A DNA stretch of 64,000 nt from Fusarium oxysporum f. sp. lycopersici 4287 (taxonomy: Eukaryota; Ascomycota; Sordariomycetes; Hypocreales; Nectriaceae). This document shows, piece after piece, positions 1-64,000 of this stretch. How positions within the stretch are numbered: position 1 is the stretch's first letter; each line of letters opens with the position of its first letter. The notes under the pieces were generated by a model, which did no database searches, was not told where the DNA came from, and saw only the letters and a list, made by a program, of their open reading frames with translations. The stretch is from contig NC_030997.1 of NCBI RefSeq assembly GCF_000149955.1, positions 1,054,001 to 1,118,000 on the forward strand, in the 5' to 3' direction. Both the position numbers and the translations under genes were made by a program.

Positions 1-61
1 CATGTTTGCTGAGTCTTCCCATAGAGGCTTGTTGCAAGCGGAAACCTCACCGATAAGATAA

Positions 62-160
62 GACAACGTGGCCGAGTGGTTAAGGCGATGCCCTGCTATC
101 TCTTATGAGACATCACAGGCATTGTGTTCGCACGCGTAGGTTCGAATCCTGCCGTTGTCG
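62..160 (+). tRNA. tRNA-Ser(GCT) with intron
   Basis: Acceptor arms GACAACG and CGTTGTC pair, with discriminator G at 160, and the long variable arm typical of tRNA-Ser follows the anticodon arm. Anticodon stem ATGCC/GGCAT encloses loop bases C-T-GCT-A, giving anticodon GCT. An 18-nt intron (about 99-116) lies at the canonical position one base 3' of the anticodon. The T arm reads GGTTCGAATCC. Confidence 0.93.
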
Positions 161-904
161 ATGTTCTTTTTGTATTCATATCTTGATGATAGATGAATCG
201 ATTCTCATTCATTTTTTGTTTTGTTGATGATTCTGTGTCCGATTTTATGTGCTGAGCATTTTATCGCATCGGCGGGGCACTCGTGATCTTTTCTGTCCTA
301 ACACACTCCGCTAGATCTAAGCATGAGATAAAGGCAGATGGCTGGTTCAATGTGTCTTCAATTGATAGCCGAAGCGATTAATAGCGCACATGCAAGCGGT
401 GTATGATGCGCCTTCGAATAAGATCTTGATGACTGGCAGGTTGGGCTTCACTACTGTGCATAACAGCTAGGCTAGGGTTAGCCCGATCACAGAAGCGGCA
501 AACAAGATGACCTAATGGTGTTTGTTGATGCGGCCCGTCAAATTCAAGGACCCAGGGTTTCATGCACCACTGGGTTTATAGCAGCTAGCCATGTCAAGTG
601 TTCCTTCAAGCACATAACGTGTGTATAACTTCTTCGAAACGGAATATGTAAGTCATTAATGCAAGTGATCAAGAGCTACCGGCCTGTTCAAGGTTCGGGC
701 AAATGATGAATGTTATTGATGAGCTATGGTGCTCATATCCTGTCTCAACTTCAGATATTTATCCTCCCGTTTTTTCTAGATAGCTAAGTTTATGAGAGAC
801 CACATTTCTTTCTTAAGAATGTTGCTTGTCTCAACGTTGATATGCACATATCCCAGCTTTCGATACCTTTCGCAAGTACCCATCACATTGGCTTCGCTGG
901 GTAC
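161..904. other. intergenic, nothing recognised
   Basis: No ORF with recognisable protein character on either strand. The short ORFs here have no domain, signal peptide or splice context. It contains the 3' flank of the tRNA-Ser gene and the 3' flank of the coiled-coil gene on the minus strand. Confidence 0.5.
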
Positions 905-2416
905 TCATCCCTCTCTCATCTCAACGTCCTTTCCGTCCCCTCCTACATCCGGAGTGACCAGTCTTTCCAGCTCTGTCAGCTTCTCTCCACCCAGGCTCGC
1001 CAGTCCCAAAGGTCCCATATCGACCATAACTTTCAGGACATCGAACGCCGATTTCATGCGAGTCAATTGATCCAAGTGCGCAGCCAGAGCCTCGGCCTGT
1101 TCGGCACATTGCTCAGCCGCTAGTTTCGCCGACGCAACCATCTCGTCAACATGTTCGATTTCTTGTTTCTTGTGGTTTATGATCGCCATGGTCTTCTTTG
1201 AGTCATCCTCAAATACTTTCAACGACTTATCGCAGCGTTCTAGGGCGATATTCCAGCCATCGGCATTGTCAGCGACTCGTCGCTGGATGATTCGAAGGAT
1301 AGAGTCTCGGATAACATTATTGTCCTGTATATCCTGACGGATTCTGGTCAAGTCGGCTTGTGCGGTGTTGAGTTCTTGTTGGAGCAAACGTTGCGAGGAG
1401 TTCAACGCTTTCAGTCGGTTCTCGTTCTCAATCTGCTGGGCACGTACGCGGTCGGCATTGTTTCGAATGGCGGTAGTCTTGTTGTTCAACCGCAAGATGT
1501 ATGTGCTCTAGAGCCAAAAGTCAGTCCATTCGGTGCTTGAGAGTAATGCAGACTCAAGATTACCTCATCATCTGTTAAGTCTTTTATCCTCGTGCCTTTG
1601 TGGCTCGCTTCAAGCGTACCGCGGGGCGTGTGAGGTGGCAGAGATGATGCCTTTTGCCGCTTTGGTGCTGGGGCGCTACGAGCTGTAAGTTCGCTCGCAT
1701 TCTTCCTCTTTTTAAACCAACTCGCCCCTCTTGGTTTGGCTCTCGGTTTGCTCAACACTGAGTGGTTCGGAGTGAGAGTTGCTGAGGTCAAGCGAAGGCG
1801 GGGCTGTGAGATCACGCTTGTTGTTCTGTCTGGGTTGAGGTGACGGACTCGGCGACTGGGCGACGACGATTACATCGCGGACTAGATTGGCATCAATACT
1901 CTTGGCACATCCGTTATGTCTATTGTGCTCAAGATTAGCGCTCCGTGTCTGGGCATTGTTTGTTCGACGTTTCGCCCTCTGATGCTGGACAGACGTCCGG
2001 CCGCGTTGCTTGCGGGCTTCTTTTTCGGTCATTTTCCTTTGCTTATTCTCTCGGGGGCCCTGTTGCGAAATCGCTATCTTCTGCTCTGCAATCCACTAGA
2101 TTGTCGATATAACATCTCGGCCCTTGACTATCGAATCCTTGCCTCTCTTGTTTACTACGCGTTCCAAATGTTCCAGAACAACCTCGAGGGAAACCTTGGG
2201 TGATGAGTGCGCCAGCTTGATGGCCTGGTGCAACTTCTGAAGCACGTAAACGCTCCAGATGGAAGGAAGATGTTTCACGTGGAAGAGTTCCCAGGGCCAC
2301 TTGCCACAGGCGTCGCGAATGCGGTGAAAACACGTTTGAACTGGGGTGCCGCCGATTTTGTTGAATGGAGTTGGGACTGCGACTTCGCTCCCTTTGGAAA
2401 TAGTCGAAGGCGCCAT
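905..2416 (-). CDS. coiled-coil hypothetical protein, multi-exon
   Basis: Function not recognised. The C-terminal exon (1507 down to 905) encodes about 200 residues of Lys/Glu/Gln-rich coiled coil. A well-formed intron at 1508-1563 (donor GTAATC, branch CTGAC, acceptor TAG) joins it in frame to a basic segment rich in Lys, Arg and Pro. Further upstream a frame from an ATG at 2416 (or 2422) encodes a globular region with aromatic-rich WPWELFHVKHLPSIW. Between the first and middle parts the frame meets a TAG at about 2096-2098 and then changes frame near 1760, so one or two more introns must exist; a donor at a GTGTTG near 1764 with acceptor TTACAG near 1687 restores phase. The basic segment suggests a nuclear protein, by inference only. 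Exon structure upstream of 1560 is uncertain, and the TAG could instead be a real disruption. Confidence 0.5.
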
Positions 2417-2419
2417 AGT

Positions 2420-3062
2420 CATAAATGCATAAAGAGTGAGGAGAAGCAGACGACAGGGAAAGATTTTCGACGATAGTGGTAAGAGAGCGGATAGCTTTGA
2501 ATAATAGAGTTTGATATATGTCAGTATGGATATGGCCGCGCAAGTCGAAGAAGAGTGGCTATGCTTTGCGATGCCGCATGTGTGTTGTTGATTTGAGGCA
2601 GCGCGAAGTTGAGGCACAGGTTTGTTTACTAGAAGGTTGTGGGGCGGTGTACAAAAGTGGCTGTGCGTTTATCTTATCACAACCGTTTGTTGACAGTTTC
2701 TTACCCTGCACTTTGTAAGTTCCGCTCCCAAAACAAGGCTTTGACTTGGGACTTGAGATGTTGATATTTCTCGCCGTATCTTGTAGTACCTGCTGCAAAT
2801 GTCAGAAGTCACTCTTCTCTGAAGTCTGATCGGTGACTTTATGATGCTTCATTTCGACAATGCTGTGACTCGAAACTACATCTCTGTTCAAAGTGCAGAG
2901 TAAAGTAAATTTCTATTAATAATATTACCACGCCAAAAGAAAGAACAAGTATATCTTGCCTCTTTGCAGCCTTGCTCCAGTCCATGGGGCTACAGCCAAT
3001 CGTCAATAAAAATAAAATGGTAGCCACCATGTGCGCGTTCTTTATTGACATTAGCAAAAATG
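2420..3062. other. intergenic, nothing recognised
   Basis: Spacer between the divergent 5' side of the coiled-coil gene and tRNA-Val. The ORFs seen here look random and no repeats were noticed. Confidence 0.45.
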
Positions 3063-3136
3063 TGGTTCCGCCCGGGATCGAACCGGGGACCTTCTCGGTG
3101 TTAACGAGATGCCATAACCAACTAGACCACGGAACC
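3063..3136 (-). tRNA. tRNA-Val(AAC)
   Basis: On the minus strand, acceptor GGTTCCG pairs with CGGAACC, discriminator A. The anticodon arm is TCTCG-TTAACAC-CGAGA, giving anticodon AAC, and the T arm contains GGTTCGATCCC. It is 74 nt with no intron. The ORFs drawn across it on both strands are shadows. Confidence 0.95.
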
Positions 3137-3589
3137 AGGCCTTGTGATTGGATGAGAAAGCATTTTGCAACGCGATCCTTGACCTCAAACAGAATGAGGA
3201 AGACTTGCGACACTAGAGAAGACTTAGAATAGTTTACCAAGATCTAATAATTCGCGGCATTAGGAAATTCATAATACGACTCACTGTCTAGAAGAAAGGT
3301 ATTTAAATAAGAGATGCAAAATTAGTTAATCTATATACAGCATATATCACCGCGGTTTCATAAAGCTATTTTCATCGCTTGCACATTATTAAGAGGGTGA
3401 ACTGCATATTGTCCAATAGCATGTTCCCGATAAGACACCTGCCCCACTACAACTCTCTTATCAAGGCAACCAAAATGAGAACTCCCGTGAGCATGACATG
3501 GAATCTTCTGACCGCATCTAGCTTGGACAAACCACAAAAGTATATCGCATAGTATAACGGCAAAAAGACGAATCAGAGGGCAATGGGAT
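3137..3589. other. intergenic between tRNA-Val and tRNA-Ile
   Basis: Moderately AT-rich spacer without coding character. Nothing else recognised. Confidence 0.45.
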
Positions 3590-3683
3590 TGCTCCCGCCA
3601 GGGCTTGAACCTGAGACCTTCGCATTACCGACACTCGGGTTGAAGTATTAGTACGACGCTCTAACCAACTGAGCTACGGAAGC
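3590..3683 (-). tRNA. tRNA-Ile(AAT) with intron
   Basis: On the minus strand, acceptor GCTTCCG pairs with CGGGAGC (one G-T pair), discriminator A. Anticodon stem TCGTA/TGCGA encloses C-T-AAT-A followed by a 20-nt intron at about 3626-3645, at the canonical 37/38 position. Anticodon AAT reads Ile codons by A34 modification. The T arm GGTTCAAGCC is intact. Confidence 0.93.
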
Positions 3684-4181
3684 CTTCTGATTCGATGACT
3701 TGGCTGGTGAGGTAGTGGCCTCATGTTGCGAACAGTCTCGAGATCGGGAGCCGGGAGCTGTGGTGGAGCGCACTGAGCACGGATAATCATCAAGATCGAC
3801 TGGGAGGAGGTATTCCTGGCGCAGAGAGATCAAGTTCGCCGGCTGTTTGGTAGCTCTGCTTTACGATACGCCATTGACAGAACGTGAGAGCAGACAAGGG
3901 CTACTGTCAGGGCCTGTGTAGCTACACTCACGGAGGCTTGGCAAAGTACTGAACCCTTTATCTGATCTGCTGATCTGCCTACAAGACTTAAAACTTAACT
4001 AGACAAAGTTAACGTGCTAATGCTTTTGCACGAGTTGCAGTGACTTGTACTTCAGAGTTAATTTCCAATTCTCTTCTTTACAGACATGCGATAATCAAGA
4101 CAGGTTATACCCTGAACGAAATCTTGTAGCGAAAACACTGGGATTGTGATTTGACACTGCCTTAGAACCAGCCTCAATCCT
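3684..4181. other. intergenic, nothing recognised
   Basis: Spacer between tRNA-Ile and the 3' end of the small secreted protein gene. No coding character on either strand. Confidence 0.45.
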
Positions 4182-4631
4182 TTACAGATCAGCCTCTGAA
4201 TTCTCGTCCTCCCTCTTGTCCAGTCCAACGATAGTGTAATTCTGACTCCAGTATTGAAGCTGAAGATCATCCTGCTTCTCATCCGTGAATACTGCCTGGA
4301 AAGAAAACACTTTCTTGGTAGCGATTTTGTCGGCGAATGGCTCAAGCATCGACTTGGAGTTGTGGAATCGGAACTTGTACTTATGGTCGGACAAATAGAT
4401 GTCGGCGACAAGTTGGCTGATGTCAGAGCTGAGTTTGTTCCGATCATCAGGCTCACAATACCAAGTGAAGTCGAACTTGCGTGAGAGGCTGTCGGGAATG
4501 TTGCCCTCCCAAGTGATGGTGACTTCTTTGCTGACGTCGATTGGCTCGGAGGGGTCGGGACCAGTGAATTTGAAGGCCTGAGCTGCGGGGAGGGCGGCTA
4601 GAAGGGTGGTGAGGAAAGTCTTGGTCTGCAT
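4182..4631 (-). CDS. small secreted protein, Kre9/KNH N-terminal domain-like
   Basis: 149 residues, single exon. The first 19 residues form a signal peptide (MQTKTFLTTLLAALPAAQA, cleavage after AQA predicted by eye). The mature part starts FKFTGPDPSEPIDVSKEVTITW, a pattern I associate with the immunoglobulin-like N-terminal domain of Kre9/Knh1 and Ser-Thr-rich GPI-anchored fungal wall proteins. A YTIVGLD strand followed by Lys-Arg and an acidic tail ends the protein. No Ser/Thr-rich stalk or C-terminal hydrophobic GPI signal is present, so this would be a short soluble secreted form. Only one Cys (WYCEP) is present, so it is not a disulfide-rich effector. Likely role: extracellular or cell-wall associated; the exact role is unknown. 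Confidence 0.72.
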   Translation of the reverse strand: MQTKTFLTTLLAALPAAQAFKFTGPDPSEPIDVSKEVTITWEGNIPDSLSRKFDFTWYCEPDDRNKLSSDISQLVADIYLSDHKYKFRFHNSKSMLEPFADKIATKKVFSFQAVFTDEKQDDLQLQYWSQNYTIVGLDKREDENSEADL

Positions 4632-5717
4632 TGTGAAACTCTATTTTAGTGAACGGACTTGTTTTGCGAGATACGGTCAAGGTGAAAAGGCCGATATTGA
4701 TGCTTTATCTTTGGTAAATTATGCTTAAACTGATGCCTGAAGCCTCGTCATGGATTACGCAAGTGATGGTTGGGTATTTATCAGCTATTGCCAAGTGGTA
4801 TGACATGAGTCTCGGCTATTGCCATTTGTAGATGGTGGCTGTAGGATTCGAATGCCTGCATCTGGATGTCAAAGCCCAATTCGATATATTTTGATGTTTT
4901 CAATGCCCCTCAATAAGAAAGTGGTGGAATAACGGCATAGCCTGTTGAGAGTAACAGACTTGCATACCCTGACATACCCTGAGAATGAAGGTCTTGGGCC
5001 GCTTGCCCTGTTTTCGGTCACGATGGATGATTTCACAGGGTTGCTGGTGTATTCCCAATGCTGCGCCACTAAGACTCAAGGCTGTGCACGGCTGGATAAT
5101 ATCATTGGTCACACTAACAGCATGCTTTTCAGCTGCCCTCATTTGGGACAGAGTTTGTTATTTGAATTATCTTTCAGTGGTGTTTTCAACCATACTAGTC
5201 AAGACCTTGCTGTCGGATATCACCTTGAAGCTTAACCTCATTTGTCCTTGCGTAGAGCAGACCAATCACGACGTGTCAGCGCTGAATGCTGCATTACATG
5301 TCGTGAAATCTACGGCTCAGATGACCCTGGCCGAGCGTATCTTAGCGCGGTTTTCCTTATCTAAAGCGAGCCCCCCAAGATAAAAGATAAATTGGTCTCG
5401 CCTCAGCCATCTCATCTTAGCCAATTCAAGGTCTCTTAAAAACTCGTTCTCAAGCTCACTTCAGTGCAATTAGCTAGTCATCACATCATACTTGCAGCAT
5501 TTTCTTCACTGACCGTTTAGTTCGCCCTACTAAGGCAGTCAGGCATAGCGGTAGGGCGCAATGTCCGACTGGGTTTTCTGTAATAAATAGGACGCTGACA
5601 GCCCATAGAAAGAGAGCAGCAACCTTCATTATTCTTTTAATTACACAACTTACGAAGAATTCTATCATAGTTATCATTTCAAAATATACGTCTTAGACAT
5701 CGGTCAGAAACGCCAAC
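4632..5717. other. intergenic, nothing firm
   Basis: About 1.1 kb with overlapping medium ORFs on both strands but no recognisable protein. A short direct repeat, CATACCCTGA, occurs twice close together near 4963-4984. Otherwise nothing. Confidence 0.4.
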
Positions 5718-5918
5718 ATGAACAAGGCCAAACAGGCTGCTGATCCGGAAGAGACACCCGACATTGTGCCCGACCACCCTCTCACCGGTAAAGAAGCCGA
5801 GGAAGACTATCAGAAACAACTCGCCCTCCTCGAGCAGCAGAATAAAGAAAGAATCGAGATAATTCGAAAGTGGGAATCCTCCAACTCATCAACACAAAAC
5901 ATCGATCGTCGCACCTAG
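5718..5918 (+). CDS. small charged protein, possible gene fragment
   Basis: 66 residues, highly charged, with a predicted amphipathic helix in the segment EEDYQKQLALLEQQNKERI. Similar DYQxQLxLLEQQNKKR segments recur in many ascomycete proteins as a low-complexity helical module, so this may be a short gene or the surviving 5' end of a longer one. No domain, no signal peptide and no convincing downstream exon were seen. The start ATG at 5718 lies in a reasonable context (CCAACATGA). Confidence 0.35.
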   Translation: MNKAKQAADPEETPDIVPDHPLTGKEAEEDYQKQLALLEQQNKERIEIIRKWESSNSSTQNIDRRT

Positions 5919-6591
5919 GCATAGGGCTCCTTTGCCCGCAACGGATGACGGGGCGTCACTGTGCCGGGAGGGAGAAGACCCAGGAACAGCCCGTAATTTG
6001 TAAGGATTGAAGAATAGCATGCATCGATAATGGTTCATCCACCATTATTATCACCTGCAAGCGCCATGCTGTCAATGGAATACTGTAATATGAGTGATAG
6101 TCTTGAGCCAAGGAAATCACGAGTAAAAAGGCAAACTGATGTATTTGATCTGTTTCATGACATTACTGTGATCTTTATGGTCTCGTTATTGGCCAAACTG
6201 GACAACATTCTGCCTTGTCAATATTGGTGTATTGATCGTGGTAATCATTGGCTAATTGTCATGCAGCTAGCTGCACGTCGCGGCTTCACAGCCACAAGGT
6301 TGGGCTGAAAATATTGCATCAGCCATTTTGGAACGCTGGGACCAATTTTCAAGCCCTTCTCTCCTCAATCGTTTCTCCTAGTAATCAATTCTAGGAGGCC
6401 TGCTGTTTTCAAACTGCCAAACTTTGTGCGACCATTTTTATATATCCCCTGCATCTCAAGCCTATGACAGCCTCTTCAAGCCGACCATCAGCTCCCGTTT
6501 ACCCCGCTCGATATCATACGACTAAGCCGCACTGAAGATCAGATCTCTTGATAAATAAGATTTCGGGCTTTGGCGCTCGGAACATACTAAT
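5919..6591. other. intergenic upstream of the HET gene
   Basis: Promoter side of the HET-domain gene. A TATA-like element (TATATATCCCC, about 6438) lies 150 bp before its start. No other coding signal. Confidence 0.4.
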
Positions 6592-9270
6592 ATGCGGCTC
6601 ATAAACGTTGAGAACCTAAAGCTGGAAACCTTCATCGGCAGCCAAATCCCACCATACGCTATCTTGTCGCATCGATGGGGAAATGATGACGAGGAGGTCA
6701 CCTTCAAGGATATGACGAGAGGCACTACAGAGAAGGTCGGAATGACAAAAGTGAAAGGCTGCTGTCGCCAGGCCAAGAAAGACAACCTCAAATATGCTTG
6801 GATCGACACTTGCTGCATCGACAAGGAGAGTTCTAAAGAGCTAGATGAGGCTATCAACTCCATGTTTCAGTGGTATCGGAGAGCCGATGTATGTTATACC
6901 TACATGGCTGATGTTCCACATGAACAAGATATCTGGGAATCGACTTCCAGCTTCTCCACAAGCTCATGGTTCACAAGAGGATGGACATTACAAGAGCTCC
7001 TTGCTCCTGGGGAAATTCACTTCTTCGATGAGACTTGGAACCCTATTGGAACCAAGGAAGACTTGGCGAGCGAGATTGAAAATATCACGGGGATAGCTCG
7101 CAAATTCCTGCTGGGCTGGGTAGATTTCCATCAAGCAAGCGTCGCACAGCGGATGTCATGGGCATCGAAGAGAAAGACTAAAAGAGAAGAGGACATAGCT
7201 TACTGTCTCCTCGGTATCTTCAACGTTACCATGCCTATGATCTACGGCGAGGGCCACAAAGCCTTCGAAAGGCTTCAACTCAAGATCATGGAGCAGACGA
7301 CCGACGACTCAATATTCGCATGGGGAGTCAAGGTTCAAGGCATGGAGTCAGAATCTCAGACTAGCCCAAGAGAGGATGACATGTCTGCCGGAATTTTCGC
7401 ATCGTCCCCAGCGGACTTCGCCAAATGTGGCCGTATCGTTCCAAAAGCGCCTGACCCGGCATGCATCAACACCTTCGCTGTTTCCGGAGGATACATCCAC
7501 ACTTCGCTCAAGTTACGGAGTTCTCTGAACGGAGTAACGTATGGCCTACTCAATTGTGGTCTCGAAAACACTACAGATGGCATCATCGCCATTCCGCTCC
7601 ATTGCACAACGCCGTCAGTTGTGACTATTAGGGAGTATATCCGACCACTGGGCTATGGCCCTATCCTTCTTTCTGGGCGGCGAACTGACTATCGTGATGG
7701 TCAAGAGGTCCGCATCCGCGTGAATCGGCAGACGCGACCGACGAAAATGACAGGAAGACGCTTTTGGCTCCACATAGATGGCCATCAAAAGCTCAAACTA
7801 CATCTCCAGGAGATTTGGCCACCATTCAGTTGGGACAGGGGGCGTGCTTTTGTCACGGAAATCGATGATATAAATCGGAACTTCAGACGGAAACATCTCG
7901 CTCGCTTTACTACCAGAGCAGAGCGGGGAAGTGATATCATCGTTGTCCTGGACTTCAGCATTGATACAGTAAAGGAATGTGCGGACTGCTTTGTAATAGC
8001 AGCACCTGAATCATTGGATTTAAGTATGATCAATGCAAGCCTGGAATATATGCAACCCGAGCACCTGCAAGACAAAGTCATAGACAATGGAAATGTCATT
8101 GTAAAGGTCTCGGTGGAAATAGAAGACATTCCTCAGGGCTCAATATTTCTGATGAGAATGGCCCGGACCGATGAGAAACCACGAACTATTGTAGATCCCT
8201 GCCACCATATTTCCAAGGCTGCCGAGATGTACATGTTCATTTCATCCCTTTGCCAAGCAGAAATTGCAGAGGACACTATGAAGGAGGTGATTGATGGTCA
8301 AGCCACACCTTCAAAGCTATGGCTATCGTTGAAAGATGAGCTGGATGCGGTAGCAGAAAAGCAGAGACTTCTCGCCGAGGAAAGGGCTAGGATTGAATGC
8401 GAGATGAGAACAGCGAAGGATAGGATACAACAATTCGAGAGTACAATTGAAGAAGGAAGGAAAAGGCTTAAAGAACTCGAGGATCAAACAGCAGGGCATG
8501 CGAAGAACCTGGAGGAAATGGATGGAGCCGACGGTCCAGCGAATTGGGTCGAAACTTTGATACAGAACCAGTTGAATAAGCAAAAGGCACCTCGAAACAC
8601 AGAAATTCCGGTTTCTGCGGGCCCAAGCCTTCTCCCGACACGCCTGATTAACAACCAGCAAACCATGGGCGGTTACATCCCCCTGCTCTGGGCCGCTGCC
8701 AATGGAAAGAAGAGGATCTTACGAGCCCTTATTGACAGGGGTGCAGACCTAGAAGTCAGAAATACCGATAACTCATACACAGCTCTTATATATGCGGCAG
8801 CATATGGAAGAGTCTCTGCAGCAAGCCTGCTTCTCAGAAAGGGCGCGATGATAGAAGCCCGGAATAAGGATGGAGATAGCGCCTTGATGGTGGCGGCCCA
8901 CGAGGCACATGCATCGGTAGTTTCACTCCTGATTGACAGAGGAGCTGATATCGAAGCACGAAATACCTTTGGGAACACACCGCTTTCCATTGCTGCGAGA
9001 CGAGGACGGGATGCCGTGGTCAAAGCACTGCTGGAGAAAGGGGCTGATATAGAGGCGAAGAACCAATGGGGAGACACGCCCTTATCACGAGCATGTATCT
9101 ATGGCCGTGTGGGCGTCGCCAGGATGTTGATTGATAAGGGAGCCAAAGTCGACGTGAAGAACAAGAAAGGCGTTACACCTCTGCAACTGGCAGAGAAGAA
9201 CGGACAGACTGAGGTCGTTGATATGCTCCGGGCTTATCCCATTGTGTTAAATCAGAAGTGTATTTTCTAA
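6592..9270 (+). CDS. HET domain - coiled coil - ankyrin repeat protein (NLR-like)
   Basis: 892 residues in one uninterrupted exon. The N-terminus is a classic heterokaryon-incompatibility (HET) domain: YAILSHRWG (about residues 22-30), KYAWIDTCCIDK, a FTRGWTLQELLAP block and the DIAYCLLGIFNVTMPMIYGEG block (about 200-225). A middle region of unknown fold is followed by a long heptad-rich coiled coil (about residues 580-645). At about 693-885 come six ankyrin repeats with the usual LLxxGADIEARNxxGxTPL spacing. In fungi HET domains act as death effectors in non-self recognition; here the ankyrin array would be the sensor or scaffold, and this build resembles STAND/NLR receptors but without a NACHT domain. 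It lies next to an AT-rich relic and a retrotransposon, a common setting for such fast-evolving genes. The start at 6592 begins the conserved RLINVENLKLETF motif. Confidence 0.93.
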   Translation: MRLINVENLKLETFIGSQIPPYAILSHRWGNDDEEVTFKDMTRGTTEKVGMTKVKGCCRQAKKDNLKYAWIDTCCIDKESSKELDEAINSMFQWYRRADVCYTYMADVPHEQDIWESTSSFSTSSWFTRGWTLQELLAPGEIHFFDETWNPIGTKEDLASEIENITGIARKFLLGWVDFHQASVAQRMSWASKRKTKREEDIAYCLLGIFNVTMPMIYGEGHKAFERLQLKIMEQTTDDSIFAWGVKVQGMESESQTSPREDDMSAGIFASSPADFAKCGRIVPKAPDPACINTFAVSGGYIHTSLKLRSSLNGVTYGLLNCGLENTTDGIIAIPLHCTTPSVVTIREYIRPLGYGPILLSGRRTDYRDGQEVRIRVNRQTRPTKMTGRRFWLHIDGHQKLKLHLQEIWPPFSWDRGRAFVTEIDDINRNFRRKHLARFTTRAERGSDIIVVLDFSIDTVKECADCFVIAAPESLDLSMINASLEYMQPEHLQDKVIDNGNVIVKVSVEIEDIPQGSIFLMRMARTDEKPRTIVDPCHHISKAAEMYMFISSLCQAEIAEDTMKEVIDGQATPSKLWLSLKDELDAVAEKQRLLAEERARIECEMRTAKDRIQQFESTIEEGRKRLKELEDQTAGHAKNLEEMDGADGPANWVETLIQNQLNKQKAPRNTEIPVSAGPSLLPTRLINNQQTMGGYIPLLWAAANGKKRILRALIDRGADLEVRNTDNSYTALIYAAAYGRVSAASLLLRKGAMIEARNKDGDSALMVAAHEAHASVVSLLIDRGADIEARNTFGNTPLSIAARRGRDAVVKALLEKGADIEAKNQWGDTPLSRACIYGRVGVARMLIDKGAKVDVKNKKGVTPLQLAEKNGQTEVVDMLRAYPIVLNQKCIF

Positions 9271-9526
9271 CCTTAGGATTGACTTATAAACTTAATACTG
9301 CCACGACCTTCTAATTACTCTAAACCTTCTTCTAGTCTAACCTTCTTCTCGGTCCTAATAGCACTAATATATATATTATTATAAAACCTTTGCCAGTTAG
9401 GTTAAGCTTTTATTATATATTAATATTTATTAATAAATCTAAAAGCTATATATCTTACCTAGAAGTTAAATATACTTATCCTTATAACCTTTAATTAATT
9501 TATATAGCTAGGTTATTAAAGTTCTC
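9271..9526. other. AT-rich relic DNA, left side of the insertion
   Basis: Strongly AT-rich sequence dense in TA steps, with no coding potential, running to the retrotransposon target site. Composition matches the right-hand block 17513-18160, so both were probably one tract before the insertion. Probably RIP-degraded old repeat DNA. Confidence 0.7.
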
Positions 9527-9600
9527 TATAATGTTACGACCCCGCGGTTACGTCACGTGTACCCCACTTTTCTCAACCTATCACTAAGGACTTTCAAGAC

Positions 9601-9686
9601 GATCACGTCTCAGACCGTGATCGCCTACAAAGGATCACGACTTCGACCGTGATCCCTCTGTTAAGATCACGACCGTAACCGTGATC
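9601..9686. promoter_or_regulatory. three phased palindromes in the LTR U3 region
   Basis: Three copies of GATCACG-N8-CGTGATC start at 9601, 9633 and 9665, an exact 32-bp period; arms are 7 bp (8 bp in the second) and each spacer is 8 nt but different in sequence. A fourth half-site GATCAC lies at 9694. The array ends about 20 bp upstream of the TATA box, where an enhancer of the element would sit. The same array is in the 3' LTR at 17196-17281. Confidence 0.8.
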
Positions 9687-9705
9687 ATCTAAAGATCACC
9701 TTTAG

Positions 9706-9712
9706 TATATAG
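9706..9712 (+). promoter_or_regulatory. LTR TATA box
   Basis: TATATAG lies 39-45 bp upstream of the putative transcript start defined by the self-primer match at 9751. Spacing is typical for an RNA polymerase II TATA element. Confidence 0.6.
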
Positions 9713-9914
9713 AACACATTCATTTGCACTTTCATAGATTCTAGCTCACCAGCTATCAATAAAACTTCTTTACATTGATTAAGCCTAACACGCATTAAAT
9801 CTACCATTAAGAGACGTGACACTTCGATAAGCTCAGTTTACGCCCTATGCAATCTGCCAATAATAAACCTAGCACGGCTTAGTTTATCTACAGTTGGAAA
9901 CCAACCGTCACACG

Positions 9915-9923
9915 TTGATAGCT
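9915..9923 (+). other. primer binding site, self-priming type
   Basis: TTGATAGCT, two bases after the 5' LTR, is the perfect reverse complement of AGCTATCAA at 9751-9759 inside the LTR, just downstream of the TATA box. This is the Tf1/sushi arrangement, in which the 5' end of the RNA folds back to prime minus-strand synthesis. No tRNA-type PBS starting TGG is seen. Confidence 0.7.
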
Positions 9924-9966
9924 CTTGTTTAGACCGTACTGCGTAACGCTAAGTAATATCTATGCA

Positions 9967-12900
9967 ATGGCACCTGTTACTCTAAGCCGCCCTTCGACTA
10001 CCGGACGTTCCCAGCACGTCACACCTCCTGAGGAACCTCGACCTCTTGCAGAGGAACTCCAGGAAGTCCTAATAGAAACGGACGAGGAAGGAGACATTAA
10101 GAGTCCTCCTATCCACCTAAACTCTCACGAAGACGAAGTCAAGAAACTCAAGAAGAAACTTCATAACCTGGGGGAGCAACACAATACCCTCCTGGACAAC
10201 GCCAAGAACAACGCCAAAATCGCGCAGAACCGAATCGAGGCCTTAGAGAAAAAGGTAGCCGACCTCGCCGAAATTGCAGAGTCACTCGGAAAAACAGCCG
10301 AAAACAGTCAGAGGCTATACAAGGAACATATCGAACATACCCAAGCCCTCGTTGCTACCAGAAAAGACCCTAGAGAGATCCTTCGACCTCGTCAGCCTAA
10401 TTCTTTCAATGGCAACGCCGACAAATTGCAAGGATTCCTTACTAGCCTCCGGAGCTACCAGATGTACTATCCAATTTAGTTTACGACCGAAGAATTAAGA
10501 GTACGACATAGTATAGGATTCCTCAAAGACAAAGCACTGCAAATAATAGAACCTATTATCCGCGACTATGTTAATAATCTACCTGATAAACAACAACTAG
10601 TAACTAAGTATGTCTACGAAAAATACGAGCACTTCGAATCCGAACTCAGAAATGCTTTTGGAATCATAGACGAGAAACAAATGGCAGAAATAAAGATCCG
10701 ATAACTCAAACAGAAAGGATCTGCCGCAGACTACCTTACAGAATACCGTTACTAAGCAGCGAAATTAAACTGGGGCGAAGAAGCCTACATGGCATAAGTA
10801 TACTTAGGACTTAAGTCCGAAGTCAAGGATGCCATAGTAAACATCAGACCTAAACCCAAGGATCTGAATAAACTTGCCAGTATTGCTATAGAAATCGACA
10901 ATCAACAGTATAAACGACGCAGGGAAAAGCAAGCTGAGAAACACGGAGGGTCGTATAACCCCCGATGGAACACCAAACAGCAACACGCCAACTAAGGGAA
11001 GAAACGACAGAACGATACCTCGTACAGTACCGACGCAGGACCTATAGTCATTGCGATGGCCAAACGAGACAAAACCCAAATCACTTGCTATAACTATGGC
11101 AAGAAAGGACATTACGAACGAGAATGTAAGAACCCCGTTAAAACTAACCAAAAATACAGGCCAGTACCCAAAGGTAAGAAAATCAATATGGTCAAGAAAA
11201 ACGACGAACCTCAGATGGTAATTAAAACCATTAACATAACAAGAAAAGATGGATACGATATAATACAAATGATACGAATCGACAACTTCGACCTATCTCT
11301 CGATATATGCAACCTATTCCTTAGCAAGGAAGAAACTCTCGAAAAATACTACTAAAACCTGGACCTAGAATAACGACCCGTACTAGGATACACAGCCCTC
11401 GTAGCAACAGTTCACACACAAAGCAAAAGTGAAAAACAGGCGAAGAAAAGAGCGTATAATGCGAAGAGACGAGAAGACCCCGAGTTCAGAAGAAAAGAAA
11501 GCGAACGATAAAAACAACAAAGGATAAAGGCAAAATAAAACGCAGAAGTCGAACTCAAATAGGTACCGGTACCTAAACCAGAAGCATAACACCTCACCAA
11601 GGGAAAATCTGTATTCATGGTCAAAAAGGGAAAGGAAATTGCCCCTAACACAGACAATGAACCGAGTACCAAGATAATCAACCAGGAAATCGACAACATT
11701 CCTATCAAGGTCACCTCGCGATGACCAAATCAACATATCAATGACCCTAACTATTTGGAATCTTACAAAGTCCAAAGAAAATCCGACACTAGGAAACTCT
11801 GGAACACCCGTCATTGGACAATCTGGAACACCCCCTATCGGTCCATAATTCCGACGAATTCAATCAACGTTTCTGGAACTAGTAAAACATCAGAAATATA
11901 CGGAACTCGCCAGAGAACGAGCAATCACGGAGCAAGACGATAATATTTATATCCGAGCTCACACAAAGGAAGCATTGGAAGACCCCATAATTCCAGAAGA
12001 ACGTATGCAAGCCGAAAGGGACCTAAGGAGGTACCTAGATTACCCGAATTACAGGCAGATATCTTGGATATTATGTATATGAAACTATTGTCTATGACAC
12101 TGGCAAGATAAAGTAGCAAATAACTGCTTCCTAGTATAAGTCCTAGAACATTAAGAACAGAAACCCTACTTAATTATTAATATACTCGGATACTAAGTTA
12201 TAAAGAGATATAGAGGATCTTAAGTAGCAAAACTAGAAGCTTATATAGAAACACGAGAGCGAGCCCTAGCGCATATTTAGAACTCCTGATATATTGTATA
12301 ATAGAGACAGAATATACAACAAGAAGTCGAGATCGCAGAAGAAGAAGCATCTTAAGACGAATAGGATATCTTCCGACAGCTAGATAAATAACAGCTGCAA
12401 GAACGATTAGAAGAAACAAAAAAAGAAAAAGGAAGACCCCTTACCGAAGAAGAGAAAGCAGATATCATCCTAGACCACGAGGTAGGAAAAATAGAAGCTG
12501 CTTATTAACAAAAATTAGCTACCCAGAACGAATATCCCAGCGACATTAACTGCACCAAGAGCAAATGCAGCATGGATTACCCATAGGGAAAAGGCACGCG
12601 CCATCTGTAACAGAGCGACAGATAGGCGAAAAATCAGAGGCTAAACTACCTAAGAAAGCTCTGAGAATGGCAACGAAAGGACGCCAACAAACCTGCCTAG
12701 AACTAAAAGTCAGAATCAAGGGCAAGTAGCTAAGTGCACTTGTAGATAGCGGAGCCGACATGAATTTCATTTCCCCTATAACAGTTAATAAACTAAGGCT
12801 ACTATAGAAGGACAAGAACGACCCATATACAGTATATAACAGACAAGGAGAAACCTATCTATACGAAAACGGAAATATCACCAGAGAGATTAATTACCTC

Positions 12901-15900
12901 AAGGTATTCATTAACAGAAAGAACCAAGGTATCGACTTCGATATTATCCCAGTATGGAGATATAATCTAGTACTTGGATACCTATGGCTATTACGCTACA
13001 ACCTACAATTCAACTGGAGAACTGGCCAGGTGGACTGCAAAGACCACCCTTCAGATGATGGAAGCAATTCAGGCTACGACACGAGATCTCAAACTTCGAC
13101 TAAAGAGAGCAGCAAAGACAGGAGCGGCAAAGTACCGCCTATTCCAAAAGGAACGCGACATAAATACCATAAAGGCAAGGTTAAATACATCAGACGAACG
13201 ATAGCATCTCTCAAAGGACAGTTCAAACAACTAGACTAAGACATTAAACAGATGAAACAGATTGCCGCAAAGGAATCTGACAAACAACTCAAGAACATAC
13301 CACCGGAGTATCATATCTATGAGAAGTTGTTTCAAGAGGAACTAGACACAAAGTTACCTTAATACACGGACTACGATATTAAAATCATACTAAAGGATAG
13401 AAAGAACCCGAAATTCTTCCCCATCTATAATCTATCTTAAGACGAACTAGGAACGCTCAGAGAATAGATAAACGATATGCTACGGAAAGGATACATTAGA
13501 CCGTTAAAATCCTCAGCAGGATATCCGGTTATATTCATACTAAAACCCAATTCGAACAAACTACGACTTATAGTAGATTACCAACAACTCAACGAGATTA
13601 CTAAAAAGGACAGAACACCGTTACTACTTATCACCGAACTTAAGGACCGTCTATTCGGCAAAAAATGGTTTACCGCCCTCGATCTCAAATCTGCTTATAA
13701 TCTCATTCGAATTAAAGAAGGCGACGAATAGAAAACAGCCTTTCGAACGAAATACAAACTATTCGAATATTTGGTTATGCCTTTTAGATTAACCAACATA
13801 CCCGCAGTATTCTAACGCATAATTACAAACGTACTTCGAGAGTACCTTGATATCTTTGTAGTTTGCTACCTAGATAATATCCTCATCTTCTCTGACACAG
13901 AAGAAGAGCACACAGAACACGTCCACAAGGTTTTAAAAGCACTACAAGACGCCAACATGCTCGTTAAACCCACTAAAAGCCACTTCCACCAGTCTCAAGT
14001 AACATACTTAGGACATGAAATCTTATACAACGAAATCAGGATAGATAGGCGAAAGATTGCAGCAGTCACCGAATAGAAACCACCTATATCGGTAAAAGAA
14101 ACCTAATCCTTCCTAGGATTCGCTAACTACTACCGACGATTCATTAAGGACTTCAGTAAAATTGCTATCCCCCTCACCGAGATTACCAAGAAGGACAAAC
14201 AATTCCAATAGAACGACAAGGCACAAGAAGCTTTCGGGAAGCTTAAAGCATCAATTATAAGCAAACCCGTCCTAGTTATATTCGACCCAGACCGACAAGT
14301 TGAACTCGAAACCGATGCTTCCGACTTTGCCCTGGGAGGACAAATAGGACAACGAGACGACAACGGTGTACTACACCCTATTGCTTTCTATTCTCATAAG
14401 ATGCATAGAGCAGAGCTCAACTATCCCATCTATAACAAAGAATTCCTAGCTATTATCAACTGTTTTAAGGAATTTAGATACTACCTCAGAGGAAGCAAAC
14501 ACCCAGTAAAAGTTTTCACTGACTACAAGAACATAGCTTACTTTGCGACAACGCAAGAGTTAAACCGACGACAACTATGCTACGCCGAATACCTATGTAA
14601 ATTCGACTTCACCATAGCGCACTGTAAAGGAACAGACAATAGACGCGCAGACGCCATTAGTCGACGACCAGACTTTAACACTGGAACTATCAAGACCAAG
14701 GAATAACTCTTAGAAACCAACTCTAAAGGAGAATATCAGTTCACATAACCTATTAAAACCATCGCCTTAACCCGCAAAGGAATAACAGAAGAAGAAAAAT
14801 AACGCTACATCGGATTTAAGAAATACATCTCCATGCAACAATTAAAAGAACACCATCGAGATACGCACGAGAAACCCGAAGAAGCCAGCGCAAGCCATCT
14901 TTCCTGGTATTTCAGATCAGGAAGAGACAAACGAATCAGACAAATTATAGACAAATGCCCAATCTGCAAGAAAAAACCACAGGGATGGAGATACCCAATA
15001 CAATCCCTCACAGACCAAGATAAGCAAGAAAGAGTGGAACAAGAATTCATCTACGAAATCCACGCACACCCATTACATGGACACCAAGGAGTCACGAAAA
15101 CAATAAAACGACTTCAAGAACTAGGCTACCGCCATTTCAAAAAGGGACAAGTTAAAAAGGTCATAAAACAATGCGATTTATGTGCAAAAACAAAAGCGCA
15201 AAGACACAAACCTTATAGACAACTACAACCCTTGCCAGTAGCACAACGACCTTGGGATTCGATCACAATGGACTTCATAACCAAACTACCCTTATCAGAA
15301 GAACCCTTAACCAGAATCTTCTATGATAGTATTATAGTTATTATTAACCGACTTACAAAGTTCTCTTACTACCTACCCTACAGAGAAGCAATAGACGCAG
15401 AAGAACTTTCTTATGTTTTTTACCGACACATTGTTAGCATACACAGGTTACCTACAGAAATCCTTTCGGATAGAGGACCTATATTTGCAGCAACATTTTG
15501 GCAATTACTTATGGCACGACTTGGACTAAACCACCGACTTACGACAGCGTTTCGACCGCAAGTCGATAGATAAACCGAACGAATAAATTAAGTACTTAAA
15601 TAATACCTACGGTGTTATATCAACTACAAACAGAACGATTAGGTTGAGAAACTACTAATAGCCTAACTCGCCTATAACACCGCATACAACGAAAGTACAA
15701 AGCTTATACCAGCCTATGCCAATTTTGGATTCACACCGAACGCATATCACGATGCACGATAAGAAAAATCAATTAACCTAGCCGCCATACTCAAAAGTGA
15801 TGACCTCAAAAACCTACATAAAGAAATGAAAACAGAACTCGAATTTGTCAGAAAACGCATGAAAAACTACTACGACCTAAAACGGTTGAAGGGACTAACC

Positions 15901-16335
15901 TTTTCGGAGGGAGATATGGTCTACCTAGCCACAAAAAACATCAAAACAGATCGACTAACTCACAAATTGGACTATAAATTCATCGGACCCTATAAAGTAC
16001 TATAGAAAATTTCAGAAAATAACTATAAACTGGACCTACCACCGAAAGTTAGGCTCTATCTAGTCTTTTACGTTTTATTACTTGAATCAGCAGCAGATAC
16101 AATACAAGTCAAAACAAGCAACAAACCACGAGAAATCTTAGGACTAGAAGTCTACAAAGCAGAAGCTATCAAGAAAACCCGCATAAAAAATGGCCAGAGA
16201 GAATACCTTATAAAATAGAAAAACTACCTAGAAAGCGAAAACACATAGGAACCTCTAAAATACCTCGTTAATGCCCAACGACTCTTAAAGAACTTTCACC
16301 AACCCCGGAACTCCTCAAAGGCCCGACATCGTTAA
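9967..16335 (+). pseudogene. gag-pol polyprotein of the Ty3/gypsy element, many in-frame stops
   Basis: One reading frame (starts at 9967 or 9925) runs without any indel from gag to the chromodomain and ends at TAA 16333-16335. Landmarks: coiled-coil gag to about 10480, zinc knuckle near 11086-11127 (its second Cys is now Tyr at 11095-11097), protease LVDSGADMNF with catalytic Asp at 12745-12747, RT LDLKSAYNLIRI near 13679 and the catalytic box at 13867-13878 reading YLDN instead of YLDD, RNase H LETDASDFALGG near 14308, integrase HHCC and DFITKLP region 15050-15590, chromodomain about 16150-16320 in which two expected Trp codons are TAG (16216-16218 and 16246-16248). Stops include TAG 10477-10479, TAA 10702-10704 and TAA 10753-10755. 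Every defect is a point transition, as RIP produces. It cannot encode an active polyprotein. Confidence 0.93.
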
Positions 16336-16423
16336 ACTCATCACCAAGGCCTAAAGACGCCCAGTCAATATCGTTAGGAACACCCAACGATTAAAGATCG
16401 TTAACCACCTATTCCTCGTAAGA

Positions 16424-17009
16424 CTACAAAGCAGGAAGAATGTTATCCTCCTTGTCAAGCTCTTGCATTCCCCGCTCAAACAACTCAGCACCTCGTTCCT
16501 TCACCCTCTTCTTAATCTTACAAATCCATTGCAAACGACTCACCGCCTCAGCCAGAGAGGACTGCAACTCTATAAGCTCCTTGTGAAGAACCAATACCTT
16601 ATCACCCGCCTCTTCTTCCTGAGCTTCTAACTTCTCTTGCTAATCCACCAAACGATTCACTACCAAAGTCAGCACATATCGAGAAGGAAGAATAAAGAGT
16701 ACTCATACAAGTAGACGCAACACGGACACCGTCACAAGAACGACCTCGACGAACGCATTCAAGACAACGACTAGACTTCTTAACATCGTCAAAGCGACAT
16801 TCCTTTTTATTTTTAAAATAATACGTGCACGGCATCGCAGCAGGAAGACTGTTCTTAACCGCAAAACGATGGAGCGAAGCGCGATCTTCGGTCGTGTCCC
16901 TTCTCTCGGGAACTTCGTCACCGGACTCGAACAAGTTTTCAATCGCCTCTTGCGGGATAATCGATTTTTTGGATTTCTTGGATGAACGTTTCGTTACGCG
17001 ACCTGACAT
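16424..17009 (-). pseudogene. antisense spliced ORF of the retrotransposon: Cys-rich plus coiled-coil protein
   Basis: Runs against gag-pol between its stop and the 3' LTR. Exon 1 (17009-16709) starts MSGRVTKRSSKKSKK, continues acidic, then has a Cys-rich motif C-X9-C-X10-C-X2-C-X6-C (CTYYFKNKKECRF... RCLECVRRGRSCDG). A well-formed 49-nt intron at 16660-16708 (donor GTATGAGT, branch GCTGAC, acceptor TAG) joins exon 2 (16659-16424), a Glu/Lys-rich coiled coil ending ELDKEDNILPAL. Spliced length would be 178 residues, but exon 2 contains one TAG (16640-16642), explicable as a RIP change. I recall many fungal hypothetical proteins with the same SSRCxECVRxGRSCDG motif followed by a coiled coil, but cannot check here. 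Function unknown; the retained splice sites and frame suggest a real element-encoded protein. Confidence 0.7.
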
Positions 17010-17111
17010 CGTGTCAGCATCCTAAGAAAATTAATACAGGTTTAAGTTGCAACCTACCGAGGCGAGATTAGCCTAACAGGTGATATGCAGGTCTTGGGGA
17101 CAAGACCCAAC

Positions 17112-17120
17112 GGAGGGGAG
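17112..17120 (+). other. polypurine tract
   Basis: GGAGGGGAG, ending six bases before the TG of the 3' LTR, the expected site of plus-strand priming. Confidence 0.6.
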
Positions 17121-17126
17121 ACATCG

Positions 17127-17507
17127 TGTTACGACCCCGCGGTTACGTCACGTGTACCCCACTTTTCTCAACCTATCACTAAGGACTTTCAAGACGATCA
17201 CGTCTCAGACCGTGATCGCCTACAAAGGATCACGACTTCGACCGTGATCCCTCTGTTAAGATCACGACCGTAACCGTGATCATCTAAAGATCACCTTTAG
17301 TATATAGAACACATTCATTTGCACTTTTATAGATTCTAGCTCACCAGCTATCAATAAAACTTCTTTACATTGATCAAGCCTAACACGCATTGAATCTACC
17401 ATTAAGAGACGTGACACTTCGATAAGCTCAGTTTACGCCCTACGCAATCTGCCAACAATAAACCTAGCACGGCTTAGTTTATCCACAGTTGGAAACCAAC
17501 CGTCACA
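17127..17507 (+). repeat. 3' LTR, 381 bp
   Basis: Second copy of the LTR, same length and termini. It is preceded by a purine-rich tract and followed directly by the TATAA target duplication. It carries one RIP-type change (CpA to TpA, near 17329) relative to the 5' copy. Confidence 0.97.
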
Positions 17508-17512
17508 TATAA

Positions 17513-18160
17513 AATATCCTTAATAGTAATTACCCTCTTAGTAGACTATAAGTTATATATTAATTAGGGATATAATCTAAGCTTAATTTCTTTTTTTAAT
17601 TAACTTAATAATCTTTTTATTTTTCTAAAAATTAGTACCTAAAAGGGCTTTTAATACCTTTTTTTTTACTTAATAACTTTTTTAATCTCCTAAGGAAGGT
17701 CTTAATATATAATATCTAAAATAAAAATACTAAGAATTATAAGATTAAAAATAATATTACTAAGAAGCTTTTTATACTCTTAACTATTAATAAAAGCTTT
17801 TATTTTAATTATTATAGCTTTAAGCTTTTTAAAATTATTTTATATTTTAAGTTAATTTTTAATAGCTTAGAGGTCTCTTAGATTAATAGGGAAGTTATTA
17901 ATATAGTAATTTTAATATTAATTAGGGAAGGCTATTAAGATAAGCTTTCTTTTTAGTATTACTATTTTGCCTTTTTTATTAGATTTTTTCTTTATATATT
18001 ACTAAGTTAAATTATCTTAGTAGGTATATTAAAGCTTCTTATATTTATATAAGTAGTTAAATAAGTTATCTTTTAGGCTTTTATAATATTAGCTTTATAC
18101 TATAGTAATTAGTTAGGTATTATAATATAATATCTAAGTTATAAGCCAGATATATTATTT
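17513..18160. other. AT-rich relic DNA, right side of the insertion
   Basis: About 650 bp of extremely AT-rich, TA-dense sequence with recurring AAGCTTTT/TTAATA words and no coding potential. It continues the tract 9271-9526 across the retrotransposon and has the look of heavily RIP-mutated old repeat DNA. Base composition shifts back to normal near 18160. Confidence 0.7.
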
Positions 18161-19279
18161 GCAGTTAAGACTTATGGCTAAGAGCTTATATCAGCATAGA
18201 GAACTTAGCTCCGGGCTTATCTGGCGACAAAGGAAGAGGAGGGACGAGAACCAAGTCAGGTGTTACCATAGTGATTTAATATTAAATTCTGAGTGAGAGG
18301 CCTTCTGCAAATTTGAGGATTGTCAGCTTAGCTCGTAGTTCACGTTAAGCAATTACATGATCCCACAGATCTTCAGCTTTCATGACTGATGTTTGAAGGG
18401 CATTTCACCCAGCATACATAGGCTGCACTTTTTGATGCTCAAGGCAGCCGCCGAAAAAAGGTTGGTCATCTCATGAGTCATCACATAGATCTGTTGTCAT
18501 ATGGGAACTTAAGGGTTGTTCTTCATGGTCACTCATCCCTGTATTACATGCTCAATAGGGAAGTCTAACACGTCCCGACAGCCGAACCGCAATTTTGGTA
18601 ACCAAATTTTGACTTTGGTGTGGTGATTGCGAAAGTGTTCACCGTACAAAGTATCTTTAAATACTCAGGTCGGGATTAGCTGGTATAGAATATTCTATTC
18701 CCTTGTGATTATGAGAACACCCCGAAAAGGTCTTTGCTATTATTTTCTCATTACTAAATGACCATCAGTAGGGGCACTTCATTTAATCGGTCATGAGTGA
18801 TAGTTAATGTGAGTGTAGTCTGTTCAGACTTTCACTTTTTGAACCTAAATAGGTTTTTGACCACTGAGGGTTGACCAAAAATTGGCGCAGAATTTATATT
18901 GTCTCGAGTGCAAACTTTCTGCGGCTCAAATACGAAAGTTTCTCAACTTTTTACATGGCTCTCTGCCAAATACTGGTTTTATATCCTCTGACAATTGAAG
19001 GTCTTTTTGAAGCTTTGCTGCTCAAGGAAAGTTTCCCTGGCCTATAAAATCTGCCTCTTCTCCATGGTTCTGTCCCAGAAATCTCAACATTGCAAATACA
19101 TCACGGAATCGTTTGAGGTCAGCCTGCCATATCACATTCCATATTGTACAATACGACGCTGTACAATAAACCCTTGTGCACCATCAGCATCTGCACTACA
19201 AAAAATTCGTACACTAGCTTTGTACGCTTCAGCTTTGTACATCATCCAGTTGTACGCTCACGCTCACGGCCTACTCACC
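18161..19279. other. intergenic, nothing recognised
   Basis: Normal-composition DNA with no protein signal. Just upstream of 19280 the core word GTAC recurs (about 19145, 19154, 19210, 19223, 19237 and 19253), some copies extended to GTACA, which may be promoter architecture of the next gene. Confidence 0.4.
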
Positions 19280-19744
19280 ATGGTTCACACACGTTCCCAG
19301 AAGCGCAAGGCTGAGGACTCTGAGCCTCAAGACCAAGCTCCTGTCTCCACCGGCAACTCCTCCAAAGTTGCTTTCGTTAAGGCCTTCAAGGGCGGTAAAC
19401 GCCCTAAGGTAGCCCGCGATGATGACGACCAACTCACCGTGCCAGCACCACCGGTCACAGTGCACCGCCACCACAACTTGAAAAAACTTATTATTCGCAA
19501 CAAGACCTCAAGGAACCAATCCATGTACCCCATGGTGATTCCTGTAATCTTTCGTGGTGTTCAGGCTGAAGAGCCTGAAGACAAGCCCATCGAGTTCACT
19601 TTCCGGTGCGAACTTCGCCCAAAGTGTCCCGACACCAAGCAGAATTATCTGCCCACTCAACAGCCCGCCACTGGTACAGTCCAGAAGAAGAGGATAGCCC
19701 CAAAGCCGGTGCAGTCAGATAAGCAACCAGCTCGAAAAACGTGA
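19280..19744 (+). CDS. basic hypothetical protein
   Basis: 154 residues from the ATG in context CACCATGG, which is a good eukaryotic start and preferable to the in-frame ATG at 18995. The protein opens MVHTRSQKRKAED, a bipartite-like basic nuclear signal, has a second basic run GGKRPKVARDDDD, and ends Lys/Arg-rich. It has only two cysteines and no recognised domain. The stop at 19742-19744 is followed at 445 bp by the truncated PNP-NACHT-WD40 gene. It could be the N-terminal exon of a larger gene or a young open frame. Nuclear location is inferred from composition only. Confidence 0.45.
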   Translation: MVHTRSQKRKAEDSEPQDQAPVSTGNSSKVAFVKAFKGGKRPKVARDDDDQLTVPAPPVTVHRHHNLKKLIIRNKTSRNQSMYPMVIPVIFRGVQAEEPEDKPIEFTFRCELRPKCPDTKQNYLPTQQPATGTVQKKRIAPKPVQSDKQPARKT

Positions 19745-20188
19745 TGAACAAGCCAACAGGGTGGATCGCCCTTCACACCTTTGTCTAATGAGGCTTGTGA
19801 GCAGGCGATATCCATGGCGGTCTCCGTTTTCATCAAGAACTAGGTGAGAAACATAAAAAACTAAATACTAGTCGAAAATGACCTAACATTGGGATGCTTT
19901 TAGGTCCTCGCGAACAACCGGGCGAAGGGTGAAACCACCTTTTAGGACCATAGTGCCTGAGGAGCATTGTCTGGTCTTGCCCCATGATTGTGGTATTTAT
20001 TGTCAGATTAACGACCTGCATATTACGATGCGGTTGCGGATGTATATGTTACAAAAGTCGAAGGAGTCGCCTCTGTCAAAGCCTCGCGTGCTTATTACGA
20101 GACATTTAGCACTGCAATTGGGTGGTTTTTATTTTATTTTTTATTTTTTCTGGCTCGATGTATCCCACTAAGATATCACAAGCTCTAA

Positions 20189-23100
20189 CTAGAGAACGAC
20201 CGTCTTTTCCCATCAGACTATGACCACGTTGGCGGGAAGACATGCGCGAAGTGCGATATCTCTCGCAGAATCGATCGCGAGGAACGGGAAACTACAGAGC
20301 CGATGATCCATTATGGAGTTATTGCTTCAGGCAACACTCTTATCAAAGACGCAACTTTTAGAGATAACCTCGCAGAGAGCCTAGGCCACCAATGCTTGTG
20401 TGTCGAGATGGAAGCCGCAGGCTTGGTCGATAGGTTCCCGTGTCTTGTTATTCGCGGTATTTGCGATTATGCCGATAGCCACAAGAATGATCAGTGGCAG
20501 AGATATGCAGCATCTACTGCTGCCGCATTTGCCGTAGAGCTTCTGGGCCACGTTCCCGTGCGGCAACTCAAAGAGTCTCCACGAGTTCTTGAGATACTAC
20601 AGTCACGTTAGTATACCAACTTCGCCATCCTCTAGTTGGACCTGCTACTAATGTTACTTCAGTGGAAGGCAAAGTGGACTCCATGAGGTAAGTCACTCGC
20701 TCGTAAGTATGGCTAGTTTATTTATCTCTTAACAGTCATCGAATGCAGCAGACCGATCTCACCTCGACCCTTGACCAGCTCCCCTTTGTAGCTGAAGCTC
20801 TATTCAACTCTTACGCTGAGGAGCATAGCCCGATGTGCCTACCAGAGACACGAGTTCAGCTTCTCGCTGAGATAGACGAATGGGTCACGAGTTCTGAGTC
20901 AAAGACCATATTCTGGCTAAATGGTATGGCAGGAACAGGGAAGTCGGCCATATCACGTACTGTTGCACAGCGGCAGTTGGAGAGAGACTGTCTTGGTGCA
21001 AACTTCTTCTTCAAAAGAGGAGAGGCAAGCCGAGGGAACATGTCGAAGCTGATTCCTACCCTGGCACGCCAATTAGCAATACATATCCCTGGTATGATCA
21101 GTTTGATCAAAAATGCCATCGATGCTGATCCGTCGCTCCCAACGAAAACTCTTGCTGAGCAGTTTGAGAAGCTTTTCAAAGAGCCTCTTAGGAAATTGGC
21201 AGCTTCTTCATCAGATCCAACGTCCCTTGTCATTGTCATAGACGCCCTTGATGAGTGTGAAGGGGAATTCCAAATCAAACGTATAATTTCACTCTTTGCT
21301 GATATGGAATACCTAGATTCGCTGAAACTCAGAGTGTTAATTACGAGCAGACCAGAACTTCCGATTCAGCTTGGATTCCTAGATATCAACGGTATGTACC
21401 AGGGTCTTGAGCTCCACAGCATCTCACAAGATATCATGGAGCACGACATATCTATATTTCTCCAACACGAGTTGGGTATAATACGACAGAACTTTAATTA
21501 TGTGGTTCACAGCGACCAACGGCTAGCTGAGCAGTGGCCGGGCACTGTCAAGATTAGACAGCTTGTTTCCATGACACTGCCCCTGTTCATCGCTGCGGCA
21601 ACTATTTGTCGGTTCTTGAATGATGCTACTCTTGGTGGCCCGGATGAGCTTCTGGTGAGGATTCTTGAGTCCAGTAGCCGCACGCATATGTCTCGGTTGA
21701 ACGACATATATTCCTCCATTCTCGCCTCACAAGTGGTCAATAGACCGAGGAGAGAGCGAGAAGAGGTCGTCAAAAGCTTCCAATCAAGCGTTGGCGCCAT
21801 CGTCACATTAGCAACGCCGTTGACAATCAATGCTCTATCATCATTGCTTAACATCCCTGCCACGACAATTGATATGAAGATCAAGGTTCTTCAGTCTGTT
21901 CTCGACGTACCCAAAACCCCAGAAGTCCCTGTTAGGATCCTACATCTATCGTTCCGGGATTATCTCGTTGATCCTGATCTGCAAGGAGCTATGGAGTTCT
22001 GGGTGGACGAACAGGCCACGCACCGGAGACTGGCAAGTCGTTGCCTCTTCGTCATGAGTTCGATACTTCGTGAAAACATATGCAGACTACCCTTTCCGGA
22101 AACGTCTCCATCTGAGATCGAAGGCCTGGACCCGCAGAAGTTCATACCTCCGGAGCTTGACTATGCTTGTCATTACTGGGTACACCATTATGTCTCCTCG
22201 AACACCCAAGAGTGCGAGGCGCATGAAATCTATCCATTTTTAGAAAAGCATCTGCTCCATTGGTTGGAAGCAATGAGTCTGCTTGGTCATACCACCGACT
22301 GTCTGACTATATTACATGCATTGGATGAATGGCTAGAGGTACGTTGTCTTCTTCAAATCCGAGTGCGTCATACTTACAATCTACAGAAATACTCTCCTGT
22401 GAAGACCTCTCGGACCTTGTCAAAGACGCTCTGAGATTCATCCGAACTCACTTTTCCATTATTGATGAAGCCCCACTACAGGTCTATTCGTCAGCAATAG
22501 TATTCTCGCCAACAAATAGTATCGTGAGACGTCTTTTCGCGAGTCGAGTCCCTAGCTGGCTTCTAGCCTGGCCAGTAGTCGAGGATGAGTGGGGCCCATG
22601 CTCCTTGGTTATAGGTCACATTGCTGTAGTCAAGTCAGCTATCTTCTCACCTGATTCAAAAACTATCGCATCGATATATGCTGACAATACTATTCGAATT
22701 CTTTCAACGAAGACTGGTAAATGTGAGCATGTATTAGCGGGACACTCTGGTGAAATCCAGTCAGTAGTCTTCTCACAAGACTCCAGAATCCTTGCCTCGA
22801 GCTCAACTGGTGGTACGGTACGGATCTGGAACTTGCAGACGGGAGAGTGTGGCGAAGTCTTGAAGTATCCCTCACCTACAGGAAAGGCTTTTGCCTTCTC
22901 TCGCGACTCGAAGGTATTGCTCACAGAAAGTGGAAACCAATTCGTAAGAATCTGGAAGACACAAACTTGGGACCATATCATTTTTAGGGGACACACAGGA
23001 GCGGTCAACTCAGCTGTCATTTCACAGGACTCGAAGATGGTAGCCACATCCTCGGATGATGCAACAGTAAGACTATGGAACACTCACACGGGTAGATGCG

Positions 23101-24341
23101 AGAAGATATTGAAGGGCCATACAGGAAAGGTCAATACAGCGGCCATCTCGCCTGACAATCAAGTGCTTGTCTCTGCTTCTGTCGACCGGACTTTACGTAT
23201 CTGGGATCTAGATGCGGGTAAATGCAAAAAGGTGCTCAGGGGCCATGACTGCGATATCCTGTTAGCGGTATTTTCTCCCGACTCACGTATGATAGCTTCC
23301 GGAGATGTGGAGGGCGGCATAGGGATCTGGAATGCTCGAAATGGAGCATTTATGCACGAACTGAAAAACGGCTTGTGCGACGAGAAATACGAGTCGTTGA
23401 TGTTTTCAGAAGACGCGACAAAACTTATTGCAATCCTCAGCACACGAACTGCTCTGATACATGATATTCAGAGCGGAAATTGTGAGCAGGCCTTTGCTTT
23501 CCCATCTAAAAGTTTGAATTGGTCAGTTGAACTTTCGCATGACTTCACTATGATTCTTACAGCTTCTTCGGATGACAATACTGTCCGGATATGGGACCCT
23601 CACACTCAAAGCAAGGTCCTGAAAAGCGCGAAAAGCCGGGATAACGTGATTCTCGAAGTTGAAACATCACCAAATGGGAGAACAGTGGTATTGCGTACGG
23701 CGGGCGGCTATGAGGTTTGGTCACTGCGCCGGAATAAATTCGAATGTCTGCTGGTAGGCGACAGCAACTTCATCCAGTTCTCGCCTGATTTCGCCACGGT
23801 GGTTGTTGCCAATGAAAGGTCTATTACGATCTGTAATGTGGAACCGGGGAACTACACTTGTTCCTTCGACATCAGAGGGATGGTTAAATACTGCCTTTAT
23901 TCGGAGGATTGCAAGATCCTTGTAACATTCCACATGGATCTCTCCATCTGTGGCTGGCATTTGGAAAATCATAACTACAAACGCCTTGCGGATATCGGCT
24001 ATATTCACAACCTTCGAGGTTTCTTCAATCAGCTAAATAGTGGAGACGTCATTCTTGACGGCAATGTTATTCCTGTGGTCGAACCTCTTCGTCAAAGGGT
24101 GCGTATGTGGCCCACCCGGCCGGTTCTGAGACGAGATCAGACATGGATCACGATCGGGAACGAGAAGTTCTTTAGGCTCTCTCCAGAGTGTCTAAACGCC
24201 GAAATAAGCATACCGGGGAGTACAGTCATTGTGGATTGTATTTCTGGGAGACTTGTTATATTAAGCTTTGACGTCGGTAAGGCTGGGCTGCCGCCATCTT
24301 ACATGGAAATGGAGACGAACCTGGATGAATTTTACTATTGA
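20189..24341 (+). CDS. PNP-NACHT-WD40 NLR-like protein, N-terminally truncated, possible frame break
   Basis: Domain order is that of fungal STAND/NLR receptors. Exon 1 (20189-20606) carries only the C-terminal half of a purine/uridine phosphorylase (PNP_UDP) domain: MIHYGVIASGNTLIKDA, CVEMEAAGL and PCLVIRGICDYADSHK. Introns at 20607-20662 and 20688-20735 join it in phase to the NACHT domain with P-loop GMAGTGKSAI and Walker B VIVIDALDEC. From about 22386 to 24341 follow WD40 repeats (RIWNLQTGECG, RLWNTHTGRCE, RIWDLDAGKCK, RIWDPHTQ). Two oddities: the N-terminal half of the PNP domain is absent upstream, where an in-frame stop at 20186-20188 closes the frame; and the canonical intron 22339-22386 leaves the WD40 half out of frame, so either a weak donor at 22343 is used or the gene is broken. 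Likely role: non-self recognition and regulated cell death, possibly no longer functional. Confidence 0.8.
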
Positions 24342-24851
24342 CTTGGATAAATCTTGGAATGGCAAGAGGTAGCACTCTTATCATATAAGATAAATACTTA
24401 TACTTGGATTACCCGAGTGAGATATACTAAGAAATTGCTTGTCTTTCTAGAAATGTCCCTGGAGGATGCTTTTTTTTTTCAAGGTGTTTTAGATTGACCT
24501 TCTGTTAGCTAGTATAACCGAGAAGCTATTCGACTTCTGACTTTCCAAGTGAGATTTAGAATATTGTCATGGCGTAGTTGCATCCAACTCGGGGGTCTTC
24601 AGATAGGCATAGCGCGCTCCAAGTTCTCATTGTTAGCTATTCGCAGACATACCCGGGCTGTTGGCCGCCATGCATGACTCGGGATCACTGGGCACTGGGC
24701 ACTGGGCACTGGACAAAGTTAACAAGGAATTCAGGACAGACCTTTAGACAATATTTCTTCTATCAGTGACAAAGGCTGCCCTCGGAAAGGCTAAAAATTT
24801 GAACTCTAAAGTACTAACATACTATTAACCTAAACCTCAGGTTGATGTTGC
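24342..24851. other. intergenic with a 7-bp tandem repeat
   Basis: Contains about four tandem copies of the 7-mer GCACTGG around 24685-24712 (first copy imperfect). No coding signal. It separates the 3' ends of the NLR-like gene and the cupin gene, which converge. Confidence 0.5.
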
Positions 24852-25467
24852 TTAGTACCATAGTTTCTCGTTTGGCTCGACACCCTTCTCCTTGCAATGG
24901 TCATAATAAAGCTCCGCGAAACTAAAGATGTCCATTGTCTCCCTTAAGCTGTCATCGTCATTGAAGAACTCGAGGCTTCCTGTAATGGTAAACACCACCT
25001 CTGCGCCAGCACCCATGAACAGCGTGTGAATAGTTCCTGGGTTCTCAACAACGTAGTCCCCAGGTCCAGCGACCCAGTCGTACCTATATATGTCAGTCAA
25101 CGCACCGTGGGCCGAGGTCCTGTACTCACTCCTTGTATCTCCAATTCCCAGAAAGTGTAACAGCTGTGACTGTACCTCTATGTCTATGCTTTCCGAGCCA
25201 ACAATCGACAGGCGTTCTCAGCCCAATGACGAAACTACCAGATCTCGTTTCAAATCGGAGAGGCTTGAGCTCTAGCGTTCCTGTCCAGGGATGCCACAGA
25301 GTGTCTTTGCTGGAGTTGACGTAGACATCTGGAGAACTGTGCTTGTCGGTGAAGACGAGTGCCTTTCGGTCTTTGTCTGTGAGTACTGATTCGCCCTTGG
25401 GATGCTCCAATTGATCGGAACTCTTTTGAGTATTCTCTGATGTATCTTGGGTCTGGGCCGGCGCCAT
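24852..25467 (-). CDS. cupin dioxygenase, 2,4'-dihydroxyacetophenone dioxygenase-like
   Basis: Two exons (25467-25130 and 25083-24852) joined across a 46-nt intron at 25084-25129 give 189 residues; phase is restored as KE-YDW. The fold signature is a cupin: LWHPWTGTLELKPLRFETRSG, then the metal-site region CWLGKHRHRGTVTAV, then WVAGPGDYVVENPGTIHTL with further His and Glu ligands, and the FFNDDD segment. This pattern belongs to the ChrR/2,4'-dihydroxyacetophenone dioxygenase cupin family, which cleaves a C-C bond next to an aromatic ketone using a non-haem metal. The actual substrate is not determined by sequence. No signal peptide, so cytosolic. Confidence 0.8.
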
Positions 25468-26438
25468 AGTCAGGGAGAAATTAAGACAGATACGAAGACT
25501 TCTGTACGAGAGTGTTGCAGTGAATGGTTTGCTGTGCTGGTAAGTCTAGCGAGGGCTAGGAGCCTGATTTATATTCACGAAACCACGCTGACTAAATGTA
25601 CGCATCTGATACGTGTCGCGTAATTTTGAGTTGGGCAGTTTTATGCAATGTGTAGATCAATGCTACCCCAGATTTTCGAATGACTCGGGGTTTGCTATCC
25701 AGCACTGAGCGGTGTAAGCAAAAATAGAAATTCGTAGGGGTCTCAATGGGGCTCCCCTCTGTGCCGCACTCCTATCTCTACTACCTCGAGGCGGGGACTC
25801 TTTTCTTGGGGAAGATCGACAATATGTTGGCTGCAGACGTTGGGCATCGCTGCAGCGCTTTGACTCAAGTTACCCATGAAGGAACTGTCATGACTCGCTC
25901 AAAAGACGCTCTGCAGCGGTGATTTTGGAAACGAAAGGACATAGGAGAAGCTGTGCCTCAAGAAACGAGTCAATAACGTGATTGCGTGACGCAGTTTTGG
26001 GGTGGTTGACCCAATAGGTGGGGTGGCTGAATTGAATTGTGGTGGAAAGCAGAGTAGTGAGGAGCAGAAATAGATATCTGCATTTCTTCGGTAGAATATA
26101 TAGGATGTTTGAACATGGGTTTGTGCTTTCAAGCGAGATTCTCTGCTTTGATAGTATACCAGCGGGTAATGCGAGACATTAATGCAGAAAAAGGCAAGAG
26201 AATCAATTTTGTTGATGGTATAGGGTAGGTAACTTTCAGCTCTGCTACGCCACTAACAGACTGCCAGGACTACAAGGGGCAAAAGAGATAATCGACTAAG
26301 ACCCAGCATTTGGAGAGCGCTATCAGATACCCGATAAGACGCCAGCCCAGTACAAATTACCGACAAACCTAGCGCTCTACAAGGACAAGCAGCCGAGGTT
26401 CCACTACCCGTAAATCTCCATAATCTTGCATCAGAACC
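25468..26438. other. intergenic, divergent promoters
   Basis: About 970 bp between the divergent cupin gene and the Zn2Cys6 regulator gene. No coding signal. No clear palindromes spotted. Confidence 0.45.
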
Positions 26439-28873
26439 ATGGATTCAACACCCGCGGCTCGACGTCGCCGCCGTAGACGCGTTGCCGAAGAGAACCGAAA
26501 ACGTGCGCCTCGAGCGTAAGTCCGTTTAATGCAATGTACTGGATTCAGAACTGATGATGTCACTGATATCAGGTGCGATCGATGCAAGGCTCGGAAGAGC
26601 AAATGCATTGAGTCGAGTCCAGGCATTTGTCAAAGATGTGAAGCGGGTCAGCTTAGTTGTCGCTTTGACAGGTATGTGACAATTGCAGGATCGACAGCTA
26701 AGTTAATCTGAAAAAATGTAGAGATAGGTTGTCTCCGCGACAAAGTCAAAGCCCAATGCCCGCTGGAGATGCTACCATTACTGCCGTAGCTGCCTCGTCT
26801 CAAACGGGAGCAACACCACAGGAGAACATTTCCATAGAAAGCCGTACGAACGATTACACGTTTATGTAGACACTGAACTTACAGATGCAGACCAGACTGA
26901 AGGCATACTATGGCCCCGATTCCTGACAAGACTACGCGAAGCCTTTTCTTTAGACCCAATATCAGGCCCTGAGGAGCAGGATATGGTCAATCTACAGGCT
27001 GTAAGTATTGTTTCCGCGCCTGGCAGTTATATGAGACTGAATTTATCAAGAATATTACGCGACCAGACAACCCATCGCTCGCAGAACAGGCCCGCCTCAA
27101 GAAGATTGTCGACTCATTTCCTCCTCGATCTATCGCTGAGTTCCTTGTTCATGTCTGCATCAGACGAGGCACCGATGTCTTCTTCTATTTCGACCAAGCA
27201 CAACTCATTCATGAGATTGAGCAGTTCTACACCAATCAAACGTGTCCATTAAGGTTCGATCCCAGTTTCATCTGTCTCGCATTGACAATCTTCGCACTTG
27301 GCAGCCACTGGACCCCTTTAGAACGACCGGGCCATTCGCGAATTGATGAACACGATCCCGGGCGTTTGTTCTTTGAGCAGGCTAAGGTCCTTGTGCCGGA
27401 TATAATCGAGCTTCCAGGCCTCAGGTCTATCCAAGTATGCTTGATACTCGGTGTCTATCTCATGCCGCAGAATGCAGTTGGGTCGTCCTATGTCTACACG
27501 GGAATGGCTTTGAGGAAGGCTCTGGCATTTGACCTACATCAGGATTCGGACGACCAAGCAATGGACGCGCGAGAAAGAGAAGTTCGTCGTCGGTTGTGGT
27601 GGTCAATATACTCACTTGAAAGGTAAGTCCGGGTCACTCCTCCTGTCGGCTCCAACCGTACTGACGCGAAGCAGGTGCTCGACAATAAAGCTCAACAGGC
27701 CACGATCGGTGGCACCCGAGATCATTACGGTCCCATTACCGACTGTTATGCCAGAATTTGACGACTCCCAGAAGTTCAACAACGTTCTGCTGCAAATAGC
27801 ATTCGCTCGTCTCATATCCATCTTGGACAGAGTGGCTGATTGGGAGTACGTCCGCAACCTACTGCTCCACTTCACATGCTGATATTTGCAGGTCAACAGT
27901 AATGAAGGATTCAGGTCGGGCAGATACATCGAGCCTGGAGAACCAGCTAAGAGAGTGGAAAGACTCGTTACCCGGAGACTTCGATCTGGAGACAATTCCT
28001 CCGCAAGACTCACGATATCGCGCTGTCTTTCATATCTGGCTCAACTATTACTATGCATGGATCGTTATGGGTAAGATGCCTCTCATTACTTTTGTGAGAA
28101 TGACTCTTCGACGACATCTCGGAGACAACCCAGAGCCATGCAATATTGACGCAAAGGCTGAAAAGCTATCAAAGTCATGCGCAAAGGCTTCTAAAAAGCT
28201 GCTTCAGCTCTTTGAGGATCTGAACCAGACTGGTTACACCACGAGGTTCTCATTCACGGACTTCCAAGGCTGCAGTATTGCTACCATCGTCATTCTCATA
28301 GCAGGTATCCTTGATAGGGATCCCGGATACGAAAGACGCGTCAGATTTGGTCTAGACTTCTTGAGAAGAATGGCGACAGGGAACCCAAATGCTCAAGTTG
28401 GTGTTCGGTTTGTCGAAGCCCTTCGGTCCATCTCGAACGAGGCCTGGAGCAAGCTTAGTCGGTCTAGGCAGCCTCCTGCCAACGTTACTGACGAGGGGCT
28501 ACAATCGTCTGCGTATAATGAATGGGCGGAGTGGCTGTCGAACCGAGAACAGTCCCAAAATTATAATAACAACGAAGCGATTGGCGAAGGCGCATTAGGT
28601 GCCGACCAGAATACACAGGTATCTCCAGGTGCCGACGCAGAGTTCTGGTCTACGGGGCCTGAGGTTATGGAATGGAGCTCACGCACTGATGCAGTTCTCG
28701 AGCCGCTCATGTCACGTCTACCGGTTCCACAGCTTCAGGCCGGCGAGCAGCTTGATCCGTTTGAGACATATCGCCTGTCGACGACGTATAATGACGACCA
28801 GCCATTTTTAATGGGGCTCACAGGCTTTGATGTGCTGGACTTTGCAGGCTATCCTCCCGATATGGCGCCATGA
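26439..28873 (+). CDS. Zn2Cys6 transcription factor with fungal-specific TF domain
   Basis: Starts MDSTPAARRRRRRR at 26439. The binuclear cluster CDRCKARKSKCIESSPGICQRCEAGQLSC is assembled across intron 26516-26572. More introns follow after RFDR (donor GTATGTG, near 26671), after ENISIESR (GTACGAA), after VNLQA (GTAAGTATTG, near 27001) and twice in the middle region. The large middle domain (fungal_trans type) includes LRFDPSFICLALTIFALG, RKALAFDLHQD and REREVRRRLWWSIYSLER, the last a hallmark of this family. The C-terminus is acidic and Gln/Asn-rich, a likely activation region. Its 3' end faces the amidohydrolase gene 273 bp away, so it is a candidate local regulator of the amidohydrolase-transporter pair. 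Exact intron borders in 26700-27900 are read by eye. Confidence 0.87.
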
Positions 28874-29145
28874 AGCTTGGGTTTAGTCAATCGATGTTTT
28901 GAGAGTTGAAATGCTACAATGGAAATTTATTGGACATTTTGTGCGATCCGGATGTGATTTGCCACTCAATCTTGTACCAGGAAGAACATAATCGGGAAGA
29001 ATTACGGTCATGAACTAATTATTAATATACAACGTTCAAAGTATAGTCTTGAGGCAGAAAAAGACACTTGTATTTATGCTTTTCCCAGCTTGATACTCAA
29101 AATCCCTGTTGTTCCATGTGTATTGCTCCCGACATTCATCAGATA

Positions 29146-30495
29146 TTACAGCACTGAGTTGAATCGAATCGGAATTCCACCGTCAACCGCCAAAGACTCC
29201 AACTGACTGCGATACACCAGACCGTCCTTCATGACCGCTAAGATGTACTTCTCCGGGTGATCAAAGATCTCGATTTGCTCCAATGGGTTCTTGTCCATGA
29301 TGAGAACATCCGCCTGGAAACCCTCCTTCAGCTGACCGAGAGTAGTCTCACAACCCATCATCTTTGCAGGATTCACTGTTGCACTTCGCAATATCTCAAG
29401 AGGCTTGAGTGCTTGAGAGCGGAGAGAAAACTCCTGTGTCTGCGCAGAGCCGAGGGGGCCGAGGAGATCGCTGCCATAGCACATGGTCACGCCAGCTTCC
29501 GAGGCAATGCGGAGAGCTTCGAGGCCGGACTTTAACACTTGGGCGTTCTTGACTTGTGACTCTGGCGGTAAGAAGTTCTTCCACTTGTCCGTGGCCATCT
29601 GGGCATAAGTGATAAGTGTCGGGGTGAGATAGACACCCTTCTCTGCCATGAGACGAGCCGTTGGGGCATCAACGAAGTTACCATGCTCAATTCCCTTGAC
29701 TCCATTGTCGATGCAATGTCTGATAGCCTTAGTTGTGTATGCATGCGCCGTGACGAAGGTCCCAGCATTGTTCGCACACTCCACCATCGCTTGAATCTCT
29801 GACGTAGTGAATTGCAGCTGTTCCAGCTTGTCGGTCGGTGATGCAACGCCACCAGATCCCATTATCTTGATAAAGTCCGCTCCGCAACGAATCTCATCGC
29901 GAACAGCGGCCATGCACTCCGGCACACCATTGCAGATACGGCCCAAAGACCCAACAGCGTGTCCTCCACAGCATTCATGCTTCTCGTAAGAACTTCTCAA
30001 GTCACCGTGACCACCTGTTTGCGAAAGCGCGTGGCCTGAGATGAACAGACGAGGGCCGGGGAAAACGCCCTCTTCAATGGCCTCCTTCAGTGGAAGCTGA
30101 GCGCCACCGCAGTCACGAACTGATGTGAAGCCGCGGTAGAGCATTTGCGAAGCGACATATGGCTGCCGCAACAGCGAAATGTCATTGGGGTTTCCAAAGA
30201 CACGGGATAAGTCTGCGAAGCCCGGTGTCGCGCAGAGATGAACATGCGCATCGAATAGACCTGGGCATAGGTATCGGCCCTTGCAGTCCACGACGTTGTA
30301 GCCATCGGGATATTGGCTTGGTGTTGAGGGGTAGACGGTCTCGATTTTGCCGTCTTTCGTGGATAGCGATGCATCTTCGAAAATGTTACCTGTCGAGACA
30401 TCGATGATGTTGGCGTGAATGAAGAGATGCTTCTTGGGAGGGTGACGAAGCCATGGCTTTATGTCTGCGCCAGGAACTGTATCGACTTGAGTCAT
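29146..30495 (-). CDS. metal-dependent amidohydrolase (Xaa-Pro dipeptidase/ochratoxinase-like family)
   Basis: 449 residues, one exon. TIM-barrel amidohydrolase signatures are all present: HVH in CPGLFDAHVHL (His84, His86), the bridging Lys region FIKIMGSGGVASP, metal His residues in FVTAHAYTTKAI and GVKGIEHGNF, and the catalytic Asp in CYGSDLLGPLG. This arrangement is that of the binuclear amidohydrolases that act on C-terminal or imide bonds, including prolidase-like carboxypeptidases and fungal ochratoxinase. There is no signal peptide, so a cytosolic enzyme is expected, unlike secreted ochratoxinase. It is divergent from a Dal5-type transporter 490 bp away, suggesting import followed by hydrolysis of an amide or small peptide. 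Substrate unknown. Confidence 0.88.
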   Translation of the reverse strand: MTQVDTVPGADIKPWLRHPPKKHLFIHANIIDVSTGNIFEDASLSTKDGKIETVYPSTPSQYPDGYNVVDCKGRYLCPGLFDAHVHLCATPGFADLSRVFGNPNDISLLRQPYVASQMLYRGFTSVRDCGGAQLPLKEAIEEGVFPGPRLFISGHALSQTGGHGDLRSSYEKHECCGGHAVGSLGRICNGVPECMAAVRDEIRCGADFIKIMGSGGVASPTDKLEQLQFTTSEIQAMVECANNAGTFVTAHAYTTKAIRHCIDNGVKGIEHGNFVDAPTARLMAEKGVYLTPTLITYAQMATDKWKNFLPPESQVKNAQVLKSGLEALRIASEAGVTMCYGSDLLGPLGSAQTQEFSLRSQALKPLEILRSATVNPAKMMGCETTLGQLKEGFQADVLIMDKNPLEQIEIFDHPEKYILAVMKDGLVYRSQLESLAVDGGIPIRFNSVL

Positions 30496-30656
30496 GTTGA
30501 AGTCTGTGAGATAAATGAACCATGCAATCTCAGTTCAAAGCCAAGATAAGTGAGATAAAATTGAGATATCGGCCCAGAAACCATCCAAGACAGTGGCTTT
30601 TTATCACAATCTCCTCTCAAGCACCCCTCGCTCTGTGTAACGCTCTTCGCCGATCA

Positions 30657-30706
30657 TTGCCGATAGCGGGCGAGATTACCGCAGTCGGCAACATGGCTAT
30701 CGGCAA
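30657..30706. promoter_or_regulatory. perfect 11-bp inverted repeat in bidirectional promoter
   Basis: TTGCCGATAGC (30657-30667) and GCTATCGGCAA (30696-30706) are exact reverse complements separated by 28 bp. Further ATCGG/CCGAT words occur at about 30567, 30748 and 30819. They lie between the divergent amidohydrolase and transporter genes. CGG triplets are the usual half-sites of Zn2Cys6 dimers, one of which is encoded next door. Confidence 0.6.
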
Positions 30707-30985
30707 AATGTCACTATTCCCGACATTGAGCCATCGGATCGATGGTCTATCTCGTCGGCTCCATGTCCTTCCCCGCATTATGATAAGGTTTTCCCCATAG
30801 TGGCTCCTGTCACCGAATATCCGATGCCCGGAGCTGTCATTTGATGAAATTTTGATAACGGCGAACCAAGCTGTTGGGATCATGATATAATTGAGGTGTT
30901 CCCCAGGAAGGATCAGCGTAGCCCATCATGCACTTGGATTGACATTATCCAGATCATTTCTTTGTTTCACCATCAACTCGCAATC

Positions 30986-32614
30986 ATGGATAATGCTCTT
31001 GAGAAGAAAATGTCTGCGCCAAAGCTTGATGAGCCTGAGGCAAGGGGTGAGATCCTCAACATGGACGATTCATACACTCCTGAAGAAGAGAAAGCGGTTC
31101 TTCGCAAGATTGACATGGTCATCCTGCCATTCGTAAGTGACCGCATCGCCATCGAGTGTCTTCATAGCTCACAAAAGTCTACAGATGTGCTTCGTCTTCT
31201 TCCTCCAGTACCTCGACAAGCAGAGTTTGAGCTACGCTGCTGTCTTTGGTCTCATCGACGACCTCAATTTGACCAGCTCTCAGTACTCCTGGTGCAGCTC
31301 TATCTTCTACGTCGGCCAATTGGTCGCTGAATATCCCTGTATCTACCTCATGAGCAGACTGCACCTCACCAAGTTCGTCGGAGTCACAGTGTATGTTCAT
31401 CCATTTACCTACTCGGTTCTTACTTACAATCAACAGTATCGTATGGGGCACCATCTGCATGTGTCTCGCAGCTCCCCATAACTTTGCCGGTTTCGCCGCC
31501 GTTCGTTTCCTCCTCGGCTTCAGCGAAGGTGCCGTATCGCCTGCCTTCGTCACCATCACATCCATCTGGTACCGCAAGTCTGAACATACACTTCGCACTG
31601 CTCTTTGGGTCACCATGAATGGCGTTGCACAAGTTGTCGGATGTCTTCTCATGTATGGCATAGGAAAGAATTCGTCACTCGGTCTTGCACCATGGCGTAC
31701 TCTGTTCCTTGTCTGTGGTGCCATGACAGTCGTCGCTGGTATCGCCTTCTTTACACTGATGCCTAACGGCCCGAGAGATGCTTGGTTCTTGAGCCCCAGA
31801 GAACGCGAGGTATTGTCGATGCGCATGGCTCGTGATCGTGAGGGAGGTGATAAGACAAGCTTCAGCACCAGTCAACTCCGAGAGACTCTCCTGGACCCTA
31901 AAGCTTGGGCAGTCTTTTGGTTCGGAGTTTTGGTTACGATGCAGTCACCCGTGCTTACCTTCGCATCTCTTGTCATCAAGTCGGTCGGTTACACGCAGCT
32001 CGAGACTATGCTCTACACGGCACCATCGGGAGCAGTTCAGATCGGACTCTTGTGGATTGGAGTCGGACTTTGCACCCTGTTTCCCCAACAGCGATCGTTG
32101 GTCGTGCTGGTTCTGATCATTCCACCTCTTATCGGCAACGTTTTCCTGATGAAGCTTGATGTCAGTGCTGGTTGGGGTCTGATCGCTGCATCATGGGTGG
32201 TAAGTTTAATGATTTCTTGTTTCTGACATCTGCTGACTCTTTGGATAGTCGTCTTGCATTACAGCTTCAATGTCGATTCTCCTCTCACTCTCCGCGTCGA
32301 ACGTCAAAGGCAACACCAAGAGAGCTTTGGTAAACTGCATGTTCTTCATCGGATATTGTGCAGGCTGTATTGGATCCCCTCAGCTTTGGACCAATGGCCC
32401 CCGATATCGAGAGGGTGTCATCACCAGCATCGTCACTTGGTGTCTCCTGTTCCTGACGATGATTGTTTATCGCACCCTCTGCACTCGTGATAACAAGAAG
32501 AGAGACCTGGCTGGAGAGTCTCAAAGCACTGGGGAGGTTATTTTGGATAAGAATGGCTTGCCCAAGTCTGACTTGACAGACAAGGAGGACAGGGCGTTCC
32601 GATATAGTTACTAG
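30986..32614 (+). CDS. MFS transporter, Dal5/allantoate permease-like (anion:cation symporter family)
   Basis: Four exons (introns 31133-31184, 31391-31436, 32200-32248) give 493 residues and phase is preserved throughout. The start MDNALEKKM is chosen over an upstream in-frame ATG because it begins a typical acidic cytosolic N-terminus ending TPEEEKAVLRKIDMVILP, a hallmark of the family. Membrane signatures follow: FFLQYLDKQSLSYAAVFGL, GQLVAEYPCIYLMSRL, VRFLLGFSEGAVSPAF, WYRKSEHTLRTALWV, and the second six-helix bundle. Members import allantoate, nicotinate, dipeptides and other small organic anions. The divergent amidohydrolase partner suggests a nitrogen or amide substrate. Confidence 0.9.
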
Positions 32615-32738
32615 ATGGTTATCAGGTCGAAGTATGTATCAAAAGAGACGGACGCAAGGATTGGATCAGTGTACATGCCGAGGATTCCCAGCTAAGATAT
32701 CATTGAGGGTTCTATAGAGGCTAAAAGCATTCGCAAGA

Positions 32739-33977
32739 TTAAGCACTCTTTGTGCCATTGAAAGACTTCTTCTGGATCCAAGCATCAACAATACCAGCAA
32801 TCTGCATGTTATTCTTCTCAACATGCAAGAAATGACCGTTGCCCTTGATACCCCAGTCAGCCAACTTGATCCACTCAGGCTTGCCACCAGCCTGCTTGAG
32901 GAAGTCGATAACACAGTGATCGTATGTGATGTGAACAGAAGCTTCACCAGTCAAGAGCAGGTAAGGAACCTTGTTGATCTGAGGAAGCTTGCGGGCGGGC
33001 TCGACTTGAAGATAGCAGTTGCGATGAGCCAGAGTCTCCTCTCCAACGGACTCGCTTTCAAGTTCTAAAAGACAGTGTTAGCAAAGGTTACTGAAAGAGA
33101 GGGTGGTGGTGAGCTTACCGGATGGGTCGCTGACTGGAGGATCGTAAGTCACAGGTGTGTTGGTCAAACCCCAAGGCGAACCAGCAAATCCACCTAGACC
33201 CTCAGCATAAGACCAGAAAGGTGAAGTAGCAGCCTCGAGATTGATGCTACCAGCGATGTACTCGGGGCAATCGTTGGAAAGCAGAAGAGGATTCCTGCTA
33301 CCAAGCGAATGGGAGATGAGAAAGGCCTTCTCGCCAAGGAGAGAAAGAAGCTCGCAACCACCGGCACGGAGAGCGTTCTCCTGGCCGACAAAGTTGGTGG
33401 TAAGAGGAATCAGCGACTTCTTGAACTGGTCGTACACAAGGTCACCATCGGCTCCGGTACCAGGCCACTGGGTGTGCAGCTTAGCTTGGGGATAGGTCTC
33501 ATAGTTCTCGGGAGAGGTGAAGAACTTCATGACAGTCTCAGTAGCAGAACCCGCGGCCATGGGGAAGCTAGCAATAGCGTTCTCAGCACTGCGACCGATG
33601 GCATTGTTATCCACTAAGTACACGACATAGCCCCTCTTGGTGAAGTAGCTAGCCCATCCCTCACGGTTATCGGGTGTGTTGAGCCAAGTACTTCCCGATA
33701 GACCACCACCGTGGAAGAAGACAAGAGGATGCTTCTGAGTCCACTGCTTAGTAGGCGTCAACTTCTCCACGTAGACTTGATCAACGGTGATGGTTCCGGA
33801 AGTCCCCTTTGCAGAGCGACCGCCGATGTAGAAGAAATCTCTCGTGTAGGGGACCTCATTCGAGCGGCAGTGCATGCTAATGGCGTTCGTGCCAGTGCAA
33901 TCCACCTTGCGCTCTTGGACAGGAGACGCTAGGGCGCCGCCGAGGAAGAGCAGCGAATTGAGAACGAAACGCGCCAT
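32739..33977 (-). CDS. secreted alpha/beta hydrolase, esterase 713-like
   Basis: Two exons (33977-33119 and 33064-32739) across a 54-nt intron give 394 residues. Residues 1-18 (MARFVLNSLLFLGGALAS) are a signal peptide. The enzyme core has oxyanion motif VFFHGGGLSGSTW, TPDNREGWASYF, nucleophile elbow SHSLGS, and the terminal catalytic His in GIKGNGHFLHVEKN. The pattern RDFFYIGGRSAKGTSGTITVDQVYVEKL is typical of the esterase 713-like group of fungal and bacterial hydrolases. It would act outside the cell on an ester. It follows the transporter convergently (125 bp between stops). Confidence 0.87.
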
Positions 33978-34415
33978 TGTAATTAATTAAGTAATTGGGG
34001 GGATGAAAATGAATGGCTGCCAGAAAAATACTCTGGACTTTTGTCTAAACGAGTGGCTGGTGATTAAGGACGTAGAGAGTGGCGATTCTCTATGTTCGAG
34101 ATGAATAAAATGTACGGGAATTGGGAGGTTTATAGCAAGGCAAGGGTCCAATATGCTGTAGTATTCCGTTCTCGCGCCAATCGCATTGCGTGAGTGAGAC
34201 TAAACGAACGTCGTGGAGATGGGACATGGGTTCCCAGAAAGGGGATGCTTGGCAAAGGATTTAAGGAAGAAATCAGCATCAAATGTTGGCCGATCTAATC
34301 TCAAGACAGGACAAGTTTTCTATACTCTCCTGACATATAGAAATATATTTATAAACGACTCACCAAAACCTTCTAATCTTCATTCAGGCTCCAAATCGTC
34401 AAGACTCCACATACA
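33978..34415. other. intergenic, divergent promoters
   Basis: Promoter region of the secreted esterase (minus) and the small gene at 34416 (plus). No other feature recognised. Confidence 0.4.
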
Positions 34416-34735
34416 ATGACTTCCTCAGAGCCGATCGAACGATTCTTACACGATGCCAATCCTAAGGGCCCAGTAAGCCGTTCGCCGTTAGATCTCAATA
34501 ACGTTAGCATGGCCCGGATATACGGAGAAATTACCGCGCCGCATTATGCCAGGAACCCATCGCTCGGCACCAAGGCCCTTTTACCCTGTCTGGGTCATCC
34601 GAGTTGACGGATCCAATAGAAGAGAAGCGGACGGGGTATTTCAAGGTTGGAGGATTTAATTCCCGGTATCTAAGCGGGGCTTCCACTCAACCTCGAACCA
34701 TTGCTGCATCGTCTGCAACGGTGCTGCTGCGATGA
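34416..34735 (+). pseudogene. small hypothetical protein, apparent frameshift
   Basis: The first frame (34416-34607) encodes MTSSEPIERFLHDANPKGPV... with a protein-like Pro/Ala/Arg composition. It runs into a TGA, but the frame shifted by one (about 34574-34735) continues with TGYFKVGGFNSRYLSGAST and ends at TGA 34733-34735. The switch lies around the run CCCTTTTACCC at 34576-34586, a plausible slippage site. No GT-AG intron fits cleanly. Either a recently broken gene, an assembly error, or two unrelated frames. Function unknown. Confidence 0.35.
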
Positions 34736-34875
34736 TACTTGCTACTGAGAAACCATGTGTCTTGTAGAAAGATAAATGGGTTGTAGATATCGTTTTTGTA
34801 TTAACAAGAAAATCTTTTTGAATGTTGATCAGCAACCGATAGACTAAACTTGGGTCTTCTTCCTCGACCTTTTAC

Positions 34876-36236
34876 CTATTTTGCATGATAATTCTTCATC
34901 CCCGGATCCGAATCATAAGTCAACTCGACCTCATCCGTCCTCAAAATCCCCATTTCCACAACACCACCCTTATCCCCACCAATAATATTCTCAATCGAGT
35001 CCGAATCCCCCGCCGTAGCCCTCCTGACGGTCGTGGTGTTCCTCGTATCATGCTCCAGGTCCGTCCATCCCTGCGTTCTAGATCTCGAGTGGGAACCCGA
35101 CGTTCCAATCTTTGTCTTTATGGAGCTCCACGTCCCCATTATCGCTGCATCCAAAACAGGGAGTGAGGCGGTAAGTGTGCCGAATGTCAGGTCCAGCACG
35201 GTCCAGCGCATGGCGGATGTGAATTGCCAGCACGAGTCGTTGGTTATGGTGACCATTGTTTGCTGGAGGAGTCCACCGAGGACTGTTGTGCCGCCGACAA
35301 GCCAGATGAAGAAGAGACGGGCTTTTTTGGCGGTGTTAATCTTGACGTACCAAAGGATGATGATTGGTGCGAGAAGAAGAACAATACTCTGAGAGAATAA
35401 TGTTAGAAATGCATTTGATGGCAGAGAAGCACCTCAGCTCACCTGCGCAACATGCATGCTGCTCAAGAATTTATTCTGTAGACCAGTGTCTATGCACACT
35501 GGTGGCTTGTCCAAAGAACCACCAAACTTCTTGTCCCACGCAAACTGAATGGGATTGCATGTGAACACGAACCCTTCGCAAAGTCAATACCACCCATCAG
35601 TCCAGCGCAAGGCCCAACTTACAAAATATCGCGAGAAGGATGTAGATCACCACCGTACCAAGAAAGATATCCGCAAAGAGCCTCCACTTCTTCGATGCTC
35701 TATCCGCAAGTCGACGAACGAACAATGTGATCGAAACCTTGATCAGCCCGACCGAGACGTAGAAGATGATCCTGCATACCGATAGGTAGTAGAAATAGAG
35801 ATTGTATTCTTCGTAGGTGCTTTCGTATGTATGTCGACCGGCGCCTGTTTCCGCGAGCATCGCTATAACAATGCATGGATAGCTGACGGCCAAAGACTAA
35901 AAATGTCAACAAGATTTGATTCGAATGTACCGATTTACTCACTGCAGCGGCTATAATGGCCAAGTCGTCTGCTCCAAACTGTGTCCTCGCGCCCTTGAGA
36001 CGAATGATAACTCTTGCAACCGTCGGTACAACAATCGCCAGTATAACCAAGATCATACCCGCCAAGATTGCAGGTTTCTTCGACTCGTCGGGTGGATTTT
36101 CAGGTCGCTGGATCGAAAACACCAAGCCTGCGCTCGCGTTGAGATTGTTGAGGCCATATGTACGAAGAATACCGCGAACGATATAGAAATCATCTTCAGT
36201 AGCAGGCGGTTCGCCTACAAACGCTGAGTTCACCAT
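34876..36236 (-). CDS. SAT4/rhodopsin-domain integral membrane protein
   Basis: Begins MVNSAFVGEPPATEDDF at 36236. Exons read in order give seven hydrophobic helices: ILAGMILVILAIVVPTVARVI, a segment after FGADDLAIIAAA, the YLSVCRIIFYVSVGLIKVSITLF helix, IFLGTVVIYILLAIFC, SIVLLLAPIIILWYV and LFFIWLVGGTTVLGG. The motif RxxKGARTQFGADDLAII and the WDLTFGTLTASLPVLD-like C-terminal block are those of the fungal rhodopsin-domain (SAT4, PTH11-related) family. The cytosolic tail is Ser/Thr/Asp-rich. Three or more short introns (around 35895-35940, 35570-35620, 35395-35440) are needed. Members are putative surface receptors; ligand unknown. Confidence 0.85.
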
Positions 36237-37754
36237 TTCGAAAAGTCTTTGACATGACGTTCACGAAAGCAATGAAAGTGCCGAACCGTCACGATATATT
36301 ATCCGACAAACTGTCTTGCCTCTCGTACTACCCTCCTCTCCTGGACCTTGCACCCAATGCATCTTGGCGAATGTAAATGGTGCGATTCCGAAAAATGAGG
36401 ATTTTGCCACGGGCTTAGGTCCTGTTTCAGGCGTGGAGCTCCTGCTTATTCTGGCCATCTCCCGTTTTTCCAGAACCCAGTCATTGTCCCAAGCGGCGCA
36501 GAGTACTTTTTGAATGTGCTTGATGGAGTGACCTGTAACCGAGCTCTCGGGACAAAAGCAATTAGTATTCAATAAGCATATAATAACCATTATATGCTTT
36601 CGCTTAAACTGGATCATATGAGTGGTTATTTCCGACGTTATAGCAGCCGTCTTAAAACGAACGATACTTGCAGAGCCGGCGCTCGGCTCTGAACAGGGCG
36701 CCGGAGAAATTGAACAAAGCCGTGAAACACAGTGGCTTTCCGAACTATCGGGCCAAACAACATGCCTCCCTTCAAAACCCTAAGTGAGGCTGCCCGTTCA
36801 TGCTTGAGTAAATCAGTGGATCTTGGATCCATGATGAGATTTTAGCGAATATCCGACAGGAATTGGAGCGTGCGCTGCTAAATGGACAAATGAAATTGTT
36901 AGCATATCTTCCGTAATTACCATTGTATATCGTTCTCGTTTAATTCCGCGAGAAACTTGCAAGAAAAAAGCTTATGGCAGTGTTGACTCAAGTCTCACTA
37001 TTGTCGATGCCTGTCCGAGAGTCTATGTCACCAACACAGTGAACGATGTGGTAGCGAATATCTCGTCAATCGAAATATCAGGATTGCGGAGCTTGCATTT
37101 CGATCCCCGGCTAGGTTTCTCTGATCTTTATGGCGATCCTCGTCAAGATATCCAAGAAAAACTTGGATATCTTGGCTTGCTGATCGTAAACCACCGCTCT
37201 GACAGGAGACAACAGCAAGCCTGTTCATATCTTTTGAGGCTACTACCATAAATTGCAAGGTACCATCACTTATAATCGACTTTTTCACTGGTTATTTGAA
37301 ACACATTTCTGATCTAGCTCATTTCACAGAGGTCATAAGTGAGGCCGACATACAGGGTAACATCTATGCCGTGTTGTCAGTGTTAGTTTGACATCTTCAC
37401 GCTTCCGTACAAACGTATAAGTCCATAGTGTAGCTTATCTTTGTGAAACCTGCCTCTTGAATGTACCTGATAAAAGCATTGTATTGATGCTGCGCTTATT
37501 GTTTGGCAGAATGTTCACTGCCCTTATCTTGCATTGTAGCGTCATAGTATCAAGCATGAGGCTAGAAAAACGTCTTCACTGCCGCAAAACACGGTCCAAA
37601 ACATATCAGGAAGTACCATTGTCAGATAAGATGCTTTTGTATATTGATAGTATTTTGGACAACTTTGACAAATCATGGCATTCGGTCCCCTGGTGGTATC
37701 GCGCCTATGCTTGACAATCACTATTCTCTCATAACCACCTACTCCTAGGACTCC
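36237..37754. other. intergenic, nothing recognised
   Basis: 1.5 kb with several short ORFs on both strands that lack protein character or start context. No repeats noticed. Confidence 0.4.
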
Positions 37755-38126
37755 TTAGTCACCCAAGTAAAAGTAGTGCTGCCCATTAAACTCAGCACAA
37801 TCAACACTAATGCTGTTACTCTGCGAGCCAACGTCCCAAGTCTGACAATCCGAAGAGCAATCATCGGTAGGACAAGCTCCCATCTTGGCAGGCGTTCTGC
37901 TGTCGGTGCCGGTCACGAGGGCTTGGAATGCCATGAAGCATCTGCCATCGGGGCAGATATCTGAAAGGTCTGCGCAGATGTTGTTGCCCTTGACCCAACT
38001 GAGAGGCTGCGACTTTTCGCCAGCTGTGAATTGGGGGCAGCCATCGTCTTTGACCTTAATTTGGCCGCCGTATTGAGCTGAAGTGAAGCCGAGGAAGAGA
38101 AGGGCTGATGCGACGATGGATTTCAT
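37755..38126 (-). CDS. small secreted cysteine-rich protein
   Basis: 123 residues, single exon. Signal peptide MKSIVASALLFLGFTSA with cleavage likely after TSA. The mature chain of about 106 residues has eight cysteines (positions 30, 51, 58, 63, 85, 90, 94, 110), enough for four disulfides, and no transmembrane segment or GPI signal. Size and cysteine density are those of fungal effector candidates or small secreted antimicrobial-like proteins. No family recognised, and nothing in the neighbourhood points to its role. The gene stands alone between long noncoding stretches. Confidence 0.72.
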   Translation of the reverse strand: MKSIVASALLFLGFTSAQYGGQIKVKDDGCPQFTAGEKSQPLSWVKGNNICADLSDICPDGRCFMAFQALVTGTDSRTPAKMGACPTDDCSSDCQTWDVGSQSNSISVDCAEFNGQHYFYLGD

Positions 38127-38889
38127 GATGGAGTTACTTAAGTTGATTATCTGAGATTGCAGGAATCCGTAATACCGGTTGAAGTTCTTGGTTCTGGATG
38201 AAACTCGGGAATTCTTATAAAAGATTTAGGAAGAGGTTTAGATAAGGTAAATTTAAGTAGTTAATGTTTCCTACTTTATACAATTATCTCCTGTGTCGTG
38301 TTGCTTTATTTCAGCTCAAGTCGTTGATCTGTATTATGCTGTGCCCATATAATGGAAGCAACTCGTCAGCGTCAGATTTTAGTTCATCATGGGTTTTATA
38401 TCACACCGCGAAAGGAACGGTAGTGCTCAAAACAGCGGATCTGAAGGAAGGATAGTGGATATCATCCCCCATAAAAGGATGCAGAAGGAATGTTTGATCG
38501 GCGTACTCAGACTCTCGGCATGAAATATCTCGTCAGATCTTGAGTTTCTGTATCAATCACCCCATGTCCGAGTCCCGTTTTGAGGCTGAGCTGTTCAGGC
38601 CATCATCGATTGTCAGTCTTCACAAGTCTGGTAAATATGAAAGTCTTTCGATGTCTGCGACCTCTAAAACCTCGATGTAAGTAATGAATAAATAATTTAA
38701 GAGAACCAATGAGGCTGGAAGCCTTTTATTTACAGGCATTCTCTCATGAACACCATGTTGAGACCATGACCTGGACCCATACGCTACTGTGGCAATAGAT
38801 TTTCTTTATTATTGAAGGTCTAGGTACTTAGCTTTTGCTAGCAGACCACCAGCCATCGAACTCCGCTACAGCAGGTTCCAACCTGTTCA
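38127..38889. other. intergenic, nothing recognised
   Basis: Upstream region of the Cys-rich secreted protein gene and 5' flank of tRNA-Asp. No coding signal. Confidence 0.4.
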
Positions 38890-38961
38890 TCTTCCGTAGT
38901 ATAGTGGTCAGTATGCAAGCTTGTCACGCTTGAGACCCGGGTTCAATTCCCGGCGGGAGAG
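38890..38961 (+). tRNA. tRNA-Asp(GTC)
   Basis: Acceptor TCTTCCG pairs with CGGGAGA (one T-G pair), discriminator G. Anticodon arm CAAGC-TTGTCAC-GCTTG gives GTC. T arm CCGGGTTCAATTCCCGG. 72 nt without intron. A T-rich polymerase III terminator follows from about 38985. Confidence 0.94.
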
Positions 38962-39276
38962 TCGCCTCATGATCTAATCATGCTTTCTTTTTTTTCGTTT
39001 TTTCCCATTTTTTTGATTTTTTTTTACTGCGGATCACTTCTCCTCTCCGTATTGATGATAAATGCCTCAACGGATATCGCTTAGAAGAGCGCGTTTTATA
39101 TACAAAGTATAGTTAGGGGAATTATAAGTCAGAGACCAAGTTTATAATATAAGTTAAGAAATATTTTATAATAAAATATCTTTAAAAATAAGTTATTATA
39201 AAGTAAAGTTTTAATAAATAGGTATAATAAATACTAAGAAAGATTTAATTCAGAAAGTCTTTAATAAAGGATATCC
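38962..39276. other. AT-rich spacer
   Basis: After a poly-T terminator region comes about 200 bp of very AT-rich, TA-dense sequence (39100-39260). Similar in look to the RIP-degraded tracts at 9.3 and 17.5 kb, though short. Confidence 0.4.
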
Positions 39277-39810
39277 CTAGTATGGAAAGAAAGTTCTGGT
39301 AATAGCACTACTGGGAACTCCTCCCTGCTCGGCGCCGAATACCTTGAAGTCCTCTCTGTTGAAATAAATGGTGACATTGCCGGCCAAGAGCTGACCATCG
39401 ACCAAGCTGAACACATTTGCATTACCATAAATTTTGGATGGGGATGTGATGAATCCTGATTTGGCCATAATCACGAGGAGAGAGGTTACGAATATTTAGC
39501 ATGCCAAGAGTCACAAAAGGGCCAAATGGAAGGCCGGCAGCACAGGTATATGTCAATCCACAAAATATTCAACATGCTAATTAGGCTAGCCAGCGTTCAA
39601 AATGATGATCAGAGGAAGAATAGACACTTGAGCGTCATCCAGCTCTGCTGATACCAAGACCGGGAATGTTCCCAATTTGGAAAGTCCACAGGTGGAATAA
39701 CACAATTTGAAAGGTGAGATCTCCGTGAGCTCTGAATGGACAACGCTTATGACCGGACTCTTCAAGGGCGCTCCCGACCACCAAATTGATTCAGGCTCCC
39801 TTGCAGTCAT
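39277..39810 (-). CDS. possible two-exon hypothetical gene
   Basis: Two frames have protein-like composition: upstream 39810-39586 (MTAREPESIWWSGAPLK..., ending AELDDAQV) and downstream 39474-39277 with YGNANVFSLVDGQLLAGN and FGAEQGGVPSSAITRTFFP. An acceptor CAG just before GFITSPS near 39455 could join them, but no donor in the right phase was found with confidence. No domain recognised. Treat as a low-confidence candidate or gene remnant. Confidence 0.25.
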
Positions 39811-40869
39811 TTGAAAAGCGGTATTTAAGGAAACTTCTTGTTTTGATTCTTAGTGAATGACTAAATCAGCTTTATTGGATCTAGAAAATCAACGACTAGC
39901 GATAAATTGAAGGAAGGGATGAAGATATTTGATCTAAGCTATGTTTACGTGCTTATGTCACGACTGACCAAAACAACACTCAAAATAGGTATTCAGAGAT
40001 GCTTATAGTTTCATTATCGAACACGATAAGACAGAAATAATTTAACAGATACCAATGGCTGATCAAATTTGATTAACAAGTTTGATATGAAGCAAGGGAT
40101 AGTCGTGGTCTCAGACACCTGGGCCCAACGACGATCTCGATTGGAGGCCGGGTCTCTTGATTGGCTTCAAGACTGATATGTCTTAAGCCGACATGTCATC
40201 CAGCATGTAGCCACCAATCTCCATATCGAACGACAGTTTCGGGAAGTCGTGTCTGGGTTTATTGCGCGAGTTGATCACTAAAATGCCGCAGCTAGGGGAA
40301 CGTTGACAGCCTCATCCATACATGTAGACCCAGGATAATCCGCTAGCGCTGTCAAGAAAATTCCAAGTCCCATTACCGTTATACTTGATGTCCTCGATGT
40401 TTTATTTGGAGACCTTCCTATGCATAGTTGTGACTGGGCCTTCAGCGTCACCAAGATTGTCTCCATTTGCATAGTGGATAATGATCAGACTTATTATTGA
40501 ACAGAGAAGAGATTGTATATAAGATTGACAATATATGTCTTCAGGTTGCGACAATCAATCGTGCAACAACAATAATATTAGGAAGGATGAAGCGACAGGC
40601 GGTTTCCGTATCGCGATAAGACTCCTTCAAGCTACACCGTGAAAGATTTCCTAATCGGGTATGAAGATAGGTCACTTCTCGTATCAATTGTCGTTTTCCA
40701 ACTAACGTCAAGTCGTTAGAAAGCGGGGTTCATGATGCGCATCTTCCCCTTTCAACTGTCGCGTGCAGATCAGCATGATAAGGCAATCCTCAATTGAACT
40801 AATGGCTTTTCAACGGTCATTGGTATCAAACGCTGAATCTTGAGACTCTTCGTGGAAACTTGGTCCGAA
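39811..40869. other. intergenic, nothing firm
   Basis: Promoter side of the 40870 regulator gene. A minus-strand frame at 40278-40472 is open but has no recognised character. Nothing else seen. Confidence 0.35.
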
Positions 40870-42474
40870 ATGCGGAATATTCGCCTCGATTCTTTGCCGT
40901 CGGATCGTGAGGTTGCTTCTCAGAGTGAGTGAGGTCGATGTCTGCTTAGAACTATTTACTCATTTCCAGATTGCAAAACATGTGTGAGAAGGCGAATAAA
41001 ATGCGACCGAAGTGTTCCTTCGTGTCAGAAATGTTGTAGTCGAGGACTCGAATGTCCAGGCTACGGCCTTCGTTTGAGATGGGGTCAGGGAGTGGCGAGC
41101 AGAGGCAAATTGATCGGGAAATCAGTCCCGTTACGACCTCAGATCAAGCATGGTGTACCACGCACACACAAACAATCAAGGACCCTTCGCATGAAGAAGC
41201 ATACCGATGACGAAAACTCTCCCCGTTGCCAACCTCAAATAGCCACTGAAAATTCTTTGGCTGTATTGCACACAAAGCAGAATGTCGAGCTTGTCGATCG
41301 TCACGTCCGACAAGCAGCTCATGCAGTCCTCTTTCAACATTTCAACCACGAAGTCGCATCAAAGCTTGCGTGGCTGGATGGGCCCAAGAACCCATGGCGA
41401 ACTCTCGTACTTCCTCTTGCGCAACGCTCATCCTGCTTGCGGCTATCAACGCTGGGTTTGGCAGCAGCACATATGTCTGTCGTGTCTCCCCAAGATAAGT
41501 CAGCGCTTGTTCAGATTCACCGAAATCTTCGAGATGCGACTCTATGTCACCTAAACCGGCAAATGGAATCCGAGCTGAAGCGCGGAGTAGCGCGGTGCGA
41601 TAAGATTACCGAAGCCTCGGTTCTCATCGAGATTATCCTCACCATGATTTCTTTATGCTATGCAGAAATGTTCATACCGAACTCGACGAGATGGAGACTC
41701 CACCTCAGCGGTGTCCGCACAGGATTCGATAGATATGACCTCGCAAATCCACACGAAAAGGTAATTTCTCAGTTCTTCATCGAAGAACTTGACTACCTGG
41801 AGGCTTTCGGGAGTATATCGACATTCAGCTCAGCTTTGAGACGCCATAGGCCCATCTCACAGCACGCGACCTCTGATGACTACTTCAAAGAATTTACCGA
41901 AGCGCTTTATGAGATTACGGTTACCGAGAGAGCCCGAGATAACGCTATTAGGACAGGGAAGATACTTGCTGGCACGGATATGACTGTGTGGCAAGACAAG
42001 CTCACGAGGTCTTATGACTCCGTTTGCGCCCGCATTGACTCTACCCCATCACAAGATGTCTCTCTCCAGATAGGCCTTAAGTCTGTTCTCAAAGCTCAAT
42101 ACTACGCTTGCCTGGTGTACAGCTACCAAGCTCTTGCTTCAGAGGCGGGAAGGTCAGTAGCTACTCCTCCGCTACTTGATTGTCTCTACAACGAAATCAT
42201 CTTCATGACATCCTGGCCAACAGAATCTGTTTCACACAACATCTCATTCCCGCTGTTCATACTTGGAACAGCTAGTCAGTTATACACCGAGAAGCAAGTC
42301 ATGATTGAGAGGCTTTTCACCGAAAACATAGCCGCGACAGGATTCTCCTGTAATTCAGCAGTATTGCAATTTTTGAGAGACTTCTGGAACGCAACAGCAG
42401 CTGGGTCGACTCAAAACTGGATACAGTATGCGAGAGACAACGAGGAGCGGATAAGCCCATTTATTGTGTTCTGA
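40870..42474 (+). CDS. Zn2Cys6 transcription factor
   Basis: Two exons (40870-40924 and 40970-42474) with a 45-nt intron give 519 residues. The intron falls just before the zinc cluster, as in many genes of this class; the cluster reads C-KT-C-VRRRIK-C-DRSVPS-C-QK-C-CSRGLE-C. The remainder is the fungal-specific TF domain type that follows C6 clusters of the Arg/ARCA-like group (KLAWLDGPKNPWRTLVLPLA, RNLRDATLCHLNRQM, MISLCYAEMF, WRLHLSGVRTGF). No coiled-coil linker is apparent. Its stop is only 16 bp from the stop of the convergent dioxygenase gene, so the 3' UTRs must overlap. Confidence 0.88.
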
Positions 42475-42490
42475 TCATAGCAGGATTGCT

Positions 42491-43530
42491 TTACATGAGC
42501 ACTGTCTCTTCGTCCTCCACTCCAAACAACACCTTCATTGGGTCTTGGTAGTTCATGAATCCCAACGATGGCTTACAAACGCCATAGCCAAGCAATCTTT
42601 GCGCTTGCGGTGTGAGCTGCCTCGCTCGCTCCAATGGTACCATGAGGAACTGGTTCTCCGCAGGGCGAAGAGTCGGCTTGCAGAGGAAGATACCTACTGT
42701 CTCGCGATACTCGTTTCTAAAAAGTCATTTAGTATGGGCACGATTTTCGAAATTTGCCTTCCGCTTACTGGGTGATGTTCTGTCCGCCAGCATGGTAGAG
42801 GTTGCCTAGAAAAATGAAAGCGTCGCCGGGTTCAAGTTCTGCGGGCACAGCTTCCTCGTCATATGGTCGTCGCTCACTATCCCAGAGATGCGATCCCGGA
42901 ATGCCGATCGTGGCACCGTTTTCTCTGGTGGTTCTGGTGAGAGCCGTCACGCAGCCAATCATGACTGGGAGCTCTTTGTCGTGGGGATGGTAGTCACTGC
43001 ATTCAGTCAGCGAATAGTTCCAGACCAATGCATTATGCAAGATTATTCCATCACTCGTTCCAGACCGTGGCAAAGGGGTATACTCACTCATCATCTCGAT
43101 GCAGAACCTGCTGTTTGCCACCAGGATTAACCCGAAACGCCACAGTGGACGAAACAATAGGCTTTCCGCTCACAGTAATCCTCTTCTCCCGCTCCCAATA
43201 CGTTAGCGACGAAGAGCAAAGCTCATTCGCAACATCGATGTAGAGGGGGTTACAGGCAAGTTCAACACACGCATCAGAAACATTAAATAAACCAGTTGCT
43301 CGCTGGGTTGTGACAGGGAAGAATCCAGATAAGTCTGGAATATCAGAGTCAAAATGGGGTTTGAGATCTGCCCTGATCTGTTCTGCTAGCTGGCGAGATA
43401 TAAGGTTCTCGACAATCACGCCGCCGTCACGTTTGATGGCTGCGACGAGGTTCTGTGGCGTCGTGGATGGTTCCGCTGCGTCCAGACGCACAAAAGATGG
43501 TTTAGTGGTAGCTGTGCTCAGTGAGGCCAT
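42491..43530 (-). CDS. phytanoyl-CoA dioxygenase (PhyH) family Fe(II)/2-oxoglutarate oxygenase
   Basis: Three exons (43530-43088, 42996-42769, 42716-42491) give 298 residues with phase kept at both junctions. The metal triad is visible: His and Asp in QVLHRDD (first exon end) and the distal His in FLGNLYHAGGQN. The 2-oxoglutarate Arg probably lies in the exon 3 segment EYRETVGIF, followed by the C-terminal block CKPTLRPAENQF. Family members hydroxylate lipids or fungal secondary metabolites; the small size and lack of a peroxisomal targeting tripeptide (C-terminus VLM) favour a metabolite tailoring or detoxification role in the cytosol. Convergent with a Zn2Cys6 regulator. Confidence 0.88.
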
Positions 43531-43691
43531 TTTGAAGCAGTTATAAGATCGATGGTTGTTATTGAGGCTCCTGTGAAGTCTTTATCATTATTTATAGACG
43601 TTATCTTGACTTCCTTCGTCTTGATATGACTCTATCGTTACAATGAAGCTGCATTCAATGGTTCTCACTAGCTCGTCACTAATCCAAGATA

Positions 43692-43847
43692 GGTTGGTCG
43701 GCAGAGAAAAGTCCACGCCACTTTCACATCGACCCAAGGCCTGGGGACTCACATGAGCACGCTATCCCGGGCTAGGCTGGTCGGGAGAGAAACGGCAACG
43801 CGGTGCATTCCGGGGAAGGCTTAACCTGGCTGCCCGGGAGAGAAACG
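43692..43847. repeat. three dispersed copies of a 20-bp motif
   Basis: Copies at 43692-43711, 43775-43794 and 43828-43847 share the consensus GGCTGGTCGGGAGAGAAACG with two to four mismatches. They are in direct orientation in the region between the divergent dioxygenase and permease genes (43531-44170), which otherwise has no coding signal. Possible regulatory array. Confidence 0.5.
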
Positions 43848-44170
43848 AGGCGCTTGCGTGGAATGATGGCAGCTGTAAACGATAGCAGGCTAGTTCATCA
43901 TTGGTGGTTGCTGTCCTGACGTTATCTTCCCCGCATTCGAGACCAGGATCTAGATTGCAGTCTTGGGTCAAGTTGCTTTGTGTATTCGCTTTGGGAAATT
44001 GGTTAATTATAGACCTTCCTGTTCTCAGTTCTACCATCCAGCTCTCCCTTTAAAGCATTGTTCCCAAATTGGTTCCTATTTTGCATCTTGGCATTGTTCC
44101 TATATTCTCCAGTCCATGATCGCGCCACATTCTCAAGAAAGATATCATCTACCTCCGAACTCCACTGGAT

Positions 44171-46111
44171 ATGGATCCCCCTAAAGAAGACATCAAGGCT
44201 GAGCCAATCTGCTACGATGGATCCGTTCTCGAGGGCAGCCAGTCTCAGTATGACACTGACGATGCGTATCTCAAGTCCCTCGGAAAGTCGGCTGAGTTGC
44301 ATCGCGTCTACAACTTCTGGACATGTGAGTCTTCTTCAGCAGTTCCTTGGTTTTCAATACTGACAGCAGTACAGTATGCGCATACCAGGTCATGATCAGT
44401 GCGACATGGACGTGCGTCGTCGTTTTCTACGGTGTGATCTTTGACGTCGGTGGACCAGCCTCGCTTCTCTACGGATCCATCATCGTCGCAATCGGCCAAA
44501 CCCTACTCATGGCCTCACTCGCTGAATACTGTGGCATCTGGCCTACTGCAGGTGGTCAGCAGTTCTACGTCCAGAAACTCGCTACCGAAAAGTACCGACC
44601 GTTCCTCTCATACTTCGTCGGTTGGTGTCTGCTTCTAGCCGAGACTGCCACTGGCTCTTCTTGTGCCTTGAATACCGCCAACATCATTGGTACCATGGTG
44701 TCCATATTTCACCCAAATATTGACTGGAAGGTATTGAGACTCCCCCCTTGATGTGATGCCATGCGCTGACTCTCTAAGCCTTACCAAACCTTTTTGATAT
44801 ATCTTGGATTGCTGGTTATCCCATTCCTGATGAACTTGAAGCCCAGCGCACTCCCTTTCTACAGCACCGTCGGCGCCGTTTTTACAATCCTTGGCTTCTT
44901 TGGCTGGGCTATCACTCTCCTTGCCACAGCCCCAAAAGCCAGTGCGAAATTCGTATTTACTCAGTTTATCAACAATTCGGGATACACGAATAACGGATGG
45001 GTGTTCATACTCAGTTTTTACAGCCCTCTGTATGGCCTTTATGGTACGGATAGCATGATGCATTTGGTTGAGGAGATGAAGAATGCCTCTCAAGACGCAC
45101 CAGTAAGTATCTTTGCGTAGTCAAGGTTTGACTTACTGACACTACACAGAGAGCCATGGTTTGGTCTATGGTCCTTTCTGGCGTTGCTACTATCGTCACT
45201 GATCTCATCCTACTGTTCTGCTGCGGCAATTATGCTGAGTATGTAACAGCCTTGTAAGTTCTCCTTAACCTTATTGTTATGACTCAAGCTTATGGCTAGG
45301 TCACCATACGTCACTTGGTTCTCGGACGTCGCGGGCAATGAGTATGCCGGGATCTATGTCGCAATAGTGTTTGGTGTCGTAAACGTAAGTCAACTCGCCT
45401 CATTTTGTAGTCATCATGACTAAAGTCCCATGCTCCAGCTTCTTGTTTGCACTGGCATCCTGTCTTCATGTTCCCGTCTTGGCTGGCGCATGGCGGAGGA
45501 CAAGGCATTCCCATGGTCTCATCGCCTACAGAAGATCGATCATAAGCTACAGATTCCCTTGAACTTTATCTTTGCCATCATGGTGGTTGAAGTCATCATT
45601 GGCCTCATTTCTTTAGGCAGTGAATTGGCCTACAACGCCATCGTCAGTGGTGCTGGTGTTTGTTTCGCCCTTGCCTACGCGATACCAGTTACGGTGGTTA
45701 GTACAGTTCATTCACGTAATCATTTGGCTGCTGACTCTTCCAACAGGCTCTTGTCCGAGGTCGCTCAATTCTCCCCCCTCGCCCTCACTTTGATCTTGGC
45801 AGATGGGGATATTTTGTGAACTACATTTCTGTTGCCTGGGCCTTACTGACTATTGTCATCTATGTGTCAGTTCTACCTCATAAAAGTGTCCATTAAGATA
45901 TCATTGCTGATTCCTTACTAGCATGCCGCTGTATCTTCCAGTCACAGGTGAAAACATTGGGAACATGAACTGGGCCGCACTCATTGTTGGGGCAACGTTC
46001 CTATTTTCTGGTGTTTGGTGGGTGTTCGGTGCAAGATTCAGATACCTGAAGGAAACCTCCTTTGATACGGAGCCGATCCCTGCGGCGGGAGAGCAGTCCA
46101 GTAGTTCTTGA
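44171..46111 (+). CDS. amino acid/GABA/choline-type permease (APC superfamily)
   Basis: A multi-exon gene with about eight short introns. Exons read ...SLGKSAELHRVYNFWT / VCAYQVMISATWTC...ASLAEYCGIWPTAGGQQFYV / PYQTFLIYLGLLVIPF...GTDSMMHLVEEMKNASQDAP / RAMVWSMVLSGVATIV... / ...LVRGRSILPPRPHFDLGRWGYFVNY / MPLYLPVTGENIGNMNWAALIV. SLAEYCGIWPTAGGQQ and the TDSMMHLVEEMKNAS consensus are diagnostic of the eukaryotic GABA/choline/amino-acid permease group of the APC superfamily (Uga4/Hnm1-like), with twelve membrane helices. It is a plasma or vacuolar membrane importer. Start ATG at 44171 opens the acidic cytosolic tail MDPPKEDIKAEP. Confidence 0.9.
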
Positions 46112-46173
46112 CGCCACTAGATCTTTGCTGGAGTAGCTAGAATAAAAGTAGAAAGTAAACATTAAACATTTTG

Positions 46174-47731
46174 TTACAAATTGTAAATCTGTATCTTACC
46201 ACCACACAGAACCATACCCTTCCATGTAGTCATTACGTTACCAAGATAGAAACACACAGCCATATAATCTGACAACCGTCCCTGCCATGTAGGCGTCAAA
46301 CTCCAATTTCCCTGAAGCCTCGATCGCTCATATTTGAAGTCCGTTAACATCCTCTCCATTCCACAAACTGTCTTATGCTTCCAGCCCATCACTCGTCTCG
46401 ATGAACTGATTCGAAACGGAGACGTCGACAATCAAGTTCATCTTTGACTACCATCACTCGTTTGCACGATAACCCATGGGAAATACATGCCTCCTGGGAT
46501 GACCCAAGTTCTAGCAGGTGGCGTACTGGCTGCGACAACACATCTCCCAAACAATACCATATATCCACTGTCCCATGGTCGTAAAAATAAAAAAGCCGTC
46601 TCCGAGACTCATCAGCTCCGAAACCCGTGACCAACCAGGCGACAGTATCGACATCGAAATTCTCGTCCTCCACACAATACAAGCTGGCGCTCATGTTTGC
46701 GAATCGTTGGAGAGAAAGAGAGAGGGCGCTGACCGGTTCTGCGGAAGGTGCTCGGCGTCGGCGGGGTGTGACGGGATTGACCCAGCGGCCATACTCAAGC
46801 TGATCGTCTCGGTGTTGGGCAAGTCTCCAGTCTTCGGCGGTAGGGGAAAGGTTCTGTCTAATGGGGGAGGGAGCGTCGCGAACGTTGTTCTCCCAATTCG
46901 ATGGGGCTGGCTCTCGCAGTTGAGGGCTTTGTGAAAGGTGGGCATCATGTACGGGGATGGCTGGCGGTGAAGACTCCCTCGGGCAGTTTCCACCATCCTG
47001 TTCAACAGGCCCTTGATCGTTGCTGGGAGGCTCTGGCGGACCTGTACCATAGATCTGGTTGCTGAGGCTCTAGTGACCGTTCCCATGGATTCTGTGGTTT
47101 GGGTTCGCTAGCAGCTTCAGGAAGTTGATCAACCCAATTTTCATCTACCATTTCCGACTTCACCTGAGGCTCAGGGTTTCTGAGAATGTCCTCAGTGGAG
47201 AATAGTGATGTCAGCCATACAGCTTTCTTATTCTTCCTCCATCCTTTGGGTCCGTGGGGACCAAGTCGCTCAAGTATGTGAATCTGAAGTTCCTTCGTTT
47301 TGTTCTTCCATCGGTCTAGATAACGACCCATAGGCGCTCCCCCAACATATCGCCATGGGAAGATCGGGAACGGGGAAATGCTTTTGACTAGCAACAAAAG
47401 TTAGCAAGCAAATCACACAAGTTGTGGTTGAGAACCTACACCAGATGGCCCAGACCCAAAAGTCTACAATGTAATCATAGAAACGGCCACGCGGATGCAA
47501 GTTGAACTCTTTCACAAACTATGTGTTGATTATCTTTTTGCATTCCTTGTGGAGGTCTTTCAATTCGTTTGAATGGGTTTCTTCGCGCATCCATCTGAGA
47601 AACTCAAACATATAAACACGCCTGCGCTTCGGAACTGCATTGGCAGCAACCAAAGGTTGCGAGAATAAGCCAGTGTTGCCCGGGCTCCCCGATGCGCAGA
47701 GCCTGTGTGGCTGTTGAAGAAGCGGGGGCAT
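46174..47731 (-). CDS. hypothetical multi-exon protein
   Basis: No known domain. An N-terminal frame from about 47731 (MPPLLQQ...) leads toward FVKEFNLHPRGRFYDYIVDFWVWAIW, then a clean intron (donor GTAGGT, acceptor GCTAG, about 47392-47446) joins to SISPFPIFPWRYVGGAPMGRYLDRWKNKTKELQIHILERLGP. Downstream, a long open frame from about 47055 to 46389 carries QDGGNCPRESSPP, EDWRLAQHRDDQLEYGRWVNP and the globular-looking VEDENFDVDTVAWLVTGFG and RRRLFYFYDHGTVDIWYCLGD. The last exon, probably ending at 46174, has YMAVCFYLGNVMTTWKGM. A frame change near 47060 has no obvious intron, so an indel is possible. Conserved-looking blocks around a Pro-rich linker suggest a real fungal-specific gene of unknown role. 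Confidence 0.5.
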
Positions 47732-48457
47732 GCTGGGCGACGAGAATAGTGAGGCGAGAAAATGAGTTGACAGCGACTAGGGGATCCAGGTTGGTTGAAG
47801 CAATTCTGATTGTATTTGAAGCAAGGATTGATAAGTGATATGGTTTTGTAGGACGGAAGCGAAGGCAAACCAAACAAATGCTGAACCACAGCGGTATCGG
47901 CGGGTCACGTGCTCGGTGCCGTTATAGGAGTTCGCATGCGAGTTGGCAGCTGTCGGTCACTGTCAAGGCAAACATCTTTAAGACGATATTAATCTCGGCA
48001 GTGCCAAGCTGAAACACTGCAGTGCATACTCCTCTGCATTGGCTTGTGACCCTAACGCTCCTAGAAAAGGTCAGTGTCATCCATCAAAAGGAAACCAAAG
48101 TGATCGTCAAGATGCTAGATATAAATAGTTGAACAAGAGGCTGCGGCGGCTGGCTGTCTTCAGTGTGTTGGGAGAACAAATCCTCCGACATGTAGCCCAT
48201 ACGACAGAGTAGGGTGTCAATATTGATTCTTAGCACGGGTAGGAGTGATATAGGAACAGATAGATTTCTTCCATCTCGATTCTTATCATCCACAAGCTAA
48301 GAGCCTTTTGACTGTATCGATATGACAGCCAACATTGAATACAGATCCGTGGTGCAAATTTATGACGGATATGGCGGAATAGCCATAACCAAGTGGAAAT
48401 ATAGATATCCAACACAGCATAGATTTCGAGAAAGGCTGTCTAGACTGTCTAATGCCC
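47732..48457. other. intergenic, nothing recognised
   Basis: Lies between the 5' end of the hypothetical gene and the 3' end of the lactonase-like gene. Short ORFs here lack protein character. Confidence 0.4.
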
Positions 48458-49758
48458 CTATTCGTCCCAGATAGTGGCGACAACATCTCCTGTAAGCTTC
48501 ACCTGCGCCAACTTGCCGCCCTCCTGTTCCGTAATGATCTTGCCGCTCTTGACATCGCGCTTCCAAATGACAACGGTCTGGTTGACCTGATGACCAACCG
48601 CAATCTTGTCACCGGCCTTGTTGAATGAGAACTGGCGGGGAAGATATCCGCCAGATGGGACAGCCTGGATAGGCTTCAGAGTGCCATTCTCATTGATCCG
48701 AAAGACTGTGAGGGTGTCGGAAGGACCAGATCCTCGCTGGGGAGAGTTGGCGAAAGACTTCTCGCGGTTGGTGACGATCACGAAGCGCTGGTCAGGCTGG
48801 TTGAAAGTCAGTAGGATTCACACGGAAAATATGTAGTGACTTACGCTCATGGCAATTTCGCTGATGGGAGCCGTGTTTGGAGGAAAGCTAGCGTTCAGCG
48901 ATGGAATTTCAAAGACCTTTGTGAAGGAGAGACCAGTGCGGGTATACTTGACGCTGTAAGAGTACACCTTCTGGTCAAGTTCACCGTTGAAGAAGAAGAA
49001 AGTCGCGCCATTCGCCATAATTCTGAAGAATCCATGGCGGGGTCCAGAACCACGAGGAGCGCTCAAGCTGCCCACCTCAGCAATGGGAGTGAGAGTGTTC
49101 TTGTCGTAAGTAAAGACGCGGCAGACATCACCACCAAGATCGGGTGTAATGACATACTTTCCAGTAGGGTCAAGAATGACATGGTGAAGATGGCTTGCTT
49201 CCTGGCGGTCTGCAATTGGGCCAGTCTGGCTAATTTTCGTGGTAAGCTCTTGAAGTGGCGCGGTGCCGACAATTGTGCCTTTGTCGCCGAGACCATAAAG
49301 CGATGCTACACCTGGAGTGCTGCGGCATGTGAGTAACTTCAATTCTAAGGATTATTAACAACCTACTATGAAGCACTGAAATAACCACGTTTTCCGCTTG
49401 CACCAGTAACGATCCCGCCTGCAACAGCGCCTCCCGTGATGGACTTGACGCGAGAAACGCGCTTCAAAACACCCTTTTCTCCAATGGTGAACGAGTTCAA
49501 TGAACCAGGCGGTTGGAAGTTGAGACCGCGATCCAGACAATAAAGCACGTTGCTAGGCTTGTCAAGGGTGAGCCAACTGGGTCCGGGAGAACAGTCGGTC
49601 GTTTTCGAGGTGACGGAGAGGTCGAAGCCTTTCGCGGATTCGGTGAGGCTCAGAGTGCTCAGATTGCCGCCGTAGTCCGCTACGAAAAGGTTGACGGCTT
49701 GGCTAGGCATTGCCAAAACGGCAGAGCCTAGAAGCACACTGAGTAGTTTACCATGCAT
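48458..49758 (-). CDS. secreted seven-bladed beta-propeller lactonase-like protein
   Basis: Three exons (49758-49367, 49319-48845, 48796-48458; introns of 47 and 48 nt) give 401 residues. Residues 1-21 (MHGKLLSVLLGSAVLAMPSQA) form a signal peptide. Blade motifs of the lactonase/6-phosphogluconolactonase family recur: LFVADYGGNLSTLSL, PSWLTLDKPSNVLYCLD, ASHLHHVILDPTGKYVITPDLGGD, GSGPRHGFF, SDTLTVFRINENGTLKPIQ, YLPRQFSFNKAGDKIAVGHQ. In fungi the carboxy-muconate lactonizing enzyme has this fold, but it is cytosolic, whereas this protein appears secreted, so the muconate role is uncertain. It lies 1.3 kb upstream of a ring-cleaving dioxygenase, so a link to aromatic breakdown is possible. Otherwise an extracellular lactonase or non-catalytic propeller. 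Confidence 0.82.
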
Positions 49759-50258
49759 TTTGATGAACAGGACACGAGGTGAAGAGAGCAAGGAACAAAA
49801 TTCATCACCTTTGAGCAAGGCACGGCATAAAGTTATATTATCCTCGGAGGATAGTCCTCCGAGTACTACAGAAGTTAAAGATCCACGGATATCCAGGGTA
49901 TATTTGAGTTCGGTTGTCGGGCAGATTCCCCGCGATGGAGAGATGTATATCCTCCAATGATGAGGTCACTGCTTGGTATCCTGGCACGCTTGTCTTTAAT
50001 TAACCTCAATTATGCCACGACCCTTGTATTAAACCTTTACGAAACTTGAAACGATGCTAGGAGTTAAGATGGTAGGTTTTCCGTGGTGATCCTTTTTCCG
50101 TTCCCCGCTTTTCCGTGAGGACTCTAGCCTAAGAAGGGTTCTAGAAAGTCAATTCAGCGGAGCGAATTGTTCCTTGCACAGGTGATGAAGAGTGTCGCGA
50201 ATGAACGGTATCCGTTAAACAGCTATAATAAAATTGAGGCAAGATAAAGCAAAAAGAA
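49759..50258. other. intergenic, nothing recognised
   Basis: Promoter of the lactonase-like gene and 3' flank of tRNA-Arg (minus strand). TCCTCGGAGGATAGTCCTCCGAG near 49841 is a strong CCTCGGAGG/TCCTCCGAG inverted pair, perhaps a regulatory palindrome. Confidence 0.4.
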
Positions 50259-50330
50259 TGATCACGCTGGGGATCGAACCCAGAATCTTCTGATTCGTAG
50301 TCAGACGCCTTGCCATTGGGCCACGCGACC
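50259..50330 (-). tRNA. tRNA-Arg(ACG)
   Basis: On the minus strand, acceptor GGTCGCG pairs with CGTGATC (two G-T pairs), discriminator A. Anticodon arm TCTGA-CTACGAA-TCAGA gives ACG. T arm CTGGGTTCGATCCCCAG. 72 nt, no intron. Confidence 0.94.
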
Positions 50331-51081
50331 TTGTCTTTGCTGACTAATACTCAAGCAGCTCATAACCGCGTCCACAAACCGGACTTCGGATCACATCGTC
50401 AATTTATGAGCCATATTGACATTGTATCTTCAATTAAAGAATTCTTGGAAAGCTGCGCTTATCTGAATATCATTTTTCGGTGTTGAAATAAAGCAAGGTC
50501 TCTCTAAGTTAAGATGCACTATCATTTCCAGCGTGTTGGTAACCATGACTTACATTCAATTCCCAGTGCTCAGTCAACTTCCTTTATGACGATGCTCTAC
50601 AATCACGCTCTTGGCATGGTGTTACATTCAAACTCGATACGCAATTAAACAGATGAACTTATTCAGCATGACTAAATACTTTCCTTGAAAACCTGCGACT
50701 TCGTTTATCTCCAGAATTAACAGCTTTGTTCTTCACGTCGCGGTGCTGCAGCTACCCTATAACTCACGGGTACGATTTTGGCGACCAACGACGACATAGC
50801 AAACTCCGTTGACCAATCGAGCCAATGACGTATCCGATACGACCCGGGGACGAACTGCCGATAATTGTGTCCGGCTGGCGGAAATCCTCAATTTCCGAGA
50901 TGTGGAGTATCTTCCGACCTCTCAAAACCCGGGTCCCGAACTCCGGATCACACCGTCCCCACAAAGACGACGTATTGAAACGCGGGGTTTAGAAATGATA
51001 AATTGCTTGAGGCGGAACTGAATTGGAGGCTAGAACTCATTATACAATTATTTGTCATTTATTCCCATATTCATACTCATT
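50331..51081. other. promoter region of the ring-cleavage dioxygenase
   Basis: No gene. The last 300 bp before the dioxygenase start are rich in CGG/CCG triplets, including TATCCGATACG, ACTGCCGAT, TCCGG (twice) and a perfect palindrome at 50879-50897, annotated separately. Confidence 0.5.
50879..50897. promoter_or_regulatory. CGG-N13-CCG palindrome, candidate Zn2Cys6 operator
   Basis: CGGAAAT-CCTCA-ATTTCCG is a perfect 7-bp inverted repeat around a 5-bp spacer, about 185 bp upstream of the dioxygenase start. Inverted CGG triplets at fixed spacing are the standard site for Zn2Cys6 homodimers, and such a regulator is encoded 1.2 kb downstream. The half-site AATTTCCG also occurs at 54684-54691 in the divergent promoter of the same cluster. 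Confidence 0.6.
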
Positions 51082-52115
51082 ATGGCGGCTCCTGTTAATC
51101 TGAAAGATCTCACTATTGATAACATTACCGAGAATGTTCACGCCATCAACTCTCAGTGCAGTAATCTGCGCCTGAAGTATATCCTTGAACGAGTTGTCAC
51201 ACATTTGCATGACTTGGCGAGAGAAACAAGACTCACTACAGACGAATGGATGACAGCTATCCAATTCCTGACACAAGTTGGTCAGATCTGCACCGATGTC
51301 CGACAGGAGTTTATTTTACTATCCGATGTCCTGGGCCTTTCACTTTTGGTTGACTCAATTGACCACCCGAAGCCGAAGGGCAGCACTGAAGGCACAGTTT
51401 TGGGACCTTTCCATACACATGAGGCCGAGCATGTAAAAGAGGGAAGTCTGATCTCCCAAGATACAGATGGCGAACCTCTTCTTGTTCTATGTACCCTCAA
51501 GGATGTCAATGGTTCACCAATTCCTGGAGCCAAGATTGACGTCTGGGAGACTGATTCTAAGGGGTTCTACGATGTTCAGCACGCTGACCGGACTGGCCCG
51601 GATGGAAGAGCTGTGCTGACGAGTGACGATAATGGAGACTTTTGGTTCAAGGCTATTGTACCTGTGCCATATCCTATTCCTCATGACGGACCCGTCGGAA
51701 AGTTGCTTAAAGTACTGGGCCGACATTGCTACCGACCCAGTCATATGCACTTCATGTTCAAAAAAGACGGATACGATCCTCTGATCACGTAAGTCTGCCC
51801 TTCTCTGGCACCTCGATTATATTTAACAAATGCCCTTGTAGCGCACTCTACCTCAAGGACGATCCTTACGAAACTACTGATGCTGTGTTTGGTGTCAAGG
51901 ACTCGTTGATCGTTAACATCAAGAAGGTTGAAGATGAAGAAATGGCGAAGAATTATGGTGTCAAAATCGGTTCCGCCTTGATGACATATGACTTTGTTCT
52001 CGTCTCGGATGAAGCGGCTGCGAAACTTAGGAGGGAGAAGGCTGAGGAGGCAATGGCGAAATTGGGACGGAATTTCAGATTCATTGATGATCTACCTGTT
52101 CCGGATGTCGATTAG
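51082..52115 (+). CDS. intradiol ring-cleavage dioxygenase, hydroxyquinol 1,2-dioxygenase-like
   Basis: Two exons (51082-51788, 51842-52115; 53-nt intron) give 326 residues. An N-terminal helical dimerisation domain (ERVVTHLHDLARETRLTTDEWMTAIQFLTQVGQ, DVRQEFILLSDVLGLSLLVD) precedes the catalytic beta core. Fe(III) ligands are visible: Tyr in GFYDVQH, then Tyr, His and His in GRHCYRPSHMHF. The block PYPIPHDGPVGKLL is characteristic of the hydroxyquinol branch rather than catechol 1,2-dioxygenases, which have a different loop there. Predicted reaction: ortho cleavage of 1,2,4-trihydroxybenzene (or catechol) to maleylacetate (or muconate) in the cytosol. Start 51082 (MAAPVNLKDL) is preferred over the hydrophobic upstream extension. 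It heads the aromatic cluster. Confidence 0.92.
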
Positions 52116-52270
52116 AGAATTGTGTAGGCATAGTGGACAGTTCACCTGATAGTGGCCGCGAGATGCGCTATAGCTAGAGGAATGATGATACAATTACATA
52201 ATGGACTGTTCATTTTAATTACAACAAATATACACATCCGGTTTTAATGCCTGCTCGATCTTTATTCGAC

Positions 52271-54667
52271 TCAGGGCATCATTGACATAGTATCAACATC
52301 CAATGCTTCACCATACAACCCATCTAAAGACGGCATCTCAAACCCCAATCCGAGAGCATCCTGATCCGCCGCCATGAAATCTTGCAGCAAGTTCGGATCA
52401 ATGATCGAAGCCAATAACGCATGATCCTGTCCCGAGACAGCACTCGAAAACTGATCTGTAATACTGTTCAAGTCACCCTGTGTACCATCGAAGAACGGTG
52501 GTTCAGTATCACCATCCGGCCTGCTCTGTTGCCGCTGTACGCACGCTCGCGCTACCTCTAGTCCTTCCTGAATCAGACTCGCACTTCTTCGAGCAACAGT
52601 AGCCTCCTCCATTGATTGCAAAATATCATGCGCTTTGACAGCATCGGCGAGGAGGTCCTCTGATGGAACAGCTGTAGGTCCAAGCATAATGATATACAGA
52701 ACGATCATCCCGGCATACAGAGTATATGTGGAGTTGTACCACCAAGTGCGGAAGTAGTGCCGATTTGCATAAGCGTCATACATGACGCAAATCGTCTTAC
52801 GTGCTGCATCCAAACATAACTCAGCATGAGTAGACATGTTAGCTTCTGCCGTGAGCATAGGTTGTTCGAGAAAAGGGCGATGGAGAACGATTCTTGCGTT
52901 GAGGTATCTGAGATGAAGTACAAGCTTCTGTTTAGCTGCCCATTCTTGTTCACGGAATGATACGGCTGTGAAGTCCAAATAAGTAGGTAGCTTAGCTTTC
53001 CAGTCGTCAAGCAGGCGATCGAGTTCCTTCGCAACAGCGGACTTCTGCAGCAAGGTCAGACCCTTCGAGTCATAGTATAGTTCCTTCGAGATGCGCCGTA
53101 GGACAGCAGCGAAATGAACCATCTCATTGATCATGGCTGCACTGCAATTTTCCAGATCAGGCTGGTTCGATATCGCAATATCTTGCCCTCTGATATGAGG
53201 CAGATCGATCTGGTAATTCCTAGGCTTGCCAAGACTATCGCGACGACCTGCACTGCAGCTCATGTCAATCTCGTGAGAGTAAATGCACCACCACGCTTTT
53301 CGTGCTGCTTTGCGGTCCTCAATCGAGTTGGATGGAGTTTCTCTTGCGATACCGATGGCTAGTGCTGTGCGGACGGCATGGCCGCAGTACATGTAGCAAG
53401 CGTGAGGTTTGAGGGAGTTCTGACAGTACAAAGACTTTACTGGGTCAGCTTCCCGGTTCCACTAAGACTGAGGGCCACATACCATGAGGAGAAGTGTCTG
53501 GGCGCTCTCTAAAGAGCAAACCTCAAAGACATCTCCGAGCAACATCCTGGACTTCCGGAAGTACTTCTTCGAGAGTTCTTGGCTTAATCGAGAAGGATTA
53601 AAGTCTTGTCCTTGGGCCGGAAGCTTCATGCAGACATTGAGGTCGCGCTCAAAGTCCTGAGTGATACAAGAGCCAGCAACGATCGAACCGACAGCCACGA
53701 CTATATGGTACAGGGCAAAGAAATGACGTTGGGTCTTGTTACTTTCCATTGAGGTTTGAGAGCTCCAGACGAGTTCCTCGCATTGCTTGGCGAAAGTAAT
53801 AGGATCAAGCATAGGGTGAAGATGGTGAAGGTTGTTGAAGAACTGCCTGATGTATTCGCGCTCTAGTCTTTGCTTCGATGATGATAGCGAGTTGTCTGTG
53901 GATGGTCTGTTTTGGCTGGTAGCCGCGGGAGGGTCATGATGAATCGAGTCCTCAAGTCCCGCGGTTCCCTGTCTCGTCTCAAGAGACGAACGCGCTTGGA
54001 TCTCATCTTGGGCCCCTGCTCGCGTTGGGGGAGTCTTTGGTCTCGAAGGAGGTTCCAAGACTTCTCGGTCAGAAAGGAGATTGACAATGGAAATTGGCGA
54101 CCGTGTAACGAGGCCCTGCCTCGAAACATTCCCGTCATGAGCGTTGGCAGAAAGGAAGCCGGCATTGCCGCTTGAGTTTGGGTGACCGGGCGGTAGATTT
54201 TTCTGAGCATACACGAAGAATTGATTGAGGAGCACAAAGTTGGACGATGTACCGTAGAACTCTGTGCCGTGAGTATGCTGATTGATGTCACCGACAACAT
54301 CACCATCGTCTATACGAGCCAGCCGTCAGTCCCAAGCATCCAGGGCAAGAATCATGACTATACCTATACGACCCGTTGAATGAGCCTGTTCCAGCGGTTC
54401 GCTCCGTCGCGCCGCCTCATCATAATAAGTTCGCGAAGAAGATAACGGTGACGGCGGCGTATTGCGCTGCACATCGTTCAGCACCGAAACAGTACTCGCC
54501 CTCCCATTCTTCCTCCTCAACCCATAGACACAATCCCACTCATGTCTCACACAATTAGCACAAGGCTGCTGCTGATCGCATTTCGCCTTCTTCGCGCGAC
54601 ATCTCTGGCACGCATGCGACGCCCGCGGTAGATTTCGTCGACTTGGTAAAGACCCGGAACTTGTCAT
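52271..54667 (-). CDS. Zn2Cys6 transcription factor, cluster regulator candidate
   Basis: Three exons (54667-54364, 54309-53483, 53419-52271; introns 54 and 63 nt) give 759 residues. Zinc cluster near the N-terminus: C-QR-C-RAKKAK-C-DQQQP-C-AN-C-VRHEWD-C. The linker is followed by HGTEFYGTSSNFVLLNQF and the large fungal_trans domain with REYIRQFFNNLHHLHPMLDP, NACxMYCG-like HACYMYCGHAVRTALAIGIARE and ARKAWWCIYSHEIDMSC. A polar acidic C-terminus suggests activation. It is transcribed divergently from the phenol hydroxylase gene (274 bp between starts) and convergently with the dioxygenase gene, the usual place for a pathway-specific regulator responding to an aromatic inducer. Inducer identity is not deducible. 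Confidence 0.9.
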
Positions 54668-54738
54668 TGTTTGTGAGAGTGAGAATTTCCGGACTTCCGC
54701 CCTCATAAGAAGGAATTGGTGGAAAAGGTACCCCGCCC

Positions 54739-54762
54739 CGGCAGTTGCGCTAAGAACTGCCG
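54739..54762. promoter_or_regulatory. CGGCAGTT-N8-AACTGCCG palindrome in divergent promoter
   Basis: A perfect 8-bp inverted repeat with an 8-bp spacer sits in the 274-bp promoter shared by the regulator and the phenol hydroxylase. Nearby are CTGCCGG (about 54805), TTCCGGG (twice) and CGGAAGATCGGAG, so the region is dense in CGG half-sites. Confidence 0.6.
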
Positions 54763-54940
54763 AGAAATCAAAGTTCCGGGCTTGGGCGGAAGATCGGAGA
54801 TACTGCCGGAATTGGTGGGTTCCGGGAAAAGCGGTGCATCGTGCCCTACGTACGAGCTGATAAACATGAGTTGAAAGACGCTGAACGATTGGAAAGTGTC
54901 ATTTTCATTTCTCATTGAACTTACAGCTTGGATATTCGTG

Positions 54941-57098
54941 ATGCCTGTCTTTCAAGAAACCTCCAACGCGGCGCGAGACCAGAGAATCCTCCCTTCGCGC
55001 GCTCTACCGTTACCCCGACTCTCTCAGCAGCCAGACTTGTGCAATGTCTCCGAGGAGCATAAGGAAGTCGTCGTCATTGGTGTAAGTCACAGCTCTCATT
55101 GATAGAATTATCTATACTCACAAGCAAGTTATAGGCTGGACCGGCAGGTCTGTTTCTAACCTTGCTGCTCGCAAGATATGGCATCACAGAAGCCTCACTT
55201 CTCTGTCTGGACTCCAAGCCGGGTACGCTGAAAGCCGGTCAGGCAGATGGACTCCAACCCAGAACTCTTGAGGTATTCCAAAGTTTGGGAATAGCAAGTG
55301 AGATCATCAGTGAGGGATGTCATATGGAAGAGGTTGCATTTTGGAACCCCGTGCAATCGAACGCAAACACCAACGGCAATGGTTCTCATGATACAGGAAT
55401 TGAACGGACCAGTTTCGCACCCGATGTCAACGTCCCTGCTCGTTTCCCGTTTGAGGTTACCATTCACCAAGGCCGAATTGAGCGAATTCTGGAAGAGAAC
55501 CTTCATCTCTATGCAGGCAAGAGTGCCATCAGAAGATCGCATCGTTTCCTGGAGTACACAGTCGACGAAACCAACCCTGAATTCCCCATCATGGTTAAAT
55601 ACGAACAAGATCTTAAAGATGGATCAACTCAACAAGGCACCGTTCGAACAAAGTATCTCATCGGTGCAGACGGCGCACGCTCGAAAGTCCGAAAATGTAT
55701 GGGTCTCGAGCTCGAGGGTGAAACAACAGATCATATCTGGGGTGTATGCGATTTCGTCGCCGACACCGACTTTCCCGATATTCGCAAACGCTCAGCAGTT
55801 CACTCAGACGCTGGTTCTGTCATGGTCATTCCCAGAGAACAGATTGCAACGGGCGAGTATCTCACTCGTCTTTACGTTCAGGTTGCTGAAGAGGTCGACA
55901 CCAGTGGTGATACTGGGACAGACAAAAAATCTGCTGATAAGAAGCGACGTGGTGCGGTTACGTTGGAATACATCTTCGAGCAAGCGCGGCAGGTTTTTGC
56001 GCCGTATGAGATTAAGATCAAGGACGGGACGGAGCCAGATTGGTGGGCGGCTTATCAGATTGGACAGCGTATGGCTTCCAGATTTTCTGCTAAGACGTCT
56101 GATGGAGTGGAAAGGGTGTTCATTGTTGGAGATGGTAAGCTGATTCAGAATATTTTCACTGGTAGAATGCTAACTTTATGCAGCCTGCCATACTCACAGC
56201 CCTAAAGCCGGTCAGGGCATGAACGTCTCGATGATGGACTCTTACAACCTCGCCTGGAAGCTCGCCCACAGGATCCATGGCCTTACTCCCGCAAGTCCCT
56301 CTGGAATAGACTCTATCCTCGAAACATTTTCCCAAGAGCGCGTTGATGTAGCTCGCCAGCTCATTGAGTTCGACGCCCAGTTCTCGCACATGTTCTCCGG
56401 TCGCATTGGATCAGCAGATGCCGAGACCTCGGGTCTCACCCATGAAGAGTTTCTTCGAGTCTTCAGTGAGGGCAGCGGTTTCACTAGTGGTTGTGGACTT
56501 CAGTACAAGGAGAGTAGATTGATCAAGGAGTTGGATGCGAAGAGTAACTTGTTCCGGGGAGATCCACTTCTGGGCGCGTTGACACCAGGACGACGACTGC
56601 TTGATGTTGAGGTGAAGCGCTATGCTGATGCTACTGCTCGTCATCTGCAAGATGGTATGTTCTCATAAGATTGAAATCACTATGTTGGACGCTGAGGGAC
56701 TGACTTATTTCACAGAAATGCCACCGACTGGCCGTTACTACATCCTCGTCTTCACAAGCAACGACCTGCTCGACCAATCCGGCACTTCGCAGTCAGCTTT
56801 ACAGTCATCCGTCGATATTCTACAAAAGTTCCCGAAAGGCACCGTAACCCCAATTGTGATGCATCCACTCACTTCAAGATTCGAGTGGACTGATCTGCCA
56901 GCGGGAGTAAAGACATTTGCTGAGATGCGGACTTATGGAGTATCAAAGAAGGAGGACGTCTACCAAGTGTTGGGTGTATCAAAGGATGATGGTGTCGTTG
57001 CAGTGGTGAGACCTGATGGATATGTTGGTATGATGGCGCCTCTGTCTAAGACGAGAGATGTAGAAGATTATCTGCGAGGTTGCTTAGTTACTATTTGA
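54941..57098 (+). CDS. FAD-dependent phenol 2-monooxygenase-like hydroxylase
   Basis: Four exons (54941-55081, 55135-56134, 56184-56654, 56716-57098) give 664 residues, the usual size for yeast-type phenol hydroxylase. FAD motifs in order: GXGXXG in EVVVIGAGPAGLFLTLLLARYG (split by intron 1), the DG motif in KYLIGADGARSKVR, and the GD motif in [20 protein letters not shown] (split by intron 2). The C-terminal thioredoxin-like dimerisation domain (RYYILVFTSNDLLDQ...VVRPDGYVGMMAPL) completes the family architecture. Predicted reaction: NADPH- and O2-dependent ortho-hydroxylation of a phenolic ring in the cytosol, feeding the dioxygenase at 51082. The start at 54941 is chosen because an upstream in-frame ATG (54896) adds only hydrophobic residues atypical for the family. 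Confidence 0.92.
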
Positions 57099-57421
57099 GC
57101 TATATACTACTTCGTAAGAACGTTAAACGAAAATTACAAATTCCATCTGCGCAGCTAATCAATTGCGGAAAGGAGGGTCAGCATCAATGGCAGCTTCTGC
57201 TGACAATTGACTGAATACTGAAGGACGAAGGATCCGTCAGCTTACCCTCGGAGACATTTCAAGCTGTACAATGGAAAGAACTATCCGGCAGAGGATAAGT
57301 ATCCGGGTGCATAAAACTGAGTTTGTTAACAGCTCCTCAATTCGCCTTGTGCTCTCAGCCTCAGACCTTTACGATATTGATCCGTTGCCTCGCTTGCTGT
57401 CTCACTAGTCGTTGCACCACA

Positions 57422-58303
57422 ATGGCCTCTGCTCAAAACATCATCAAATGCGCCGTACTTTCTACGAGCCGCAAGATATCTTACAGTATCGCACAAAAAT
57501 CACAAAATGGCCCTTGGATTGTCCTCTCAAACAGCTTCGGCGCTGACACCACTCTGTATCAGCCCATCGCTCAGCGCCTCGCCTCATTAGGCTACCGAGT
57601 CCTGAGTTACGACCATCCGGGTCATGGTCAAAGTAGTCCTGTCAAAGATGTCGATAACGTCGAGATGGAAGAACTGATCAACGACATCGACGAACTCCTT
57701 CGAGTCTTGGACATCGACAGCATCCGCGCCTGGGTCGGCGTCTCACTTGGCGCAGCCAGCGGCGTCTACCTAGCCTGCCGTCACCCAAAATTGATCCAAA
57801 ACCTTGCATACTGCGCATGCCCTCCTGCATCTTTTGGCGCCCTTGATATAATGCCGCTTGATTACTTCGACAAGATGCGCGCTCAGGCTGAAGCAGATGG
57901 GACTACTGCGACTGTTATTCGGCAAATGCACTACGGCTGGGCGAGCAAAGAGTGGCTTGATGAACATCTAGACCAGGATGAACGACTTAAACTTGCTAGT
58001 TCAACTCTGAGTCTCGATGGCTTGCGTGCGATGATGACGTTGCAGAAGAATAAGCGCTTTGACATGCGGCCGCTCGTACCTCAGCTTTTGGAAAGCTGTG
58101 AGAAGATAATGTTTGTTAAAGGAGGCCATGATGCGCACCTCAACCCTTTAGTGGATATGATGAGAGATTTGGTTGTCAAGGCTGCGCAGGAGAAGGGTAT
58201 CGGGAGTGATTTCAAGCTTGTCACCGTGCCGGACTCGGGGCACGTAATGTACTTAGAGAACGAGAGCTATTTTGTTGATGCTATCAAGGAGTTCATTTCC
58301 TAG
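57422..58303 (+). CDS. alpha/beta hydrolase, 3-oxoadipate enol-lactonase-like
   Basis: 293 residues, one exon, starting MASAQNIIKC. Catalytic elements: oxyanion and strand motif WIVLSNSFGADTTLYQP, the RVLSYDHPGHGQSSPV turn, nucleophile elbow GVSLGAA, the acid in FVKGGHDAHLNP and the His in DSGHVMYLE. The pattern LSNSLG(A)-...-YDxxGHGxS resembles bacterial PcaD-type 3-oxoadipate enol-lactonases more than most fungal esterases. In context it would hydrolyse a lactone or a similar intermediate after ring cleavage. It lies head-to-tail, 323 bp after the phenol hydroxylase. No targeting signal. Confidence 0.85.
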   Translation: MASAQNIIKCAVLSTSRKISYSIAQKSQNGPWIVLSNSFGADTTLYQPIAQRLASLGYRVLSYDHPGHGQSSPVKDVDNVEMEELINDIDELLRVLDIDSIRAWVGVSLGAASGVYLACRHPKLIQNLAYCACPPASFGALDIMPLDYFDKMRAQAEADGTTATVIRQMHYGWASKEWLDEHLDQDERLKLASSTLSLDGLRAMMTLQKNKRFDMRPLVPQLLESCEKIMFVKGGHDAHLNPLVDMMRDLVVKAAQEKGIGSDFKLVTVPDSGHVMYLENESYFVDAIKEFIS

Positions 58304-58610
58304 TCAGCTCTGGGCTAGCTTTAATTTATATTCAGTACGACTTTATGGGGATGAATACTTTGAGTTCCTCACGGTTGGCAGTGACGGCATCGATGGCGCT
58401 AGTTTGCACCCTTCATGTCAAGCTGCACCCTAACTGTAAGAATGCGCCCTATGAATGAATTCCTCAACATTTGATGATGTGCATGACTTGGCACTGTTTG
58501 TTAGGGAATATTATATATAGCTGATCTTACTACTACTTTATGTCTGGTTGGTACTGATATTCTCTAATTAACCTCCAATCTTCTATCATTTCATTACCCT
58601 CACCGTCATC

Positions 58611-59828
58611 ATGGGAAGCATTCATCAACCTCACTCAGACACCTACCCAGATCCAAATGGCTTCTACGGCCAATTCGGTGGTAACTTCTACCCACCCGAA
58701 GCTCACCAAGCACTCGAAGAACTGGCCACCAAGTACCAAGAACTCCGCCACTCACCCTCGTTCAACCAAACGCTCAACAAAGTCCGCATCGGTCTGCAAG
58801 GCCGCCCAACGCCAATCCACCATCTCGAGAACATCTCCCGAGAAGTCGGCGGTGCTCAAATCTTCGTCAAGCGCGAAGACCTAAACCATACAGGCGCGCA
58901 CAAGATCAATCACTGCGTTGGTTTCGCACTTCTCGCCAAAGCAATGGGAAAGACTAAGCTCATCGCTGAGACGGGGGCAGGTCAACACGGTGTTGCACTC
59001 GCGACTGCAGCGGCGTATTTTGGTCTTGAGTGTGAGGTTCATATGGGCGGTGTTGATACCGAGAAGCAAAAGTCTAATGTTGGTCGAATGCAAATCCTTG
59101 GAGCAAGAGTTGTTGCTGCTACAGCGGGACAGTCTGCGTTGAAAGAAGCAAGTGACTCGGCTTTCAATGCGTATGTTGAACAGCGAGAGCATGCGCTGTA
59201 TGCAATTGGTTCGGCGATTGGGCCCCATCCATTCCCATTGATTGTGAGAGACTTTCAGTCCGTGATCGGCAAAGAAGCTCGAGAGCAATTCCTCGCCATG
59301 AGTGATGGTACTCTGCCTGAGCATGTTGTCGCATGTGTCGCTGGTGGATCCAATGCGATGGGAATGTACTCTGCTTTCATTGATGATACAGAAGTGAAGT
59401 TGCATGCGGTGGAACCATTGGGACGATCCGAGAAACTTGGCGAGCATGCAGCGACATTATCATACGGTAGACCAGGTACATTGCATGGCGCAAAGACGCT
59501 GGTTCTCCAACAAGATGAAGGCAAGCCTGCTCCCGTTTCATCCGTAGCCTCCGGGCTAGTCTATCCTGGTATTGGACCTGAGGTGGCAATGCTTCACGAC
59601 GCTGGGCGTATATCAGTCACAACAGTTGGTAACGACGAGGTCATCAGCACATTCTTCCGCATAGCAAAGAGCGAGGGTATCATCATTGCCCTAGAGAGTG
59701 CACATGCAATCGCATTTGCTATTCGTTTGGCAGCGCAACGACCTTCACCAGAGCGGATTCTGGTCAATCTATCGGGGCGAGGAGATAAAGATGTAGATTA
59801 TGTTCTCGAGCATCATGGAACTGGTTGA
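58611..59828 (+). CDS. stand-alone tryptophan synthase beta subunit-like PLP enzyme
   Basis: 405 residues, one exon. Fold-type II PLP motifs match TrpB in order: FYGQFGGNFYPPEAHQALEEL, GRPTPIHHLENIS, KREDLNHTGAHKIN with the Schiff-base Lys98, AETGAGQHGVA with the catalytic Glu120 (22 residues later, as Lys87/Glu109 in bacterial TrpB), GSAIGPHPFPLIVRDFQSVIGKEAREQ, the phosphate loop AGGSNAMG and NLSGRGDKDVDY. Ascomycetes normally make tryptophan with a fused alpha-beta synthase, so a beta-only protein is an extra enzyme. The central segment (MGGVDTEKQKSNVGRMQILGARVVAATAGQS) is divergent, and no alpha subunit is nearby. It could join indole, or another nucleophile, to serine. Its place in an aromatic cluster argues against housekeeping; bacterial transfer is possible but unproven. 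Confidence 0.93.
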   Translation: MGSIHQPHSDTYPDPNGFYGQFGGNFYPPEAHQALEELATKYQELRHSPSFNQTLNKVRIGLQGRPTPIHHLENISREVGGAQIFVKREDLNHTGAHKINHCVGFALLAKAMGKTKLIAETGAGQHGVALATAAAYFGLECEVHMGGVDTEKQKSNVGRMQILGARVVAATAGQSALKEASDSAFNAYVEQREHALYAIGSAIGPHPFPLIVRDFQSVIGKEAREQFLAMSDGTLPEHVVACVAGGSNAMGMYSAFIDDTEVKLHAVEPLGRSEKLGEHAATLSYGRPGTLHGAKTLVLQQDEGKPAPVSSVASGLVYPGIGPEVAMLHDAGRISVTTVGNDEVISTFFRIAKSEGIIIALESAHAIAFAIRLAAQRPSPERILVNLSGRGDKDVDYVLEHHGTG

Positions 59829-59902
59829 AATAATCGATGAATTGGGCGTTGGTAGGGTAGTAGATATTGTTTCTGAGCCGACGAAGCATCAGCACTAGCT
59901 TG

Positions 59903-60002
59903 GGTGAGATGGCCGAGTTGGTTATGGCGCCAGGTTAAGGTTAACCTTAACACCAATTTCCTGGTGGAGCAATCCTCCTGGGTTCGAGTCCCAGTCTCAT
60001 CA
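59903..60002 (+). tRNA. tRNA-Leu(AAG) with intron
   Basis: Acceptor GGTGAGA pairs with TCTCATC (one G-T pair), discriminator A at 60002. Anticodon stem CCAGG/CCTGG encloses T-T-AAG-G, then an 18-nt intron at 59941-59958. The long variable arm (GGAGCAATCCTCC) is that of Leu tRNAs and the T arm reads GGGTTCGAGTCCC. Confidence 0.93.
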
Positions 60003-60512
60003 AACATTTCATTTTTGGCCTCTCAATAGCTACAATCAGCTGTACACTCTTGCGCCTGTCTTTTTGCGTAGCTTGGGCTCTATAAATTTGGGCGTTGTGG
60101 TTCTATCTTTTCATTTGGGGAGCTGATCCTGCCGAAGTCATCCCGGTGCAAGATTCCGGTTCTTGTGAGTTGGGCAGATTTTGAGGTACCTCTACGAACG
60201 GGTTTCGCTGGACGTCGCTACCACCAAGTCTCCTAGAATTCAATCAGGGCCGCCGCTTTGTTTGCACTCTAGTAAGGGTCTAGTATTCCAAGCACCAGTC
60301 TTTCAAGTCGTTCGAGAAGTCGATAACAAGGCAGACAATTAGGCCAACCTACCCTCTCCCCGATACTACTCAAAACGGGAATAGTCTTTCCACTATGATC
60401 CACGATAAGACGAATACACGTGATTTAATTCTTGTGGAGTCATTACTCCATGCTAGCGAATTTTGAACGGTGCTGTAAAAACTAGAGAAAATTCGACGGA
60501 TTGACCGCCAAA
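60003..60512. other. intergenic, nothing recognised
   Basis: Spacer upstream of the methyltransferase gene. No protein signal on either strand. Confidence 0.4.
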
Positions 60513-61258
60513 ATGACAATTGCAGAGGACCAACAGCTCGGACTTTCCGAGTACTGGGATAGTCGCTATGCGACGTCAAATAATAATGAGCCAACTCATG
60601 AATGGTTCCGGTCATTTTCGCAGGTCCTTCCATTTCTACAGAAGAACCTCTTGGAGCAACCAGGACGGACAGCACAGGATAACCCAAGGATTCTTCACCT
60701 TGGCTCGGGCGATAGTGTCAGTCCACTGATAATCGAAATTCTGTCACAGTAAACTAACTTCAGCTCAGGTTGTACCTGCTGAGCTTGCCGAGCGTGGTTA
60801 CCAGAAGCAATTATGTGTCGACTTCTCTCCTGTAGTGGTTGATATGATGACAGAGAGACATAAGGAAATTACAGGAATCGAATGGAGTAGAGTTGATGTC
60901 CGAGATATGCCATCAATTGCTACTGGCTCTATAGATGTCGCTTTCGATAAGGGAACGTTGGACGCCATGATTTACGGCAGCCCCTGGAGCCCTCCTGATG
61001 AAGTGAAGGAAAATACAAGCAAATACTTGAAAGAGGTACGTGGTTGACTATTTGCCCCAGGAAATGATGGCTTCTAACGACCTGTAGGTACATCGTGCGC
61101 TAAAGGCGGATGGAGTGTTTCTATACATTACTTTCAGACAACCCCATTTTATGAAGTTGTTACTAAACCCAGATAACATCTTTGACATGGAAATGGAGGT
61201 ACTGGGAGACGGTGGAGGCTTTGACTATTATGGTTATGTTATAAGGAAATCTCAATAA
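60513..61258 (+). CDS. class I SAM methyltransferase, EEF1AKMT4-like
   Basis: Three exons (60513-60716, 60769-61035, 61088-61258; two 52-nt introns) give 213 residues. Motif I RILHLGSGDS (for SAM binding), post-I LCVDFSPVVVDMM, and motif with IDVAFDKGTLDAMIYG before VHRALKADGVFLYITFRQPHFM form the Rossmann methyltransferase core. The N-terminal YWDSRYATSNNNEPTHEWFRSF and the DKGTLDAM motif are typical of the METTL13/EEF1A-lysine methyltransferase 4 family. Predicted role: cytosolic protein lysine methylation, probably on translation elongation factor 1A. Family membership is visible; the target is inferred from the family. Confidence 0.87.
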
Positions 61259-61605
61259 ACTTCTGAACTTTCATAACGTACTGCTTTCATATGAATCTCT
61301 TGGGAGGTAAAGTTTGTTTTCGATGGGCAGCTGGGGAATAATGTGACGAAAGACTCCGTAATCACAGTCCAATATCAAAAGCAGTACATTAGGAAAATCC
61401 ACCACCGACAACTGAAAAGAAAGACCCGCGCTCTTTTCTCCCTATGAAAAAGATCGTCTTTCATTCAGAGATGCATAGTCAGCAGCAATCAGAATTATGA
61501 AAGACCACCACATGTATACACTCCTCTCAGCATTCACTCACGCGTTGCTGGTTGGCAGTAACCAGTTATGATATGCGATACGCTTCACTTCACACCCTGC
61601 ACCAC
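61259..61605. other. intergenic between convergent genes
   Basis: 347 bp between the stops of the methyltransferase and the minus-strand pseudogene. No coding signal. Confidence 0.45.
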
Positions 61606-62673
61606 TCATTCTTCATCACTTTCTTCTTCAGTCTCCCATTCCTCATATTCCTGCTTTTCCTTATCAACCATATATCTCTCACAGATACCATAGTATGTAA
61701 AAAATGACGGTGCATTCCCAGGGACATCCTCCTCACAGTTTGAAAATACCGTCTCGCGGCTGATCTTGAGAGTCAAGTAATTGTCGTCAAAGAACTGGAT
61801 ATATACCGGCTCTTCGCTTGTTCCCAAGTTATGAGTTTTGGTGCTGCGATACTCTGGTGGTGTGAATCTGTCTATTGAACAGACATCTTCTGCAAGTAAA
61901 TACATGTACCCGGAGTTCCTTTCAGCTCTTAGTGGTAGACGCTGTTCCAGGCTATAATTGTCCCACTCGTAGAAGGGGGCATCAGACTCGATGTATCTCG
62001 TAGGAGCGAGCTCGTAAGGGCAGTGCTTGATATGGTCGATTGACCAGAGCTTGAACATTCTCATGAGGCCAAGTTTGAGAGGCGGGGGCGTCTCGTCGAT
62101 AGATTGAACTCGGGCGAGAGCGTCTTTGATTTCACTGACGCAATGCATCTCGAGTTCGATATCTTCTTTGGTAGTCACCTCTTCGTATGACTTCCAAGGT
62201 CTCAGTTATTTTCTGCGCTGTTTACAAGTAACCCCGGCTTTTCCCGCATCCTCATAAACTTCAATCTCCTGAGCCTCTTTTCTCATTTGCTCTCTTATTT
62301 ACTGTCTCATCTTTCCCTTCTCATCTTCCCACTTCTTATATGTTCGCAATTCTCTCTTGCGGTCACGCCGTTCTTGCTTCATCTCGGCGCACATAAGGTC
62401 AGCGGGGTTGTTTTGGTCGATTTCCTTGTCTGAAACTCGGTCGTCCCCGTCCAAATCTCTGTGTTATTTGCATATAGCATCGCTGCCATAATCGCTGCCA
62501 TTTCTAGAGGCGCAGGAGAAAGTAGAATAATCAGAAAGGTCCTCGTCATAGTCTTCAGGGCGGGTTTGTGAATCTTCGTCCCACGAAGTCGCTTCTTCGC
62601 GGGCAAAGCGGTCTCGTACAAGGTCAGTGACGCGGTGATACCAGTCCGGTCTAACTATTGCACCCAAAAACAT
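61606..62673 (-). pseudogene. 356-codon hypothetical gene with three in-frame TAA stops
   Basis: The same minus-strand frame runs from ATG 62673 (MFLGAIVRPDWYHRVTDLV) to the stop at 61606 without an indel, but is interrupted by TAA at 62464-62466, 62299-62301 and 62206-62208. Sequence between and after the stops keeps protein character: KEIDQNNPADLMCAEMKQERR, KKWEDEKGKMRQ, LRPWKSYEEVTTKEDIELEM, then LWSIDHIKHCPYELAPTRYIE and a very acidic tail. Each TAA is one transition from CAA (Gln), which fits RIP-type or other C-to-T change. Introns do not remove all three stops convincingly. The downstream 190 codons might still be translated from ATG 62178. No domain recognised. Confidence 0.6.
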
Positions 62674-62920
62674 GATGTGATGGATTTCGGAAGGAGTTAG
62701 GTGATGAAAAGATGGAGAGTATAGGAGATTGTGGTAACATTAAATCAAACACATGAACTGACAAGCGATGTGACTGTACTTCATGTGCCCAAACCTAGAT
62801 AGCCATACGCTAAAAACGGATGAACGATAGATAGTCCTTGAGACACGGCATCGTAGAATCAGTCAATCTTCACGGTCGTGGTATGTCCAATCAGACACAT
62901 AACGTTCCACAATAAGTCCT

Positions 62921-63022
62921 GGGCGAATGGTTTAGTGGTATAATACTCCCTTAGCAAGTTCTGTCCAAGTTACAGATCATCGCATCTGGGAGTGGTCCAG
63001 GGTTCGATTCCCTGTTCGTCCA
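62921..63022 (+). tRNA. tRNA-Ala(AGC) with 30-nt intron
   Basis: Acceptor GGGCGAA pairs with TTCGTCC, discriminator A, and the third pair is G-T, i.e. the G3:U70 identity element of tRNA-Ala. Anticodon stem CTCCC/GGGAG encloses T-T-AGC-A, then an intron at 62957-62986. T arm CAGGGTTCGATTCCCTG. The D arm (TGGTTTAGTGGTATAATAC) resembles that of Pro/Gly tRNAs, but the anticodon at the canonical intron position is AGC. Confidence 0.85.
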
Positions 63023-63376
63023 ATCACGGTGGTTAGATTCCACTAGCATTCTCATTTTTGCTTTTTTAATAAGTCGCTGACGTTTTTGTGTGTCAGTACA
63101 CGACTTGGCCATGCAGTATTACCTCTGGCTCTGAGTTGAGTGTGTAACCGTGCGCGTTATCTCAGCAGACGTCGGCTTTTTCTTTTCGTCTATTATTTGT
63201 GAGACAAGGCAGGGTTAAGTCATGGAAATGAGGACACAGTAGTGAAGAAACCACAAGTGCACTACATATAACCCTGGTAAAGTTTCGTGTATATTTATCA
63301 TGTAGAAGACAAAGCCCAATCTTGTAACGCAGTTACACGACGAAATAATCTACAGTAACCGGTACCAAGACGCCTG
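63023..63376. other. intergenic, nothing recognised
   Basis: 3' flank of tRNA-Ala (poly-T terminator TTTTTGCTTTTTT near 63055) and 3' flank of the repeat-peptide gene. No coding signal. Confidence 0.45.
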
Positions 63377-63799
63377 CTACTTTGATCTGGCATCACCTGT
63401 CGCCCGCTTCTTATCACCGCCATCAAACCAACCAACATCAGTTTGAAGAAAGAAGCTCTCAGCCTCAGCATCAGAAGGCTCACGTTTCTCAGTCTGATCA
63501 CGCTTCACAATCGGAGTTCTCTTGTCAATTGTAGTGCGCTTCTTATCTCCGCCATCAAACCACCCAACGTCTGTTTGAAGGAAGAAGCTTTCAGCGTCAG
63601 CGTCAGCTGGAGCACGCTTTTTGGTCGAGGGCTTCTTAGATATGGCACGTTTCTTATCGCCGCCGTCGAACCAACCGACATCAGTCTGGAGGAAGAAACT
63701 CTCGGCTTCGGCTTTCTTGGAAAGTTGGCTATTGGCAGGCGTAGGTGCTGCCAAAGCAAGTAGGGGAGCGCTGAGCGCCAGAATATGAGAGACCTTCAT
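63377..63799 (-). CDS. Kex2-processed repeat precursor of three identical secreted peptides
   Basis: 140 residues from ATG 63799. Signal peptide MKVSHILALSAPLLALAAPT (cleavage around A18-A22). Three identical cores SFFLQTDVGWFDGGD occupy residues 34-48, 71-85 and 115-129. Each is preceded by an acidic X-Ala run (AEAE, DADAE, DAEAE) and followed by the dibasic KKR; spacer pieces are themselves bounded by KK, KKR, KR, KR, KR. This is the layout of yeast alpha-factor: Kex2 cuts after Lys-Arg, carboxypeptidase trims the basic residues, and a Ste13-type dipeptidyl aminopeptidase removes the X-Ala pairs. The cores differ at many third codon positions but at no amino acid, so the peptide is under strong selection. 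It is not the Trp/Cys-containing Fusarium alpha pheromone. Candidates: a signalling peptide, or the core of a cyclised ribosomal peptide (dikaritin-like), since it holds Phe and Trp residues. No UstYa/DUF3328 gene is visible in the window, which ends 200 bp upstream of the start. Confidence 0.9.
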   Translation of the reverse strand: MKVSHILALSAPLLALAAPTPANSQLSKKAEAESFFLQTDVGWFDGGDKKRAISKKPSTKKRAPADADAESFFLQTDVGWFDGGDKKRTTIDKRTPIVKRDQTEKREPSDAEAESFFLQTDVGWFDGGDKKRATGDARSK

Positions 63800-64000
63800 G
63801 TCGTTAAGGTTTCTGGCTCTTGTTTTCAAGATAGGTGATGATAGTAGAATAGAGTTCAACGTTGATGAATGATGTCGCTGTCGCCTGCCTGTAACTTCTT
63901 GTGATCATGATGAGCTTATATCCTTATTTTATTCTACTTATCTCGGTGCAATGCTGTGCCGAAATTGATGTTATGGTCCTTCGATACATCCTTTGAAAAC
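63800..64000. other. promoter side of the repeat-peptide gene
   Basis: Noncoding to the window edge. A TATAAGCTC-like element (about 63912-63920 on the minus strand) lies about 115 bp upstream of the start codon. Confidence 0.35.

Follow-up and report, generated by a model that had tools for sequence, protein, structure and literature searches.

The dikaritins (ustiloxin, phomopsin, asperipin-2a, and victorin) are made from Kex2-bordered repeat precursors encoded beside UstYa proteins with the signature HxxHC(x)nHxxHC. A 2022 review counts five of them (PMC10512285), and very few UstYa-dependent peptides have a known structure. According to the text of a survey of Kex2-processed repeat proteins (KEPs), ustiloxin, phomopsin, and asperipin-2a are cross-linked through Tyr, and the ustiloxin cores are four residues long (YAIG) (PMC7329392). 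Victorin is described as cyclised through Phe (PMC9233826), and Tyr is thus not obligatory in the class. The same KEP survey states that 22% of 7878 KEP genes have a DUF3328 (UstYa) neighbour, with Tyr in 65.6% of the repeats of these genes and no Tyr in about one third (PMC7329392). Macrocyclisation, hydroxylation, and halogenation are attributed to the DUF3328 family; its member CctR is reported as a binuclear copper enzyme bound to the membrane, which depends on the HxxHC residues and O2 and loses its activity once the conserved His/Cys of both HxxHC motifs have been mutated (PMC12435403).

Here we describe a gene pair at the right-hand end of a 64,000-nucleotide stretch of the Fusarium oxysporum f. 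sp. lycopersici 4287 genome (the window; contig C12). It comprises a UstYa-linked KEP gene with unusual features: a long frozen core, no Tyr, a copy number of one to three, and a compact two-gene locus. As the best explanation, the KEP is probably the Kex2-processed precursor of a RiPP on which the divergent UstYa/DUF3328 oxidase acts, the two forming a compact "dikaritin"-type system.

The precursor gene and its core copies

The precursor gene lies at 63377-63799 of the window on the minus strand, where an intact open reading frame (ORF) with 34 database homologues encodes 140 residues plus a stop, with a single Met and no intron needed for reading. The protein starts with a probable signal peptide, MKVSHILALSAPLLALAA (63746-63799, minus strand), judged by eye from the translation and matched by a similar N-terminus in most rows of the precursor alignment (A1). 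ORF translation and codon comparison place three identical 15-residue cores, SFFLQTDVGWFDGGD, on the same strand. Copy 1 (63656-63700) is preceded by KK-AEAE, copy 2 (63545-63589) by KR-APADADAE, and copy 3 (63413-63457) by KR-EPSDAEAE; every copy is followed by KKR and has Glu directly before it. The whole protein contains neither Cys nor Tyr. The Kex2-type repeat build, the exact coordinates, and the three identical cores between dibasic borders proposed in the first-pass annotation are therefore all recovered, and so is its remark that a core without Cys is distinct from the Fusarium alpha pheromone, the classical gene of which stands separately in the genome. With at least three repeats of at least 8 residues, none above 100, between KR/KK/RK/RR, the precursor fits the KEPs described by Le Marquer 2019 (PMC6339444) and by Umemura 2020 (PMC7329392), as judged against the repeat definition in the text of the latter.

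Only one match was returned by a protein search of the 61.2-Mb genome, revealing no second precursor copy, and the three matches of the pattern DVGWFD across the genome all fall inside the precursor gene. The precursor also matched Pfam LPD23 (E 9e-4; 19.4 bits, below the curated cut-off of 27), which was taken as spurious, as was the PF18838 label on one database row of the family.

The three core copies differ in their codons and agree in their residues. Over the 15-mer, the pairs of copies differ at 10, 8, and 5 nucleotides, and over the block E+15-mer+KKR at 13, 10, and 7; the absence of amino-acid change reported by the first-pass annotation stands, and its "roughly 6-9" differences per pair is corrected by these counts. 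The 19-codon block has 57 sites, of which 14 differ between copies, every one of them synonymously (P ~7e-11, assuming that changes are independent and random over synonymous and non-synonymous sites), and 14 of the 18 codons with synonymous alternatives vary. The copies are thus old, and each core copy is under purifying selection.

Conservation of the core in two genera

A protein database search identified 27 precursor homologues at E up to 0.001, and a profile of 10 sequences (E up to 1) added seven to give 34; as scoring in the profile search was limited to the 7995 candidates with the most shared words, some distant relatives may have escaped it. Together with the window protein these make 35 proteins and 75 core copies, none of which was dropped, with three copies in 13 proteins, two in 14, and one in 8. 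The sequence SFF[L/I]QTDVGWFDGGD is exact in 49 of the 75 copies (two 15-mers, 27 + 22). Glu occupies position -1 in 73 copies and Ala position -2 in 70, and a dibasic pair follows within five residues in 71. Trp10 is present in 73 copies and Phe2, Phe3, and Phe11 in 70-71, and Tyr occurs in or just before the core in two; most of the flanking columns farther out are far more variable than the core. The named sources (P0008, P0009, P0047, and P0052 aside) are Fusarium and Colletotrichum, including F. graminearum, F. verticillioides, C. higginsianum, and a Fusarium close to F. oxysporum. As Fusarium belongs to the Hypocreales and Colletotrichum to the Glomerellales, the core is conserved across two genera and has hardly changed between two fungal orders, a pattern that points to a single conserved target.

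The freely varying cores that the first-pass annotation would have counted against itself are not what we see. Five sequences (P0005, P0012, P0014, P0022, and P0025) have altered cores or borders, and all are placed by NCBI in the F. fujikuroi species complex, so some lineages may be able to do without the precursor gene. Among the single-copy proteins, P0048, P0049, and P0051 (Colletotrichum, 62 residues) look like complete short proteins, and P0024, P0052, and P0025 look like odd gene models. In the P0025 model (F. phyllophilum), the altered precursor runs into sequence resembling the ORF at 62464-62673 of the window, so either a local deletion or a mis-joined model is involved.

These altered relatives are the one point in favour of a repetitive ORF without function, arisen by chance or by recent tandem duplication; copies that differ synonymously only, and 34 homologues with a near-frozen core, leave that explanation with virtually no likelihood. 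A secreted peptide of Fusarium and Colletotrichum that acts on plants as an effector or toxin, modified or not, deserves more weight. Both genera have a plant-associated lifestyle, although presence in two such genera is weak evidence, and the 75 copies give no sign of core diversification, which speaks against such a role. Known dikaritins do include the plant-active toxin victorin (PMC9233826). We regard a plant-directed role as possible and rather doubtful; it differs from the RiPP reading in function alone, so that the odds of the two overlap.

A divergent UstYa gene beside the precursor

The next gene found beyond the precursor is a UstYa/DUF3328 gene on the plus strand at C12:1118541-1119434 (541-1434 of the adjoining stretch, L002), just past the window end, assigned by the Pfam UstYa profile. 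Its three predicted exons (L002:541-796, 847-910, and 963-1434) encode 263 residues. The two genes are divergent (head-to-head), with start codons 741 bp apart, and positions 63800-64000 are the window's share of the intergenic region. The neighbour that the first-pass annotation proposed to look for beyond 64000 is therefore present. The protein matches PF11807 at 154 bits over profile positions 8-220, carries the two HxxHC motifs as HQLHC at 165 and HKFHC at 194, and shows, by eye, a hydrophobic stretch at residues 47-70. Its homologues at E <= 1e-60 number 18, the best being 97% identical and from F. oxysporum f. sp. cubense; both motifs are found in 12 of the 13 aligned homologues and neither in the distant Xylariales row P0043. 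With at least seven UstYa loci (at least 11 matches) in 61.2 Mb, the chance that a UstYa gene starts within 2 kb of a given gene is ~5e-4 by our own arithmetic.

Locus tags and contig sizes, rather than a reading of the DNA, also place the two genes together in all three species for which both came from one annotation. FGRMN_5658/5659 of F. graminum and FZEAL_4074/4075 of F. zealandicum are consecutive tags, on contigs of 64,440 and 53,520 in size respectively for both members of each pair. In F. verticillioides, FVEG_13902 and FVEG_17652 share a contig size of 2,860,106, which gives no gene-to-gene distance. Both genes are on record for F. graminearum, F. decemcellulare, and C. higginsianum too, with contigs of different size for the two and from unmatched strains; these three neither support nor refute linkage.

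A tree of the UstYa protein and 13 of the 18 homologues places Colletotrichum beside the deeper Fusarium lineages, with 3 of 11 inner branches well supported; these 14 proteins do not separate horizontal transfer from vertical descent. The five homologues left out (P0033, P0034, P0035, P0042, and P0045) all end at the same place, following NDIRKM, and seem to be truncated gene models. Two solved structures matched UstYa at E 0.069 and 0.65 and were not credible, and an AlphaFold2 model of the close homologue P0028, built with 13 of the 18 homologues in the alignment, was set aside at a mean pLDDT of 47 and a pTM of 0.28.

Domain scans of 38 flanking ORFs, selected from many more listed and with stretch L005 left out, revealed catabolic enzymes, permeases, and regulators, and no dedicated RiPP peptidase, second UstYa, or tyrosinase. 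An alpha/beta-hydrolase ORF at 57299-58300 of the window, ~5 kb from the precursor, also matches serine aminopeptidase S33. The tyrosinase that the first-pass annotation suggested seeking nearby did not turn up: the genome gives 23 matches, with none on C12.

Leader register and the pheromone explanations

In alpha-factor precursors, as described in PMC6339444, the residues after the Kex2 site come off as X-Ala/X-Pro pairs. The first-pass annotation had read AEAE, DADAE, and DAEAE as X-Ala leaders of this kind; the strings are there, but their register relative to the Kex2 site is wrong, and they are not X-Ala leaders in the alpha-factor sense. A scripted Ste13-type stripping from the dibasic site reached the core in none of 65 testable copies, a testable copy being one with a dibasic site (KK/KR/RK/RR) within 20 residues upstream; seven of the other 10 copies have no upstream site and three have a distant one. 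As a control, the same stripping with KR/RR as the site trimmed 9 of the 10 repeats of the genome's own alpha-pheromone gene, one of these nine having no leader. Most internal copies of the precursor family lose just a first X-P pair, the first copy (KK-AEAE) loses nothing, and in one P0005 copy the stripping proceeds to the Glu at -1. When an optional X-P pair and one extra residue are removed, the X-Ala ladder ends at the conserved Glu in 49 of the 65 copies, so a 16-mer starting with ESFF is a possible product.

The classical alpha-pheromone gene lies on C2, with six exact motif matches at 4051354-4051947 and ten repeats in its ORF. Its product (WCTWRGQPCW) and the window precursor are alike in a signal-like N-terminus, repeats, and KR borders; the window precursor differs in having no Cys and no WCxWRGQPCW core, a leader that cannot be trimmed by dipeptidyl removal, a UstYa gene beside it, and a core near-identical across two genera. 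According to the KEP survey, 213 of 216 putative or annotated fungal pheromones (98.6%) have no DUF3328 neighbour (PMC7329392). The only Ste2 receptor match in the genome is on C7, so that none occurs on the precursor's contig, where a GPCR gene had been suggested. We reject an alpha-factor precursor on the leader register, the separate C2 gene, and the UstYa neighbour, and the "alpha-factor-like" framing of the first-pass annotation falls with it. Even a variant mating precursor, which would account for the superficial build and the Ala-rich leaders ahead of each core, is very improbable, as the same core in Fusarium and Colletotrichum further argues against a species-recognition pheromone.

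The product might instead be an unmodified, linear secreted signalling peptide, pheromone- or hormone-like, with the adjoining UstYa serving something else. The KEP build, the signal-like N-terminus, the frozen core, and its lack of Tyr all suit this explanation, as does the ~78% of the 7878 surveyed KEPs that have no DUF3328 neighbour (PMC7329392). We consider it unlikely, since by tags or contig sizes the UstYa gene accompanies the precursor in three other Fusarium species, pheromones overwhelmingly stand apart from such genes in that survey, and no leader of the 65 can be trimmed in the alpha-factor manner.

Proposed maturation and comparison with dikaritins

Returning to the RiPP precursor served by UstYa, we infer that the oxidase would act on this peptide, and likewise the residues changed, the mature ends, and the function suggested below. 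Kex1-type carboxypeptidases remove C-terminal K/R. The precursor would enter the ER, Kex2 would cut after KR and perhaps also after KK, and a Kex1-type enzyme would take off the C-terminal basic residues. The rest of the acidic leader would be kept, or trimmed by another peptidase. Within the secretory pathway, UstYa as a membrane-bound copper oxidase would oxidise or cross-link the (E)SFF[L/I]QTDVGWFDGGD core, and the 15-16-mer, or a longer form, would be secreted. Calculated [M+2H]2+ values for the linear forms are 845.873 for SFFLQTDVGWFDGGD, 910.394 with Glu added at the N-terminus, 945.913 with AE, 1045.953 with AEAE, 1131.977 with ADADAE, and 1146.982 with SDAEAE. As the core has no Tyr, the site of oxidation would be Trp/Phe or aliphatic carbons, with Trp10/Phe11 or the Phe2-Phe3 pair as the likeliest targets. 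The processing machinery in the genome includes one P-domain (Kex2-type) protease match and three DPPIV-family matches.

The locus resembles the dikaritin systems in its Kex2-bordered repeat precursor beside a UstYa protein with both HxxHC motifs, and asperipin-2a in having a single UstYa. It differs in that the core lacks Tyr, the conserved block is 15-16 residues long, no tyrosinase lies on the contig, and some Colletotrichum relatives are single-copy. The missing Tyr counts against a dikaritin assignment; given the share of Tyr-free repeats among DUF3328-linked KEPs and the Phe-closed ring of victorin, it is unusual and not unprecedented. A compound for a conserved, non-diversifying target in fungal development or antagonism is weakly favoured over a species-recognition pheromone. 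The most specific version, in which one UstYa-type copper oxidase installs a Trp-/Phe-centred cross-link or C-H oxidation on a Tyr-free 15-16-mer to give a conserved, hormone-like or antagonistic RiPP signal and not a fast-evolving toxin, is a tentative proposal that we hold at well below even chances. This compact pair of genes occurs in crop-associated fungi that are widely studied, and its Tyr-free core would probe the oxidation range of UstYa.

Four pieces of the core were absent from 5.39 million open papers, and nine locus tags of family members from the open-access literature searched, the KEP survey supplementary tables being outside the search. The core is also missing from the cross-genus motifs whose letters are given in the text of Le Marquer 2019, where motif 1 of its Fig. 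8 is not written out (PMC6339444). The protein may already stand unnamed within the KEP survey tables. Relatives with one or two copies would be missed by both surveys under the three-repeat rule given in their text.

Other UstYa loci and the surroundings of the pair

A scan of ~1.5 kb on each side of the UstYa matches revealed a second divergent pair of a KEP-type ORF and UstYa on C9 at ~153.6-157.4 kb (L006), with four Tyr-containing repeats (YGKAYTLKMKDDGFEKR). The repeat YGKAYTL occurs four times, in each case with KR and then E/D-P ahead of it, and stripping removes just this first E/D-P pair in all four. The C9 locus shares the divergent arrangement with the C12 locus and differs in its Tyr-containing repeat of another sequence; it is probably of the classical dikaritin type, and its arrangement speaks for the UstYa-served reading of the C12 precursor. 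Three further UstYa loci (C3:2023757, C6:2437456, and C3:4169302) have a 32.3-bit exon match in common, and two of them also a 98-bit match, which suggests recently duplicated copies.

Several other features were observed around the pair. At L002:3397-4155 (C12 ~1121397-1122155), an amino-acid permease gene appears to be interrupted by a 759-bp insertion that has inverted ends CAGGGTTCAAATCCA and the 8-bp duplication AGTATAGG on either side; the insertion resembles a non-autonomous hAT element. A fungal rhodopsin-domain (PF20684) ORF lies at L003:1002-1541 (C12 ~1129.0-1129.5 kb), ~10 kb from the UstYa gene. Within the window, a HET-domain protein with ankyrin repeats (6562-9267), and an ORF for an NPHP3_N-type ATPase with a WD40-repeat ORF after it (20707-24338), are presumably genes of the fungal self/non-self recognition type. 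The region 8001-20000 is a probable transposon block: its G+C is low (0.40-0.44), the AT skew at 8-16 kb is strong (0.25-0.30), and an ORF of the integrase zinc-binding type occupies 14803-15570.
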